Shown piece after piece: positions 1 to 64,000 of a stretch of 64,000 nucleotides of DNA. Position numbers and translations under genes: made by a program. The notes under the pieces are model-generated. The model made no database searches. It was not told the DNA's origin and saw only the letters and a list, made by a program, of their open reading frames with translations. Numbering within the stretch: the stretch's first letter is position 1; the number at the start of each line of letters is the position of its first letter. This DNA comes from an unidentified bacterial endosymbiont. GTDB lineage: Bacteria > Pseudomonadota > Gammaproteobacteria > Enterobacterales > Enterobacteriaceae. The stretch spans positions 992,001 to 1,056,000 of the forward strand of contig NZ_OU963893.1 in assembly GCF_918797525.1 (NCBI RefSeq). The letters are read 5' to 3'.

Positions 1-1
1 T

Positions 2-637
2 GAAGCCGCCGTGTACGCGGGCGTGGACGTTATTCGCTTGCCGAAAACCGACACCCCGGACGACATCTACGAGCTGGAAGGCCATCTGGAACGCATCGAA
101 CAAGCGTGCGGGCGTGAGGTCGGTTCCACCCGCGTAATGGCGGCGATTGAATCGGCCATTGGCGTAGTCAATGCCGTGGCGATTGCTCGCAGCTCTCCGC
201 GCTTAATCGGCATCGTACTGGCGGCCTTTGACTACGTGATGGACATGCAGACCGAGCGTGGGGACGGTACCGAGCTGTTCTACGCCCGCTGCGCCGTGTT
301 GCACGCCGCCCGCGCCGCCGGTATCGATGCGTTTGACGTAGTGTGGTCAGACGTTAACGACGAAGCCGGATTCCTGCGCGAAGTCGATTTGATCCGCAAG
401 TTGGGCTTTAACGGCAAATCGCTGATCAACCCACGTCAGATTGACCTGCTGCACAACGCCTATGCGCCAACCCAGCAGGAAGTGGATCACGCGAAGCGGG
501 TGATTGAAGCGGCAGAGGAGGGCGAACGCAATGGCCTGGGCGTGGTATCGCTGAACGGCAAAATGGTCGACGCCCCGATTATTAACCACGCGCAGATGGT
601 ACTGGAACGCGCAGCGGCCTCTGGCGTGCGTCGTTAA
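2..637 (+). CDS. citE: Citrate lyase beta subunit (citryl-CoA lyase), 5' end missing
   Basis: CitE cleaves citryl-ACP to oxaloacetate and acetyl-ACP in the cytoplasmic citrate lyase complex used for anaerobic citrate fermentation. The frame is open from base 2, so this is the C-terminal part (211 codons) of a protein usually about 300 residues long; roughly 90 N-terminal residues lie outside the window. The visible part carries the HpcH/HpaI-aldolase-type motifs [12 protein letters not shown] and [12 protein letters not shown] and ends in a typical CitE helical tail. It lies 10 bp before citF with an AGGAG ribosome site in the gap, so the two are co-transcribed. The upstream genes expected in such operons (citC, citD) are beyond the edge. 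Identification is firm; the true start cannot be seen. Confidence 0.93.
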
Positions 638-647
638 GGAGTAAATA

Positions 648-2171
648 ATGAATCAGACAGAACGTCTTCATGTGAATTTTCCCCATCTGCGGAATTTGCA
701 GTCTTTTGATAACGCTCACAGCACCACACCGTGGCTGGCGGACAGCACGGCTAAACACAACCGCAAACTGTGCGCCTCTCTGGAAGAGGCCGTGATGCGC
801 AGCGGTTTGCAGGATGGCATGACTATCTCTTTTCACCACGCGTTCCGCGAAGGTGACCGGGTGATCAACACCGTCGTGGCGCTGCTGGCGCAGATGGGCT
901 TTAAAAACCTGACCCTGGCCTCCAGCTCGCTGATGACCTGCAACGACGCGTTGATCGAACCTATCCGGAACGGCGTGATTACCCGCATCTATACCTCCGG
1001 CATGCGCGGTAAGCTGGCGGATGCCATCTCTCACGGACTGATGGATGAACCGGTACATATTCATTCCCACGGCGGGCGGGTTAAGCTGTTGCAGGACGGC
1101 GAACTGAATATTGACGTAGCCTTTCTTGGCGTGCCGTGCAGCGATGAGTTTGGCAACGCTAACGGCACCCACGGCAAATCAAGCTGCGGCTCGCTGGGCT
1201 ATGCGATGGTGGATGCGCACTTTGCCCGTAAGGTAGTGCTGTTGACCGAAGAGCTGGTGCCCTTTCCCAATATGCCCGCCAGCCTGGCGCAGGATCGGGT
1301 GGATTACATTGTGCAGGTAGAGAGCGTCGGCGACCCGGATAAAATCAGCGTCGGCGCGGCGCGCGTCACCAGCAACCCCCGGGAGCTTATGATTGCCCGC
1401 TATGCGGCGGATGTTATAGAGCACTCCGGCTACTTCAAACCGGGCTTCTCGATGCAGACCGGCTCCGGCGCGGCGGCCACAGCCTGCACCCGGTTTATGG
1501 AAGAAAAAATGGAGCGCAGCGGCGTAAAGGCGAGTTTCGCCCTTGGCGGCATCACCGGCAGCCTGGTGGATTTACATGAAAAAGGACTCATCGAAAAGCT
1601 GCTGGATACCCAGTGCTTTGACGGCCAGGCGGCGGCCTCGCTGGCGCGTAATCCAAACCATGTGGAGATCTCCACTAACGTTTATGCCAACCCGGGGAGC
1701 AAGGCGGCGTGCTGCGACCAGCTCGACGTGGTGATCCTTAGCGCGCTGGAAATTGACGTCGATTTTAACGTCAACGTCATCACCGGCTCGGACGGGGTAA
1801 TGCGCGGCGCTTCCGGCGGCCATTGCGACGTTGCGGCGGCGGCTAACCTGACGATTGTGGTGGCGCCATTACTGCGTAGCCGTATTCCAACGGTAGTGAA
1901 ACGCGTCACCACGTGCCTGACGCCGGGAGAGAGCATCGATGTGCTGGTCACCGATCACGGCATTGCGGTCAACCCGGCGCGCCCGGAGATCCGCGATCGC
2001 CTGCGTACCGCTGGCCTTAATATTGTGGATATCAACGCGCTCTTTGAACGCGCGATTGCGCTGACAGGCGTACCTAAACCCATCGCATTTACCGATAAAA
2101 TCGTCGGTGTGATCCGCTACCGCGACGGTAGCGTGATCGACATCGTGCGACAGGTGAAGGAGGACGTGTGA
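648..2171 (+). CDS. citF: Citrate lyase alpha subunit (citrate:acetyl-ACP transferase)
   Basis: CitF swaps acetyl-ACP for citrate to form citryl-ACP, the first half-reaction of citrate lyase. The 507-residue product is close to the E. coli length (about 510) and keeps the family landmarks: the glycine-rich HSHGGRVK region, GVPCSDEFGNANG, and a C-terminal CoA-transferase-like fold with GASGGHCD. The start ATG follows AAGGAG at 7-bp spacing. Its stop overlaps the citX start by 4 bp (GTGA), a translational-coupling arrangement. Subunit order E-F-X-G is the standard enterobacterial one. Confidence 0.96.
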   Translation: MNQTERLHVNFPHLRNLQSFDNAHSTTPWLADSTAKHNRKLCASLEEAVMRSGLQDGMTISFHHAFREGDRVINTVVALLAQMGFKNLTLASSSLMTCNDALIEPIRNGVITRIYTSGMRGKLADAISHGLMDEPVHIHSHGGRVKLLQDGELNIDVAFLGVPCSDEFGNANGTHGKSSCGSLGYAMVDAHFARKVVLLTEELVPFPNMPASLAQDRVDYIVQVESVGDPDKISVGAARVTSNPRELMIARYAADVIEHSGYFKPGFSMQTGSGAAATACTRFMEEKMERSGVKASFALGGITGSLVDLHEKGLIEKLLDTQCFDGQAAASLARNPNHVEISTNVYANPGSKAACCDQLDVVILSALEIDVDFNVNVITGSDGVMRGASGGHCDVAAAANLTIVVAPLLRSRIPTVVKRVTTCLTPGESIDVLVTDHGIAVNPARPEIRDRLRTAGLNIVDINALFERAIALTGVPKPIAFTDKIVGVIRYRDGSVIDIVRQVKEDV

Positions 2172-2707
2172 TTTCAGCGACACCCGTGCGGGTGGGTGTC
2201 AGCCTGGAAACGTTGCTGGCGGCGAAAGAGCGCCGCGCGGCACGCCAGGCTGACATGCTCACCCATTATCATCAACCGGTTATTTCACTGACGCTGGTGA
2301 CGCCAGGGGAGATAAAGGACAGCCTGCGCTATCGCAATACCATGGGCGTGGCATTACAGATGTGCGATCAGCTGCTATGGGAAAATCGCTGGCAGGTGCT
2401 GGACCGCCAGGTGCTGTGGCTCCCAACCGGGCCTGAAGCGCAGTGGTGCGTGGCGCATCCGGCGGCAGAAATTAAAGTGCGCTGCGCGGAACTTGAACAG
2501 AGCCATCCGCTCGGCAGGCTGTGGGATCTGGATGTGATTTGCCCTCAATACGGTCACGTCGGGCGTCAGTCTTTGGGCGCACACCGGCGTCGGTGTCTGA
2601 TTTGCGACCAACCCGCCCACGCCTGTTCCCGTTCGCGAAACCACCCTGTCGAGCTTGTCGTGGCCCGCGTGGAGAAAATGATCGATGACTGGTTTGCTCG
2701 CGACTAA
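2168..2707 (+). CDS. citX: Apo-citrate lyase phosphoribosyl-dephospho-CoA transferase
   Basis: CitX attaches the 2'-(5''-triphosphoribosyl)-3'-dephospho-CoA prosthetic group to the acyl carrier subunit CitD. The 179-residue protein is near the usual 180-185. The conserved block after residue 110 (GRLWDLDVICPQ, then GHVGRQSLGAHRRRCLICD with a Cys pair near the C terminus) identifies it. The start is a GTG inside the citF stop codon region (4-bp overlap), supporting coupled translation. It overlaps the following citG by 23 bp. Confidence 0.93.
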   Translation: MISATPVRVGVSLETLLAAKERRAARQADMLTHYHQPVISLTLVTPGEIKDSLRYRNTMGVALQMCDQLLWENRWQVLDRQVLWLPTGPEAQWCVAHPAAEIKVRCAELEQSHPLGRLWDLDVICPQYGHVGRQSLGAHRRRCLICDQPAHACSRSRNHPVELVVARVEKMIDDWFARD

Positions 2708-3494
2708 ATCGCGCCCGGTGGATGTGCCCGGCCTTGCCGCCGAAGCGCTGTGGCAGGAGCTGGAGCTGACGCCCAAACCGGGGCTGGTGGATAAGCTCAA
2801 TAGCGGATCCCATAGTGATATGGACCACGCGCTGTTTGCCCTCAGCATTAAGGCGATTACGCCGTGGTTTGCGCGCTTTGCCGAGCTGGGTGAGGCGCAG
2901 GGTCAGCAACCTGCCGCTGAGCAATTACGGATCATTCGTCCGATGGGCATAGCCTGTGAGCAGGCGATGTATGCCGCGACGGGAGGAGTGAATACCCACA
3001 AGGGCGTGATTTTCGCTCTCGGTCTGCTCTGTTTCGCTGCCGGTCGTATGAAAGAGAGTTGCGCAGAAAGCCTCTGCTGTGAGGTCAGTAATATTTGCCG
3101 CGGCCTGGTCGCGCGTGAGCTTGCCGATCGCCGCGGGCTGTCGACGGCGGGAGAGCGGCAGTTTCAGCAGTACGGTTTAACCGGCGCGCGCGGTGAGGCG
3201 GAAAGTGGTTTCGCCACGGTGCGCCAGGCGCTGGCTATGTGGAACGGAGGTTCGCTGCATGATCTGTTGCTGCGCCTGATGGCGATAAACCAGGACAGTA
3301 ATCTGGTCTCGCGTGGCGGTACGGACGGGCTGCGCTATGTGCAGGGCTACGCGCAGGAATTACTGGCTAACGGCTGGGATCGCGATGCGTTGATGACCAT
3401 GGATAACGCATTGATTGAGCGTAATTTAAGCCCGGGCGGCAGTGCGGATTTATTGTCGGTGGGGTGGGTGCTATCGAAATTACCCCTCTCCTGA
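2685..3494 (+). CDS. citG: Triphosphoribosyl-dephospho-CoA synthase
   Basis: CitG makes the prosthetic-group precursor of citrate lyase from ATP and dephospho-CoA; CitX then transfers it. The signature ELTPKPGLVDKLNSGSHSDMDH lies at residues about 26-48, and GGVNTHKG and NQDSNLVSRGG follow in the expected order. At 269 residues it is somewhat shorter at the N terminus than E. coli CitG (about 292). An upstream start would overlap citX further, so I keep the ATG at 2685. It is the last gene of the cit cluster here: no citT citrate/succinate antiporter follows, and nupG converges from the other strand after 18 bp. Confidence 0.92.
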   Translation: MTGLLATKSRPVDVPGLAAEALWQELELTPKPGLVDKLNSGSHSDMDHALFALSIKAITPWFARFAELGEAQGQQPAAEQLRIIRPMGIACEQAMYAATGGVNTHKGVIFALGLLCFAAGRMKESCAESLCCEVSNICRGLVARELADRRGLSTAGERQFQQYGLTGARGEAESGFATVRQALAMWNGGSLHDLLLRLMAINQDSNLVSRGGTDGLRYVQGYAQELLANGWDRDALMTMDNALIERNLSPGGSADLLSVGWVLSKLPLS

Positions 3495-3505
3495 AAGAAG
3501 AGGGG
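3483..3505. terminator. Hairpin between convergent citG and nupG
   Basis: Arms CCCCTCT (3483-3489) and AGAGGGG (3499-3505) can form a 7-bp stem spanning the citG stop codon. There is no clear T-run on either side, so it may be a weak shared terminator or simply a stabilising 3' hairpin. Confidence 0.35.
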
Positions 3506-3512
3506 ATAATGA

Positions 3513-4769
3513 TTACTGCGCGATAGGCTGTGCACCGTGCGGTTCGCGGACATGCTTGTACTTGAACAGCACGATAAACGCAAAGAACAGCACCAGCGAG
3601 TACGCCGCGAAGATAAGCCAGACTGGCTGCCAGTCGGTGATGCCGTTGGTGGTGTACATCTCAACCACTTTCCCGCTCACCACGCCGCCCAGAATACAGC
3701 CGAAGCCGTTGGTCATCATCAGGAACATGCCCTGCGCACTGGCACGGATCTCAGGCTTCACTTCTTTTTCGACAAACACCGAACCGGAGATGTTGAAGAA
3801 GTCGAACGCACAGCCGTAAACAATCATCGACAGAACCAGCAGCACGGTGCCGAATGGGCTCGGGTCGCCGTAGGCGAACAGACCAAAGCGCAGCATCCAC
3901 GCGAAGATACTGATCAGCATCACGTTCTTGATGCCGTAGCGGCTCAGAAAGAACGGGATAGTGAGGATGAACAGCGTTTCAGAGATCTGAGAAATAGACA
4001 TCATCACCGACGCATGTTCAACGATAAAGCTCCCGGCAAACAGCGGGTCGTTATCGAAGCTATGCAGGAAGGTGTTGCCGAACATGTTGGTGATCTGCAG
4101 TTCCGCGCCCAGCAGCATGGAGAAGATAAAGAAGATCGCCATGCGCTTGTTTTTAAACAGCGCGAACGCATCCAGACCAAGCATTGCGCTCCAGGTCTGA
4201 TTTTTCTGCTGGTTAGAGACCGGGATATGCGGCAGCGTCAGGGTGAACAGCACCAGTACCACGGAGAGTACGGCACCGATATAAAGCTGCATATGGCTCA
4301 GCTCAAAGCCTGCGAAGCTCACGCCCCACATCGCCATGATAAAGCCGATGGTGCCCCAGATACGAATGGGCGGGAAATCGGTCACGATGTCCATTCCCGC
4401 AGACTTAATGCGGTAATAGGAGATGGTATTGATCAGGCCAAGCGTTGGCATATAGGCCAGCGAGTTAAGCAGGATAACCATGAACATCGCCCCCGGCGTC
4501 GTCACTTCGGCCGCCATAAACAGCGTCCCCGCGCCCACCAGGTGGCAAAGCATGTATAGCCACTTCGCGCTTAACCATTTATCTGCCACGATACCGAGCA
4601 GCGTTGGCATGAACACAGCCGCAATACCCAGCGAGCTGTAGACGGCACCGATTGACGCACCATCGAACTTGAGCGTCACAAACATATAGGAGCCGAGCGT
4701 GGTCAGCCAGCTACCCCACAGGCAGAACTGCAGAAACGACAATATTTTAAGCTGCAGCTTAAGGTTCAT
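3513..4769 (-). CDS. nupG: Nucleoside:H+ symporter NupG
   Basis: Inner-membrane major-facilitator (NHS family) permease importing purine and pyrimidine nucleosides with protons. The 418-residue sequence has twelve strongly hydrophobic stretches and is nearly colinear with E. coli NupG from the first residues (MNLKLQLKILSFLQFCLWGSW) through MFGNTFLHSFD and the C-terminal FKYKHVR. The start ATG at 4769 is preceded on the minus strand by GGAAAGCAAC. The upstream region contains CRP- and CytR-like sequences, consistent with known control in E. coli. In E. coli speC neighbours nupG; here the cit cluster does. Confidence 0.96.
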   Translation of the reverse strand: MNLKLQLKILSFLQFCLWGSWLTTLGSYMFVTLKFDGASIGAVYSSLGIAAVFMPTLLGIVADKWLSAKWLYMLCHLVGAGTLFMAAEVTTPGAMFMVILLNSLAYMPTLGLINTISYYRIKSAGMDIVTDFPPIRIWGTIGFIMAMWGVSFAGFELSHMQLYIGAVLSVVLVLFTLTLPHIPVSNQQKNQTWSAMLGLDAFALFKNKRMAIFFIFSMLLGAELQITNMFGNTFLHSFDNDPLFAGSFIVEHASVMMSISQISETLFILTIPFFLSRYGIKNVMLISIFAWMLRFGLFAYGDPSPFGTVLLVLSMIVYGCAFDFFNISGSVFVEKEVKPEIRASAQGMFLMMTNGFGCILGGVVSGKVVEMYTTNGITDWQPVWLIFAAYSLVLFFAFIVLFKYKHVREPHGAQPIAQ

Positions 4770-4882
4770 GTTGCTTTCCTCACAAATGAGCGGAAGATAT
4801 GTTGTTGTAGGAACATTCAGGGTTGGTATTTGATGTAATTTTATCAGTTGTTAACCCTATGTTTTGTTACCTCCTGCAAAAA

Positions 4883-4929
4883 AATGCAATCCACATTAAT
4901 TTGCAGTTTGGATTGTGAAGCAAATAACA
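4883..4929 (-). promoter_or_regulatory. Putative CRP/CytR control region of nupG
   Basis: TGTGA-AGCAAA-TAACA (4914-4929) matches the CRP consensus in 9 of 10 key positions, and AATGCAAT beginning near 4883 resembles a CytR half-site (GTTGCAT inverted). Both lie 115-160 bp upstream of nupG, which is CRP/CytR-controlled in E. coli. Sites were read by eye only. Confidence 0.4.
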
Positions 4930-4954
4930 TTTTCGTATGGGGAGGGGGCGATTT

Positions 4955-5000
4955 GTGCCTCCTCACCCTAACCCTCTTTCCGAAGAGGAGAGGGCAGGGT
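4955..5000. repeat. C-rich intergenic repeat (CCTCACCCTAACCCTCT type), copy 1
   Basis: An imperfect inverted repeat, with CCTCACCCTAACCCTCTTTCC on one arm and a GAGGAGAGGGCAGGGTAAGCGAGG-like other arm, lying about 15 bp past the mltC stop codon. Related copies follow yggN (9481) and yggE (53717). All three sit at gene 3' ends, so they may act as transcript-end structures. Confidence 0.6.
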
Positions 5001-5014
5001 AAGCGAGGGGGGGG

Positions 5015-6447
<1,433 letters not shown>

Positions 6448-7500
6448 CTAAACCATTGCACCGGCGCGTAATTGCTGTAACAGGCGCTCCACGGGAGCCG
6501 CCAGTCCGACCGATGGCGGTTGCGCTAAGTTATACCAGAGTGCGGTTCCTTCATCCATGCAGGAGGTGAATGAGAACACGGGAAGCCACATTGGCACAAT
6601 ATCCAGATGGAAATGGCTGAAGGTATGCCGAAACGCGGTCTGTTGCGCCAGGTTATCGGCAGCAATGCCGCGCTGTTTAAGCCATTTTCGTAGCGAATCT
6701 TCATCTTCAAACTGCGGGAAGCAGTATAGACCACCCCACAGACCGCTCGGCGGACGCTGGGCGAGAAACACCTCATCTCCGTGCTGCATCAATAACATAT
6801 AGCCAGTGCGTTCCGGCAGCGTCTGCTTCGGTTTTTTACCCGGATAGTGCGCCCACGAATGGGTTGCGTAGGCCACGCACAGGTTGTTCACCGGGCACAG
6901 CTCGCATTTCGGTTTTGAGCGCGTGCAGACCATCGCGCCGAGATCCATCATCGCCTGGTTAAAACGCTCCACGCCCTTCGCCGGGGTGACCGCTTCGCTA
7001 ATTTCCCACAGGCGTTTCTCTACGTCTTTTTTACCCGGCCAGCCGTCGACGGCATAACAGCGCGCCAGCACGCGTTTTACGTTGCCGTCAAGAATCGGGA
7101 AATGTTTGCCTAATGAAAGCGAGAGGATAGCGCCCGCAGTTGAGCGCCCGACGCCGGGTAAATCGGCCACTGCGTCGAAGGTTTCCGGGAAGATACCGTT
7201 ATGGCGCGTGGCGACCTGCTGCGCGGCTTTGTGCAAATTGCGGGCGCGGGCGTAGTAGCCCAACCCTGTCCACAGGTGCAATACTTCATCCAGCGGCGCA
7301 TTGGCTAAATCGGTTATCGTTGGAAAGCGCGCCATAAAACGCTCAAAGTAAGGGATCACCGTGGCAACCTGCGTTTGTTGCAACATCACCTCTGAGAGCC
7401 ATACTTTGTAAGGCGTTTTTTCAATTTGCCAGGGCAGGGTTTTACGCCCGTATTTGTCGTACCAGTCCAGCACCTGGGCTGAAAATTGAGTGGCTTGCAT
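6448..7500 (-). CDS. mutY: Adenine DNA glycosylase MutY
   Basis: MutY removes adenine mispaired with 8-oxoguanine. The 350-residue protein has the family length. Catalytic Glu37 is visible in [10 protein letters not shown], the helix-hairpin-helix in [12 protein letters not shown] followed by the Asp of ILDGNVKRV, and the [4Fe-4S] ligands in the C-x6-C-x2-C-x5-C pattern of [17 protein letters not shown]. The C-terminal NUDIX-like domain, which recognises 8-oxoG, starts near residue 230. The frame also has an ATG at 7506; 7500 gives the conserved MQATQF start. It is transcribed with yggX and mltC, divergent from trmB (144-bp gap). Confidence 0.96.
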
Positions 7501-7644
7501 GGTCATCGATTCGCATAATCAGGGACGCAGATTGCAGCACAGCGTCAATCTGCTGTAAACCGGATCTTTCCCATGCTTGCATAGAAGCCTTAACTTTGGA
7601 TAATGCCCGTTTCCTGAACATTCTCACAAGCAGACAACACTTTT

Positions 7645-8364
7645 ATGAAAAACGACGTCATTTCAGCGGAATTTGATGAAAACGGTCGCCCGCTGCGCCG
7701 TATTCGCAGCTTTGTCCGCCGTCAGGGCCGCCTGACGAAAGGACAGCAACACGCGCTGGATACCTACTGGCCGGTGATGGGCGTTGAGTTCACGGAACAG
7801 CCTGTCGACTTTGCTGAGCTGTTTGGCCGCGTAACGCCCGTGACGCTGGAGATTGGTTTTGGTATGGGCACGTCGCTGGTGGCCATGGCAAAAGCGCGTC
7901 CAGAGCAGAGCTTCCTCGGCATTGAAGTGCACTCCCCGGGCGTCGGCGCATGTCTTGCCACCGCCCACGAAGAGGGCGTAGAGAACCTGCGTGTGATGTG
8001 TCACGACGCGGTGGAAGTGCTGCACCAAATGATTCCTGACAATTCTTTGAACATGGTTCAGCTCTTTTTCCCTGACCCGTGGCATAAAGCACGTCATAAT
8101 AAACGCCGTATCGTTCAGGCTCCGTTTGCCGAGCTGGTGAAAAGTAAGCTTAAGCTGGGCGGCGTCTTCCATATGGCAACCGACTGGGAACCTTATGCGG
8201 AACACATGCTGGAGGTGATGTCGTCTTTGGATGGGTACAAAAACCAGTCTGCGAGCAACGACTATGTACCACGTCCGGATTCACGTCCGGTGACAAAATT
8301 TGAACAGCGTGGCCATCGTCTTGGTCACGGCGTATGGGACTTAATGTTCGAGAGGGTGAAATAA
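7645..8364 (+). CDS. trmB: tRNA (guanine-46-N7)-methyltransferase
   Basis: SAM-dependent enzyme making m7G46 in tRNA variable loops. At 239 residues it matches the E. coli length. The SAM-binding motif [15 protein letters not shown] (near residue 71) and the family motif [14 protein letters not shown] are clear, as is the C-terminal TKFEQRG. The stop codon overlaps the yggL start by one base (TAATG), so the two form an operon. Confidence 0.96.
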
Positions 8365-8690
8365 TGGCAAAGAATCGTAGCCGTCGTCTGCGTAAAAAGA
8401 TGCATATCGAGGAATTCCAGGAAGTAGGCTTCTCCGTTGCATGGCGTTTTCCGGAAGGTACCAGCGTTGAGCAGATCGATCAGGACGTTGATACGTTCAT
8501 CAACGATGTGATCGAGCCTAACAAGCTGGCGTTTGATGGTAGCGGTTATCTGGCGTGGGAAGGTTTGATCTGCACCCAGGAAGTCGGTAAATGCACCGAA
8601 GAACATCAGGCTTTGGTACGCAAATGGCTTGAAGACCACAAACTGGAAGATGTCCGCGTCAGCGAACTTTTCGACGTTTGGTGGGACTAA
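8364..8690 (+). CDS. yggL: DUF469 family protein YggL
   Basis: A 108-residue basic-to-acidic small protein of the DUF469 (YggL) family, reported in E. coli as ribosome-associated; its exact role is unsettled. It begins [15 protein letters not shown], an Arg/Lys-rich N terminus consistent with RNA contact, and ends ELFDVWWD as in E. coli. The ATG is within the trmB stop (TAATG overlap), which fixes the start and implies translational coupling. Confidence 0.93.
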   Translation: MAKNRSRRLRKKMHIEEFQEVGFSVAWRFPEGTSVEQIDQDVDTFINDVIEPNKLAFDGSGYLAWEGLICTQEVGKCTEEHQALVRKWLEDHKLEDVRVSELFDVWWD

Positions 8691-8702
8691 ATAAGCAGTA
8701 TG

Positions 8703-8727
8703 GGGCCAGCATTAGCTGGCCCATTTT
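8703..8727 (+). terminator. Intrinsic terminator after trmB-yggL
   Basis: GGGCCAGC (8703-8710), loop ATTA, GCTGGCCC (8715-8722), then ATTTT. A perfect 8-bp GC-rich stem with a short T-run, 12 bp past the yggL stop and 20 bp before yggN. Confidence 0.75.
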
Positions 8728-8746
8728 GTCTGAGGGAGTGTTTAAG

Positions 8747-9463
8747 ATGCGCAAAACGTTGCTGGCTGTTGCATTAATGGCAATCGGAACCACCGCCCAC
8801 GCGGAATATAAATGTAGCGTCACCCCGCGTGACGACGTGGTGTTGAGCCCGCAAACCGTGCAGGTCAAAGGCGAGAATGGCAATCTGGTGATCACGCCGG
8901 ATGGCAATGTGACGTTTAACGGCAAGCAATACACACTGACTGCCGCGCAGCGCGAGCAGGCGAAAGATTACCAGGCCGATTTGCGTACCGCACTGCCGTG
9001 GATAAATGACGGCGCCCTGACGCGCGTAGATAAGAGCCGCATGGCGCTGGATAAAATCATCACCAAAGAGGTGGGAGAGAGCAGCAATATGCGCACCCGT
9101 CTGACGAAGCTGGATAAACAGCTGAAAGCGCAGATGAACCGCATTATCGAGAAACGTACTGATGGCCTGACGTTCCACTACAAAGCGATTGATGAAGTGC
9201 GTGCCGACGGCCAGCAACTGGTGAACCAGGCGATGGGCGGCATCCTGCAGGACAGCATCAATGAGATGGGCGCGAAAGCGGTGCTCAAAGGCGGCGGAAA
9301 CCCGCTACAGGGCGTGCTGGGCAGCCTGGGCGGTTTGCAGACCTCTATCCAGAATGAGTGGAAGAACCAGGAAGCGGATTTCCAGCAGTTCGGTAAAGAC
9401 GTGTGCAAGCGCGTAGTGTCGCTGGAAGAGAGCCGCAAGGCGCTGGTCGGGACGCTGAAGTAA
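8747..9463 (+). CDS. yggN: Periplasmic/exported DUF2884 protein YggN
   Basis: A 238-residue protein with a Sec signal peptide (MRKTLLAVALMAIGTTAHA, cleavage after residue 19) and the DUF2884 body, starting EYKCSVTPRDDVV and containing two Cys that may form a disulfide (ECx near the mature N terminus, KDVCKRV near the C terminus). Its function is unknown. The ATG at 8747 has GAGGGAG 8 bp upstream and places the signal peptide correctly; the reading frame is open further upstream but that part overlaps yggL and the terminator. It is probably monocistronic, given terminators on both sides. Confidence 0.93.
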   Translation: MRKTLLAVALMAIGTTAHAEYKCSVTPRDDVVLSPQTVQVKGENGNLVITPDGNVTFNGKQYTLTAAQREQAKDYQADLRTALPWINDGALTRVDKSRMALDKIITKEVGESSNMRTRLTKLDKQLKAQMNRIIEKRTDGLTFHYKAIDEVRADGQQLVNQAMGGILQDSINEMGAKAVLKGGGNPLQGVLGSLGGLQTSIQNEWKNQEADFQQFGKDVCKRVVSLEESRKALVGTLK

Positions 9464-9480
9464 CGTTTCTGCCCGCAGGC

Positions 9481-9534
9481 CTCTCACCCTAACCTTCACC
9501 CCAAAAGGGTGTACGGTCCGGGGTGAGGGTTGCA
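9481..9534. repeat. C-rich intergenic repeat (CTCACCCTAACC type), copy 2
   Basis: CTCTCACCCTAACCTTCACC on one arm and GGGGTGAGGGTTGCAG on the other, immediately downstream of yggN, similar to the copies at 4955 and 53717. It abuts, and is read through in frame by, the DUF559-like remnant on the minus strand. Confidence 0.65.
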
Positions 9535-9709
9535 GCGTTTCAAGAATTTTATCTAATACAGCTTTTTCATTATTCCAGAATGCGTTGTTCCAGAATCGAA
9601 TAACGTGCCAGCCCTTTTGGTTGAACCTCACCGTTCTTGCCTGTAAGCGAATAATTTCCATCCCCCACTCTGCCAGCCTTTCCCTCAGCCGGCAGAACGG
9701 GAGGCAAAA
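9535..9709 (-). pseudogene. Remnant of a DUF559 (Vsr-like endonuclease fold) gene
   Basis: Read on the minus strand, the frame gives FCLPFCRLRERLAEWG, then VRFNQKGWHVIRFWNNAFWNN and EKAVLDKILETL. The GW-x-V-x-RFWNN block followed by a VL-x-x-IL-x-x-L helix is the C-terminal signature of DUF559 proteins, small proteins with a restriction-endonuclease-like fold. The N-terminal half (normally RR-x-x-P and the DFAC/ELDG-type active-site region) is absent or frameshifted: a DFAS-like stretch lies in another frame just upstream. No start codon with a ribosome site exists, so I treat it as decayed. It sits between yggN and hemW, where E. coli has no such gene. Confidence 0.55.
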
Positions 9710-9723
9710 TCCTGAATCAGCCT

Positions 9724-10866
9724 TCAGGAATCTTCAGCAAGGAATAGCTCAAGAAGGGAGTTTAAGAACAGTTTGCCGTGCTCTGTGATCTGCCAGTACT
9801 CATCGCACTCGGTCAGATACCCCTGCGCCAGCGCTTCGTCAATCTGCGGGCGAATCACGGATTCTGGTAATCCGGTATAACGCGTAAACTCCGCGCGCGG
9901 TGCGGCTTCCAGCAGGCGGAAACGGTTCATAAAGAACTCAAAGGGTTTGTCAAACGCCTCGACGTCGTGTCTACGCTCCAGATAGCGGCCCGCCATATAC
10001 CCGCGTGGATGGCGGGTCTTAGTTGTGCGTAGAATACGCCCGTCCGGGAAGGTCACTTTGCCATGCGCGCCGCAGCCAATCCCCAGGTAGTCGCCAAATC
10101 GCCAGTAGTTCAGGTTGTGCTGACACTGATAGCCCGGCTTCGCATACGCGGAGGTTTCATATTGCTGGTAGCCCGCAGCTGTCAAAAGCTGGTGGCCCTG
10201 CTCAAAGATATCCCACAGCGCGTCGTCATCCGGTAGCACCGGCGGGCGAGAGCCAAACAGCGTGTTTGGCTCAATGGTTAACTGATACCAGGAGAGATGT
10301 GGCGGGTTCAGTTCAATCGCCTGGCGTAAATCGTCCAGCGCCTCGTCCAGCGACTGATCCGGCAGGCCGTGCATTAAATCAAGATTAAAGCTGCGAAGGC
10401 CAAGCTCTGTCGCCAGGTTCGCCGCACGCTTTGCCTCTTCCGGACCGTGAATGCGCCCCAGGCGTTTTAATTTCGGTTCGCTAAAGCTCTGCACGCCGAT
10501 AGAGATTCGGTTCACGCCCGCCCGCTGATACTCGATAAAACGGTCGGCCTCTACAGTGCCGGGGTTGGCTTCCATCGTAATTTCAGCGTCCGCAGCCAGG
10601 TTCAGACGCGCACGCACCCCGTCCAGCAACGTCTGCATCGCCGGGCCTGAAAGCAGACTCGGCGTACCGCCACCAATGAAAATGGTCTTAACTTCACGTC
10701 CCTGTGCGTAAAGTGCATCGGCGTCCAGGTCCGCCAGCAGATGTGCTACATAATCATCATGCGGCACTTCACCTTTCAGCGCGTGCGAGTTGAAATCGCA
10801 GTACGGGCATTTCTGCACGCACCACGGGATGTGAATATAAAGACTTAGAGGCGGCAGATTAGCCAT
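9724..10866 (-). CDS. hemW: Radical SAM heme chaperone HemW
   Basis: HemW is a radical-SAM family protein that binds heme and delivers it to respiratory enzymes; it resembles, but is not, coproporphyrinogen oxidase HemN. The 380-residue product has the radical-SAM cluster motif CVQKCPYC (Cys16, Cys20, Cys23), GGGTPSLL, the GVQSF motif and the HemN C-terminal winged region. The frame extends upstream, but ATG 10866 overlaps the rdgB stop by 8 bp (ATGGCTAA) and gives the family start [12 protein letters not shown]. It is the last gene of the yggS-yggT-yggU-rdgB-hemW operon. Confidence 0.95.
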
Positions 10867-11452
10867 TACGTAATGCTTCCAGTAACAGTTTGAGCGCGCG
10901 TCCACGGTGGGAAATCGCGCTTTTCTCTTCGCGGGTGAGTTCCGCCGCGGTTTTGCCTTCAGTCGGGACAAAGAAAATCGGGTCATAGCCAAACCCGCCG
11001 CTGCCTGCCGCATGACGGGTAATCACACCCGGCCAACTGCCGTGACAAACGATTGGCGTTGGGTCCTCTGCGTGGCGCATATAGACCAGCACGCAGTGGA
11101 ACTGTGCCTGACGTTGTTCATCAGGAACGTCTTTCAGCGCGACGAGCAGTTTTTCCAGGTTCTGCTGGTCAGTGGCATCAACGCCTGAATAACGCGCGGA
11201 GTAGATCCCCGGTGCGCCGTCAAGAAAATCCACGGCCAGGCCTGAGTCGTCGGCAATGGCGGGCAGACCAGTTACCTGCGCGGCATGGCGGGCTTTCAGG
11301 ATCGCGTTTTCGATAAACGTCAGCCCGGTCTCTTCGGCAGACTCTACGCCAAGCTCCGTCTGAGCAACCACGTCCAGCCCAAAATCATTTAATAGCGAGG
11401 CCAGCTCGCGCACTTTACCCGCGTTACCGGTAGCGAGAACAACTTTTTGCAT
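10859..11452 (-). CDS. rdgB: dITP/XTP pyrophosphatase RdgB
   Basis: RdgB hydrolyses non-canonical purine NTPs (dITP, XTP), keeping hypoxanthine and xanthine out of DNA. It has 197 residues, the family length. The N-terminal [11 protein letters not shown] phosphate-binding motif, [16 protein letters not shown] with its metal-binding acids, and [10 protein letters not shown] are all present. It lies 3 bp after yggU and overlaps hemW by 8 bp, within one operon. Confidence 0.97.
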
Positions 11453-11455
11453 GGT

Positions 11456-11752
11456 TTAGTCCTGTTCTGTCAGAGCCGCGACGTCCGTCGGGATAGAGTG
11501 CGGATTAACGATTTTTACTTGTTTATGCCGCCCAGATTCACCTTTTTCAATGATGACCTGGCTTTTGGCGACGCGAAACTGTTTTGCCAGATATCTGGTC
11601 AGATGCGCATTCGCCTGGCCATCAACCGGCGGGGCGGTGATGGCGACTTTGAGTTCGTCGCCATGCAATCCAACAATAGCGTCACGGCTGGCTTTTGGCT
11701 GAACATACAGCCGTAAAACCAGCCCGTCCGCGCAGGTGCATACCGCACTCAT
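11456..11752 (-). CDS. yggU: DUF167 family protein YggU
   Basis: A 98-residue DUF167/UPF0235 protein of unknown function with a small alpha/beta fold. The conserved [14 protein letters not shown] and [12 protein letters not shown] motifs are visible. The ATG at 11752 overlaps the yggT stop as ATGA (4 bp) and gives the E. coli-like start MSAV; an ATG 12 bases earlier is possible but would lie within yggT. It shares the operon with yggS, yggT, rdgB and hemW. Confidence 0.93.
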
Positions 11753-12315
11753 AGCGCCATCCACAGCCCCGGCAGCAGTATATTGCCTGTCGCCTGCAGC
11801 AGTTCGGCAATCCCCATGTTAGCGACATACAGCAGCAGGACGAGGATCATCGGCGAGAAATCGATGCCGCCCATTGCTGGCAGAAGATTACGGATCGGGC
11901 GCAGCAACGGTTCAGTCAACTGAATGAGCGCAAATTCAACCGGGCTACGGCCACGGCTTACCCAGCTCATGATTGCCATAACCAGCAGCACCCAGAAGAT
12001 CAGCAACCCAATGGTTTTGACCAGGATAAGCACGGCCGCAATCCAGATAATTGGCTGGAAGGTGATGACCATAAACAACGTGATCGCTTTGATGACGCTA
12101 AGAATAAATGCCACCAGCAAAGATGAACTGTCGACAGGACCCATAGCCGGAATAATACGGCGCAGCGGTCCCACGACAGGTTGCGTGATTTTCACGATAA
12201 ACTGCGAGAACGGATTGTAAAAATCACAGCGGGCCCACTGCATCCAGACGCGCAACAAAAGCGCCATCGTGTACAGCTCAATGACCGTTGAGAGCAGGAA
12301 AGTCAACGTCTTCAT
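11749..12315 (-). CDS. yggT: YggT family integral membrane protein
   Basis: A 188-residue inner-membrane protein made of two homologous YggT modules. Each has paired hydrophobic segments and the RR-I-P/G-like turn ([13 protein letters not shown] near residue 50, [13 protein letters not shown] near 145). The family has been linked to osmotic shock tolerance and ion handling and, in other bacteria, to division-site membrane proteins; the enterobacterial function is unclear. It starts 21 bp after yggS and ends overlapping yggU by 4 bp. Confidence 0.93.
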
Positions 12316-12336
12316 GGCGTTCCTCAGGTTTCCTTA

Positions 12337-13038
12337 TTATTGGGTGTAGTCGCGCGCACCGAAAATTGCCGTGCCGATGCGCACCATCGTGCTGCCTGCC
12401 GCGATAGCGGCTTCCATATCATCCGACATGCCCAGAGAAAGCGTGTCTACCGATTCATAGCGCACTTTAAGCGCCTCAAATGCTACAGCCATTTGCTGTG
12501 CCACAGCAAATTGCCTTTCATAATTTGACTCAGGCGCCGGGATTGCCATCAAACCACGCAGGGTCAGGCGGGGTAGCGCGGCCACCTCTGCCGCCAGCGC
12601 ATCCAGTTCGCTCAAAGCAATACCGGACTTGCTATTCTCGTCGCTGATATTCACCTGAATCAATACATTAAGCGCTGGCAGTTCTGCCGGACGTTGTTCA
12701 TTCAAACGCGTGGCAATGCGTATGCGATCGAGGGTATGGCACCAGTCAAAGTGTTCTGCCACCAGACGGCTTTTGTTCGACTGCAGCGGGCCAATAAAGT
12801 GCCACTGCAGGCCACTGTTTCCCGCCTCCTGAAAGTGGCGAATTTTATCCACGCCTTCTTGTACGTAGTTTTCACCAAATGCACGATGACCTGCAGTAAT
12901 CGCTTCTGCGATGGCGCTCGCAGGCTTGGTTTTACTGACTGCAAGCAATGTAATTTCTTCTGAAGCACGGCCGCAACGTGTTGCCGCAGCTGAGATTTTG
13001 TCCCGAACCTGTGCCAGGTTATGCGCAATGTCGTTCAT
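12337..13038 (-). CDS. yggS: PLP homeostasis protein YggS (PLPBP)
   Basis: YggS is a fold-type III pyridoxal-phosphate-binding protein without known catalysis that controls free PLP and amino-acid pools. It has 233 residues. The PLP Lys sits in LLAVSKTKP near residue 36. FGENYVQEGVDK, WHFIGPLQSNK and LSLGMSDDMEAAI are the standard family blocks. It is the first gene of the yggS-hemW operon and is divergent from the pilT-type ATPase with only 17 bp between start codons, so their promoters overlap or lie inside the opposite gene. Confidence 0.95.
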   Translation of the reverse strand: MNDIAHNLAQVRDKISAAATRCGRASEEITLLAVSKTKPASAIAEAITAGHRAFGENYVQEGVDKIRHFQEAGNSGLQWHFIGPLQSNKSRLVAEHFDWCHTLDRIRIATRLNEQRPAELPALNVLIQVNISDENSKSGIALSELDALAAEVAALPRLTLRGLMAIPAPESNYERQFAVAQQMAVAFEALKVRYESVDTLSLGMSDDMEAAIAAGSTMVRIGTAIFGARDYTQ

Positions 13039-13055
13039 TTTCAGAGGAGTAGTCT

Positions 13056-14036
13056 ATGGATGTGGAAGAAATTGTGTCCCTTAGTGTAAAGCATAACGTC
13101 TCCGATCTACACCTGTGCAGTGATTCCCCCCCGCGCTGGCGCAGGTTAGGGCGGCTCGAGCCTGCGCCATTTCCGGCGCCTGACGTAGAGGCCCTTTTGA
13201 AAAACTGGCTCAATGACGAACAGCAAGGCGCGTGGTGGGCAAACGGGCAGGTGGATTTTGCCGTGACCATAGCGGGAAATCAGCGCCTGCGCTGCAGCGC
13301 GTTTAACCATATGTTGGGCGTCTCGATAACCATTCGCCTGTTGCCAGTGACCTGTCCGCAGCTTGCTTCTCTTGGGGTGCCTCGGGCCATCCCTGACCTG
13401 CTCGCCAATGATAACGGACTAATTCTGGTAACGGGCGCAACCGGCAGCGGTAAGTCCACCACGCTTGCGGGGATGGTCGATTTTCTTAATCATCATACGG
13501 ACGGGCATATTCTGACGCTCGAAGATCCGGTGGAATTTATGTACCACAGTGAACGTTGCCTGATTCAACAGCGGGAGATTGGTCGACACAGCCCCTCTTT
13601 TGCCGATGCGCTACGCTGTGCGTTACGTGAAGATCCGGATGTCATCCTGCTGGGCGAACTACGCGACAGCGAAACAATCCGTCTGGCACTTACGGCGGCA
13701 GAAACCGGGCACCTGGTGCTGGCAACACTGCATACGCGCGGCGCAGCGCAAGCCATTGAACGGCTGGTCGATACGTTTCCGGCCAAGGAGAAGGACCCGG
13801 TGCGCAACCAGCTGGCTGGTAGCTTGCGGGCAGTTCTGGCGCAAAAACTGCGTCAGGATCTGCAGGGAGGGCGTGTTGCGCTCTATGAACTGCTGGTGAA
13901 TACCTCCGCGGCGGCAAATCTCATCCGAGAGGGGAAAACCTGGCAACTGCCCGGCATCATTCAAACCGGTCAGCAGGCGGGTATGCAGAACTTTGAACAG
14001 AGTCTGGCCGAGCGGCGCGCACAGGGGAGGTTATAG
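13056..14036 (+). CDS. yggR: PilT-family type IV pilus retraction-like ATPase
   Basis: A 326-residue secretion-ATPase family member (E. coli YggR). Walker A GATGSGKST is at residues 127-135, the Asp box in TLEDPVEFMYH, Walker B in VILLGELRD and the His box in GHLVLATLHT. PilT proteins depolymerise type IV pili. No other pilus gene occurs in this window, so its partner pilus machinery, if any, is elsewhere. The start has GAGGAG 6-8 bp upstream. It converges on yqgF (10-bp gap) and is divergent from yggS. Confidence 0.88.
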   Translation: MDVEEIVSLSVKHNVSDLHLCSDSPPRWRRLGRLEPAPFPAPDVEALLKNWLNDEQQGAWWANGQVDFAVTIAGNQRLRCSAFNHMLGVSITIRLLPVTCPQLASLGVPRAIPDLLANDNGLILVTGATGSGKSTTLAGMVDFLNHHTDGHILTLEDPVEFMYHSERCLIQQREIGRHSPSFADALRCALREDPDVILLGELRDSETIRLALTAAETGHLVLATLHTRGAAQAIERLVDTFPAKEKDPVRNQLAGSLRAVLAQKLRQDLQGGRVALYELLVNTSAAANLIREGKTWQLPGIIQTGQQAGMQNFEQSLAERRAQGRL

Positions 14037-14046
14037 GCCCTGGCGC

Positions 14047-14463
14047 TTAGTAGCCCTGTTCGAAGTAGCTTTCGAGAATGATAACGGCAGAAGCCGAGTC
14101 CACGCTGCCTTTATTCAGCGCCCTGAAGCCGCCGTGTTCAAACAGGCCTGCGCGCGCTTCAACGGTGCTCAGACGCTCGTCATGCAGCTTCACGGACACG
14201 CCAAAGCGGCCGTGGATTTTATTGGCGAACTTGCGCGCCCTGGCGGTGAGCGGTTGTTCAGTACCATCCATATTCAGCGGGAGCCCGACTATCACGTCGT
14301 CCGGTTGCCACTCTTTAAGCAGGCGCTCAATAAGGTTCCAGTCCGGCGTACCGTCGTTGGCTTTCAGGGCCGCGAGGGGGCGTGCTGTACCGGTTATGCG
14401 CTGACCAACAGCAACGCCGATACTTTTGGTGCCAAAATCGAAGGCCAGGAGCGTTCCGCTCAT
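14047..14463 (-). CDS. yqgF: Pre-16S rRNA nuclease / Holliday junction resolvase-like YqgF
   Basis: An RNase H-fold protein (RuvX/YqgF) needed for 16S rRNA 5'-end maturation, first described as a putative resolvase. It has 138 residues, the E. coli length. The N-terminal beta-strand motif [16 protein letters not shown] carries the first catalytic Asp, and VGLPLNMDG and the C-terminal DSASAVIIL supply the others. The start codon overlaps the yqgE stop by one base (TAATG), indicating coupled expression. Confidence 0.94.
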
Positions 14464-15023
14464 TATGCGTGCCCCGCGACGCCCGGCATCGTCAAAATAT
14501 CAATGCCAATCAGTTTGGCCGCATCACGCCAGCGATCGGCAATCGGGGTTTTAAACAGGATGTTGAGATCTGCAGGGGCGGTCAGCCAGGCGTTATCGAG
14601 GATCTCTTGTTCCAGTTGGCCTTTCTCCCATGAGGAGTAGCCCAGCGCAACCAGGACTTCAGACGGTTGGTTGGCAGTGCCCAGCGTTTCGAGAACGTCG
14701 CGTGAGGTGGTGACAACGGTGTTATCTGAGATAAGAATACTGGAAGAGAAAATCGGAGGCGTATGCAGAATAAAACCCCGATCTTCAGCAAGCGGGCCGC
14801 CAAGCATGACCGGTTTATCCAGGCGGATTTCCGGTTGGCGCTCGTCAGCGGTGATCTTCAGCTTATCCAGAATTCCTTCAACTTGCAGGTTTTCCAGCGG
14901 CTTGTTGATGATAATCCCCATCGCACCGTCTTCGTTGTATTCACAAATATAGACCACGGCGCGGCGGAAAATCGGGTCCTGGAGAGCAGGCATGGCAATA
15001 AGAAAGTGATGCTGTAAATTCAT
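14463..15023 (-). CDS. yqgE: UPF0301 protein YqgE
   Basis: A 186-residue UPF0301/DUF179 protein; function unknown despite very wide conservation. Typical blocks are [38 protein letters not shown] and [12 protein letters not shown]. Although the frame is open further upstream, ATG 15023 gives the conserved start MNLQHHF. It lies 82 bp after gshB and one base into yqgF; gshB-yqgE-yqgF is an ancestral order. Confidence 0.94.
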
Positions 15024-15105
15024 TGTCAGAGGTACTGTTTCCTGGTTTAAAAAAGCGACAGCGTCCAGTATGCGTAGAAACGACAACGCTGTCACTCATT
15101 GGTGG

Positions 15106-16053
15106 TTATTTCTGCAGGCGTTTTTCGATAGCGTCCATCAGCATACCGGTGATCGAGACCGGGAATTCCGCTTCGATTTCACGAATGCAGGTTGGGCTGG
15201 TGACGTTCACTTCGGTCAGACGATCGCCAATGATATCCAGACCGACGAAGATCAGGCCTTTGGCTTTCAGCGTCGGGCCAACGCGGCGGGCAATTTCCCA
15301 GTCGCTTTCGCTTAGCGGGCGCGGCTCACCACGACCACCGGCCGCCAGGTTGCCGCGGGTTTCTCCGCCCTGCGGAATGCGCGCCAGGCAATAAGGCACC
15401 GGTTCGCCGTCCACCACCAGAACACGTTTATCACCGTCGACGATGGCGGGGAGATAATTCTGCGCCATGCAGTAGCGCGTGCCCAGCTCTGTCAGCGTTT
15501 CGGTAATAACGCCGATGTTAGGGTCGCTCTCTTTCACGCGGAAAATAGACGCGCCGCCCATTCCGTCCAGCGGTTTCATGATGATATCGCCATGCTTTTG
15601 CCAGAACGCTTTAAGCTGTGCCTTGTTGCGGGTGACCAGGGTTTCCGGCGTCAGGTCTGAGAACCAGGCGGTATAAAGCTTTTCGTTACAGTCACGCAGG
15701 CTCTGCGGTTTGTTGACGATCAGCGTGCCTTTCTCTTCTGCACGTTCAAGGATATAGGTGCAGTAGATAAATTCGGTATCGAACGGCGGATCTTTACGCA
15801 TGAGGATCACATTGAGATCGGCGAGCGGGATATCCTGATCGCCGCCAAACTCGTGCCATTTGTCGTAGTTTTGCTCGACCTTAACGATGCGGGTGCGGGC
15901 ACGGGCTTCACCGTTGATAAGGTAAAGATCGTTCATCTCCATATAGTGGAGTTCATAGCCGCGACGCTGCGCTTCCAGCAGCATAGCGAAGCTGGAATCT
16001 TTCTTGATGTTAATGTTTGCGATGGGATCCATCACGATGCCGAGCTTGATCAT
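15106..16053 (-). CDS. gshB: Glutathione synthetase
   Basis: GshB ligates glycine to gamma-glutamylcysteine with ATP. The 315-residue ATP-grasp protein matches E. coli (about 316) and shows IVMDPI at the N terminus, KPLDGMGGASIFR in the ATP-grasp domain, RVLVVDGEPVPYCLARIP and the Mg-binding NVTSPTCIRE. The ATG at 16053 has GGAG at 7-bp spacing; an in-frame ATG 12 bp upstream has none. It starts 21 bp after rsmE. Confidence 0.97.
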   Translation of the reverse strand: MIKLGIVMDPIANINIKKDSSFAMLLEAQRRGYELHYMEMNDLYLINGEARARTRIVKVEQNYDKWHEFGGDQDIPLADLNVILMRKDPPFDTEFIYCTYILERAEEKGTLIVNKPQSLRDCNEKLYTAWFSDLTPETLVTRNKAQLKAFWQKHGDIIMKPLDGMGGASIFRVKESDPNIGVITETLTELGTRYCMAQNYLPAIVDGDKRVLVVDGEPVPYCLARIPQGGETRGNLAAGGRGEPRPLSESDWEIARRVGPTLKAKGLIFVGLDIIGDRLTEVNVTSPTCIREIEAEFPVSITGMLMDAIEKRLQK

Positions 16054-16074
16054 TTTTTTCTCCATCTTTATGGG

Positions 16075-16806
16075 TCAACCCAGATCGCCAAACCGCACCT
16101 GTAGCGCGGTAATGGCGGTGAGCGCCGTTGTCTCTGTGCGCAGAATGCGAGGTCCCAGCAGAATATCAGTAAACTGGTAACGTGCGGTCATGGCAATTTC
16201 GTCAGGCGACAGGCCGCCTTCCGGGCCAATAAGCAGGCGTATGCGTTCAACGGGCAGCGGCAGCGTATTGATACTGGCGCTGGCGCGCGGATGAAGGTTG
16301 AGCTTAAGCCCGCTCTCCTCTTCAGCACACCACTCCTCAAGATCCATCGCCGGGCGGATCTCCGGTATTTGGTTGCGACCGCTCTGCTCGCAGGCCGCAA
16401 CGGCAATTTTCTGCCACTGCTGACGCTTTTTGTTCAGACGTTCAGCATCCAGTTTAACGCCACAGCGCTCAGAAAATAGTGGCGTAATGAGGCTTACACC
16501 CAGTTCAATCGATTTCTGAATGGTGAATTCCATTTTCTCACCGCGCGACATCACCTGGCCAAGATGAATGTGCAGGGGAGATTCACGGTCGTCCTCTTCG
16601 CCATGCAGCACAGTCACGTGCACGGATTTTTTGTCGGCACGGGTGATTTGGGCGTCGAAAACCTGATTAGAGCCGTCGAAAAGCTGGATCGCCTGGCCTG
16701 TGCCCATGCGTAGCACGCGCCCAACGTGGTTAGCGGCATCGTCAGACAGGGCAATTTCGCTGCCTGCGGTAATCAGTTCAGGGTGATAGATGCGAGGGAT
16801 GCGCAT
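16075..16806 (-). CDS. rsmE: 16S rRNA (uracil-1498-N3)-methyltransferase
   Basis: A SPOUT-class methyltransferase modifying U1498 of 16S rRNA. It has 243 residues with an N-terminal PUA-like domain (RIPRIYHPE...) and the C-terminal knot with the SAM motif [13 protein letters not shown] and [12 protein letters not shown]. Gene order endA-rsmE-gshB is the E. coli one, with spacings of 52 and 21 bp. Confidence 0.95.
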
Positions 16807-16858
16807 AGTCAGAAGTTCCGTGAATAAAACAATGAAAGCGAATTGTCGCTAGTGTAGG

Positions 16859-17566
16859 TTAGCTCTTTTGCGCCTGGCAAGCCCGCTGGACATACGGGTT
16901 ATGATTCCCCTGCACGTTTGCGATGCGTTCGTCGCGCAGACACTCCCATTGCGTCACCGGATACAGCTTGTCCCAGGCGTTGAACAACTGCGTCTGCTGG
17001 CGTGAAAGGTTGAGTTCATAGCGATCGCGCATATAGAAGTAGGTGCGGGCAATACTGCCGCGCGCTCTCGCGGGCGGCTCGGCCACTTTCTGTTTAAAAT
17101 CAACTTTCATACCACACTGACCGTACTGGCCATCGCCACCGTTCCACTGGCTGTACATAAAATTTCCGCGATCGCCATTTACTTCACCCACTACTGGCTG
17201 CAGGTTGTGCATATCGCTTTCAATCTGGCGATAAACCGGATCTTTGGCGCAATTTTTACGTCCGCCATCCTGCCAGCACTGTCGCTGGTGGCCAAACTGC
17301 CATGCCGGAACCACGTGTTCCCATTCGATCCGGCTGGCGCGGTTCTCATTTTTTCGCACTTTATAGCCGCAGGATTCGAGATCAACGATCCCTTTTTTCC
17401 CCTGCCAGTTAATCTTGCATCCGCAGTAGAAATCGCCCGGGGCATCGGCGTTAATTTTAACTCCAGCACTTTTGGCCTGAGAGAAACTGTTGATTCCGGT
17501 GGCCAGAACATGGCCGGAGAGCGTCGTCGCCAGAAAGGCGACCGCGAGAGAAAAATGACGGGACAT
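16859..17566 (-). CDS. endA: Periplasmic DNA-specific endonuclease I
   Basis: EndA is a periplasmic double-strand DNA endonuclease of the beta-beta-alpha metal family. The 235-residue form starting at [11 protein letters not shown] has a Sec signal peptide cut after about residue 22; the longer upstream frame would bury the signal. The catalytic region [17 protein letters not shown] and [15 protein letters not shown] is conserved, as are the many Cys of the disulfide-bonded fold ([21 protein letters not shown]). Confidence 0.95.
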
Positions 17567-17660
17567 CGTGAACTCCGTATCAAAACGAGCCCGCAACGTA
17601 ACGAATGTTGTTCCTGTATGCAATCAATCAGATCAGGAAAGTTCCTGAAAGTTCAGTTGA

Positions 17661-18158
17661 TTATTCCGCAATCAACGGTTCACCGCATTTGAGGCAACGG
17701 TAAGCCGCCTCGCCGCGCACAATCCGATTATGACGGCGGACGGTAAGCTGATGCTGTTGACACTGGCAGCGGTAGGGGAAGGTATTGGCGCGGACTGATT
17801 CCAGCTCGAACTGGTGGGTTCGGCGAGCCGGAACCCCGAGCACCGCTTCCATCATCCATTTCCACTCTTTACCGTGCGGCGCCACGCGACCAAAGTGTTT
17901 CCAGACCAGAAGATGCGCCAGTTCGTGAGGGACCACCTCCTCGATAAACGCCTGCTGGTTTTCCATCATTAACACCGGGTTGAGGCGGATTTCATAAGCG
18001 TCCAGCCAGGCGGTTCCGGCAGAGGTTCCGCGCTGCTGATAGACAAGCTTAGGCTCGGGATATTGGCGACCAAGCTTCAGGTTCGCCTGGGCGAGCTTTT
18101 CCCGCAGGCTGCGCATAACGGCTTGCTGAATGGCGATGGGGAGACGGGGAGCTTTCAT
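17661..18158 (-). CDS. sprT: SprT family metalloprotease-like protein
   Basis: A 165-residue SprT-like protein (relative of the DNA-protein crosslink protease SPRTN). The zinc-protease motif HELAH is at residues 78-82, and a C-terminal zinc ribbon is formed by CQC...CLKCG. Its E. coli role is poorly defined. It lies between galP and endA as in E. coli, 94 bp before endA. Confidence 0.94.
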
Positions 18159-18181
18159 AGAGACAGAGCATAAAACGTGAA

Positions 18182-18210
18182 GCAGGGAGGTGCAAGAGTC
18201 ACCTCCCTGC
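18182..18210 (-). terminator. Intrinsic terminator of galP
   Basis: A perfect 11-bp inverted repeat GCAGGGAGGTG / CACCTCCCTGC with a 7-base loop, 9 bp past the galP stop. On the minus strand it is followed by TTCACGTTTTATG, a diffuse T-rich stretch. Confidence 0.6.
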
Positions 18211-18218
18211 CAGAGCGA

Positions 18219-19616
18219 TCAGTCGTGTGCGCCAATCTCGCGTAATGGTCGACCTTTCATCAGGTTACGTTCAATATGTTCCAGTGATACGTGTTTGGTT
18301 TCTGGAACCAGCCAGATAGTCAGAACGATAAAGAACAGGTTCAGACCCGAGTAGACCCAGAAGGTGTTCGCATTACCCAGAGAATTAAGCATGGTCAGGA
18401 ACGTGGCGCCGACAATCATGTTCGCAATCCAGTTGGTCGCTGTAGAGCAGGTGATACCAAAATCACGCCCTTTCAACGGCTGGATTTCAGAGCACAATAC
18501 CCAAATCAGCGGACCGGCACTCATTGCAAATCCGACGATAAACATCAGCAGCATGGCGACCGCAAAGTACTGAGCAGAAGGTGAGTGAATACCCACATGC
18601 ATCATGGTACCCAATACGCCCATGCCGACCGCCATCACCATGAAGCCCAGTGTCAGGGTGGGTTTACGGCCCCAGCGGTCAACCAGGCCGATGGCGATAA
18701 AGGTGGCCAGCACGTTGGTCAGACCCACGATAACAGTACCCCACATCTGCTCGGTGGTGTTGGTGTAGCCCGCCAGTTCAAAGATTTTTGGCGCGTAGTA
18801 CATGATGACGTTCATCCCGGTGAACTGTTGCATTACCTGCAGCAGCACGCCAAGGAACACCGCACGGCGGAAGTTGCTGTTCTCTTTGAACAGCGCCCAG
18901 CCGGACTGTTTCACCTTCAGGCTTTCACGTATCTCTTCCAGCTCGTTTTTCGCTTCTGCGCTGGTATCGCGCAGGCGTAGCAGCACGCGCTCGGCGTCGT
19001 GGAAACGGCGCTTCGCGGCAAACCAGCGCGGGCTGTCCGGCAGGAAAAAGACGCCTATCAGCAGCAGAATGGCAGGGATAATAATAACGCCCAGCATCCA
19101 GCGCCATGCTCCGCTGTAGCTAAACGCGGTATCGGAAAGGTAAGCACCTAAGATACCGATGGTGATCATCAACTGATACATCGAAATCATACTGCCGCGG
19201 ATTTTCTCCGGCGCAATTTCAGAAAGGTAGAGCGGGGCAGTGTACGAGGCGACGCCGACGGCCAGACCTAACAGTACGCGGGAAAGAATGAGCACTTCAA
19301 CGTTGGGAGCCGCGGCAGAGAAGAGGGAACCGGCAACGAAGAGGATCGCGCCAATCATCAGGCTCTTTTTACGCCCAAGCTTAAAGGAGAGCCAGCCGCT
19401 GCCGACGGCCCCGACGGCCGCACCAAACATCATGGAACTGACCACCCATTCCTGGGTATGCGCATTTATCTGGAACTCGTCTGCGATGAAGGGGAGTGCG
19501 CCAGCAATCACGCCAATATCGAGGCCAAAAAGTAATCCTGCCAGGGCTGCGAGGAAGCAGACGAAAAAGGTCATCGCCTTATTGGACGTACGTCCCTGTT
19601 TTTTATTGTCAGGCAT
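18219..19616 (-). CDS. galP: Galactose:H+ symporter GalP
   Basis: An inner-membrane MFS sugar porter importing galactose (and glucose) with a proton. The 465-residue product is almost identical in layout to E. coli GalP: twelve membrane segments, [13 protein letters not shown], the sugar-porter signatures GRKKSLMIG and [33 protein letters not shown] and the C-terminal [18 protein letters not shown] 19616 has GGAGGG at 5-bp spacing; the 25 extra upstream codons in frame are not used. A CRP box and two GalR-type operators lie upstream. Confidence 0.97.
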
Positions 19617-19681
19617 TATGCCCTCCAGTTGGGTTATCAGTTTTATCGATGTTAAGGGTAGGTGAGTGACCCGTAAAAATA

Positions 19682-19697
19682 TGTGAGACAAATCACA
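19682..19697 (-). promoter_or_regulatory. CRP-binding site upstream of galP
   Basis: TGTGA-GACAAA-TCACA (19682-19697) is a perfect CRP core palindrome, 66-81 bp upstream of the galP ATG, consistent with the CRP dependence of galP in E. coli. Confidence 0.75.
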
Positions 19698-19700
19698 TAG

Positions 19701-19716
19701 GTGTAATCGGTTACAC
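19701..19716 (-). promoter_or_regulatory. GalR/GalS operator, proximal
   Basis: GTGTAATCGGTTACAC fits the gal operator consensus GTGKAANCGNTTNCAC at every defined position. It is next to the CRP box, so repressor and activator sites are adjacent. Confidence 0.8.
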
Positions 19717-19882
19717 TCATGCGTAACCGTAAATATATTTAAAGCTTTGAAAATATAGAGCTAAATTAGTTGATACGCATCCCGAATGGACACTTTTCAG
19801 ACTTAACTGAAATAAAATGTAACAGCAGAGAAAGGACAATCGTGCAAAGGGATTAATCTGAAAGCGATGCAATCTGGAGGTA

Positions 19883-19898
19883 ATGTAAGCGGTTTCAT
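19883..19898 (-). promoter_or_regulatory. GalR/GalS-type operator, distal
   Basis: ATGTAAGCGGTTTCAT keeps the inner 14 positions of the GalR consensus and differs only at the two outermost bases. It is 182 bp from the proximal operator, a spacing compatible with DNA looping. Confidence 0.55.
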
Positions 19899-19934
19899 CG
19901 CGCATCGTCGTGCAAAAGAAGTACGCACATAGGC

Positions 19935-19957
19935 AAAAAGCCAGCACGAGGCTGGCC
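19935..19957 (-). terminator. Intrinsic terminator of metK
   Basis: On the minus strand GCCAGC, loop CTCGT, GCTGGC, then TTTTT. It lies about 25 bp past the metK stop and upstream of the galP control region, insulating galP from metK. Confidence 0.8.
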
Positions 19958-19981
19958 TTTGAAGAAGCAAAACGCAGTCGA

Positions 19982-21136
19982 TTATTTCAGACCGGCAGCT
20001 TCACGCAGCAGAGCGGCTTTGTCGGTTTTTTCCCACGGGAAATGTTCGCGACCGAAGTGACCGTACGCAGCGGTTTCTTTGTAGATTGGGTGCAGCAGAT
20101 CCAGCATCTGAATCAGACCGTATGGACGCAGGTCGAAGAATTCGCGCACCAGCAGGGTCAATTGTTCAGAAGGTACTTTTTCTGTACCAAAGGTTTCAAC
20201 CATGATGGAGGTGGGTTCAGCCACGCCAATGGCATAGGAAACCTGTATTTCACAACGGTCTGCCAGGCCGGCTGCAACGATGTTTTTCGCCACATAACGG
20301 GCAGCGTAGGCAGCAGAACGGTCCACTTTAGACGGATCCTTACCAGAGAACGCGCCGCCACCGTGACGCGCCATGCCGCCGTAGGTGTCAACAATGATTT
20401 TACGCCCGGTCAGACCGCAGTCGCCCATTGGGCCGCCGATTACAAAGCGTCCGGTTGGGTTGATGAAGAATTTTGTTGCAGAGCTCAGCCATTCGGTCGG
20501 CAGAACCGGCTTAATGATCTCTTCCATTACCGCTTCCTGCAGAGATTTCTGGTCGATCTCTTCGGAATGTTGGGTCGACAGAACCACCGCGTCAATACCG
20601 ACGATTTTGCCGTCGTCATACTGGAAGGTCACCTGGCTTTTTGCATCCGGGCGCAGCCACGGCAGGGAACCGTTTTTACGCACATCGGCCTGACGCTGCA
20701 CCAGACGGTGTGCGTAGGTAACCGGCGCTGGCATGAGCACGTCGGTTTCATTGGTTGCATAGCCGAACATCAGGCCCTGGTCACCCGCGCCTTGTTCCAG
20801 CGGATCGGCGCGGTCAACGCCCTGGTTGATGTCTGGAGATTGCTTGCCGATTGCGCTCAGTACCGCGCAAGAGTTGGCATCAAAGCCCATATCAGAATGT
20901 ACATAACCGATTTCACGCACCGTGTTACGGGTGATCTCTTCGATATCAACCCATGCGCTGGTGGTGATCTCACCGCCCACCAGAACCATGCCGGTTTTGA
21001 CATAGGTTTCACACGCAACGCGCGCTTTAGGATCCTGGGACAGGATCGCATCCAGCACTGCATCGGAGATTTGGTCAGCAATTTTATCAGGATGTCCTTC
21101 TGATACAGACTCGGACGTAAACAGGTGTTTTGCCAT
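19982..21136 (-). CDS. metK: S-adenosylmethionine synthetase
   Basis: MetK makes SAM from methionine and ATP. The 384-residue protein is the E. coli length and contains the signatures [31 protein letters not shown] and [19 protein letters not shown]. The start follows AAGAGGA-like sequence. It is transcribed divergently from yqgB-speA, with 492 bp between, in which a MetJ-box array is visible. SAM made here is decarboxylated for spermidine synthesis, the pathway fed by speA/speB on either side of the island. Confidence 0.98.
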
Positions 21137-21256
21137 GTTTTATTTCACCTAAGAGGAATTGGGTTAGCTCAAGCTGCTGTATGGAATAGCCAAGGGAGAT
21201 GATTCTACCAAGGCCTACAGTTTTATGACACTGGCAGTCTGAGTGTTAATCAGTAT

Positions 21257-21280
21257 AGATGGATTAACATCTGGACGGCT
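21257..21280 (-). promoter_or_regulatory. Tandem MetJ (met box) operator upstream of metK
   Basis: Three contiguous 8-bp units AGATGGAT, TAACATCT and GGACGGCT match the met box AGACGTCT in 5, 5 and 6 of 8 positions. Tandem degenerate boxes are how MetJ binds, and metK is MetJ-repressed in E. coli. No SAM riboswitch architecture was seen. Confidence 0.55.
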
Positions 21281-21432
21281 ATTTTAGGTCACTTCTTCGC
21301 CCGATTTCCAGTTTTTTTTGACTAACTTCTCATAGCGTTGAAATCAGAGCTGGAAATTTTTCCTGACGGTGCTGGCAACCCTGGTATTTTTGTTTTGCAT
21401 TTTAGCCGCCTTCTCGGTATAAAACGCGTCGC

Positions 21433-21462
21433 GCGGGTGATGATCCCCGCAACCCGCATTTT
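21433..21462 (+). promoter_or_regulatory. Terminator-like hairpin in the yqgB-speA leader
   Basis: GCGGGT (21433-21438) can pair with ACCCGC (21452-21457), followed by ATTTTT. A competing pairing of GCGGG with CCCGC at 21446-21450 is possible. It lies about 170-200 bp before yqgB; whether it is transcribed is not known. Confidence 0.35.
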
Positions 21463-21540
21463 TGTCTGCAAACCTGCCGATGTTATACCCATCTCGGCGC
21501 TTCTCAGGATCTCAGAGCCGGTCGCGCTTTGTGAATTTTG

Positions 21541-21572
21541 AACAAGGGCGCTCTTGTTAATACAAGAGTTTT
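21541..21572 (+). promoter_or_regulatory. Mutually exclusive hairpins upstream of yqgB-speA
   Basis: CTCTTGT (21551-21557), loop TAAT, ACAAGAG (21562-21568) then TTTT forms a small terminator-like hairpin. An alternative stem, AACAAG (21541-21546) with CTTGTT (21553-21558), uses the same bases. This is attenuator-like geometry 57 bp ahead of yqgB, but the stems are short. Confidence 0.35.
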
Positions 21573-21628
21573 CTCGTGGTTTCGCCGGACCTTGTCACAC
21601 AGAGTCCGGATACGTGTTTTACAATGAT

Positions 21629-21760
21629 ATGAATAAGAAACCGGTCGCACGGTCTGGATTTCAGCATACCCTGCTGGGAAACCGAGCCGTTTATGGGTTG
21701 TTATCGCTGTGTAACGCTGCGATAGTAGTCAACTGTTTTACACTTAATACAATAAGTTGA
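21629..21760 (+). CDS. yqgB: Small acid-associated protein YqgB
   Basis: A 43-residue protein beginning [20 protein letters not shown] and ending [15 protein letters not shown]. It aligns with E. coli YqgB (43 residues) over its whole length, especially the C-terminal [11 protein letters not shown]. Its function is not established; in E. coli it is encoded in the speA leader and associated with acid growth. The frame is open 25 codons further upstream, but homology begins at this ATG. It ends 8 bp before speA, so it is translated from the same transcript. Confidence 0.85.
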
Positions 21761-21768
21761 GGTTCGCT

Positions 21769-23745
21769 ATGTCTGACGACATGTCTTCTTTTTCGCCTTC
21801 GTCAGCGGGCGAACAGGGTGTACTACGTTCTATGCAGGAGGTTGCGATGAGCTCCGAGGAAGCCAGCAAGATGCTGCGCACCTACAATATTGCCTGGTGG
21901 GGCAATAATTATTACGATGTCAACGAACTGGGCCACATCAGCGTCTGCCCGGATCCGGACGTTCCTGACGCGCGCGTGGACCTTGCCAAACTGGTGAAAG
22001 CCCGCGAAGCACAGGGCCAGCGTTTGCCTGCACTGTTCTGCTTCCCGCAGATCCTGCAACATCGTCTGCGTTCCATTAACGCCGCTTTCAAACGCGCGCG
22101 CGAATCCTACGGCTATCAGGGCGACTATTTCCTGGTATACCCGATCAAGGTAAACCAGCACCGCCGCGTGATCGAATCACTGATCCATTCCGGCGAACCG
22201 CTGGGGCTGGAGGCGGGTTCCAAAGCGGAGCTGATGGCCGTGCTGGCACACGCGGGTATGACCCGGTCGGTGATCGTTTGTAATGGCTATAAAGATCGTG
22301 AATATATTCGTCTGGCGCTGATTGGCGAGAAGATGGGCCATAAGGTTTACCTGGTCATCGAGAAGATGAGCGAAATCGCTATCGTGCTGGAAGAGGCCGA
22401 GCGGTTGAACGTCATTCCACGCCTCGGCGTGCGTGCGCGTCTGGCCTCGCAGGGTTCCGGTAAATGGCAGTCTTCTGGCGGCGAAAAATCCAAGTTCGGC
22501 CTTGCAGCAAACCAGGTGCTGCAACTGGTAGAGATGCTGCGTGAGCGCGGTCGTCTCGATAGCATTCAACTGCTGCATTTCCATCTTGGCTCGCAGATGG
22601 CTAATATTCGCGACATTGCGACCGGCGTGCGGGAATCAGCGCGTTTCTACGTCGAACTGCATAAGCTTGGCGTCAATATTCAGTGCTTTGACGTCGGCGG
22701 CGGCCTGGGCGTGGACTATGAAGGGACACGCTCGAAATCCGACTGCTCTGTAAACTATGGACTCAACGAATACGCCAATAACATTATTTGGGCGATTGGC
22801 GATGCCTGTGAAGAGAACGGTCTGCCGCATCCGACAGTGATCACCGAGTCTGGCCGCGCCGTCACCGCGCACCACACCGTACTGGTGTCGAACATCATTG
22901 GCGTTGAGCGTAGTGAAAATACCGAAGCGACACCACCGGCAGACGATGCCCCGCGCGCCCTGTTGAGCATGTGGGAAACCTGGCAGGAGATGCATGAGCC
23001 GGGAACACGGCGTTCTCTGCGTGAATGGCTGCACGACAGCCAGATGGATCTGCATGATATTCACGTCGGCTATTCTTCAGGCACCTTTAGCCTGCAGGAG
23101 CGCGCGTGGGCAGAGCAGCTTTATCTGAACATGTGTCATGAAGTACAGACACAGCTCGACCCAAGCAACCGCGCGCACCGTCCTATTATCGACGAACTTC
23201 AGGAACGTATGGCGGACAAGATTTACGTCAACTTCTCGCTGTTCCAGTCGATGCCGGATGCCTGGGGTATTGACCAGTTGTTCCCGGTGATGCCGCTGGA
23301 AGGGCTGAACCACGCCCCGGAACGTCGTGCGGTGCTGCTGGATATCACCTGTGATTCCGATGGGGCTATCGATCATTACGTTGATGGCGACGGTATCGCG
23401 ACCACTATGCCAATGCCGGAATACGACCCTGAGAACCCGCCAATGCTGGGCTTCTTTATGGTCGGTGCGTACCAGGAGATCCTCGGTAACATGCACAATC
23501 TGTTCGGTGACACCGAAGCGGTTGATGTGTTCGTCTTCCCTGACGGCAGCGTCGAAGTGGAGCTGTCTGATGAAGGTGACACCGTGGCCGATATGCTGGA
23601 ATACGTACAGTTGGATCCGAAAACCCTGCTGACGCAGTTCCGTGACCAGGTAAAAAATACCGGTCTGGACGATGCTTTACAGCAGCAGTTCTTAGAAGAG
23701 TTTGAAGCGGGTCTCTACGGATACACGTATCTCGAAGATGAGTAA
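21769..23745 (+). CDS. speA: Biosynthetic arginine decarboxylase
   Basis: SpeA decarboxylates arginine to agmatine, the first step of the arginine route to putrescine; SpeB then hydrolyses agmatine. It has 658 residues, as in E. coli. The PLP Lys lies in [12 protein letters not shown] near residue 127; [19 protein letters not shown] and the C-terminal [10 protein letters not shown] with the catalytic-Cys region are present. ATG 21769 gives the conserved MSDDMS start with GAGG upstream. In E. coli speB follows directly; here a 15-kb island intervenes. Confidence 0.97.
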
Positions 23746-23764
23746 TTTCGCGGGTTAACTCGCT

Positions 23765-23805
23765 AAAAAAGAGGGGGCTGACATCGTCAGCCCCCTCTTG
23801 TTTTA
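23765..23805. terminator. Bidirectional intrinsic terminator between speA and the TPS exoprotein gene
   Basis: A perfect 12-bp stem GAGGGGGCTGAC / GTCAGCCCCCTC (23771-23782, 23786-23797) extended by two A-T pairs. It is followed by TTGTTTT on the plus strand and TTTTTT on the minus strand, so it can stop transcripts from both converging genes. It marks the left edge of the island. Confidence 0.85.
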
Positions 23806-23847
23806 CGGCGTTATTCCCCGCCCTTTTACGCGGCGGGGTGACGCGGT

Positions 23848-26800
23848 CTAACTTAACTGCTCGTCGTCGAAGGAGATCTGCACTTGCGCATAGAAATCAA
23901 CGGGCGTTTCTTGCAGCAGGGGAAGCCATTGCTTCGACTGAGAACGGGTGCCTGTTGAACTCATATCACCGTCCCAGGTTTTATGCTCCGGGGTCGGCGG
24001 CATATCCATACCGGTTTTGCCTGTGGAAGATCCTGGAGACAGTGATGGGGTGTCTCCACTGGTGTTGCTGGATGGTGCTACGCCATTAGTTTGATCGCCG
24101 TTCCACACCTTATGTTTTGGTGTTGGTGGAGTATCGAAACTTGGTTTCGCTGTGGCAGAGCCTGGCGATAACGTTGGATAATTGGTATTCGGCACTGCCC
24201 ATTTCTTCGCTGGCTGCGGTTTGCTTGCGCCGCCGTCAGCCGGGATAGTGCTGCTATCATCCGTGGTGTCGCTTTTCTTACCGTCAGTTCTGTCAGATGG
24301 CTGATCGGCGTCCGGGGTTTTCGCGTCATCCGCTGCCGGGGTATCTGTATCCGGTGTTTTTGCGTCATCTCCTTCTCCGGCATGCGTATCAGTATCCGGC
24401 TTTTTGGTCTCACCTTCTGCAGGTGTATCCGTGTCCGGCTTTTTCGCATCATCTTCTGCAGGCGTATCCGCATCCGGTTTTTTCGCATCATCCGCTGCAG
24501 GCGTCTCAGCGTCCGGGGTTTTCGCATCATCTTCTGCAGGCGTATCCGCATCCGGTTTTTTCGCATCATCCGCAGCAGGCGTGACAGCATCCGGCTTTTT
24601 CGCATCATCCGCAGCAGGCGTATCAGCGTCCGGCTTTTTCGTATTATCCTTAGCAGGCGTTACCGCATCCGGTTTTTTCGTATTATCCGTAGCAGGGGTG
24701 TCAGCATCCGGTTTTTTCGACGGCGTATCCGTATGCGGTTTTTTGTTATTACCCGGCGTCGGCGTGTCGAGATCATAGCTGCCTTTTTTGCCGAAGCCCG
24801 AAGGTGCGGCCATGGTAAAGGAGATATTATTACCCGCTTCCCTGCGATCTTCTGTCACCTCAGACATTGCATTGCTGTCAGTATTAATATTTCCGTTCGT
24901 TTTCCCCTTTTGTGAAAGATTGCCGGCATCAATGGTGGATTTTTGCGTTTCGCCATACTGAATTTCATCAACGGTATCAACATAGAGGTTGAAGGTCGGT
25001 TTACCGACATTCTTACCTGATTTACCGCCAATACCGGCGCCAGCGCCGCCGTAAATACCGTCTTTATCGATATAGTCTTTCTTCTCGGTGGCGTTGATAT
25101 CGCCATCAACGGAAATGTCTCCTGTTTTATCTTTCGAAACCAGATGCGAACCATCAAGATTGAGATCGCCGCCGGTTTTCGCATTCAGCTCTTTATTGGT
25201 GGTTATGCCAGACTGTTGAGATGTTGTGGCGGAATCATAATGTTCCGAACCGCCGCCGCCGCCGCCTGCAATGGTTGGCAAAATTTCGCCCTTGGTATTA
25301 ATACCAATACCCACGGAGCCGCCCCAGTTTTGTCTGCTGGCATCGGTGTGTACTTCGTCCTGAACGGAGGAAATGGAGAGATCGCCTGCGATATCTAAGT
25401 TAGCCGTATCAGCAGTAATGTTTCCGCCCGTCATCGTCATATCACCACCTGAGTTGATGTTAACGTCGTTGGCGTTAATTTCACTGTTGGTGAACGATTT
25501 ACTCTTCCCGGAGCTCTGTTCGTTGCTTCCGTTGTAGTCGAAAGATACCCCTGCACTCGCTCCCTGACGGTCTACGCTGCCGCCCATGGAAAGACCAGCG
25601 TGTTGAGACGAGCCGGACGTCGAGTATTCGCTGCTCGATTGTGCAGCATTAATATTGACGTCACCTCCGGCATTAATATCAACGCTTTCGGCATTCATAT
25701 CGACGCCGTTGAGCGTGGTATCTTTCTTCGAGTTGAACGATATTTTCCCACCGCTGTTAATATGGGTAATGTTCTCAGATTTAGAGGACGATGAGGTAGA
25801 TGACTTGTGCATATCCATGCCGATAGAGACCGAGCCGCTAGCCAAATCGTTAAACACCAGATTACTGACATCCCCAGCGGCTTGCGCAATGGTCCCCGCG
25901 ACGTTGAGCTCCTGGCCATCCTGGGCTTTGGCGATCAAATTGCCTGCTTTGTCCATCGAGTCAAGGACGGTACTGGAGGCTTCTCCTTTAATGCCAATAA
26001 ATTGATCTTCATGAGTTGTTGTTTCCTTCACCTCATCTTCATATTTTGTACTGGCGATGGTGTCGGCCGAAATCGACAAATCTCCGCCAGTATTGAGATC
26101 CGCACCACCAATATCCACGGTGTTATCAGCTTCAATTGAGGCTGATTTTTCAAAATTGAGCGATGCGTTTTTATTGGTCTTGGTCTGTGTATTTGTTGTA
26201 TCGGTGATGGTTTCCATACCCAGACGGAAACCGGCGGTATCATCAATAGCGGCACGACCCGGGCGACGACCATTGGAAGAGGCTTCCTGTTCTGAGCCGC
26301 CGCTGGTGTAATCGCCGGAAGAGGTGGAGCTTGATTTACCGTCAAGGCTGCTGTGCTCCGCCTCGGCACCATATCCGAAGGCATCTGCGTGGGCACCGGC
26401 AACAAACTCGCGCGAAGTAACGGTTGTTTCAGTCTCAGAGAGATCCTCTGAGGTTTTAATATCAACATTGTTGCCCGCCGAGATATCCCCTGTTTCAGCG
26501 GTATAACTCCCGCCTTCCATGACGACATCGTTGCTTGCATCGATCGTGAGCTTGCCGCCTGCTGAAACATTTGACCCGATGGCTTCCGCGGTTGTTGTTT
26601 TGGTATCAGTGGTACGATAGCTTCCCGCGCCCTTGATATCGGTATCAATTGTTCTTGACGCGTCCATCTCATGCAGGTCATTGAAGGTGACATCGCCATC
26701 CGTCGCTTTGAGCGTAATATCTTCACCGGCGGTGATATCTGACGCATTAGAGGTAATGGATTTGGCCTTCATGGAAATAGAGCCGCCCGCAGAGACGCCA

Positions 26801-29800
26801 TCGTCGAAGGCATGGATCTTCTGCGAGCCATCTTCATCACGACCGACGCTGGCCGTCATGGTGATATCGCCATTTTCAGCCGTCATCTCAATATCACCGT
26901 CGGCCTTGATGGACGCACCTTCATTGTTGATGTTTCCGTCGGTGGAGGTCATGCTCATATTCCCGCCCGCAGAGATACCGGAATTCATCCCATTGCTGGT
27001 ATTGGTGATATCCCCATCGGAGACCAGGGTCATGTCACCGCCGGAATGCAGGGAGCCGTTGGCGTTATTTATCGCGTCGGCATCAACGTTCATGTTGTTG
27101 CCTGCATTGATTGCCGCTGTACCGCTGCTGACGTCGCCGGTTTCAATTTGCTTGAGGGTTTCCGGGCAAAGATAAACAACCGGTACGAGGACGTCGACGC
27201 CATTAATGTTCTGGCTCACGAACCAGACGATATCCTGGTCCAGGTTTGCTTTTTGTTCTTCGGTCAGTGGCTCTCCGACCACCAGACCTAACTCTTCGTC
27301 GCCGGACGCGACGCCCGCGTTGTCCATTAACGACTGGACCAGATCATCACCTTCCAGACCGTCACGGACGGCAAAGAAACTACCCACGGAACTGGTGACT
27401 TCGCGACGAATCAGTTCTGAAACGAAATAGTTATCGCCGATCACCACGTACGTGGCTGATGTATCGTTGTTACCCGCACTGCCATCAGGTGTTGACGGGG
27501 TTTCTTTATCATCAATTTGATCAAACCAATAGTCTGCGCCAGAGTAGTCGTTCTGGTTGATCATGTCCGGGCGTGTTTCAAAGATAGGCACAATATGGTT
27601 GGCCGGGCCATCGTATTCCAGGCCATTTTTTTCGGCTTCTGCGGCTTTTTTGAAGTCATCAGAAAGCTCAAACATGCCCGGAATAGAGACCATATCTTTA
27701 ATCGTTGGCAGTGGACTGATGCCCATGGACAGTTCATCAATGGTTTTGGTGTTGACCTTAACATCATACCCGGCGATAACGGTATCGCCGCTATAGTCGC
27801 CGACATCAACATCGGTCACGGTAGCATTAGACTTAATCACTCCGGCTTCTGCGATGCCGTTATTAATCGTACCGCCATTTTGAGTAAAATTATGCCCGGC
27901 AGTTATTTCGCCTTTCTCAAGGGGAACAAAGTAGATTTTGTTATCTTTTAAGGCGGCATTGTTGCTACCAATGGTGGAACTCCAGGTGTTACATAGCTTA
28001 CTAAAACTCTGGGTCTGCCAGGTTTCCCCGAAGATCTTACTCATGGTGCTTTTCAGCTGCGTGGAGCTGTTGGCGGCATTCACCAGGCTGAGATATAAGC
28101 GTTCTTTATCGGCATCGTTGTTGCCACTTTTTGAGGCCGCCGAACCATTGCCGAACAGGAAATTAAAATATTGATATAGAGTATCGAATTTCCAGATGGT
28201 GGTATGATCTTTGGCCACGCGCCAGTTAAATTCAACCGTAATCTTGTTAGACAATGGCTGGGTCAGGAAATCAAACAGAGATTCTGATGTATAGGTCGGA
28301 GAGTTGTAGATATTCCCGGTGACAGTAATATCTTTACCCGCCTGAATGAGTCCTCCGATATTGTTGACGTCGTGAGTGTCGTAAATATCACGCTGGTTGA
28401 TATTGATATTTCCACCGGCACTCATCTCGGCCAGCCTGTCCAGGGCAATGTCTGAAGCTAAAACCGGGATATAGATTGTGGTATCAACGGTTATTTTTTT
28501 CGTTACATTGTCGATGGTTTTATAGGTACCGTTTGCTTTTTGGGTTTGCGTTTGGGTGATCTCACCTCCGGTATAGGTACTTTCATTTTTAATGGTTACC
28601 GCATCGAGATTAATATCTTTCTCAGCACGCACAATACCGGCATAGTTCCAGATCTCTTTCGCAATGATTGAGATATCACCCATACTGAGAACGTTACCCA
28701 GCATCATGTTGGTGAATTTCCCCGTGCGGGCTTCCAGGTTCATATCCCCCATTGTCCACAACAAGGTGTTTTCATTGTTGGTAATGTTGGCCGCGTTAAC
28801 GTTCAGATCGCCGCCGGTGACGATGGAGACGTTATTGACGAATTCGCCTTTCGCGTTGACGTTAAAGTCGCCAATGGCTTCAACGTTCGTATTGTTAGTG
28901 AAATCACCCTGAGTGGTGATGTCGACGGCCTGACCGGCACGGATGTCGCTGTTGGTGTTCTCCAGGTAAACGCTGTCAACAATATCAAGGGCCAGCGTGT
29001 ACGCCGACTCGAGGATACCGTTGGTGTTATCCAGATGGTCCAGCGCCATTTTCAGACTGTTTTCCGCGCTGATACTGCCACTGTTGGTGTTGTTAAGGCT
29101 CTTGCTGGTAAGCGATATGTCAGTACCGCCGATGAGCGCTGAACCGCTATTGTTGATGACACCGTTGCTGACGTTCAGCGTCGTTTTGTTGTTGCCGACC
29201 AGCACCGCACCGTCGCCGTTATTGATCGCTTTGCTAACGTTGAGGGTCAGATCGCTGTCGGCAGAGACAATAACGGCCTGATGATCGTTATTCACGGTAT
29301 CTGCATTAATGATGACATCACCGTTCGCCACAATCGTCGAAACAGCCTGGCCACCACCGGCGGATGGGCCAAAGCCTGTGTTGTTGAGCGTATCTGTGCT
29401 GATACGAACCTGGCCTTCCTGAGCCTGAATGACGCTCGCATCGGCGTTGGTGACGACGCCAATTGCTTCAAGAACGGTATTCATCCCCGACGTTATCACC
29501 GCGCCGCCAGTATTCAGCAGGGATTCGATATCCTTGATCGTCAAATTACCCAACGCCATCAGCACATGGTCGCTGCCCTGGTTAATCAGGTTCTTGATGT
29601 TACTTATGATCAGGTCGGTACCCGCCTGGATCACCCCTTCATTTTTTAGCGTGGTGCCATTGGAGAAATCCATTGCTCCTTCGCTAATCATATAGGCGCT
29701 ATTATTGACGGTGGTGGCGTTTTGAATATGCAGATCGCCTGCCGAAGTGATCACGGCTTCGTCTGTGTTAGTTAATGTACCTATTTTGTTCAGGCTCACT

Positions 29801-32250
29801 TCGCTTGCGGATTGCAGCGCCGCGCCGCCGGTGTTTTTCAGCGTGGTGATATCAGAGAGGCTAAGCCCGGTCTCACCATACAGGTTGGCGCCATTGCTGT
29901 TTGTGAGGGTGCCCAGTTTTGCCAGCGTAAGCAGGCCTTCAGACATGATCAAGGCGTTGTCGTTTTCCAGGTTATCAATGTTGGACAGCGCCAGGCTTTC
30001 CGAGGTGTAAAGCGTTCCGCCAGCGGTATTATTCAAAGTGTTAATATCATCAATCTTGATATTGTTGGCCTGGATTGTTCCTCCGCTGTTGGTCAAGGTG
30101 TCGAGGCCCGTTAAGGTTAAGTCGCCAGTGGAAAGGATCACCGCCTCGCTGGTGTTGTCCATCGTTGAAATTCCCTGGATGTCAAAAGCGCTTGCCTGGA
30201 TCCATCCGCCATTTTCGTTACGTAAGCTGGCCTTATCCCCCTGAATCTGCAGGCTGCCTTCCGCCAGGATCTCGCCGTTGTGGTCGTTTATCAGCGCTTT
30301 TTGGGCTGTGAGAGCAACATCTCCCGCACTGCTAAGCTGGCCGCCGTCGTTATTGAGCGTTGCGGCCTTCGCGGCCAGCTTTTGTTTCGCGCTGATGCTA
30401 CCAGTGTTGACAAGCGCAGCATCGGCGGCGGATGCATCAACGCTGACGTTGCGGCCTTCGATTTTGCCTTTATTCTTAACGGACTTGCCTTTAGCATTGA
30501 GCGTAACGTCCTGCTTATTGCTGACGATAAGACCGCTGTTGTCGACATCGCCTTCAACTTCAAGCAGAAGGGAGGCGTCGTCACCGCTTAGGGTACCGCT
30601 ATTGATTAAGTCACCTGCGGTGGTGAGCTGCATCTCTCCGGCAGAAACGCCGATAATGCCGGTGTTGTTCAGCGAACTGGCATTCATCACCAGCTTTTTA
30701 TCAGCAAACAGGCGGCCATTGTTTTCGAGCGATGCGACGGTGAGCTTCTGCGTGCCGGACGCATAAAGGGTGCCGTTGTTTTTCATTGAACCGGAAGAGA
30801 GGGTGATATCGCCGGTGGCATTAATCTGACCGCTGTTTTCAAAAGCATCGCTTAGGGTAAAGATCAGCGTGCCTTTTTTAGCAATCGCGACGCCGCCTTT
30901 GTTATTCATATTTTTCGCGGTGATGCTGACATCACCGCTGTCGGCAATAATTTCGGCGTCTGATATGATGGAGGCGAAAGGTACCTCAACACCGTTGTTC
31001 ATCACCACAAAATCACCGTTTTTCAGGGTGACAACCCCGCCGCTAATGACGTTACCCTTATCATCCAGCGCTTTCAGCGTGCCGCTCAGGACGTAGTCAC
31101 CGGCAACGTTTATCTGAATAGCGGGAACCGCCGTTTTCAGCGTACTTTCGGAAATCAGCGCTGCGGCATTTTGCAGAAGGGATGAGGCGTCAATGCGGAT
31201 GGTGCCGGAGTGGGTGGTTACATCGTGGTTGATTGTCGCACCGGCGAGCGCATTAATAATAACGTTACCCTGGGCTTCAGTGCCCCCGTTGCCTGCGGTG
31301 TCTTTATTAAGCGCAATCGCCTTCCCGGCAAGCGAAATATCGTTATCACTGTGCAGCGTCGTTAATGAGATATCGCCATCGGCGCTGATTTCAATATTAT
31401 TACTGGCGATAATACTGCCTGCATGGCGCACCCCGGCACCGGATTCGGTACTGATAAGCTGAATTTTTCCGGCATACATTGAGCCAAGCGCGCTTCCGTC
31501 AATCGCGACGCTGGGGGTGTTTTTATCCCCTTTACTACGAACCGTGTGGGTACGGGTATGGGGATCGTACTCATTCTGTCCCGCAAGTATTTTGAGATCG
31601 GCTGAACCCGCAATTTCGCCCTGTAGGGTCGCGCTGCGGCTCACAATATCGAAATAACTTAAGCCATCAGTAGAAATCCCTTTGCCCGTCACGCTGATAT
31701 TACCTTTTTCGACGGCCAGCTTATAGGTGCCGTCGTCTTTCATTTGCACTCTACCGGTGCTGAGGGTCAGACTATTGGCGTTGAGCGTTGACGCGCCATT
31801 GACGCTGATCCCATTTTCGTTGGCAATAATAACATCGGCTTTTTTACCGAAAACTTCCATGGTGCCATTGATATAGGAGGCCTTAGCGCCGGTCACTTCA
31901 CTGATAATCGCGCTGGCTTCCGACTGCAACTGGGCGTTTTTGACCGCATATCCGCCAATTTGCGTTACACCGTCGGTTTTGCTGTTGTTAAAAATCATCC
32001 CCTGTTTATCAACATCAAACTGGGTGAATTTATTATGAGAGACCCCTTTTTTATTAGGGTCGGCAATGTTGACCATCGGTACGCCGTTCGCGGCCTGGCC
32101 CATCGTTGCGCCATTACTCTGTTTTGAATCAGGCGTGATGGCCGCTTCGGCGTTGAGGGATAAAATACCGGCGAGGGATAAATATAACGGGCACAAATGC
32201 TTGTGCAACGTTTTAGCCGTTATCTTATTTTTCACATGTTTTGATTTCAT
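23848..32250 (-). CDS. Giant filamentous haemagglutinin-like TPS exoprotein (TpsA)
   Basis: A 2800-residue predicted secreted adhesin exported by its neighbouring TpsB. Order of parts: extended signal peptide to about residue 36 (LAGILSLNAEA); TPS domain to about residue 300 with VIIANENGISVNG, a variant of the NPNGI motif; long filamentous repeats rich in NN/NTGG/GDL beta-helix rungs; a conserved block near 1600-1700 (GDNYFVSELIRRE, LTEEQKANLDQDIVWFV, VLVPVVYL) also found in FhaB/CdiA; a second haemagglutinin repeat region to about 2450; a proline-rich 13-residue repeat array at about 2503-2660; and a 120-residue tail with a duplicated LSPGS...PPTP-x-HK-x-W-x-GD unit. There is no VENN motif, toxin domain or immunity gene. 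Of two tandem ATGs, 32250 is better spaced from AAGGA. It is the last gene of the six-gene array. Confidence 0.9.
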   Translation of the reverse strand: MKSKHVKNKITAKTLHKHLCPLYLSLAGILSLNAEAAITPDSKQSNGATMGQAANGVPMVNIADPNKKGVSHNKFTQFDVDKQGMIFNNSKTDGVTQIGGYAVKNAQLQSEASAIISEVTGAKASYINGTMEVFGKKADVIIANENGISVNGASTLNANSLTLSTGRVQMKDDGTYKLAVEKGNISVTGKGISTDGLSYFDIVSRSATLQGEIAGSADLKILAGQNEYDPHTRTHTVRSKGDKNTPSVAIDGSALGSMYAGKIQLISTESGAGVRHAGSIIASNNIEISADGDISLTTLHSDNDISLAGKAIALNKDTAGNGGTEAQGNVIINALAGATINHDVTTHSGTIRIDASSLLQNAAALISESTLKTAVPAIQINVAGDYVLSGTLKALDDKGNVISGGVVTLKNGDFVVMNNGVEVPFASIISDAEIIADSGDVSITAKNMNNKGGVAIAKKGTLIFTLSDAFENSGQINATGDITLSSGSMKNNGTLYASGTQKLTVASLENNGRLFADKKLVMNASSLNNTGIIGVSAGEMQLTTAGDLINSGTLSGDDASLLLEVEGDVDNSGLIVSNKQDVTLNAKGKSVKNKGKIEGRNVSVDASAADAALVNTGSISAKQKLAAKAATLNNDGGQLSSAGDVALTAQKALINDHNGEILAEGSLQIQGDKASLRNENGGWIQASAFDIQGISTMDNTSEAVILSTGDLTLTGLDTLTNSGGTIQANNIKIDDINTLNNTAGGTLYTSESLALSNIDNLENDNALIMSEGLLTLAKLGTLTNSNGANLYGETGLSLSDITTLKNTGGAALQSASEVSLNKIGTLTNTDEAVITSAGDLHIQNATTVNNSAYMISEGAMDFSNGTTLKNEGVIQAGTDLIISNIKNLINQGSDHVLMALGNLTIKDIESLLNTGGAVITSGMNTVLEAIGVVTNADASVIQAQEGQVRISTDTLNNTGFGPSAGGGQAVSTIVANGDVIINADTVNNDHQAVIVSADSDLTLNVSKAINNGDGAVLVGNNKTTLNVSNGVINNSGSALIGGTDISLTSKSLNNTNSGSISAENSLKMALDHLDNTNGILESAYTLALDIVDSVYLENTNSDIRAGQAVDITTQGDFTNNTNVEAIGDFNVNAKGEFVNNVSIVTGGDLNVNAANITNNENTLLWTMGDMNLEARTGKFTNMMLGNVLSMGDISIIAKEIWNYAGIVRAEKDINLDAVTIKNESTYTGGEITQTQTQKANGTYKTIDNVTKKITVDTTIYIPVLASDIALDRLAEMSAGGNININQRDIYDTHDVNNIGGLIQAGKDITVTGNIYNSPTYTSESLFDFLTQPLSNKITVEFNWRVAKDHTTIWKFDTLYQYFNFLFGNGSAASKSGNNDADKERLYLSLVNAANSSTQLKSTMSKIFGETWQTQSFSKLCNTWSSTIGSNNAALKDNKIYFVPLEKGEITAGHNFTQNGGTINNGIAEAGVIKSNATVTDVDVGDYSGDTVIAGYDVKVNTKTIDELSMGISPLPTIKDMVSIPGMFELSDDFKKAAEAEKNGLEYDGPANHIVPIFETRPDMINQNDYSGADYWFDQIDDKETPSTPDGSAGNNDTSATYVVIGDNYFVSELIRREVTSSVGSFFAVRDGLEGDDLVQSLMDNAGVASGDEELGLVVGEPLTEEQKANLDQDIVWFVSQNINGVDVLVPVVYLCPETLKQIETGDVSSGTAAINAGNNMNVDADAINNANGSLHSGGDMTLVSDGDITNTSNGMNSGISAGGNMSMTSTDGNINNEGASIKADGDIEMTAENGDITMTASVGRDEDGSQKIHAFDDGVSAGGSISMKAKSITSNASDITAGEDITLKATDGDVTFNDLHEMDASRTIDTDIKGAGSYRTTDTKTTTAEAIGSNVSAGGKLTIDASNDVVMEGGSYTAETGDISAGNNVDIKTSEDLSETETTVTSREFVAGAHADAFGYGAEAEHSSLDGKSSSTSSGDYTSGGSEQEASSNGRRPGRAAIDDTAGFRLGMETITDTTNTQTKTNKNASLNFEKSASIEADNTVDIGGADLNTGGDLSISADTIASTKYEDEVKETTTHEDQFIGIKGEASSTVLDSMDKAGNLIAKAQDGQELNVAGTIAQAAGDVSNLVFNDLASGSVSIGMDMHKSSTSSSSKSENITHINSGGKISFNSKKDTTLNGVDMNAESVDINAGGDVNINAAQSSSEYSTSGSSQHAGLSMGGSVDRQGASAGVSFDYNGSNEQSSGKSKSFTNSEINANDVNINSGGDMTMTGGNITADTANLDIAGDLSISSVQDEVHTDASRQNWGGSVGIGINTKGEILPTIAGGGGGGSEHYDSATTSQQSGITTNKELNAKTGGDLNLDGSHLVSKDKTGDISVDGDINATEKKDYIDKDGIYGGAGAGIGGKSGKNVGKPTFNLYVDTVDEIQYGETQKSTIDAGNLSQKGKTNGNINTDSNAMSEVTEDRREAGNNISFTMAAPSGFGKKGSYDLDTPTPGNNKKPHTDTPSKKPDADTPATDNTKKPDAVTPAKDNTKKPDADTPAADDAKKPDAVTPAADDAKKPDADTPAEDDAKTPDAETPAADDAKKPDADTPAEDDAKKPDTDTPAEGETKKPDTDTHAGEGDDAKTPDTDTPAADDAKTPDADQPSDRTDGKKSDTTDDSSTIPADGGASKPQPAKKWAVPNTNYPTLSPGSATAKPSFDTPPTPKHKVWNGDQTNGVAPSSNTSGDTPSLSPGSSTGKTGMDMPPTPEHKTWDGDMSSTGTRSQSKQWLPLLQETPVDFYAQVQISFDDEQLS
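24276..24746 (-). repeat. In-frame tandem repeat array (about 39-bp unit) in the TpsA tail
   Basis: About twelve degenerate units encode 13-residue blocks of the form KKPDADTPAADDA, with substitutions V/E/T at position 6 and occasional KTPD or TDNT variants. The array encodes an acidic/lysine Pro-rich stalk. Such arrays expand and contract by slippage in steps that keep the frame. Confidence 0.9.
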
Positions 32251-32263
32251 CATTCATCCTTAA

Positions 32264-33997
32264 TTAAAAATTAACATCCATTTTGTAGTAAACAACTGTA
32301 TTATCTATTTCTCGATCTGACATAGTGTCGGGCTTTTTAACGGGCCAACCAGCAGTTAAAGAGGATGAGAAATAACTCCCCGTCGCTTTAATCCCAACGG
32401 CTGCACCCATCATAAATTGCGCATCGCAGGTATTAACCCCTTCCGGGCAGTTATCCTGCGCAAAGCCAAAGTCATAACCCATAAAAGGTGTCAGTTGAGA
32501 AACACCTGCAAAATGGATATCAAAGGGTAAATTCAGGGTATTTCCGACCCATGCTCCACTGTCTACCTGTAGTGCATCGTCTTTATATCCACGTACGGTA
32601 AATTCGTCTCCCAGCGTGGCTTTGGCATCGCTTGCAAGCACATCCGGTGAGTACTGGAAACCGGTATTGAGTTCATAGCTGCCGCCTAAACGACCGAACT
32701 GAAACAGAGGCCGGGTCCAGCTGACCATGCCGTTATATTTGATGTAGTTTAAATCAAAGCCTTCGAGGTCCTGATCGTCTTTCCAGGCAGCGTCAAACCA
32801 GGGAACACCGGCCATCACGCCCAGATCGCCATACAGCCAGCCGCCCATCAGCGAGCCAACGTAGGTGATACCGGAAGAGACGCTGGTGTATTTTTTTGAA
32901 CTTACGTCAATTTGCTCATGCTCAAATGCGCTGTAATTGTCGCGTTTCTCCATCTTCGCCCAGAGACTGGTTTTGCCAGTTGCATTGCGGGCCAACATGC
33001 GACTTATACGCAGCGATTTACGGTCGGAATTACCTTCTGAGGCATAGTTGCCATAGCCACCGTCAATAGTCTGGTCATAGCTTGAATGATACCAGGATAG
33101 ATCGAATGTCCAGTACCCGAGAGGCACACCGTAACTTAATGACCAGGCCTTCTTTTCGTCGTCGTCATTAATCAGGTTATTCCAAGAGTAATAGGCGTTA
33201 AATATATCGTTCAGACCGGCGATATTCTTAAATGTCGTGCTGCCGTAATATTGCTGCCATCCTTCTGATTTGGAGCCGGAGTTATTAATGCCTGCGGAGA
33301 TTGATACCGGAAAGGAGGGTTTCACTATCAAGTTTAAATTGGACATCGCGTCGAGTTTGGACGGCTTTATCTGCAGGTTATCTTCCCCGGAAACGCGCAT
33401 CAGATTTTCCACCGCCTGATCAACATCCTGCATATTCAGTACCTTGCCTTTAGCAAACGGAAATGCGCTGAAAAGACGGGTTTTCTGGCGGAAGCTGGGT
33501 TCGCTGTTATTAACTTCAAAGCCGTTAATTTTTCCCCATAACACGCGTAAGGTGAGTACCCCTTCTTTGATACTGCCAGGTTCAATACCTACCATGGTCG
33601 TTACATAGCCACGGGAAATATAAAAATCCGTCAGTTCTCTGATAACGGTAAAAATCTCTGCTTTACCCAGCTCTTTTCCCTGATAATTTTCGATGATTTC
33701 TTGACGTTGCGGTGAGGCGTTAAAGCGTTCGTCATCAAGGATAACAATTTTGTCGATTTTGAATTTTACTCCTGCCTCGGCAGGGAGAGAAAAAATACCC
33801 TCATCATCTCTTTGGGCGCGCTGCTGCTGATACTGTTTTTCGGTCCGCTTGGCCTCTTCAATTATCGCCTGATTATTCTGACGTTCGAGTCGGTCAAGCT
33901 CTTGTTTATTTTGACGTGCGGGCAGCATGTCACTTGCATAAGCTGTACTGATGAGTGGCAGCAGAACCGCCAGATATTTAACCTGTTGACGAAGCAT
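32264..33997 (-). CDS. TpsB outer-membrane transporter (ShlB/FhaC family)
   Basis: A 577-residue Omp85-superfamily transporter predicted to secrete the adjacent exoprotein. It has a signal peptide (cleavage after STAYA), then a charged N-terminal helix region rich in Q/E/R (about residues 25-65, like helix H1 of FhaC), two POTRA domains (about 75-235, including FKIDKIVILDD and YISRGYVTTMVGI), and a 16-strand barrel. The conserved L6 motif appears as VRGY in EFTVRGYKDD near residue 465, and the C terminus is aromatic (MDVNF). A TTG one codon upstream is in frame, but ATG 33997 sits 6 bp from AAGGAG. It lies 15-18 bp after the fimbrial adhesin and about 13 bp before tpsA. Confidence 0.93.
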   Translation of the reverse strand: MLRQQVKYLAVLLPLISTAYASDMLPARQNKQELDRLERQNNQAIIEEAKRTEKQYQQQRAQRDDEGIFSLPAEAGVKFKIDKIVILDDERFNASPQRQEIIENYQGKELGKAEIFTVIRELTDFYISRGYVTTMVGIEPGSIKEGVLTLRVLWGKINGFEVNNSEPSFRQKTRLFSAFPFAKGKVLNMQDVDQAVENLMRVSGEDNLQIKPSKLDAMSNLNLIVKPSFPVSISAGINNSGSKSEGWQQYYGSTTFKNIAGLNDIFNAYYSWNNLINDDDEKKAWSLSYGVPLGYWTFDLSWYHSSYDQTIDGGYGNYASEGNSDRKSLRISRMLARNATGKTSLWAKMEKRDNYSAFEHEQIDVSSKKYTSVSSGITYVGSLMGGWLYGDLGVMAGVPWFDAAWKDDQDLEGFDLNYIKYNGMVSWTRPLFQFGRLGGSYELNTGFQYSPDVLASDAKATLGDEFTVRGYKDDALQVDSGAWVGNTLNLPFDIHFAGVSQLTPFMGYDFGFAQDNCPEGVNTCDAQFMMGAAVGIKATGSYFSSSLTAGWPVKKPDTMSDREIDNTVVYYKMDVNF

Positions 33998-34015
33998 CAA
34001 TCTCTCCTTGATTAT

Positions 34016-35020
34016 TTATTTGATGGCCATGGTGTACTGCACTGCGCCGACAATGCTTCCTGCACTAAGATCTTTTTTACGGTCTACGCTGCCAGCGACA
34101 TAGATTTGTGCCTGGTATGTTTTGGTCAGCGTTGGTGAAACGGTATAAGAATAGGCATTACCCAGCTTGATGGCTGTCGAGACATAGGTGCTTGTTTTCT
34201 CGAAGAGTTTTATGGCGAAGTTACTGGCATTATCGCTGCCACTTTCAACCCCAATAACCCCGGTCCCTGCGCCAAACGGAATAGAGTTAAAAGAGTTCAG
34301 GGTTAAGGTTACATCCGTGGCTGACGGGCAGGTCATGGTGATAGTGAACTCTTTTTTATCACCCTGGGCCGTAGAGCTGTTTTCAAAATAGGAGAGGTTA
34401 TAAGAACCGAGATCCACATTGTTTGTCGACGGGTAAATAGAACACGACCGGGTGACCACTTTTATCGACGTGCCGAAGTTTATCGTCATAATACGCAGTG
34501 TATCGCTGGCATTAGTGCTGGGGATAACGCTGGAACGGGCGATTTCTCCGGCGGGAATATAACTTTCTCCGTCATTAAGACCGCCGGTCTGCACGAATTC
34601 AATCAGCACCGTACTGTTCATTACGGAACATTCACTGGTACAGGTGATGCTACTGCCTGAGTTGCCAGGCACCCATACGCCAGAGCCGTTTGACGGCCAT
34701 TTGATTCTGATACCGATACCGGGTATCTCCGTGGCGTAAACGTTATCAAGGGGTGAATTGATATAGTTACGGCTGTATTCTGAGTGCCACGAAGAGAGAA
34801 CCCCTTCGTTACAGGTGTATTTTATATTTGGCACGTTATAGCTTTTTGACCACAGCACGGTCCCTGCGCTTCCTTTATTTGCCGGGTTTAACGTAATGTT
34901 ATCCGTTATATTAACAATGGCCTCGGCAGAGTTTAGTTTACACGCTGCTGCACGTGCTCCCGTGCTGATAAACAGGGACAGTAAAATCGCTGTTACACAC
35001 CATTTCAAAACCCCTTTCAT
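34016..35020 (-). CDS. Fimbrial tip adhesin (two-domain pilin-like)
   Basis: A 334-residue exported protein with a signal peptide (LFISTGARA). The N-terminal half has several Cys (AACKLNS, IKYTCNEG, CTSECS) and resembles a receptor-binding domain. The C-terminal half, from VVTRSCSIYP near residue 190, is a pilin domain ending YTMAIK, the alternating hydrophobic donor/chaperone strand typical of subunits. Being single-copy, about twice pilin length and last after the usher is the usual adhesin position. Its start overlaps the usher stop by 4 bp (ATGA). The ligand is unknown. Confidence 0.82.
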   Translation of the reverse strand: MKGVLKWCVTAILLSLFISTGARAAACKLNSAEAIVNITDNITLNPANKGSAGTVLWSKSYNVPNIKYTCNEGVLSSWHSEYSRNYINSPLDNVYATEIPGIGIRIKWPSNGSGVWVPGNSGSSITCTSECSVMNSTVLIEFVQTGGLNDGESYIPAGEIARSSVIPSTNASDTLRIMTINFGTSIKVVTRSCSIYPSTNNVDLGSYNLSYFENSSTAQGDKKEFTITMTCPSATDVTLTLNSFNSIPFGAGTGVIGVESGSDNASNFAIKLFEKTSTYVSTAIKLGNAYSYTVSPTLTKTYQAQIYVAGSVDRKKDLSAGSIVGAVQYTMAIK

Positions 35021-37590
35021 TTTTTATCTCCTGAAGATAGGCAAGAGAGGCTGAGAATTGTGCTGTCATCCGCCGCCGAGGGTTGTTCCAGTGGCGTAGA
35101 GTGGTAATGGACAGTACATTGCTGCTCTTGCTTTTTTTTCTTCCATTTCAGTACAAATGTATTTTCCCCTTCCTGCAGGGAAACCATGGCCATACCTGCC
35201 TGGCCAACAATGCCGGTGTTATTCATTGCGCTGTCGTTAATTGAGGCACCAAAAGGAATATCGCCGCCGTCCGGGGTGGTAAAATGCACCAGACTTTGCT
35301 GATTTTTCTGGGTATCCATTTTGATCAGCACGGTTGCACCTGCGGTAGGCACAATCTTGCGATGAGTATCTTCGATATCCACGCTCATGGCCGTGCCTTT
35401 TGGATCCAGATAAACATCGTTGTATTTATAAGGCACCAGATAACCGACGATGCCATAGCCGTTATCTTTTATAACTGAACGTGAATCAGGGTAAATGTGT
35501 GAACCTTCTGCACCCGTTGCGTCAATAATGCCGATGGTATCGCTGATGGAAGGGGTAAAGTTAATTCCGCCCGCGTGCGCCACCATACCGCCGCTCATGC
35601 TTACTCCGCCCATGAAGGAATCAAGGGATTGGCTGTAGTTAACCCCGGTCGTGGCACTTTCTCCGGTGTAAGACAGATTCATACCGAAGTTGGTATCAGG
35701 CTGGCTGGATTCGCTGAAGTAGCCACCAAAGCCAAACTGCGAGCGTTCACCGGCAGAACCGTTGAGGGAGGTGCGGAAATTCGCTTCGTTACTGTTGTAG
35801 CTAACATTTGCCCCCAGGCGGGCCTTTTTCTCGTAGCGATGACCCAGAGGCAACGAAACGTTGAGATAGACGGTATTTTCATGGCCGCCTTCGTCATCGT
35901 TTGTCCGGCTAAATGCAATCCCCCAACTTGTGGTACCGAACTGATTGTTATAGCCCAGCGTGAAGTTGGATTTATCGTTATGCGCCAGCTGTTCGTTCCA
36001 TACGTTGCCGAGGAAACCGCTGAGATAAAAACTTCCCCAGCCGGATGGCAATATCTGATTAATGTTGGCTTCCAGGCGCTCGCGGAAACGTTCTGGCTGC
36101 AGGCTATCTTCTCCTGTCTCCATCGCCTGCTTGAGGCTCACCGCGTCCGATAGCGAATAGAACCCTCTGCTTGAGTAGCGGTAGCCCACCAGGCTGAAGT
36201 TGGTTCCGGTTTCCGGGAGGTTTCGCGAAAGACTTAGCCGCAAACTCATATCGCATAATTGTCCGCAGTCGCCGGTAGCAGGCATATCGTCGAAATGGGT
36301 AAATGAACGCGTCACGTCTACCCCAAATGCCCCCAGGCGTGTGTTGATCGCAAAACCGGTCATCAGAGCGGAGTAATCCCCGTCGAACGCGCTCTGCGCA
36401 CCCACGTATCCGGTAAAATTATTCATCAACCCGTACTGGAGAGTGCCTTCAATCAGATACGGATCGCTTGATAATTCGGTGTCACGAATTTCGCCTGCAG
36501 AAAATGAGTAGCGGGAATAGCCTTCTCGCAGCAGCTGTGGAACGCTGGAGTAGGGGACAGTAAAGGAGCTTTCTTTGCCATTGGTCTCTTTAACGGTAAC
36601 GTCAAGATCGCCGTTATAGCCAGTGGCATAGAGATCGCTTATCGCGAACTCGCCTGGTGGAACAACCTTTTCGAAGATGGTGTTACCTGACTGCTTGATG
36701 GTCACTGTCGCATTACTGTTCGCCATGCCGCGCACCACGGGCGCATAGTTGCGTACGGAGTCCGGGAGCATGCGGTCATCGGTTGCCAGCTGCAGGCCGC
36801 GAAGGGCGGTCGTATCAAAGAAACTTCCGCTGGTATTGATATCACCGATCATCAGCTGTGATTGCAAAGGGGCGATCGCGCGCTCGGCAAATCCCTGAAT
36901 ATGCTGATATTTATCGCCGGAGACGTCGTTACCGAGGTTCAGGCTGTCATAGGTTGAAAAACGCCAGGCGCCAGCTGTCAGCGAGGTTAATAAGTTGCCG
37001 TAGCCGTAATTAGAGGTTTCTCCGAGGGTGCGATAGCGCGTACTTGTCGCGCTGAGCGAATAAGAGGCCGTAAGCGCAGTGACGCCGTCATCCCACAGCT
37101 CTGGACTGATAAATCCTTCTGGCGTATTGAGCAGCATCGCCTGTGGGACGGTGACATCCAGCGCCTCTTCTTCCTGGTTATAGGTGACGGTCGAGCCAGG
37201 GATTAGCTCAGGAAGGATCAGACACGATTTTGCTTTCCAGTTTTCGGGCAATTTAGCGGTATCGACGTCGAAACGGATCACCATCTCTGGCGTAATGCAA
37301 ACATCAATGCCCTGAGCATTATTCGCTGCGATAACCTTAACTGTCCAGGTGTCTATTTTTTTTGAATTACTGTTAACTTCAAGCTTGTATTCTCCGGGAA
37401 GGATTTTTTCGACGCCATCAAATTGTGACAGATCGGCACCGTTATCATAATAATGCATAAAGCCGCGAGAAAAAGAAACATGAGTTTTATTTTCTGTCGC
37501 GAACAGTTCGGTGCTGTGTGCGCCGGTGCACAACAGGGTCAATAGCATTACCTGCCGCATTCCTGCGCGGCATTTTATTTTATCTAACAT
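35017..37590 (-). CDS. Outer-membrane fimbrial usher
   Basis: An 857-residue PapC/FimD-family usher that assembles subunits across the outer membrane. It has a signal peptide (LLTLLCTGAHS), an N-terminal periplasmic domain, a plug-bearing barrel with the usher signature around PDSVRNYAPVVRGMANSN and TVTIKQSGNTIFEKVVPPG, GYNGDLDVTVKE, and C-terminal domains with a Cys pair (QQCTVHYH ... LSLSCLSS). ATG 37590 follows AGGAAGG at 4-5 bp. It lies 29 bp after the chaperone and overlaps the adhesin by 4 bp. Confidence 0.95.
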   Translation of the reverse strand: MLDKIKCRAGMRQVMLLTLLCTGAHSTELFATENKTHVSFSRGFMHYYDNGADLSQFDGVEKILPGEYKLEVNSNSKKIDTWTVKVIAANNAQGIDVCITPEMVIRFDVDTAKLPENWKAKSCLILPELIPGSTVTYNQEEEALDVTVPQAMLLNTPEGFISPELWDDGVTALTASYSLSATSTRYRTLGETSNYGYGNLLTSLTAGAWRFSTYDSLNLGNDVSGDKYQHIQGFAERAIAPLQSQLMIGDINTSGSFFDTTALRGLQLATDDRMLPDSVRNYAPVVRGMANSNATVTIKQSGNTIFEKVVPPGEFAISDLYATGYNGDLDVTVKETNGKESSFTVPYSSVPQLLREGYSRYSFSAGEIRDTELSSDPYLIEGTLQYGLMNNFTGYVGAQSAFDGDYSALMTGFAINTRLGAFGVDVTRSFTHFDDMPATGDCGQLCDMSLRLSLSRNLPETGTNFSLVGYRYSSRGFYSLSDAVSLKQAMETGEDSLQPERFRERLEANINQILPSGWGSFYLSGFLGNVWNEQLAHNDKSNFTLGYNNQFGTTSWGIAFSRTNDDEGGHENTVYLNVSLPLGHRYEKKARLGANVSYNSNEANFRTSLNGSAGERSQFGFGGYFSESSQPDTNFGMNLSYTGESATTGVNYSQSLDSFMGGVSMSGGMVAHAGGINFTPSISDTIGIIDATGAEGSHIYPDSRSVIKDNGYGIVGYLVPYKYNDVYLDPKGTAMSVDIEDTHRKIVPTAGATVLIKMDTQKNQQSLVHFTTPDGGDIPFGASINDSAMNNTGIVGQAGMAMVSLQEGENTFVLKWKKKKQEQQCTVHYHSTPLEQPSAADDSTILSLSCLSSGDKK

Positions 37591-37619
37591 TTAACCTTCC
37601 TGGTCAAAAATCCCTTTAT

Positions 37620-38354
37620 TCAGAATGCCTGTGTTTTAGTAACGTATGCACCCAAGTCAGTAATATAGTTGTATTTGAAAATCCCTTTTCCACTCAGCGT
37701 CTCGACCTGGGTGAAATGGTAAATCATGGTGCTATACGGTGCGACCATTTGACCTTCAACCACGACCTCTTTTCCTTGTCCGTTTGTCAGCCAGGCATTG
37801 GTCATACTGACGTGCCACGGGGACGCATTGACACCAATCACATCATACCCTTTGGCGACTTTCTTAATTTCCCAGCGCAAGTTATCAGCCGCTTCCTGCG
37901 GATTTCCCTTCAGACCGGCCGGGCGATAAAAGAATTTAATCAGCGTGCGGAAAGCCATTTTTAGCTGGTTCTGATTAGCGTCTTCTACAGCGTCAGGTGG
38001 AATATCCAGCACGTTTAGCCAGAGCACCGTTTCTCTGTCTTTAGGGTATTTCGCTACAGCCTCTTTTGTCTGGAAAATGCGGAACACCTTTCCCTTTTGC
38101 GGATTGATACGCGCCGCAGGAGGATTGATAAAAAAAGGTAATGACTCTTTAACAGCGCCATCGCTTTTATCAGTGCTGGACAGCCAGACCTGCACCAGTT
38201 CAGGATCTTTGCCTACATTATTAATGCGGACAGTCTGTTCTTTCTCCGCTGCGTTAAAGACGACGCGGGTTGTCATTATCTGCACCGTCGCGCTGGAAGA
38301 TGTCATCCAGAGAAGGGCGAGCAGCGGGACAAATTTTAAGGTTTTATTAAACAT
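37620..38354 (-). CDS. Periplasmic fimbrial chaperone (PapD-like)
   Basis: A 244-residue Ig-fold chaperone that caps subunits before delivery to the usher. It has a signal peptide ending near SSSATV, the N-domain strand with TTRVVFNAAEKEQTVRI, and the G1 strand region GKVFRIFQTKEAVAKYPKDRETVLWLNVLDIP, whose alternating hydrophobics and Leu/Asn/Ile-Pro ending are the family hallmark. K in IKFFYRP is conserved. It lies 48 bp after the major subunit gene and 29 bp before the usher. Confidence 0.94.
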   Translation of the reverse strand: MFNKTLKFVPLLALLWMTSSSATVQIMTTRVVFNAAEKEQTVRINNVGKDPELVQVWLSSTDKSDGAVKESLPFFINPPAARINPQKGKVFRIFQTKEAVAKYPKDRETVLWLNVLDIPPDAVEDANQNQLKMAFRTLIKFFYRPAGLKGNPQEAADNLRWEIKKVAKGYDVIGVNASPWHVSMTNAWLTNGQGKEVVVEGQMVAPYSTMIYHFTQVETLSGKGIFKYNYITDLGAYVTKTQAF

Positions 38355-38402
38355 ACGTAACCATTTTTTAATAGCAGGCGACGTAAAGACGTCGCCTGGC
38401 GA

Positions 38403-38969
38403 TTATTGGTATTTGATTGAATAAACCACGTCACTCGCAACGCTACCCGCCGTAGCGGCACCACCGGTGGCAACATATTGCGCCCAGTAGTCAAAGCGCG
38501 CGGTATTTCCGGAAATGGTGACTTGTTCTGCAGTATCGTTCGCGGTGTTTAAGTTCAGAATGGCTTTACTGGAGTTGAGTAAACCCACCTGGACTTTTTC
38601 AGCACCGCCACTGGCTTTGGTCACGGTATTTTTCAAATTACCGGTTTTGGTATCGACATTGGTACTTTGAGCCAGTTCAAAATAGACGCTGGCTACTTTG
38701 CCGTTAGGGCAATTCGCGCCGCTCAGGCTAACGTGAAATGGCGTGTCACCTGCCCTCTGACCATCGCTTGTCAGCGCGGTGGTGCTGACGGAAGGCAAAT
38801 GAACGGTAAAATCTGGAGTGGATGATTCGCCCGTTGCGTCGCCGCCTGTAATGGTACAGGTGGCATCGCTAATTGAGCCGGTAAACGTGATTGTTCCATC
38901 TTCTGCCGCTGCAGCGGTACCTGCGCTAATAAGAACGGTAAGCAGTGCAGCTTTTTTCAGCATCTTCAT
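38403..38969 (-). CDS. Major fimbrial subunit
   Basis: A 188-residue FimA-type pilin with signal peptide (LLTVLISAGTAAAA). The mature N terminus AEDGTITFTGSISDATCTI is the donor strand and first Cys, LSGANCPNG holds the second Cys, and the C-terminal VVYSIKYQ is the penultimate-Tyr beta-zipper. AGAAGGG lies 7 bp before the ATG. It is the first gene of the six-gene array, so it is expected to be the most abundant product. Its repeated T/S/N/G surface is typical of antigenically variable pilins. Confidence 0.93.
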   Translation of the reverse strand: MKMLKKAALLTVLISAGTAAAAEDGTITFTGSISDATCTITGGDATGESSTPDFTVHLPSVSTTALTSDGQRAGDTPFHVSLSGANCPNGKVASVYFELAQSTNVDTKTGNLKNTVTKASGGAEKVQVGLLNSSKAILNLNTANDTAEQVTISGNTARFDYWAQYVATGGAATAGSVASDVVYSIKYQ

Positions 38970-39003
38970 AATTATTCCCTTCTGTAAAATTAAATGCGAG
39001 TTG

Positions 39004-39032
39004 ATTATAAAAATGCAGTCTGCTTCTGGATA
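39004..39032 (-). promoter_or_regulatory. Candidate promoter of the fimbria/TPS array
   Basis: On the minus strand a perfect TATAAT (39009-39004) lies 35 bp upstream of the pilin ATG in a very AT-rich region; the -35 (TATCCA at 17-bp spacing) is poor, suggesting an activator. No invertible element flanks it. Confidence 0.4.
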
Positions 39033-39105
39033 TTGATGTTTTCCTATTTTGTTATTTAGTATTTCTAAATGTATTTAATATATAAATAGAAAGAATGTAT
39101 TACTT

Positions 39106-39121
39106 TTAAATATATATTTAA
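39106..39121. repeat. 16-bp perfect AT palindrome
   Basis: TTAAATATATATTTAA, in the AT-rich stretch between the fimbrial array and speB. It could be a binding site for a regulator or H-NS-prone DNA, or chance in AT-rich sequence; the rest of 38970-39170 shows no gene. Confidence 0.4.
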
Positions 39122-39170
39122 GACATGGACGTCAGGCTGCCGTGGTCGTCCGCGCGGTGGTGGAAAGAGC

Positions 39171-39198
39171 TTGACTGTTCCCCGCCAGCAGCCATAAT
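39171..39198 (+). promoter_or_regulatory. Candidate sigma70 promoter of speB
   Basis: TTGACT, 16-bp spacer, CATAAT: five of six matches in each element. It would start transcripts near 39205. E. coli speB also has its own promoter besides read-through from speA; here this one would be essential. Confidence 0.6.
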
Positions 39199-39224
39199 TC
39201 ATCAACAACATGTATTTATTAATG

Positions 39225-39270
39225 AATCCCTTCCTCGTCGGGCCTAACGACGCGGAGGGGATTTTTTTTC
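39225..39270 (+). terminator. Strong intrinsic-terminator hairpin in the speB leader
   Basis: A 16-bp arm (39225-39240) pairs with 39248-39263 with about one mismatch and one wobble; core pairs are AATCCC/GGGATT and CGTCG/CGACG, with a roughly 7-base loop and a run of eight T. It lies after the candidate speB promoter and about 40 bp before the speB ATG, so it would act as an attenuator or as a block to transcripts from upstream. Confidence 0.75.
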
Positions 39271-39308
39271 ATCATTTCCACTACATCGACTTTAAAAGAG
39301 GTCAGGAT

Positions 39309-40229
39309 ATGAGCACTTTAGGTCATCAGTACGATAACTCTCTGGTATCTAACGCGTTTGGTTTTTTACGCCTTCCGATGAACTTCCAGCCGTACGACAG
39401 CGATGCTGACTGGGTCATCACCGGTGTGCCGTTTGATATGGCTACGTCTGGTCGCGCGGGTGGTCGTCATGGTCCGGCAGCGATTCGCCAGGTCTCAACT
39501 AACCTGGCCTGGGAGCACAACCGCTTTCCGTGGAATTTTGACATGCGAGAGCGCCTGAACGTGGTGGACTGCGGTGACCTGGTGTACGCCTTCGGCGACG
39601 CGCGTGAAATGAGCGAAAAACTGCAGGCGCATGCTGAGAAACTGCTGGCAGCGGGTAAGCGCATGCTCTCGTTCGGCGGTGACCATTTCGTGACTCTGCC
39701 GCTGTTGCGCGCGCACGCAAAGCACTTCGGAAAAATGGCGCTGGTTCACTTTGATGCTCATACCGACACCTACGCGAACGGTTGTGAATTCGATCACGGC
39801 ACGATGTTCTTCACCGCGCCGAACGAAGGCCTGATCGATCCGAACCACTCGGTCCAGATCGGTATCCGTACTGAATTCGACAAAGACAACGGCTTCACCG
39901 TTCTGGATGCAGGCCAGGTGAACGATCGCGGCGTAGACGACATCCTCGCGCAGGTGAAGCAGATCGTAGGTGATATGCCGGTGTATCTGACCTTCGATAT
40001 CGACTGCCTGGATCCGGCGTTTGCGCCTGGCACCGGTACGCCGGTGATGGGCGGCCTGACCTCCGATCGCGCCATCAAGCTGGTGCGTGGTCTGAAAGAT
40101 CTGAACATTGTTGGAATGGACGTGGTAGAGGTCGCTCCAGCTTATGACCCGTCGGAGATCACCGCGCTGGCCGCGGCGACCCTGGCGCTGGAAATGCTTT
40201 ACATCCAGGCGGCGAAAAAAGGCGAATAA
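39309..40229 (+). CDS. speB: Agmatinase (agmatine ureohydrolase)
   Basis: SpeB hydrolyses agmatine to putrescine and urea with a binuclear Mn centre. It has 306 residues and is nearly E. coli-identical by eye from [13 protein letters not shown]. Metal ligands are visible in [17 protein letters not shown] and [12 protein letters not shown]. The frame is open without a stop up to an ATG at 39210, but AGAGG 8 bp before 39309 and homology support this start. It normally follows speA; here it stands alone behind its own promoter and hairpin. Confidence 0.97.
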
Positions 40230-40247
40230 GCCACGCGCGTTGTTTAA

Positions 40248-40274
40248 GCCGGGCAGGCGCAACCGCCTCCCGGC
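40248..40274. repeat. REP-like palindrome after speB
   Basis: GCCGGGCAGGCG, CAAC, CGCCTCCCGGC forms an imperfect GC-rich stem typical of enterobacterial REP/PU elements. It sits between convergent speB and the porin gene. Confidence 0.6.
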
Positions 40275-40282
40275 TATCCCCA

Positions 40283-41551
40283 TCAAAACACGTTGAACGG
40301 ATACTCCACGTAAGCACGGATTTCATCCCCGCCCACGTTATAATCGCTGGCATTGCTGGAGACCCGCAGTACGGAATAGCGCAGGCGCAGCATCAGATCT
40401 TTCGCCGGGCCGTCCTGGACTTGGTACTGAATTTGGTTAAACCACTCGTGCTCTTTACCGTTGCTGGTTTCGGCGGTTTTGATGTTATCGCCACGCACGT
40501 AGGCTGTGACCCAGCTCAGACCCGGCATGCCCAGTGCGCTGAAATCCAGGCCGTAAGAAGCCTGCCAGGAACGTTCGTCCTCGCCGTTAAAATCTGACCA
40601 GTAGGAGTTCGCCAGCCAGATGGTGTTACCGCCGTCACCCACGCCGCCCCGATCGCGATAGCTGCCATAGTGATAACCGGTGCTGCCGCTGCTTTGCTGA
40701 TACGCGACTTTGAAGGTATGAATATCCCAGATGTAGCTTGCCGCCATGCTCCAGATGGTGTTACTGCGCCCGGTATCAAGGCTATCAGCGTAACCTTGAT
40801 CCAGACGTGAATTATAGCCATTAAAGTCGAAAATCAGCTGTTGACCGGTGCTGAACGGCTGTTTGAAATTCATGCCCAGGTACTGCTTATTTATCACCTC
40901 TTCAACGTGAGAGGCATATAACGCCCCGCTGAACTGGTCGTTGAACTGATAGCTTGCGCCGCCGAAGGAGAGGCTTTTCAGGCCGCTATTGTGGCGATCG
41001 TCACTTTTACGCTGCTGATCGGTGAAGTAACCCGCGTTCACTTCGAGGCCGTCTATCTCGCTGGACGTGAGCAGGGCGCCGGTATAGCTTTCATACAGCA
41101 GTCGTGAGCTGTCGGCGTTGACGATGGGCAGCGCAGGGCGCTGGTTACCGTAGCTTAGTACGGTATTAGAGATACGCATTTTGGCCGTCGCGCCAAACTT
41201 CGCCAGGTCGGATTTTGCACGGCCATCATCTTCCTGTTTAAAGAAATCGATGCCGCCTGCGCCGCTCTTACCCCGGCCACCGTCCAGACGCACGCCATAT
41301 TGGGCAATGCCATCCACGCCAAAGCCCACCCCCCCTTCGGTGTAGCCAGATTCAAAGGTTGCGATAAGACCCTGGCCCCATTCGGCTTTATCCTGCTGGC
41401 CCTGATGATAATCACGGCTGATATACGCGTTGCGTAAAAACAGATCTAAGCGGCTGTCATCAAGAAAACCCTGGCTGTTTGATTGTTGGCTTGCAACGGC
41501 GGGTAAGACGGTTAATAAACTTATAGCAACTAACGATAATTCTTTTTTCAC
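40283..41551 (-). CDS. OprD-family outer-membrane porin
   Basis: A 422-residue predicted barrel with signal peptide (LLTVLPAVAS). The mature N terminus GFLDDSRLDLFLRNAYISRDY is the classic OprD-family opening, the body has alternating amphipathic strands, and it ends in aromatic FNVF. OprD porins take up small substrates such as amino acids, aromatic acids or chito-oligosaccharides; the substrate here cannot be told. E. coli K-12 has no gene between speB and loiP, so this is accessory. It is monocistronic, with 208 bp to loiP. Confidence 0.85.
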   Translation of the reverse strand: MKKELSLVAISLLTVLPAVASQQSNSQGFLDDSRLDLFLRNAYISRDYHQGQQDKAEWGQGLIATFESGYTEGGVGFGVDGIAQYGVRLDGGRGKSGAGGIDFFKQEDDGRAKSDLAKFGATAKMRISNTVLSYGNQRPALPIVNADSSRLLYESYTGALLTSSEIDGLEVNAGYFTDQQRKSDDRHNSGLKSLSFGGASYQFNDQFSGALYASHVEEVINKQYLGMNFKQPFSTGQQLIFDFNGYNSRLDQGYADSLDTGRSNTIWSMAASYIWDIHTFKVAYQQSSGSTGYHYGSYRDRGGVGDGGNTIWLANSYWSDFNGEDERSWQASYGLDFSALGMPGLSWVTAYVRGDNIKTAETSNGKEHEWFNQIQYQVQDGPAKDLMLRLRYSVLRVSSNASDYNVGGDEIRAYVEYPFNVF

Positions 41552-41759
41552 GGAGGGAACGTCTCTGTCTTAATATATTAGATGGAATGACTGCGCGTTT
41601 GATAATTACCCGAATAGTAAACGATTGCAATAATTATGTGACCAGACGTTTCAGGGGAGAAGCCAGTCATGACATGGGCTTGGGGGCGTTAACGATCTGT
41701 GCGGTTAATTTCGCAATTCATGCGAAATAAAAGGGGGGCGAAAATGCCCCCTTATGAAA

Positions 41760-42518
41760 TTATTTAATTCCGTCTGCGGCCATGCGGTCGCGAATATGCT
41801 GTGCACGCTCAACAGATGCCGGGTGATCGTCAAACATGGAGCTTTGACGGCCTTCTTCCAGCTTTGCCAGCTTCTCGAAGCTGGTGGCTAAGCCTGACGG
41901 ATTAATGCCGCGTTTGCGCAACAGATCGTATGAATAATCGTCAGCCTCGGACTCCTGACGCTGGGAAAACTGGGAATTGACCAGTTTCTCACCCATATCG
42001 CCAATTTGTGATTGGGACAGGCTACCGACAACGCCGCCAGCAGAGGCTGCGGCTGCGCGAACGGCATTGGCGCCCAGGGCAACCTGCATGCCTTTCTTCA
42101 CGTGGCCAAGCGCAACGTGACCCATTTCATGACCAATCACCGCTTCAACTTCGTTATCAGTCATCATGTCCATCAGCCCGCTGTATACGCGGATACAGCC
42201 GTTCGCCATCGCAAAGGCATTCACGTCTTTCGCCATATAGACTTTATAGTTCACCGGCTGGCCGTTGATATTGTCGCCCAGCGCCGAGGCAATCTTATCC
42301 AGACGCTGAGTATAAGTACTGTTAGCCGGAGCAATAGTGGCTTTTGCATCCATATCTTTACAGGCCTGATCGCTCAGCGCTTTCACCTGTGCATCGCTCA
42401 GGGAGTAAGCCTGGAAGGCTTCGGCGCCTGAGGTCATCAGTCCATTAGAATCCATATTCTGACAGCCGCTCAGCAGGAGCGTTGCCCCCAGGGCCAGCAC
42501 TGTTGCACGCATTTTCAT
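41760..42518 (-). CDS. loiP: Outer-membrane metalloprotease lipoprotein LoiP
   Basis: LoiP (YggG) is an M48 zinc metalloprotease of the outer membrane, induced at low osmolarity in E. coli. It has 252 residues. Lipobox LLSGC gives lipidated Cys19; HEMGH (residues 130-134) is the zinc site, and the third ligand region ESEADDYSYDLL and DDHPASVERAQ follow. AGCAAC precedes the start rather than a strong ribosome site, so the ATG is chosen by homology (MKMRA/MKIRA). Confidence 0.95.
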   Translation of the reverse strand: MKMRATVLALGATLLLSGCQNMDSNGLMTSGAEAFQAYSLSDAQVKALSDQACKDMDAKATIAPANSTYTQRLDKIASALGDNINGQPVNYKVYMAKDVNAFAMANGCIRVYSGLMDMMTDNEVEAVIGHEMGHVALGHVKKGMQVALGANAVRAAAASAGGVVGSLSQSQIGDMGEKLVNSQFSQRQESEADDYSYDLLRKRGINPSGLATSFEKLAKLEEGRQSSMFDDHPASVERAQHIRDRMAADGIK

Positions 42519-42790
42519 TATGTTGCTTCCGTACGCGTTAATCTGAATAAAATCCGAAAAATGTACCGTCAGCGAAGCCGGTGTCGGGCTAAGTATAAGG
42601 AATATTTATCGGGGCGGGCGAGCAGATTGCGCAACATGCGAGCATGATCCAGAGATTTCTTAAGCCGCAAAAGAATGGTCCATGTACATGCCCAGCCGCT
42701 TGGGTTACATTGTTGGCACTTTTTTCCGGCGTAGCCCAAAACGCGCTGTCGTCAAGGGCATGGCCTTTAACAGTCCGATCTGGAGTTAAA

Positions 42791-44782
42791 ATGTCCTCAC
42801 GTAAAGAGCTTGCTAATGCTATTCGTGCGCTGAGCATGGATGCCGTTCAGAAAGCCAAATCCGGCCACCCGGGCGCCCCTATGGGTATGGCTGATATCGC
42901 TGAAGTCCTGTGGCGTGATTTCCTGAACCACAACCCGCAGAATCCTTCCTGGGCTGACCGCGACCGTTTCGTACTGTCTAACGGCCACGGCTCTATGCTG
43001 ATCTACAGCCTGCTGCACCTGACTGGCTACGATCTGCCAATCGAAGAGCTGAAAAACTTTCGTCAACTGCACTCCAAAACCCCAGGTCACCCGGAAGTGG
43101 GTTACACCGCGGGTGTAGAAACCACCACCGGACCGCTGGGTCAGGGTATTGCTAATGCCGTGGGCATGGCGATTGCTGAGAAAACCCTGGCCGCACAGTT
43201 CAACCGTCCTGGTCACGATATCGTTGACCACTTCACCTATGCATTCATGGGCGACGGCTGCATGATGGAAGGCATTTCTCACGAAGTGTGCTCCCTGGCA
43301 GGCACCCTGAAACTGGGTAAACTGGTTGCATTCTATGACGACAACGGTATTTCCATTGATGGTCATGTAGAGGGCTGGTTCACTGACGACACGGCTGCTC
43401 GTTTCGAAGCCTACGGCTGGCACGTTGTACGTGGTGTTGATGGTCATGATGCTGACGCAATAAAACGTGCAGTAGAAGAAGCGCGCGCCGTAACGGACAA
43501 GCCGTCTCTGCTGATGTGTAAGACCATCATTGGCTTCGGTTCGCCGAACAAAGCGGGCACGCATGACTCCCATGGTGCGCCGCTGGGCGATGCGGAAATC
43601 GCGCTGACCCGTGAAGCGCTTGGCTGGAAACACCCGGCATTCGACATCCCGTCTGACATCTATGCCCAGTGGGATGCCAAAGAAGCAGGACAGGTTAAAG
43701 AAGCGGCCTGGAACGACAAATTCGCTGCCTATGCGAAGGCCTTCCCTCAGGAAGCGGCAGAGTTTACCCGTCGTATGAAAGGCGACATGCCCTCTGATTT
43801 CGATGCGAAAGCGAACGAGTTCATTGCCAAACTGCAGGCGAACCCAGCTAAAATCGCCAGCCGTAAAGCGTCTCAGAATGCGATCGAAGCGTTCGGCCCT
43901 CTGCTTCCAGAATTCCTGGGCGGCTCTGCTGACCTGGCACCCTCTAACCTGACTCTTTGGTCTGGTTCGAAAGCGATTAACGACGATACTGCCGGTAACT
44001 ACATCCATTACGGTGTACGTGAATTCGGTATGACGGCTATCGCCAACGGTATCTCCCTGCACGGTGGTTTCCTGCCGTATACCTCTACCTTCCTGATGTT
44101 CGTAGAGTATGCACGTAACGCCGTACGTATGGCTGCGCTGATGAAACAGCGTCAGGTGATGGTCTACACCCACGACTCTATTGGCCTTGGCGAAGATGGT
44201 CCAACTCACCAGCCGGTCGAGCAGGTTGCATCTCTGCGCGTGACCCCGAACATGAGCACATGGCGTCCATGTGACCAGGTGGAATCTGCCGTTGCGTGGA
44301 AATACGGCGTTGAGCGCCAGGATGGCCCAACCGCCTTGATCCTCTCCCGTCAGAACCTGGCGCAGCAGGATCGTAGCGAAGAGCAACTGGCAAACATCGC
44401 TCGCGGTGGTTACGTACTGAAAGATTGCGCGGGTCAGCCAGAGCTTATCTTCATTGCCACCGGTTCTGAAGTTGAGCTGGCCGTTGCGGCATGGGACAAA
44501 CTCTCTGCCGAAGGCGTCAAGGCGCGCGTGGTGTCCATGCCGTCTACCGATGCGTTCGACAAACAGGATGCGGCATACCGTGAATCTGTACTGCCGAAAG
44601 CCGTATCTGCGCGTGTTGCCGTAGAAGCGGGTATCGCAGATTACTGGTTCAAATACGTAGGCCTGAACGGCGCTATCGTCGGAATGACGTCTTTTGGTGA
44701 GTCTGCTCCGGCAGAGCTGCTATTCGAAGAGTTCGGCTTCACCGTTGAGAACGTGGTCGCTAAGGCGAAAGCATTACTGTAA
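42791..44782 (+). CDS. tktA: Transketolase A
   Basis: A thiamine-diphosphate enzyme of the non-oxidative pentose phosphate pathway, transferring two-carbon ketol units. It has 663 residues, as in E. coli. The ThDP motif [18 protein letters not shown]...DDN is near residue 154; the His of GHPGAPMG, the Pyr domain [10 protein letters not shown] and the C-terminal [11 protein letters not shown] are present. GGAG at 6-bp spacing fixes ATG 42791; the frame upstream is open but not coding by homology. Confidence 0.98.
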
Positions 44783-44800
44783 TTCTCATTGTTCTCTACA

Positions 44801-44828
44801 AAGGGTGCTTCGGCGCCCTTTTTTATTT
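44801..44828 (+). terminator. Intrinsic terminator of tktA
   Basis: AAGGGTGC, tetraloop TTCG, GCGCCCTT, followed by TTTTATTTT; 18 bp past the tktA stop. Confidence 0.85.
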
Positions 44829-45026
44829 TCATAACGAATAATTTATTTTTATTGATGAATAATATATAAACCAAATTTCTGTGTTTTTTGTGGTGAATAG
44901 ATTATTAGTCACTTACCAATATATCTGTATTAGTTTTTCCCTTAATCGTTTGTTACTCTCCTCCACGCTTCACGATTGATGCATTTATATTTATTAATGC
45001 TTTCTTTTAACAGATAAGGATATTGT

Positions 45027-47354
45027 ATGAAACTAAAACCATCGATAATTGCGTTGGCGGTTACGTCGTGTTTGTTTTCAGCAAGTGTACTGGCTGAGTT
45101 AAAAGCAAATGATGATACCAACAGAATAGAAGGAACCTACAGTAACGCGCTGATGCGTTCAACGGATAACGGTGAAAGCTGGCTTGAACTGGTGGTGAGT
45201 GACGGCACTACTGCCGGAACTAATGACGACTTCCCGGGAACCGAGAAAGTTATCGTTGCCAATAAGCTGGCGGATGTTATGTCTACCCCGCTCTATGACA
45301 GCACGCAAAGCTACGGCACGCCAAATACGAAAGTTCGTTATAACGGCTATTACTGGACCAACCAATGGTGGGCCAACCCAGGTGAAATGCCAGGCAGTAA
45401 CGCGGTATGGTTAAAGGGGGCGGCAACACGGCTCGAAGAGAATGTCATTGCCACCTATAACTTCACCCCATGGACGGGGCAGCAGGCAGATGATTATCAG
45501 AGCGCTCAGAAAGACAAAGTGGCTAAACAGATAAAAGTGTATGGCTATTATCCTGAGTGGGGCGTTTACGAAGCCCACAATTTCTTCACCACCGATAAAA
45601 TTGCCTGGGATCAATTAACCCATTTAACCTACGCGTTCGGTGTGGTGAAAAATGGGGTAGTCATTACGCATGATACTGAGAAAGGTCCGCAGTTGATGAA
45701 AGAAATAGCCAATGCCAGTAAACAGGCAGGGGTGAAAAATATTTTATCAGTAGGTGGCTGGACTAACTCGGAAGAGGGCGTTTTTGAAGCAGCAACGGCA
45801 ACGCCTGAAGGCGTCGAAAAGCTGGCGCAAAGTATTGTGGATTACGTCGTCGAGTGGAAATTCGATGGGGTAGATATCGACTGGGAATATCCTGATACCA
45901 GCGTTGAAAAAACACAGTTTACCAATCTTATCACCAGTCTGCGTAATAAGCTGGACGCATTGGGCAAACAGAACGATACCTATTACCAGCTCTCTGCCGC
46001 AGTTACGGTAAACCATAAGAATATGGGGTATATCAACCCAGCGGTGACGACGTCATTACTCGATTCTGTCAACGTGATGGCCTATGACATTCACGGCGCA
46101 TTCGATTCTACCACCGGCCATAACGCGCCGTTGTTCGCGAACAGCAAAGATCAGGATCAGAAATTCAATGTCGCCGCTGCAATGAATGAGTATGTGACAA
46201 CGTGGGGTGTTCCAAAGAATAAACTGACGATGGGGGTTCCTTTCTATGGCCGCGGTTGGGGCGATGTCGAGCCGACCGAAATCGTAAAAGGCCTTCCAGG
46301 TCTGTTTGCTGCGGGTAGCGCAACGGTTCATGGCGCCTGGGATGATGAAGATCAGTTTACCGGTACTAATCCGTTCTATGTGCTGCAACAAAAACTCGCC
46401 AGCGGTGATTACACTCGTTACTGGGATTCAGAATCGCACGTACCTTATCTCTACAATGCCCGTACCAAAGAATTCCTGACCTATGATGACGAAGCGTCAA
46501 TCACTGATAAGGTCAATTACATCAAAGACCAGGGCTTTGGCGGTGCCATTATCTGGGATATTAGCGGTGATTCCAGTGACCATACGCTGGGTAAAATCGT
46601 CAGTACCTTGATCCAGAAGGACAGCGATGACACCGATGACGGTGATGATAGCGGCGATGAAGGCGATCAAACTAACGTCGTCTCTTATCTGAACCTGAAT
46701 CTTGGTGCGTCAAAAGGATTGGTTTTTGATGACGCTTCCGCGCGCTTTATTATGTATCCGGGCATTCAGGCTGAAATGGCGTTAAGCGATTTCCAGAATG
46801 GCGTGTTCGATATTCGCTTGAATGACCGCTCCGTAGCGACCCTTAATAAGGGTAAAATGACAAACGGTGAGTTTCGTAGTGATGGAAAAACAGTCACAGT
46901 GATCACCAACGATCTGACCATTAATGAGGGCGATCTTATTTCCGTTGTTCGTCAGGATGGAGATAAAGAATACATCGACGCGTCAAAAACAGTGACGAGA
47001 GAAATGCTCGGACATGCGGTGTTTGATGAGAGTGGGCAGTTAAAAGATGTCTATATTGCTGACGGACCTTCGGTGACAAACGCGATTCAGTTGATGATGG
47101 ATGGCTATGCTGACTCCCGGTACGAGATTTATCTTAACGATCAATTTGTGGCCCGAGCCGACACCCAAAAAACGGGTAAATGTGTGACGCAAAATATGAC
47201 TTGCGGCTACAGCGGTGCTCAGAGAGTCTACTACTATACTGATAACAGTGTCGTGGTCCACGTAGACGACAGCATTAAAGTTTACCAGGTCGTCGACGGC
47301 AGCAAAACGCTCGTCGCTGCATTGACCGTCCCGCACGGCATCTTCTATTACTGA
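45027..47354 (+). CDS. Secreted GH18 chitinase with CBM5/12 and a C-terminal repeat domain
   Basis: A 775-residue enzyme predicted to hydrolyse chitin outside the cell. Signal peptide cut after about residue 23 (SASVLA). A chitin-binding CBM5/12 module lies at about 100-130 (GYYWTNQWWANPGEMPG). The GH18 domain runs from about 168 (KQIKVYGYYPEWGVY) to 530 with SVGGW and the catalytic DGVDIDWEYP, proton donor Glu287. An acidic linker (531-549, D/E/G-rich) leads to a 225-residue domain I do not recognise, containing two similar halves (FDIRLNDRSVA near 595, YEIYLNDQFVA near 700) and a CVTQNMTC pair. AAGGA precedes the ATG. It is an accessory gene between tktA and epd. Confidence 0.92.
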   Translation: MKLKPSIIALAVTSCLFSASVLAELKANDDTNRIEGTYSNALMRSTDNGESWLELVVSDGTTAGTNDDFPGTEKVIVANKLADVMSTPLYDSTQSYGTPNTKVRYNGYYWTNQWWANPGEMPGSNAVWLKGAATRLEENVIATYNFTPWTGQQADDYQSAQKDKVAKQIKVYGYYPEWGVYEAHNFFTTDKIAWDQLTHLTYAFGVVKNGVVITHDTEKGPQLMKEIANASKQAGVKNILSVGGWTNSEEGVFEAATATPEGVEKLAQSIVDYVVEWKFDGVDIDWEYPDTSVEKTQFTNLITSLRNKLDALGKQNDTYYQLSAAVTVNHKNMGYINPAVTTSLLDSVNVMAYDIHGAFDSTTGHNAPLFANSKDQDQKFNVAAAMNEYVTTWGVPKNKLTMGVPFYGRGWGDVEPTEIVKGLPGLFAAGSATVHGAWDDEDQFTGTNPFYVLQQKLASGDYTRYWDSESHVPYLYNARTKEFLTYDDEASITDKVNYIKDQGFGGAIIWDISGDSSDHTLGKIVSTLIQKDSDDTDDGDDSGDEGDQTNVVSYLNLNLGASKGLVFDDASARFIMYPGIQAEMALSDFQNGVFDIRLNDRSVATLNKGKMTNGEFRSDGKTVTVITNDLTINEGDLISVVRQDGDKEYIDASKTVTREMLGHAVFDESGQLKDVYIADGPSVTNAIQLMMDGYADSRYEIYLNDQFVARADTQKTGKCVTQNMTCGYSGAQRVYYYTDNSVVVHVDDSIKVYQVVDGSKTLVAALTVPHGIFYY

Positions 47355-47367
47355 TTGATTTTGCCTT

Positions 47368-47394
47368 CTGCCCGGGAGAACGCTTTCCGGGCAG
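47368..47394 (+). terminator. Hairpin after the chitinase gene
   Basis: CTGCCCGG (47368-47375) and CCGGGCAG (47387-47394), a perfect 8-bp stem 14 bp past the stop. The following TTCACTCA is a weak T-run, so termination may be inefficient. Confidence 0.5.
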
Positions 47395-47442
47395 TTCACT
47401 CACCCATCTCCCAGGCTAAACGGGCCGATTATTCCAAAAAAA

Positions 47443-47458
47443 TGTGACGAACATCATA
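47443..47458 (+). promoter_or_regulatory. CRP-like site upstream of epd
   Basis: TGTGA-CGAACA-TCATA matches CRP in 9 of 10 core bases. The epd-pgk operon has a CRP-dependent promoter in E. coli. Confidence 0.6.
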
Positions 47459-47517
47459 TAGCGTGCGTATTGCGCTGGACACCCATTCCTTTTATTCCGC
47501 GTTTCGCTTATTCTTGC

Positions 47518-47529
47518 TGAAGCGTTTCA
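47518..47529 (+). promoter_or_regulatory. Cra (FruR) operator upstream of epd-pgk
   Basis: TGAAGCGTTTCA, inside the near-palindrome CTGAAGCGTTTCAG, differs from the Cra consensus TGAAWCGNTTHA by one base. Cra control of the E. coli epd-pgk-fba genes is established. Confidence 0.7.
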
Positions 47530-47652
47530 GTCGATTAAATGTTCGACAAATGACCAATCAATCGCAGTTTGTGACAGCAAAGATTCCCCTGAGGGCGTCG
47601 CTGGATTACTCTTTCAGCCACCTCAATTCAGGGATAGCTTTGCAGGAGATCT

Positions 47653-48672
47653 ATGACCGTACGCGTAGCGATTAATGGCTTCGGTCGCATTGGGCGCAAC
47701 GTGGTTCGTGCTTTGTATGAATCCGGGCGTCGTGCGGAAATGACCGTGGTGGCAATCAATGAACTGGCGGATGCTGCGGGCATGGCGCATTTACTGAAAT
47801 ATGACACCAGCCACGGACGCTTTGCCTGGGACGTTCGCCAGGAACGCGATCGGCTGTTTGTCGGTGACGACGCGATCCGCGTGCTGCATGAAAGCTGCAT
47901 TGAAGGGCTGCCGTGGCGTGAACTGGGTGTGGATGTGGTGCTGGACTGTACTGGCGTGTATGGTAACCGGGAACATGGCGAAGCGCATCTTGCTGCAGGC
48001 GCAAAGAAAGTCTTGTTCTCCCATCCCGGCAGCAAAGACCTTGATGCCACCGTCGTGTTCGGCGTCAACCAGCATGAGCTGCAGGCCCAACACCGCATTG
48101 TTTCTAACGCCTCCTGTACCACCAACTGCATTATTCCGGTCATTAAACTGTTAGACGATGCGTATGGCATTGAATCCGGTACCGTGACTACGATTCACTC
48201 CGCCATGCACGATCAGCAGGTTATCGACGCCTATCATCCGGATTTGCGACGCACTCGCGCGGCGAGTCAGTCGATCATTCCGGTCGATACCAAACTGGCT
48301 GCCGGGATCACTCGCATTTTTCCGCAGTTCAACGACCGTTTCGAAGCCATTGCGGTGCGCGTACCGACCCTTAACGTCACCGCAATTGACCTCAGCGTGA
48401 CGGTAAAAAAACCGGTAAAAGCCAGCGCAGTCAACCTGTTGCTGCAAAAAGCGGCACAGGGTGCATTTCATGGTATAGTTGACTATACGGAATTACCGTT
48501 GGTCTCAGTAGATTTTAACCACGACCCGCACAGCGCCATCGTCGATGGCACGCAAACGCGAGTAAGTGGTGCACACCTTATCAAGACGCTGGTCTGGTGT
48601 GATAACGAATGGGGCTTTGCTAACCGAATGCTCGACACCACGTTAGCAATGGCCGCTCAAGGTTTCAGGTAA
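47653..48672 (+). CDS. epd: Erythrose-4-phosphate dehydrogenase
   Basis: A GAPDH-family enzyme oxidising erythrose 4-phosphate to 4-phosphoerythronate, feeding de novo PLP synthesis. It has 339 residues. The Rossmann motif [14 protein letters not shown], catalytic Cys155 in SNASCTTNC and [12 protein letters not shown] are clear. Epd rather than GapA is supported by context (epd-pgk-fbaA) and by E. coli-like sequence such as [25 protein letters not shown] precedes the ATG. It is co-transcribed with pgk (49-bp gap). Confidence 0.96.
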
Positions 48673-48721
48673 GACGCATTGTGCGTCTGCAAAACTTTAA
48701 GAATCAACGAGAGGATTCACC

Positions 48722-49885
48722 ATGTCTGTAATTAAGATGACCGATCTGGATCTGGCAGGTAAACGCGTTTTCATCCGTGCCGATCTGAACGTACCGGTTA
48801 AAGATGGCAAAGTGACCAGTGACGCGCGTATCCGTGCATCTCTGCCAACCATCGAACTGGCATTGAAGCAGGGCGCTAAAGTGATGGTAACCTCCCACCT
48901 GGGTCGTCCAACCGAAGGCGAGTACAACGAAGAGTTTTCTCTGCTGCCGGTTGTTAATTACCTGAAAGACAAACTGTCCAGCCCGGTGCGCCTGGTAAAA
49001 GATTACCTGGACGGCGTTGAGGTGGCTGCCGGTGAGCTGGTGGTTCTGGAAAACGTTCGCTTCAACAAAGGCGAAAAGAAAGACGACGAAGCGCTGTCCA
49101 AAAAATACGCTTCACTGTGCGACGTGTTTGTTATGGATGCATTCGGTACTGCGCACCGTGCGCAGGCGTCAACTCACGGTATCGGTAAATTCGCCGACGT
49201 CGCCTGTGCAGGCCCTCTGCTGGCTGATGAACTGGAAGCCCTGGGTAAAGCACTGAAAGAACCTGCTCGTCCAATGGTCGCTATTGTTGGTGGTTCTAAA
49301 GTGTCCACCAAATTGACCGTTCTGGATTCCCTGTCAAAAATCGCTGACCAGTTGATTGTGGGCGGCGGTATCGCCAACACCTTCGTTGCGGCTCAAGGCC
49401 ATAATGTTGGTAAATCTCTGTACGAAGCAGACCTGGTTGACGAAGCGAAACGCCTGCTGACCACCTGCGATATCCCGGTCCCAAGTGACGTTCGCGTAGC
49501 AACCGAGTTCTCCGAAACGGCTACCGCGACCCTGAAATCTGTAAACGACATCAAAGATGAAGAGCAGATTCTGGACCTGGGTGATGCGTCTGCAGAGAAA
49601 CTGGCTGAAATCCTGAAAAACGCAAAAACGATCCTGTGGAACGGTCCTGTTGGCGTGTTCGAATTCCCGAACTTCCGCAAAGGGACTGAAATCGTAGCTA
49701 ATGCTATCGCAGACAGCGACGCGTTCTCTATCGCAGGCGGCGGTGATACCCTGGCAGCAATCGACCTGTTCGGTATCTCTGACAAGATCTCCTACATCTC
49801 CACTGGCGGCGGCGCATTCCTCGAGTTCGTGGAAGGCAAAGTACTGCCAGCAGTAGCAATGCTCGAAGAGCGCGCTAAGAAGTAA
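48722..49885 (+). CDS. pgk: Phosphoglycerate kinase
   Basis: A glycolytic enzyme transferring phosphate from 1,3-bisphosphoglycerate to ADP. It has 387 residues. [28 protein letters not shown], the hinge GGSKVSTK and the nucleotide-binding [12 protein letters not shown] are present. Codon use is strongly biased, as expected of a highly expressed gene. It precedes fbaA by 92 bp. Confidence 0.98.
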
Positions 49886-49894
49886 GCCATTTAA

Positions 49895-49912
49895 GGGCAG
49901 GGTTACCTGCCC
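49895..49912 (+). other. Hairpin between pgk and fbaA
   Basis: GGGCAGG, loop GTTA, CCTGCCC, followed by AACTTTC. It lacks a proper T-run, so it looks like a partial terminator or mRNA-stability/processing element that sets relative pgk and fbaA levels. Confidence 0.45.
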
Positions 49913-49977
49913 AACTTTCAGCGCGCTTATAAGAGCACGCACCTTTTCTAACGGCCGAAGATACAGGACTCAGCAAC

Positions 49978-51057
49978 ATGTCTAAAATTTTTGATTTCGT
50001 AAAACCTGGCGTTATCACTGGTGATGACGTACAGAAAGTGTTCCAGGTAGCTAAAGAAAACAACTTCGCACTGCCCGCAGTAAACTGCGTGGGCACCGAC
50101 TCTATCAACGCCGTACTGGAAACCGCTGCAAAAGTTAAAGCTCCGGTTATCGTTCAGTTCTCCAACGGTGGCGCTGCGTTTATCGCAGGTAAAGGCGTGA
50201 AAACTGACGTGCCTCAGGGAGCGGCGATCCTCGGCGCAATCTCAGGTGCGCACCACGTTCACCAGATGGCTGAACATTACGGTGTTCCGGTTATCCTGCA
50301 CACAGACCACTGTGCGAAGAAACTGCTGCCGTGGATCGACGGTCTGCTGGATGCGGGTGAAAAGCACTTCGCGGCTACCGGTAAGCCACTGTTCTCTTCT
50401 CACATGATCGACCTGTCTGAAGAGTCACTGCACGAAAACATTGAGATCTGTTCTCAATACCTGGCGCGCATGGCCAAAATGGGCATGACTCTGGAAATCG
50501 AACTGGGCTGCACCGGTGGTGAAGAAGACGGCGTGGACAACAGCCACATGGACGCTTCTGCCCTGTATACTCAGCCAGAAGACGTTGATTACGCTTACAG
50601 CGAGCTGAGCAAAATCAGCCCACGTTTCACCATTGCCGCCTCGTTCGGTAACGTGCACGGCGTGTACAAACCTGGTAACGTGGTCCTGACCCCAACCATC
50701 CTGCGTGATTCTCAGGAATACGTGTCTAAGAAACACAACCTGCCGCACAACAGCCTGAACTTCGTCTTCCACGGCGGTTCCGGTTCTTCTGCCCAGGAAA
50801 TCAAAGACTCCGTAAGCTACGGCGTAGTGAAAATGAACATCGATACCGATACCCAGTGGGCAACATGGGACGGTATCCTGCAGTACTACAAAACCAACGA
50901 AGCTTACCTGCAGGGTCAGCTGGGCAACCCGAAAGGCGAAGACCAGCCGAACAAGAAATACTACGATCCACGCGTCTGGCTGCGCGCTGCACAGACTTCA
51001 ATGATCGCTCGTCTGGAGCAGGCTTTCAAAGAGCTGAACGCGGTTGACGTTCTGTAA
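49978..51057 (+). CDS. fbaA: Fructose-bisphosphate aldolase, class II
   Basis: A zinc-dependent aldolase of glycolysis and gluconeogenesis. It has 359 residues. Zinc ligands are seen in LHTDHC (near residue 110) and NVHGVYKPGNV, and the phosphate-binding loop in HGGSGSSAQE. Typical class II features such as ELGCTGGEEDGVD are present. Optimised codon use fits high expression. A terminator follows. Confidence 0.98.
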   Translation: MSKIFDFVKPGVITGDDVQKVFQVAKENNFALPAVNCVGTDSINAVLETAAKVKAPVIVQFSNGGAAFIAGKGVKTDVPQGAAILGAISGAHHVHQMAEHYGVPVILHTDHCAKKLLPWIDGLLDAGEKHFAATGKPLFSSHMIDLSEESLHENIEICSQYLARMAKMGMTLEIELGCTGGEEDGVDNSHMDASALYTQPEDVDYAYSELSKISPRFTIAASFGNVHGVYKPGNVVLTPTILRDSQEYVSKKHNLPHNSLNFVFHGGSGSSAQEIKDSVSYGVVKMNIDTDTQWATWDGILQYYKTNEAYLQGQLGNPKGEDQPNKKYYDPRVWLRAAQTSMIARLEQAFKELNAVDVL

Positions 51058-51080
51058 TTTGAGTCGTTAAATGCCTCGGA

Positions 51081-51107
51081 AAGGTCCGCAATCGCGGGCC
51101 TTTTTTT
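51081..51107 (+). terminator. Intrinsic terminator of fbaA
   Basis: AAGGTCCGC, loop AATC, GCGGGCCTT and TTTTTT. It closes the epd-pgk-fbaA unit and precedes the mscS promoter region. Confidence 0.85.
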
Positions 51108-51245
51108 ACGCTTTTTCAATGGCCTGCTCCCTACGTTTTTGTGATCTGTTTGGCAATATCGGCGCTTTTTGTTTACCCTTTACTTACCTGCCTGTCTCCA
51201 TGGGGGATGGATTTTCGTGATTTGGTTTAGCATAAGGATGGATGA

Positions 51246-52100
51246 ATGGACGATCTCGGTGTAGTAGATGGTATCAACAACGCGGGAACCTGGCTGGTGC
51301 GCAACCAGGCATTGCTGCTCAGTTATGCGGTAAATATTGTGGCGGCAATCGCGATCATCATCGTGGGGATGATTGTGGCGCGTATCGTCTCTAACGCATT
51401 CAACCGCGTTCTGCTCACGCGTCATATTGATGCGACTGTCGCCGACTTCCTCTCCGCGCTGGTGCGCTATGGGATTATCGCTTTTACCCTGATTGCGGCG
51501 CTGGGGCGTGTAGGCGTACAAACGGCGTCCGTTATTGCGGTGCTGGGTGCAGCCGGTCTGGCCATTGGTCTGGCGCTGCAGGGGTCGCTCTCGAACCTGG
51601 CGGCTGGCGTACTGCTGGTGACTTTCCGCCCGTTCCGCTCAGGTGAGTATGTGGATCTGGGAGGCATTGCCGGAACCGTACTGCAGGTGCAGATTTTCTC
51701 AACCACTCTGCGTACCGTCGACGGCCGTATTGTGGTAGTACCGAACGGCAAAATTATCGCAGGTAATATCATCAACTTTTCGCGCGAGCCGGTGCGTCGT
51801 AATGAGCTGATTATCAGCGTGGCATATGACTCAGATATCGATCAGGTGAAGTCGCTGCTTACCACCATCATTGAGTCTGACGAGCGCATACTGAAAGACA
51901 AAGAGCAGACCGTGCGTCTGAATGAACTGGGTGCGTCCTCGATCAACTTCGTGGTGCGTATCTGGAGTAAAAGTAGTGATCTGCAAAACGTTTACTGGGA
52001 TGTACTGGAGCGTATTAAACGCGATTTTGACGCCAACGGTATCAGCTTCCCCTATCCACAGATGGACGTTAACGTTAAAAAGGTGAAAGAAGCCGAGTAA
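51246..52100 (+). CDS. mscS: Small-conductance mechanosensitive channel MscS
   Basis: A homoheptameric inner-membrane channel that opens under membrane tension during osmotic down-shock. It has 284 residues (E. coli 286). Three membrane segments are followed by a cytosolic vestibule. The pore-lining TM3 is visible as [19 protein letters not shown] with its Gly/Ala packing pattern near 96-115, continuing [22 protein letters not shown] precedes the ATG. A REP-like palindrome follows. Confidence 0.97.
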
Positions 52101-52115
52101 TCGCCATTCTTGCAG

Positions 52116-52142
52116 GCCCGGTAGACGCTACTGTTACCGGGC
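52116..52142. repeat. REP-like palindrome after mscS
   Basis: GCCCGGTA ... TACCGGGC, an 8-bp perfect stem around GACGCTACTGT, 15 bp past the mscS stop. It resembles REP elements and may protect the mRNA 3' end; TTATTC follows, so it could also terminate. Confidence 0.6.
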
Positions 52143-52245
52143 TTATTCATAAGCTACGCTAATCCCCAATTAATATTATCCATTTCCTCTAATAAACGTC
52201 TCGCAGTATAGTCTTGTCTACAGACAGCTTTGTGAGATTTTGTTC

Positions 52246-52881
52246 ATGTTATCCTATTATTTTCAAGGGCTTGCACTAGGGGTGGCTATGATCCTCCCTC
52301 TCGGACCGCAAAACGCCTTCGTGATGAACCAGGGGATCCGTCGCCAGTATCATCTGATGATTGCCCTGCTGTGCGCGGTGAGTGATCTGTTACTGATTTG
52401 CGCCGGGATTTTTGGCGGAAGCGCGTTGCTGATGCAATCGCCGTGGCTGCTGGCATTGGTGACCTGGGGCGGCGTGGCCTTCCTGGTGTGGTATGGGTTT
52501 GGCGCACTGAAAACGGCCATCAGCAGCAATCTTGAACTGGCAAGTTCCGACGTTATGAAGCAGGGGCGCTGGAAAATCATTGTCACTATGCTGGCGGTGA
52601 CCTGGCTTAACCCGCACGTTTATCTTGATACCTTCGTGGTACTGGGAAGCCTTGGCGGGCAGCTTGATGTTGAACCCAAACGCTGGTTTGCGCTCGGCAC
52701 GGTCAGCGCATCCTTCCTCTGGTTCTTCGGCCTCGCCATTCTGGCTGCCTGGCTGGCACCCCGTCTGCGCACCGCCAAAGCCCAGCGTATCATCAGTACT
52801 CTGGTGGGGCTGGTGATGTGGTTTATCGCGCTTCAACTGGCAAAAGAGGGTATCCATCATGTTCAGGGATTGTTCAACTAA
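52246..52881 (+). CDS. argO: Arginine exporter ArgO
   Basis: A LysE-family inner-membrane exporter of arginine, activated by ArgP and repressed by lysine in E. coli. It has 211 residues with about six membrane spans, and the LysE signature [18 protein letters not shown] near the N terminus. The frame begins two codons earlier with TTG, but the ATG at 52246 (MLSYYFQGL) matches the E. coli start. Its activator gene argP lies two genes downstream on the other strand. Confidence 0.96.
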
Positions 52882-52973
52882 TCCTTGTCTTATGGACAAC
52901 TGAGCAAGAAGCGCTAAGCTTGCTGGCATGCGCTCTGTTAATGGGGCACTCTTCGCAACATGGAGGATTGACA

Positions 52974-53714
52974 GTGAAGTTTAAGGTGATGGCCCTGACG
53001 GCATTAGTAAGTTTAGGTGCGGTGTCGGTGCAGGCGAACGAACTGCCGAATGGCCCGCACATCGTCACTTCAGGCACCGCAAGCGTGGACGCGGTACCGG
53101 ACGTTGCAACGCTGGCAATTGAAGTGAACGTTGCAGCGAAAGACGCCGCTTCCGCCAAGAAGCAGGCTGACGAGCGTGTTGCGCAATATCTCTCTTTCCT
53201 GGAACAGAATGGTGTCGCTAAAAAAGATATCAGCTCTGCTAACCTGCGCACTCAACCCGACTACGATTACCAGAACGGCAAAAGTATCCTTAAAGGCTAT
53301 CGTGCTGTGCGCACCGTTGAGGTGACGTTACGCCAGCTTGATAAGCTGAATTCGTTGCTGGATGGCGCCCTGAAGGCGGGCCTGAATGAAATTCGTTCCG
53401 TCTCGCTGGGCGTTGCGCAACCGGAGAAGTACAAAGACGAAGCGCGTAAAGCAGCAATTGATGATGCAATCCACCAGGCGCAGCAGTTGGCTGCTGGCTT
53501 TAACGGCAAGCTCGGCCCAGTGTACAGCGTGCGCTACCACGTTTCCAATTACCAGCCAAGCCCAATGGTGCGTATGATGAAGGCGGATGCAGCTCCGGTT
53601 TCTGCTCAGGAAACCTATGAGCAGCCGACTATTCAGTTCGACGATCAGGTTGATGTGGTATTCGAGCTGGATCCGGCTCAAGGACAACAAACCGAGGCGG
53701 CAAAGGCGCCGTAA
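52974..53714 (+). CDS. yggE: SIMPL-domain oxidative-stress protein YggE
   Basis: A 246-residue exported DUF541/SIMPL protein, linked in E. coli to lower oxidative stress; its molecular function is unclear. It has a signal peptide cut after VSVQA, and ISSANLRTQPDYDY and GYRAVRTVEVTLR in the SIMPL domain. The start is GTG with GGAGG 7 bp upstream; the longer frame overlaps argO and lacks a signal sequence in place. It converges on argP across a C-rich repeat. Confidence 0.93.
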   Translation: MKFKVMALTALVSLGAVSVQANELPNGPHIVTSGTASVDAVPDVATLAIEVNVAAKDAASAKKQADERVAQYLSFLEQNGVAKKDISSANLRTQPDYDYQNGKSILKGYRAVRTVEVTLRQLDKLNSLLDGALKAGLNEIRSVSLGVAQPEKYKDEARKAAIDDAIHQAQQLAAGFNGKLGPVYSVRYHVSNYQPSPMVRMMKADAAPVSAQETYEQPTIQFDDQVDVVFELDPAQGQQTEAAKAP

Positions 53715-53716
53715 TT

Positions 53717-53750
53717 TGCCCTCACCCTCTCCCCCCGGAGAGGGGATTCA
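53717..53750. repeat. C-rich intergenic repeat (CCCTCACCCTCTCCCC type), copy 3
   Basis: GCCCTCACCCTCTCCCC against CCGGAGAGGGGATTC, between convergent yggE and argP. The CCTCTCCCCCCGGAGAGG core is a near-perfect palindrome that could terminate both. Confidence 0.65.
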
Positions 53751-53754
53751 TCTT

Positions 53755-54648
53755 TCAATCCTGTCTCAACACTCTATGCCCAAAGGCCAACAGTGCGTCG
53801 GTAACATTGCGCATCATACGGCTTTCTGGCGCAAAGCGGTGCCAGTAAAGCATCCGGCGCTGGTACAGACCCGGAGTTAAATCGATAAGCTCGCCGCTTT
53901 TCAACTCTCTCTCAATCTGCAGATGCGGGATCATGCAGCAGGTGGTGCCCTGTCGTGCGAGCTGCACAAAGGCTTCCGACGAGTTCACGATATGACACGG
54001 CACGCTGCCCGGCGGCAGGTCAAAATTTTGCTGCAGGAAGGCCTGATGCATATCGTCGAGATGGTCGAAGGCGACGGCCGGAGCCTTAAGCAGCGCGGCG
54101 CGGGTCACGCCATTGGGGAAATAACGCTCGGCAAAGGCTTTTGAGCCAACAAACAGATAATCCAGCGCGCCTAACTGATCCACCAGGCAGCTTGGCAGCG
54201 CCTGTGGCTGGATACTGACCGCGCCGACCACTTCGCCACGACGCAGACGTTCCTGGGTACGGGTTTCATCTTCCACCTGCAAATTCAGGCGGATAGGGGA
54301 GTCGGCCAGTACCGGCGCGAGGGCGGGCAGCAGCCAGGTTGCCAGACTGTCGGCGTTCACCGCCAGCGACAGCAGCAGCGGCGTGGAGCCGGTCTGTTCA
54401 TCACCCAGCCATTCGTCCTCGAGCAGTTCAACCTGGCGCAGCAGCGCGAGGAGCTTTTGCCCTTGCTCGGTTGGGCGAGGGGGAACGGTACGCACCAGCA
54501 GCGGCTGCCCGAACATATTTTCAAGCTGTTTGATGCGCTGTGACACGGCGGACTGAGTAATACAAAGCTTCTGCGCCGCCCGCTCAAAACCTCGTTCACG
54601 AATAACCGCATCAAGTGCCTGTAGTGTTCTGTAGTCCGGACGTTTCAT
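53755..54648 (-). CDS. argP: LysR-type regulator ArgP (IciA)
   Basis: A 297-residue LysR-family transcription factor: activates argO and other genes with arginine, trapped by lysine. The winged helix-turn-helix ([26 protein letters not shown]) covers residues 17-45, followed by the effector domain. [14 protein letters not shown] and ending FGHRVLRQD agree with E. coli. It is divergent from rpiA with 127 bp between. Confidence 0.96.
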
Positions 54649-54775
54649 TACTCTGGCTTACTCCTTAATTTTGCTTAATCTGCACTATGACACAATTTTC
54701 CCTCCGTGGCAGACGAAATCCATCCGACGTGTTCTATAATGCGCCGTAAGTTTTCACACCACAGGCAAAACGATC

Positions 54776-55435
54776 ATGACGCAGGATGAACTGAAAAAAG
54801 CAGTAGGATGGGCCGCTCTCCAGTACGTACAACCGGGTACCCTTGTCGGTGTGGGTACAGGGTCAACGGCGGCACACTTTATCGATGCGCTGGGCACGAT
54901 GAAGGGGCAGATCGAGGGTGCGGTTTCAAGCTCCGATGCGTCCACGGAAAAGCTGAAAAGCCTTGGTATTACCGTTTTCGATCTCAATGAAGTGGACCGT
55001 CTCGGAATTTATGTTGATGGCGCGGATGAAATCAACGGCCATATGCAGATGATCAAAGGCGGTGGTGCGGCGCTGACCCGTGAAAAGGTCATTGCCTCCG
55101 TTGCGGACAAGTTCATCTGTATCGCCGATGCCTCCAAACAGGTAAATATTCTTGGTAACTTCCCGCTGCCGGTAGAGGTCATCCCAATGGCGCGCAGTGC
55201 TGTGGCGCGTGAACTGGTCAAACTCGGCGGTCGCCCGGAATATCGCCAGGGCGTGCTTACCGATAACGGAAACGTGATCCTTGACGTGCATGGTCTGGAA
55301 ATTCTCGACGCCATTGCGCTGGAAAATACCATTAACGGCATTCCTGGCGTTGTGACCGTAGGTCTATTTGCCAACCGTGGCGCGGATGTAGCGCTGATCG
55401 GTACCGCTGATGGCGTGAAAACTATCGTAAAATGA
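54776..55435 (+). CDS. rpiA: Ribose-5-phosphate isomerase A
   Basis: Interconverts ribose 5-phosphate and ribulose 5-phosphate. It has 219 residues, as in E. coli. [15 protein letters not shown], the active-site YVDGADEI and [11 protein letters not shown] are intact. It functions with tktA, also in this window, in the non-oxidative pentose phosphate pathway. Confidence 0.97.
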
Positions 55436-55441
55436 TCTGTT

Positions 55442-55459
55442 GGGGGGCGCACACCCCCC
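55442..55459 (+). other. G6/C6 hairpin after rpiA
   Basis: GGGGGG, loop CGCACA, CCCCCC, directly after the rpiA stop. It is followed by an A-run rather than a T-run, so intrinsic termination on the plus strand is doubtful. The remaining rpiA-serA gap (to 55700) shows AT-rich promoter-like DNA and no gene I can support. Confidence 0.4.
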
Positions 55460-55700
55460 GTTAAAAAAATTTTGAAAAGCTAAATTCGGTGACTTGTATC
55501 ACGTTTTTGAGCCTCTTTTGCCGATCCTGCCACGTTTGTAAAATTACACAGCATTTTCCTCTGTCATTTTGCCATGTATGACTTCTCTTCAGAGTGCCGA
55601 CGCAAACGTTCATATTGCTGCAATAGTTTTTTTTGATATGTTGGCTACAGCGGATTTATATCCAGCACAACATCAGTTCAGACAAAACAGGGTCGGGTAA

Positions 55701-56933
55701 ATGGCAAAGGTATCACTGGAGAAAGACAAGATTAAATTCCTGCTGGTCGAGGGGGTGCATCAGAAAGCGCTCGATAACCTTCGCGCAGCAGGGTACACCA
55801 ATATCGAATTTCACAAAGGCGCGCTGGATACTGAAGAGCTGAAAGCGTCCATCCGCGATGCCCACTTCATTGGCCTTCGATCCCGTACCCAACTGACTGA
55901 AGACGTTATCGCGGCGGCGGAAAAACTGGTTGCTATCGGCTGTTTCTGTATTGGCACCAACCAGGTTGATCTGAATGCCGCCGCCAAACGCGGTATCCCG
56001 GTCTTTAACGCCCCTTTCTCCAACACCCGTTCCGTGGCGGAGTTAGTAATTGGCGAACTGCTGCTGCTGTTGCGCGGCATTCCTGAAGCTAACGCCAAAG
56101 CGCACCGTGGCGTGTGGAACAAGCTGGCATCCGGTTCGTTTGAAGCCCGTGGTAAAAAACTGGGGATTATCGGTTACGGTCACATTGGTACGCAACTGGG
56201 TATTCTGGCTGAATCCCTCGGTATGCATGTTTTCTTCTATGACATTGAAAACAAGCTGCCGCTTGGTAATGCCACCCAGGTACAACATCTCTCAGACCTG
56301 CTGAACATGAGCGACGTGGTTAGCCTGCACGTGCCGGAAAATGCCTCCACCAAAAACATGATGGGTGCGGAACAACTGGCCCTGATGAAGCCGGGTTCAC
56401 TGCTGATCAACGCCGCGCGCGGCACGGTTGTAGATATTCCGGCGCTGGCGGATGCGCTTAAGCGTAAGCACCTTGCGGGGGCGGCCATTGACGTGTTCCC
56501 GACGGAGCCTGCAACCAACAGCGATCCTTTTACCTCTGTACTGTGCGAGTTCGACAACGTGATCCTGACGCCGCACATAGGGGGGTCGACTCAGGAAGCG
56601 CAGGAGAACATCGGCCTGGAAGTGGCGGGTAAGCTGAGCAAATATTCCGACAACGGTTCTACACTCTCAGCGGTAAACTTCCCGGAGGTTTCACTCCCCC
56701 TGCACGGCGGTCGCCGTTTACTGCATATCCATGAAAACCGTCCAGGCGTGCTGACCGCCATCAACCAGATCTTTGCCGAACAGGGTGTCAACATTGCCGC
56801 GCAGTATCTGCAAACCAACTCGCAGATGGGCTACGTAGTGATTGATATCGAGGCGGATGAAGAAGTGGCCGAGAAAGCGCTGCTGAGCATGAAGGCGATC
56901 CCGGGAACCATTCGCGCGCGTCTGCTTTACTGA
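55701..56933 (+). CDS. serA: D-3-phosphoglycerate dehydrogenase
   Basis: The first enzyme of serine synthesis, feedback-inhibited by serine through its ACT domain. It has 410 residues. The Rossmann motif GYGHIGTQLG is near residue 160; the catalytic Arg lies in INAARGTVVD, the Glu in DVFPTEPA and the His in LTPHIGGSTQEA; the C-terminal ACT domain includes RPGVLTAINQIFAEQGVNI. GGGTCGGGT precedes the ATG. It converges with fau across a bidirectional terminator. Confidence 0.98.
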   Translation: MAKVSLEKDKIKFLLVEGVHQKALDNLRAAGYTNIEFHKGALDTEELKASIRDAHFIGLRSRTQLTEDVIAAAEKLVAIGCFCIGTNQVDLNAAAKRGIPVFNAPFSNTRSVAELVIGELLLLLRGIPEANAKAHRGVWNKLASGSFEARGKKLGIIGYGHIGTQLGILAESLGMHVFFYDIENKLPLGNATQVQHLSDLLNMSDVVSLHVPENASTKNMMGAEQLALMKPGSLLINAARGTVVDIPALADALKRKHLAGAAIDVFPTEPATNSDPFTSVLCEFDNVILTPHIGGSTQEAQENIGLEVAGKLSKYSDNGSTLSAVNFPEVSLPLHGGRRLLHIHENRPGVLTAINQIFAEQGVNIAAQYLQTNSQMGYVVIDIEADEEVAEKALLSMKAIPGTIRARLLY

Positions 56934-56952
56934 AACTTTTGCGGAATATAAA

Positions 56953-56978
56953 AAAACGGTAACTGGGGTTACCGTTTT
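56953..56978. terminator. Bidirectional terminator between serA and fau
   Basis: AAAACGGTAAC, loop TGGG, GTTACCGTTTT: an 11-bp perfect stem with A-run and T-run on opposite flanks, so it works on both strands. It overlaps the fau stop codon. Confidence 0.85.
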
Positions 56979-57576
56979 AACGCCATTCCCACAGCGTTGA
57001 TGGCGTCACCACCGCTGGTAGCGGCACATCCCAGCTCTCAGTCGGCAATGTGTCTACGCACTGGCAATCATGCGCATATCCCACCGGCTGTAAGCCGTGC
57101 TGCTGCCAGTTTTGCAGCGTCCTGTCGTAAAAACCGCCGCCCATTCCCAGACGCTGGCCTTGTTTATCGAAGGCTACCAGCGGCGTAATTAATACCTCCA
57201 GCCCGGACAGCGGCAGCACGTCGCGGACGTCGAGTTTGGGTTCGGTGATTTTCAGACGATTGACCACCCGTTCGCTGTGCGGGTGGTAATGCAAAAACAG
57301 CAGGTTCCCTTTACTGAACGGATGCAGTACGGGCAGATACACCTTTTTCCCGGTGCGCCAGAGTTGTTCGATCAGCGGTTGGGTATCCAGCTCGCCGTCA
57401 AACGACAAAAACAGGGCGACGGTTTTCGCCATCACCACGGGCGGATAGGCCATCATTCGCCCCGCGGCCTGTTGGGCAAAATGGGCTTGCTGTTCGGGGG
57501 TTAACGCACGACGACGTTTACGGATTAACTGACGGATGTCCTTGCGTGAAGCAGAAACTTCAGAAAGTAGAGTCAT
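56977..57576 (-). CDS. fau: 5-formyltetrahydrofolate cyclo-ligase
   Basis: Converts 5-formyl-THF to 5,10-methenyl-THF (YgfA). Conserved blocks are IRKRRRALTPEQQ, the ATP/phosphate-binding GMGGGFYDRTL and VGYAHDCQ. The start is uncertain: ATG 57576 (MTLLSEVSASRKDI) gives 199 residues, an inner start would give the roughly 182 of the E. coli annotation, and the longer open frame would run into 6S RNA. In E. coli fau is co-transcribed with 6S RNA, and the same order is kept here. Confidence 0.92.
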   Translation of the reverse strand: MTLLSEVSASRKDIRQLIRKRRRALTPEQQAHFAQQAAGRMMAYPPVVMAKTVALFLSFDGELDTQPLIEQLWRTGKKVYLPVLHPFSKGNLLFLHYHPHSERVVNRLKITEPKLDVRDVLPLSGLEVLITPLVAFDKQGQRLGMGGGFYDRTLQNWQQHGLQPVGYAHDCQCVDTLPTESWDVPLPAVVTPSTLWEWR

Positions 57577-57601
57577 GGTAGTCGGTAGAAGAAAAGAGAG
57601 G

Positions 57602-57784
57602 GAATCTCCGAGATGCCGCCGCAGGCTGTAACCCTTGAACCCTTGGTTCAAGGTGAATGTGTCGTCATAGTTTTAAGGCTTCTCGGACGGACCGAGCATG
57701 CTCACCAACCATGGAGCGCCACATTCTTGTGGTATGAAATATCGGCTCAGGGGACTGGCCCGCTTGCGAACATCTCAGAGAAAT
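57602..57784 (-). ncRNA. ssrS: 6S RNA
   Basis: The 183-base minus-strand sequence starts ATTTCTCTGAGATGTTCGC and ends GGCATCTCGGAGATTC; these pair as the closing stem. The internal regions AAGCGGGCCAGTCCCCTGAG and GGTCCGTCCGAGAAGCC form the promoter-mimicking bubble, and AACCCTTGAACCCTTGGTTC matches the E. coli 3' arm. 6S RNA sequesters sigma70 RNA polymerase in stationary phase. It lies between zapA and fau, as in E. coli. Confidence 0.96.
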
Positions 57785-57825
57785 TTTGTCTTCCCAGTTA
57801 CTCTACCATAGTCAACTGAGAAGTG

Positions 57826-58155
57826 TTATTCAAACTTTGGTCCCGGTCTTTCGGGATGGCGACCTTGATCAAGCAACGCCTGTTCAATGGTCTGCTGGAG
57901 CATTTTAATGCGCTGCTCCATGCTTGCCGCGTACTCGCGAGTTTTCGCTTTTTCCTGAGTCAGTTCGTAGCTGATGTTCAACGCGGCGATAAACACCAGC
58001 TGCTCAGTATTTGTGACTCTAGTGCGTTCTTTAAGATCTTGCAACCGCTGATTCAAATCGTCCGCAGCCTGATTCAAAGCATCCCTTTGTTCAGGCGGAC
58101 AATTCACTCGCAGTGAACGGCCAAAAATCTGGAGATCGACGGGTTGTGCAGACAT
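57826..58155 (-). CDS. zapA: Cell division protein ZapA
   Basis: ZapA bundles FtsZ protofilaments. The 109-residue form starts [20 protein letters not shown] and has the C-terminal coiled coil ([34 protein letters not shown]). Thirteen further codons upstream are open but not conserved. It is divergent from ygfB. Confidence 0.96.
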
Positions 58156-58322
58156 GCCACCTTCCTGCTGATTGACTGCGCGGCCTTCGCTCACTGCCCT
58201 GGGGGCTGCGAAGGGGCGACACTATAGCTACCCTGATGTGAAGATACAAGCCCTTTTCTGGTATCACCAGGGTCCAAAGTGGTAGCATATCATGAATATT
58301 CCCCCTTTGATGACGAATGCTC

Positions 58323-58901
58323 ATGTCTAAACAGAACGAAATGCCTGGTTACAAAGATTTAAACCAGTTACTGAACCAGCAGGGAGTGGGGTTAACCCCT
58401 GCCGAAATGCACGGTCTGATCAGTGGCATGCTGTGCGGTGGAAACAGCGATAGCTCATGGCAGCCGCTGCTTCATGACCTGACAAACGAAGGCCTGGCAT
58501 TTGGTCACGAGCTGGCGGAAGCGCTGCGTAAAATGCACGCCACAACCAGCGATTCGCTTGAAGACGATGGCTTTCTTTTTCAGCTTTATCTCCCTGAAGG
58601 CGAGGACGTCAGCGTCTTCGATCGCGCTGATGCGCTCGCAGGTTGGGTAAACCATTATTTGCTGGGTCTTGGCGTATCTCAGCCGAAGCTTGATAAAGTA
58701 ACGGGCGAAGCGGGTGAAGCAATTGACGATCTGCGTAACATCGCACAACTTGGCTACGACGAGGACGAAGACCAGGAAGAGCTGGAAATGTCTCTCGAAG
58801 AGATTATCGAGTACGTACGCGTGGCGTCTCTGTTGTGCCACGATACCTTTACGCGCTCGCAGCCCACCGCGCCGGAAGTCCGCAAGCCGACCTTACATTA
58901 A
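58323..58901 (+). CDS. ygfB: UPF0149 protein YgfB
   Basis: A 192-residue UPF0149 protein, helical and acidic, with [17 protein letters not shown] and [24 protein letters not shown]. The E. coli function is not clear; a Pseudomonas homologue affects AmpC regulation. An in-frame ATG at 58317 exists; 58323 matches the E. coli start MS-x-QNEMPGY. It lies 25 bp before pepP and likely heads the ygfB-pepP-ubiH-ubiI operon. Confidence 0.93.
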
Positions 58902-58926
58902 GAAAAATAACGCACAGGAGGGTGTC

Positions 58927-60246
58927 ATGGTTATCTCGAGTCAAGAGTATTCTCGCCGTCGTCAGGCGCTATTGGCAAAAATGCAGCCGGGAAGCGCCGC
59001 GCTGATCTTTGCCGCCCCTGAAGTCACGCGCAGCGCCGACAGTGAATATCCCTATCGCCAGAGCAGTGATTTCTGGTACTTCACCGGGTTTAACGAACCG
59101 GAAGCGGTACTGGTGCTGATTAAAAGCAATGACACCCACAACCACAGCGTGATTTTCAATCGTGTTCGCGATCTCACTGCCGAAATCTGGTTTGGCCGCC
59201 GCTTAGGACAAGAGGCAGCGCCAGCGACGCTCGGCGTTGACCGCGCGCTGGCGTTCAGTGAAATAAATCAACAATTATATCAGCTACTTAACGGCCTTGG
59301 CGTGCTCTATCATGCGCAGGGCGAATATGCGTATGCCGATGAGATTGTCTTCACCGCGCTGGATAAACTGCGTAAAGGTTCGCGCCAGAACTTGTCTGCG
59401 CCCGCTACGCTGACGGACTGGCGTCCGGTGGTGCATGAAATGCGCCTGTTCAAGTCTGAAGAAGAGCTTAACGTGCTGCGCCGCGCGGGAGAAATCAGCG
59501 CCCTGGCGCATACCCGCGCGATGGAAAAATGTCGCCCGGATATGTTTGAATACCAGCTTGAAGGCGAAATACATCACGAATTTACCCGTCACGGCGCACG
59601 CTTTGCGTCTTACAACACCATTGTCGGCGGCGGTGTAAATGGCTGCATTCTGCATTACACCGAAAACGAAAGTGAACTGCGAGAGGGCGAACTTGTCCTG
59701 ATTGACGCTGGATGCGAATACCTCGGTTATGCGGGTGATATCACCCGAACCTTCCCGGTTAACGGTAAATTTTCGCCCGCTCAGCGCGAGATTTATGACA
59801 TCGTGCTTGAATCTCTCGAAACTGCGCTAGCCCTGTATCGTCCTGGAACGTCCATTCAGGAAGTGACAGGGGAAGTGGTGCGGATCATGATTTCGGGGCT
59901 GGTTAAACTCGGCATCCTGAAAGGGGATGTCGATAGTCTTATAACCGAAAATGCCCATCGCCCGTACTTCATGCACGGCCTGAGCCACTGGCTGGGGCTG
60001 GATGTCCACGATGTGGGGGCGTACGGGGTTGAACGTTCGCGCGTACTTGAACCCGGCATGGTGATAACCGTTGAACCCGGGCTGTACATCGCTCCCGATG
60101 CCGACGTGCCGGAAGCCTACCGCGGGATTGGCATTCGTATAGAAGATGACATCGTGATAACCGCAACCGGCAATGAAAACCTGACCGCATCCGTCGTGAA
60201 AAAAGCCGACGACATTGAGGCGCTGATGGCAGCGGCACGCGCATGA
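58927..60246 (+). CDS. pepP: Xaa-Pro aminopeptidase P
   Basis: Mn-dependent aminopeptidase releasing residues N-terminal to proline. It has 439 residues with an N-terminal creatinase-like domain and C-terminal pita-bread domain: metal ligands in LIDAGCEYLGYAGDITRTF, HGLSHWLGLDVHDVG, VEPGLYI and IRIEDDIV. CAGGAGG 6 bp before ATG 58927 fixes the start. The stop overlaps ubiH by 4 bp (ATGA). Confidence 0.96.
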   Translation: MVISSQEYSRRRQALLAKMQPGSAALIFAAPEVTRSADSEYPYRQSSDFWYFTGFNEPEAVLVLIKSNDTHNHSVIFNRVRDLTAEIWFGRRLGQEAAPATLGVDRALAFSEINQQLYQLLNGLGVLYHAQGEYAYADEIVFTALDKLRKGSRQNLSAPATLTDWRPVVHEMRLFKSEEELNVLRRAGEISALAHTRAMEKCRPDMFEYQLEGEIHHEFTRHGARFASYNTIVGGGVNGCILHYTENESELREGELVLIDAGCEYLGYAGDITRTFPVNGKFSPAQREIYDIVLESLETALALYRPGTSIQEVTGEVVRIMISGLVKLGILKGDVDSLITENAHRPYFMHGLSHWLGLDVHDVGAYGVERSRVLEPGMVITVEPGLYIAPDADVPEAYRGIGIRIEDDIVITATGNENLTASVVKKADDIEALMAAARA

Positions 60247-61421
60247 GCGTGATCATCGTGGGCGGCGGTATGACCGGCGCTACCCTGGCACTGGCTATTT
60301 CGCATTTGACGAACGGAAAACTCCCGGTGCATCTGGTGGAAGCTGTTGCGCCATGGGCAGCCGACCACCCGGGGTTCGATGCCCGCGCCATCGCGCTGGC
60401 GCAGGGGACATGCCACCAGCTCGCGCGCATTGGCATCTGGCAGGCGATTGCCGACTGCGCGACGGCAATAAACACCGTTCACGTCAGCGATCGTGGCCAC
60501 GCCGGCTTCGTCACCCTGGACGCCCGGGATTATCGTATTGATGCGCTAGGGTGTGTCGTTGAACTGCATGATGTCGGGTTGCGCCTGTTCCGCCTCCTGC
60601 AGGCGGCGCCGGGCATAACGTTACATTGCCCGGCGCGCGTCGCCAGCGTCAGCCGCAGTGAAGACGCGGTCAGCGTGACCCTGGAAAACGGAACTATCCT
60701 TGAAGGCCAGCTTCTGGTCGCAGCGGATGGTTCACGCTCTGCGCTCGGCACACGGTGCGGGGTGGAATGGCGCTCACAGCCCTATGGTCAGGTGGCCGTA
60801 ACGGCGAACGTATCCACGGCGGGTGCGCACAACGGCAGGGCGTTTGAGCGCTTCACCCCGCATGGCCCGCTGGCGATGTTGCCGATGTCAGAAGGCCGCT
60901 GCTCGCTGGTGTGGTGCCATTCACAGGAGAAAGCCGAGGAGGTACGCTCCTGGTCTGATGAACGTTTTTGTAACGAGCTACAGAAAGCTTTCGGCTGGCG
61001 GCTGGGGAAGATTACCCATGCGGGTAAACGTTCGGTCTACCCGCTATCACTGACGACTGCATCCCAGTCTATCTCTCATCGTGTGGTGCTGGTTGGCAAT
61101 GCCGCGCAGACTTTACACCCGATTGCTGGTCAAGGTTTTAATCTTGGCTTACGCGACGTCATGAGCCTGGCCGAGTCCCTGGCGCTGGCGTGGCGTGAGC
61201 AAAAAGAGTGTGGCGCGTATTCAATGCTAAGCCAGTATCAGAAGCGACGCCAGGCCGATAAAGAGGCGACCATTGGGGTAACGGATGGGCTGGTGCATCT
61301 GTTTGCCAATCGCTGGGCACCGTTGGTTGCGGGCCGCAACCTCGGGCTAATGGCGATGGAGTTATTCATTCCGGCACGTGATGTGCTGGCGCAGCGGACC
61401 CTCGGCTGGGTCGCGCGTTAA
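60243..61421 (+). CDS. ubiH: 2-octaprenyl-6-methoxyphenol hydroxylase UbiH
   Basis: FAD monooxygenase hydroxylating C4 in ubiquinone synthesis. It has 392 residues. The dinucleotide-binding VGGGMTGATLALAI is at the N terminus, the DG motif in VAADGSRSALGT and the second FAD motif in VGNAAQTLHPIAGQGFNLGLRD. It is coupled to pepP by a 4-bp overlap and 12 bp before ubiI, its paralogue. Confidence 0.95.
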   Translation: MSVIIVGGGMTGATLALAISHLTNGKLPVHLVEAVAPWAADHPGFDARAIALAQGTCHQLARIGIWQAIADCATAINTVHVSDRGHAGFVTLDARDYRIDALGCVVELHDVGLRLFRLLQAAPGITLHCPARVASVSRSEDAVSVTLENGTILEGQLLVAADGSRSALGTRCGVEWRSQPYGQVAVTANVSTAGAHNGRAFERFTPHGPLAMLPMSEGRCSLVWCHSQEKAEEVRSWSDERFCNELQKAFGWRLGKITHAGKRSVYPLSLTTASQSISHRVVLVGNAAQTLHPIAGQGFNLGLRDVMSLAESLALAWREQKECGAYSMLSQYQKRRQADKEATIGVTDGLVHLFANRWAPLVAGRNLGLMAMELFIPARDVLAQRTLGWVAR

Positions 61422-61433
61422 GGAGTTATCATC

Positions 61434-62636
61434 GTGCAAAATGTTGATGTCGCCATTGTTGGCGGCGGAATGGTTGGACTGGCGCTGGCCTGTGGATTAC
61501 AGAGCAGCGGCCTGCGCGTGGCCGTTCTGGAGCAGAAACAGCCTCAGCCCGTAGCGCATGACGCGCCACCGGAACTGCGGGTTTCGGCGATCAATGCGGC
61601 CAGTGAAAAGCTGCTGACGCGTATAGGCGTCTGGTCAGATATCCTGGCGCAACGTGCCAGCTGCTATCACGGGATGGAGGTGTGGGATAAAGACAGCTTT
61701 GGTCACATTGCTTTTGATGATGAAAGCATGGGTTACAGCCATCTGGGACACATCGTTGAAAACGCGGTGATTCACTCTGCGCTGTGGCAAAAAGCCCAGT
61801 CCTGTAGCGATGTTACGCTGATAGCGCCCGCGCAGGTCCAGCAGGTCGCGTGGGGTGAAAACGAAGCGTTTATTACCCTGCAAAGCGGCGACATGATGAC
61901 CGCCCGTCTGGTGGTGGGCGCCGATGGTGCGAACTCCTGGCTGCGTAACAAGGCGGATATTGCGCTGACCTTCTGGGATTATCAGCATCACGCGATAGTG
62001 GCGACGATCCGTACTGAAGAACCCCACGGCGGCGTTGCGCGGCAGATATTCCACAACGACGGCATTCTGGCGTTCCTGCCGTTAAGCGATCCGCACCTGT
62101 GCTCAATTGTCTGGTCTCTGGTGCCTGAAAAAGCGCAACTGATGCAGGACGTTACGCCGGGGGCGTTTAGCCAGGCGCTGTGCCTCGCCTTTGATAACCG
62201 CCTGGGGCTGTGCACGCTTGAAAGCGAGCGTCTGGTGTTCCCGTTAACCGGGCGTTACGCACGTCAGTTTGCGGCGCACCGCCTCGCGCTGGTGGGCGAT
62301 GCGGCACATACCATCCACCCGCTGGCCGGGCAGGGCGTTAATCTCGGTTTTATGGATGCGGCTGAACTGGTTGCTGAGCTGCGTCGTTTGCACCGTGAAG
62401 GCAAAGACATTGGCCAACAACTCTATCTACGTCGCTACGAGCGTAGCCGCAAACACAGTGCGGTGATGATGCTGGCGGGTATGCAGGGATTTCGCGAGCT
62501 GTTTGCCGGGGATAATCCGGCGAAAAAACTGCTGCGCGATATTGGTCTCAAACTCGCCGATACCCTCCCCGGAGTGAAACCTCAGCTCCTTCGTCAGGCG
62601 ATGGGTCTTAACGATCTCCCGGACTGGCTGCGCTAA
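61434..62636 (+). CDS. ubiI: 2-octaprenylphenol hydroxylase UbiI
   Basis: FAD monooxygenase adding the C5 hydroxyl in aerobic ubiquinone synthesis (formerly VisC). It has 400 residues with IVGGGMVGLALACGL, VVGADGANSWLR and VGDAAHTIHPLAGQGVNLGFMD. The start is GTG (decoded Met, MQNVDVAIVGGG) with AAGGAG 7 bp upstream; E. coli uses the same position. It is the last gene of the operon; a GC-rich hairpin (62663-62680) follows but lacks a T-run. Confidence 0.96.
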   Translation: MQNVDVAIVGGGMVGLALACGLQSSGLRVAVLEQKQPQPVAHDAPPELRVSAINAASEKLLTRIGVWSDILAQRASCYHGMEVWDKDSFGHIAFDDESMGYSHLGHIVENAVIHSALWQKAQSCSDVTLIAPAQVQQVAWGENEAFITLQSGDMMTARLVVGADGANSWLRNKADIALTFWDYQHHAIVATIRTEEPHGGVARQIFHNDGILAFLPLSDPHLCSIVWSLVPEKAQLMQDVTPGAFSQALCLAFDNRLGLCTLESERLVFPLTGRYARQFAAHRLALVGDAAHTIHPLAGQGVNLGFMDAAELVAELRRLHREGKDIGQQLYLRRYERSRKHSAVMMLAGMQGFRELFAGDNPAKKLLRDIGLKLADTLPGVKPQLLRQAMGLNDLPDWLR

Positions 62637-62703
62637 TATCGATCTCCATCACATTTTATTTTCCCGGCCTTTGCGCCGGGAAACTGCGCTCGTTTGAAAT
62701 ATT

Positions 62704-62740
62704 CTAATCCCACCTCTATTTTCGCATTAGATAATCTAAT
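62704..62740 (+). promoter_or_regulatory. Candidate GcvA binding motifs upstream of gcvT
   Basis: Three CTAAT motifs (62704-62708, 62736-62740 direct; 62726-62730 inverted) cluster about 320-360 bp ahead of gcvT. CTAAT is the GcvA recognition core, and E. coli gcvTHP has distant GcvA and Lrp sites. The rest of 62637-63062 is AT-rich leader without a gene; I found no glycine riboswitch fold. Confidence 0.45.
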
Positions 62741-63062
62741 CCTGTCATATTCAGGGTGCAGAAATTACGCCCGTTTTCCCACATGAAATATCATTGCATG
62801 CTGATAATGTTGTACTCATGTTAATTTTATGCGGGCTTAATCGCAGTTTGCCAGTGAATAACTCTGTAGGCTCCATAGGGTTTTTTGGTCATAAGCTAAT
62901 GTGATGACCTGTTTTACCTTATGGTTAATCGCCAGTTTCGATGGTAAGTTCAGGTTAAAGAGAACGTTTGCGTCGACGTCCTAAGGTTACGCCGCCGCCG
63001 GGTTTCGTGCCCATTTCTGTGTGCGAAACGCACGTTAGCCCCGCTTATTCAACGAGGAAAAG

Positions 63063-64000
63063 ATGGCTCAACAGACTCCTTTGTATGAACAACACGTGTT
63101 ATGCGGCGCCCGCATGGTGGACTTCCACGGCTGGATGATGCCGCTGCACTATGGCTCGCAAATCGATGAGCACCACGCGGTGCGCACCGATGCCGGCATG
63201 TTCGACGTCTCCCACATGACAATTGTCGATCTGCGCGGTAGCCGCACTCGGGAGTTTTTGCGTTATCTGCTGGCCAATGATGTCGCAAAACTGAAAACGC
63301 CGGGTAAAGCGCTCTATACCGGCATGCTAAATGCCTCCGGCGGGGTGATTGATGACCTTATCACCTACTACTTCACCGAAGATTTTTTCCGCCTCGTTGT
63401 CAATTCCGCCACCCGTGAAAAAGACCTCTCCTGGATAACCCAACACGCTGAACCCTACGCCATCGACATCACCGTGCGTGATGACCTGGCGCTGATCGCC
63501 GTGCAGGGGCCAAACGCGCAGGCAAAAGCAGCCTCGCTTTTCAGCGACGAGCAGCGTAAAGCCACCGAAGGCATGAAGCCATTCTTCGGCGTGCAGGCGG
63601 GCGACCTGTTTATCGCGACCACTGGCTATACCGGTGAAGCGGGTTACGAAATTGCCATGTCGAATGAAAAAGCGGCTGATTTCTGGCGTGCCCTGGCGGC
63701 GGAGGGCGTCAAGCCAGCCGGCCTGGGCGCGCGCGATACGCTGCGTCTGGAAGCGGGCATGAACCTTTACGGTCAGGAGATGGACGAAGGCGTTTCTCCG
63801 TTGGCCGCGAATATGGGCTGGACCATCGCATGGGAACCTGCAGACCGCGAGTTTATTGGCCGTGAAGCGCTGGAAATGCAGCGTGAAAAAGGCACTGAAC
63901 AGCTGGTTGGCCTGGTGATGAAAGAAAAAGGCGTCCTGCGCGGCGAGCTGCCGGTGCGTTTTACCGATGCGCACGGCAACCCTCGCGAAGGCGTGATCAC
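63063..64000 (+). CDS. gcvT: Glycine cleavage system T protein (aminomethyltransferase), 3' end missing
   Basis: GcvT releases ammonia from aminomethylated GcvH and forms methylene-THF. The first 312 codons are visible of about 364; the window ends inside the gene without a stop. The start [24 protein letters not shown] follows CGAGGAA at 7-bp spacing. [17 protein letters not shown] and [22 protein letters not shown] are standard. gcvH and gcvP would be expected beyond the edge. Confidence 0.96.

Follow-up and report, generated by a model that had tools for sequence, protein, structure and literature searches.

The 64,000-nucleotide stretch of DNA analysed here (the window) carries, on its minus strand and between speA and speB, a block of six genes encoding a chaperone-usher fimbria followed by an FHA-like two-partner secretion (TPS) pair. 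Judged by comparison with related loci, the block is a conserved, co-inherited module, and we regard it as probable that it represents a single horizontally spread module, most likely one operon, which makes two adhesive organelles together. Gene content and order, conservation, shared history, the kinship of TpsB with FhaC and the hairpins described below are computational observations. The features of the region, in window coordinates, are as follows:

38403-38969, minus strand: major pilin, 188 aa (PF16970, 2.2e-13; PF00419, 3.1e-12)
37620-38354, minus strand: PapD-type periplasmic chaperone, 244 aa (PF00345, PF02753)
35017-37590, minus strand: outer-membrane usher, 857 aa (PF13954, PF00577 and PF13953, i.e. 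PapC_N, Usher and PapC_C)
34016-35020, minus strand: two-domain tip adhesin, 334 aa (PF22003, PF00419)
32264-34000, minus strand: TpsB transporter, 578 aa, FhaC-like (PF08479, PF17287, PF03865)
23848-32253, minus strand: TpsA giant adhesin, FHA-like, 2801 aa (PF05860, 9.2e-55; PF13332)
38375-38397, minus strand: hairpin without a T-run in the pilin-chaperone gap (z -4.46; 0 of 200 shuffles fold equally well)
24304-24719, minus strand: 10.5 copies of a 39-bp (13-codon) tandem repeat, within the TpsA tail
23765-23803, minus strand: intrinsic-terminator-like hairpin 3' of tpsA (arms of 18 nt, 94% complementary)
38970-39209, no strand assigned: A+T-rich divergent region 5' of the pilin gene (34.6% GC), putative operon promoter
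39171-39198, plus strand: speB promoter-like site beside the island, TTGACT-16-CATAAT
21757-23745, plus strand: speA, left flank of the insertion
39210-40229, plus strand: speB reading frame, right flank (relatives favour a start near 39309)

All six genes matched the expected Pfam families above cut-off and are separated, from pilin to TpsA, by 48, 29, -4, 15 and 10 bp, which bears out the frames, families and spacing of the one-strand array proposed in the preliminary description. The TpsB frame starts with TTG at 34000, immediately followed by ATG at 33997, and comprises two POTRA domains and a ShlB barrel according to Pfam. TpsA consists of an N-terminal TPS domain, for which the closest solved structure is FHA (1rwr), followed by haemagglutinin repeats and a Pro/Asp-rich repeat tail. 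The tip adhesin has a receptor-binding domain (residues ~26-191) and a pilin domain (residues ~192-334); in its predicted structure (mean pLDDT 86.1) the former resembles Abp1D/Abp2D/MrkD1P and the latter FimG, while the absence of a Bordetella adhesin from the structural matches of this prediction is uninformative. The best NCBIfam models were PRK09828 for the usher (551.3 bits, cut-off 830) and PRK09926 for the chaperone (191.6 bits, cut-off 285), which we take to be YbgQ and YbgP, respectively; the models of this E. coli fimbria thus score best for the window usher and chaperone, yet both stay below cut-off. Assignment to an E. coli system was rejected, as the 3-kb TpsB-adhesin stretch had no nucleotide match when 5,426 genomes of E. 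coli were searched with sensitivity set to 'distant', and an anti-phage defence reading was discarded because no defence model matches TpsA or TpsB.

The six genes are a conserved module common to various enteric bacteria and some Cupriavidus. Among 30 fetched loci with a TpsB of this family, which were picked by TpsB rather than by the fimbrial half and exclude a second Y. enterocolitica plasmid record (L191), 28 carry all six genes in identical order and strand. These 28 span enteric genera, Cupriavidus and plasmids, the module being present also on plasmids of Yersinia enterocolitica and Providencia alcalifaciens, and tpsA is the last gene in the window as well as in the other 27. In every one of these 28 loci the adhesin and TpsB genes are -4 to 45 bp apart; the values are lower bounds because the first possible codon was taken as the start. 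Outside the 28 stand L059 (Enterobacter sp. kpr-6), in which TpsB-TpsA occur alone at speA/speB and the fimbrial half is absent, and L114, which is truncated at a contig end. Interrupted genes were observed in three loci (TpsA in L053 and L127, the usher in L055).

The module is sporadic in occurrence. Close kin of the window TpsB were detected in 5 of 61 genomes of the genus (its own included), in 15 of 392 genomes of the family and, across the phylum, in 2 of the 398 genomes searched at that level. In the Cupriavidus family 3 of 398 genomes matched, all of them module carriers, and the order-level search from Cupriavidus returned 1 of 399 genomes, the centre genome itself. A scan of named genomes yielded 26 loci consisting of 13 duplicates of known ones, 8 new ones and 5 distant TpsBs, near which fimbrial genes were not found; the first such scan, with a single TpsB as query, gave 23 pattern matches and no confirmed locus.

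The arrangement exceeds chance, because 28 of 30 loci of the TpsB family keep the order while an usher or adhesin was found in the 1.5-kb flanks of 0 of 46 loci with other TpsBs (with one gene entered twice, as L031 and L166, and flanks shortened by contig ends in L018, L163, L169 and L180). Likewise, TpsB was found in the 1.5-kb flanks of 0 of the 24 nearest other ushers, and 5 further usher loci had no TpsB within 5 kb. When 246 family genomes were checked in reverse, with three candidates scored per genome, all six ushers above 700 bits belonged to the module and the next usher scored 522 bits, a cut that the ushers of L067-L070 (~28% identical) would fall below.

Trees were quick builds with SH-aLRT support only, in which several rows are long. 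A branch with support of 100 separated 27 TpsB-linked ushers from 32 others; this tree included ushers of the window's own genome (L001, L003-L006 and L008), and L055, with its usher in two pieces, was left out of all usher trees. Since Burkholderia ushers match the Cupriavidus usher as well as the Yersinia usher does, the tree was rebuilt with database and Burkholderiales ushers added and the own-genome ushers dropped. For it, 25 ushers were chosen by hand from the 66 database entries P0055-P0120 and 11 from the 18 entries P0037-P0054. The enlarged tree placed 55 of 56 others on one side (SH-aLRT 100), the exception being P0069, a metagenomic usher labelled 'other' that groups among module ushers. 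For TpsB, 30 module members were separated from 22 others, drawn from the 46, at SH-aLRT 98, and a larger tree with all 46 and two distant TpsBs, from which the L114 fragment was left out, also set the module TpsBs (29 rows) apart.

Usher and TpsB trees have 15 of 22 splits in common, compared with at most 4 in 500 permutations, and their distances are correlated (0.86, Mantel p 0.0001, n=25); L053, L055 and L127 were left out of both tests and L059 and L114 lack genes. These shared splits, and a gene order that 28 of 30 loci preserve, support co-inheritance of usher and TpsB. Separate movement of the two halves, which the preliminary description had named as evidence against a unit, was seen in part and once: L059 falls among the speA/speB loci in the TpsB trees, a position that makes loss of its fimbrial half the most likely explanation. 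Usher-clade members of known context adjoin a TpsB, which suggests that fimbria and TPS adhesin have been selected together.

With regard to expression, the terminator scan listed no terminator-like site on the minus strand in any gene junction of the window. The earlier claim that the array lacks an internal terminator stands to that extent, while the strong pilin-chaperone hairpin had been overlooked. A hairpin directly 3' of the pilin gene with z <= -2 is present in 18 of 28 loci and 3' of the adhesin gene in 0 of 28, in a set of related and hence not independent loci; the remaining 10, among them several of the nearest kin of the window, have no significant hairpin behind the pilin gene. 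As the window hairpin is without a T-run, it is likelier to be an expression step than a stop, setting pilin apart from the remaining genes by protecting an RNA end or by attenuating in part. The likeliest expression step would lie in this hairpin behind the pilin gene and not in a smooth polarity gradient. The near-perfect hairpin after tpsA (23765-23803), which is accompanied by T's, is absent from the terminator-scan list. Only short A+T-rich repeats were seen when the region 5' of the window pilin gene was inspected for an invertible element.

A 21-bp element begins 55-96 bp 5' of the pilin frame in L053-L057, and each of these five copies was recovered when left out of the model (0-1 of 300 shuffles did as well). 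In L059 this element stands ahead of tpsB (19.8 bits, 0 of 300 shuffles), although it was first spotted in an alignment containing L059, which is thus no blind prediction; a -10-like sequence lies at a similar distance from it by eye. It is confined to 5 of the 28 six-gene loci: the window leader is without it (2.7 bits, a score reached in 133 of 300 shuffles), and in the other 22 at least 17 of 300 shuffles reach the score. A blastn search of the L059 leader against module loci gave one match (E 0.78), and when it was aligned locally with pilin leaders, the number of shuffles out of 500 that did as well was 7 for the window, 1 for L056 and 12-38 for the other five. The L059 leader fits a deletion that would have joined the pilin leader to tpsB.

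In the proposed mechanism, a single transcript, its step-down, the functions of the products and their joint use are what we infer from these data. Genes 1-4 would make a small fimbria of the chaperone-usher type that bears the two-domain adhesin at its tip, and genes 5-6 would constitute an FHA/FhaC-type two-partner secretion pair with TpsA as a surface adhesin that is presumably exported through TpsB and not the usher. Transcription would begin 5' of the pilin gene and be stepped down at the post-pilin hairpin, giving much pilin and less of the remaining genes, then continue through the adhesin gene into tpsB-tpsA and stop at the hairpin after tpsA.

The array is genuine and amounts to a six-gene variant of the Bordetella fha/fim type. 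We take fimA, fimB, fimC and fimD to encode pilin, chaperone, usher and adhesin, respectively. In Bordetella, fimABCD stands before fhaC (PMC2225982), and fhaB/fimABCD/fhaC has been termed one operon, with a RisA site between fimA and fimB (PMC11019879). Both systems combine a fimbria with an FHA-type TPS adhesin and share a five-gene order, pilin-chaperone-usher-adhesin-TpsB, whereas the TpsA gene is last in the window module and first (fhaB, before the fimbrial genes) in Bordetella, and the flanks are speA/speB in the window and bvgAS in Bordetella. The TpsB family profile matched FhaC best among solved structures (320.9 bits, compared with 207.7 for the best CdiB), and the TpsB tree joins FhaC, together with one TpsB from genome G821, to the module clade with support of 100 against 47 others. 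The preliminary description had presented Bordetella as a parallel with a different order, a view to be revised given that five of the six genes are in the same order and that FhaC groups with the module TpsBs. From these comparisons the module is probably related to the fhaB-fimABCD-fhaC operon, from which it differs in having the TpsA gene 3'-terminal rather than 5'-terminal; on account of that opposite position we do not class the window block as a Bordetella-type member.

The alternative that Bordetella and the module paired a fimbria with FHA independently, with a coincidental five-gene order, is a serious possibility that falls short of being probable. It draws on the long branches of FhaC and the G821 TpsB and on the lack of any fimbrial match in ~10 kb upstream of the latter, which indicates a TpsB lineage that predates, or extends beyond, its association with fimbriae. 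It is in line also with the absence of a 'Bordetella' label among the best 120 of 476 usher rows, most of which are nameless, and with Bordetella petrii, for which fhaB/fhaC and three fimbrial clusters are described at separate loci and the orthology of the fha genes is doubted (PMC2572626). Against it stand the five genes in the same order, the grouping of FhaC with the module clade and its three best BLAST matches, all Cupriavidus-family members of the module. An opposite reading, that the six genes are the uninterrupted old fimbria and FHA module, that Bordetella fha/fim is a rearranged relative whose TpsA gene moved to the front, and that a TpsB-bound usher lineage has kept both organelles co-transcribed in Beta- and Gammaproteobacteria because they work as one surface structure, is offered tentatively and may well be wrong in this full form. 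Two adjacent operons, the fimbria expressed from the pilin promoter and tpsB-tpsA mainly from a promoter in the adhesin 3' end, joined only by co-transfer of the island, seem unlikely. One half is dispensable, as L059 illustrates, and TPS pairs stand alone elsewhere, for example the FhaC-like pair of G821; the short adhesin-TpsB gap in all 28 loci and the pilin-leader element before tpsB in L059 nevertheless speak for continuity. Moreover, the sigma-70 scan of the minus strand, which covers that promoter type only, listed no site in the adhesin gene and placed its sites within tpsB (33645-33617 and 32436-32409) and within the usher gene, and block values of synonymous conservation across the final 59 codons of the adhesin gene are 0.37-0.49, compared with 0.405 overall. 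The adhesin 3' end thus gives no clear sign of an internal promoter, the feature that the preliminary description had regarded as decisive against its single-operon reading, and the evidence speaks for transcripts that would start ahead of the pilin gene and run on to the end of tpsA.

Two readings with other known systems as their model are very improbable. The fimbrial cluster cupB1-6 of Pseudomonas aeruginosa also encodes the TpsA-like CupB5, which the POTRA-bearing P-usher CupB3 is reported to export (PMC3031594); by analogy the window usher would export TpsA with TpsB as an accessory. A TpsA-like gene inside a fimbrial cluster is indeed common to both, and the tip adhesin CupB6 is among the structural matches of the predicted tip adhesin. 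However, while the CupB3 usher has POTRA, none was found in the window usher, and a separate, full TpsB with two POTRA domains adjoins TpsA instead. PapC_N, Usher and PapC_C domains were present in all 22 module-clade ushers and POTRA in 0 of 22, on which ground the P-usher reading was rejected. Contact-dependent inhibition, with TpsA as a CdiA bearing a toxic tail, has in its favour the TpsB-TpsA order, which matches cdiBA, and the haemagglutinin repeats, and it, too, has very little probability. VENN was absent near the C-terminus in 23 of the 30 TpsAs, seven cut or broken ones having been left out of the VENN and tail comparison and the L123 tail being masked; 3 of these 23 contain VENN between residues 451 and 838. 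The tails are partly conserved by eye and not cassette-like, the TpsB family scores FhaC above CdiB, and tpsA and speA lie only ~100 bp apart, a space that holds a terminator-like hairpin and is too short for an immunity gene. A CdiBA-I locus was consequently rejected, there being neither an immunity gene after tpsA nor a VENN-marked variable toxin tail. Another known system for comparison is that of a Klebsiella strain reported to have the FHA-type KpFhaB/FhaC TPS and separate Kpi pili with additive roles in adhesion. As in the window, an FHA-type TPS and chaperone-usher pili occur in one strain, but the Klebsiella fhaB/fhaC region has two genes, with no fimbrial genes named in the cluster in the accessible part of the report, and the window cluster has four.

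No description of the six-gene array was found in the literature searched, most subscription papers being outside reach. The earlier remark that no described enterobacterial system with exactly this order was known agrees with this search; in genomes the module has equals and reaches beyond enterics. Tables in a Chimaeribacter arupi paper give a four-gene fimbria with lengths and gaps matching L062 and, in a separate hemolysin table and unlinked to it, a gene of ShlB type at a distance of 1.6 kb beyond the fimbria (PMC10587679). TpsB of L062 starts 39 bp after the adhesin gene, so the annotated ShlB-type gene at 1.6 kb may be partial or another gene; lists by gene class, as in these tables, can split one locus. 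A single genus offers little basis for explaining why Bordetella has its fimbria and FHA in one operon, and the 30 loci in enterics, Cupriavidus and plasmids make this question a comparative one; in one of them, L059, the fimbrial half was most likely lost naturally while the pilin leader seems to be retained.

In the window the six-gene block separates speA from speB. The speB gene was detected in 61 of 61 genus genomes, and speA adjoins it in 28 of 29 other loci of the genus (30 were returned, one of them the window's own), the exception being L096, where speA is absent beside speB within the 1.4 kb examined. In a comparison with nine empty sites, similarity to the window runs to approximately the speA stop, with seven of nine above cut-off there, and alignment resumes from ~39214-39221 in all nine. 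By eye, the speB promoter-like pair lies just left of this rejoining point and stays beside speB, so that speB could still be expressed despite the insertion. GC content is 49.7% in the island, compared with ~55.6% for speA and speB.

The speB gene, which in the window is separated from speA by the six-gene module, has the module close by in several relatives as well. In loci L057/L103/L190 and L058 (from Citrobacter sedlakii and genome G116) the module likewise lies near speB, yet outside the speA-speB interval, unlike in the window. These differing positions hint at repeated insertion or rearrangement at that spot. In a genus relative, different DNA adjoins speB in place of the speA found there in its kin (speB locus L096, 2560-3918), and from this arrangement the speB-adjacent site seems open to other insertions besides the module.

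Downstream of the promoter-like site of speB and upstream of the speB start, the leader holds the following feature:

39224-39275, + strand: strong hairpin in the speB leader, with eight U's on its 3' side

The fold of the 122-nt leader beat 200 of 200 shuffles (z -4.36), and the stretch was kept in all nine compared relatives with speA beside speB and no module. Together, hairpin and U-run look like an attenuator. When the whole window was compared with Rfam at gathering scores, there was no match other than the following:

57601-57784, - strand: 6S RNA gene

Module loci L067, L068, L069, L070 and L128 form a subclade carried by Citrobacter sp. JGM124, Klebsiella sp. BIGb0407, an Enterobacteriaceae MAG, Cedecea and a Providencia plasmid. 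Because its branch measures 2.4-2.55 changes per site in the usher trees versus 0.87-0.98 in the TpsB trees, branch lengths indicate unusually rapid evolution of the usher in this subclade.

Reading frames were broken in three module loci, affecting TpsA in L053 and L127 and the usher in L055. In a second plasmid record, TpsA is annotated as a single gene.
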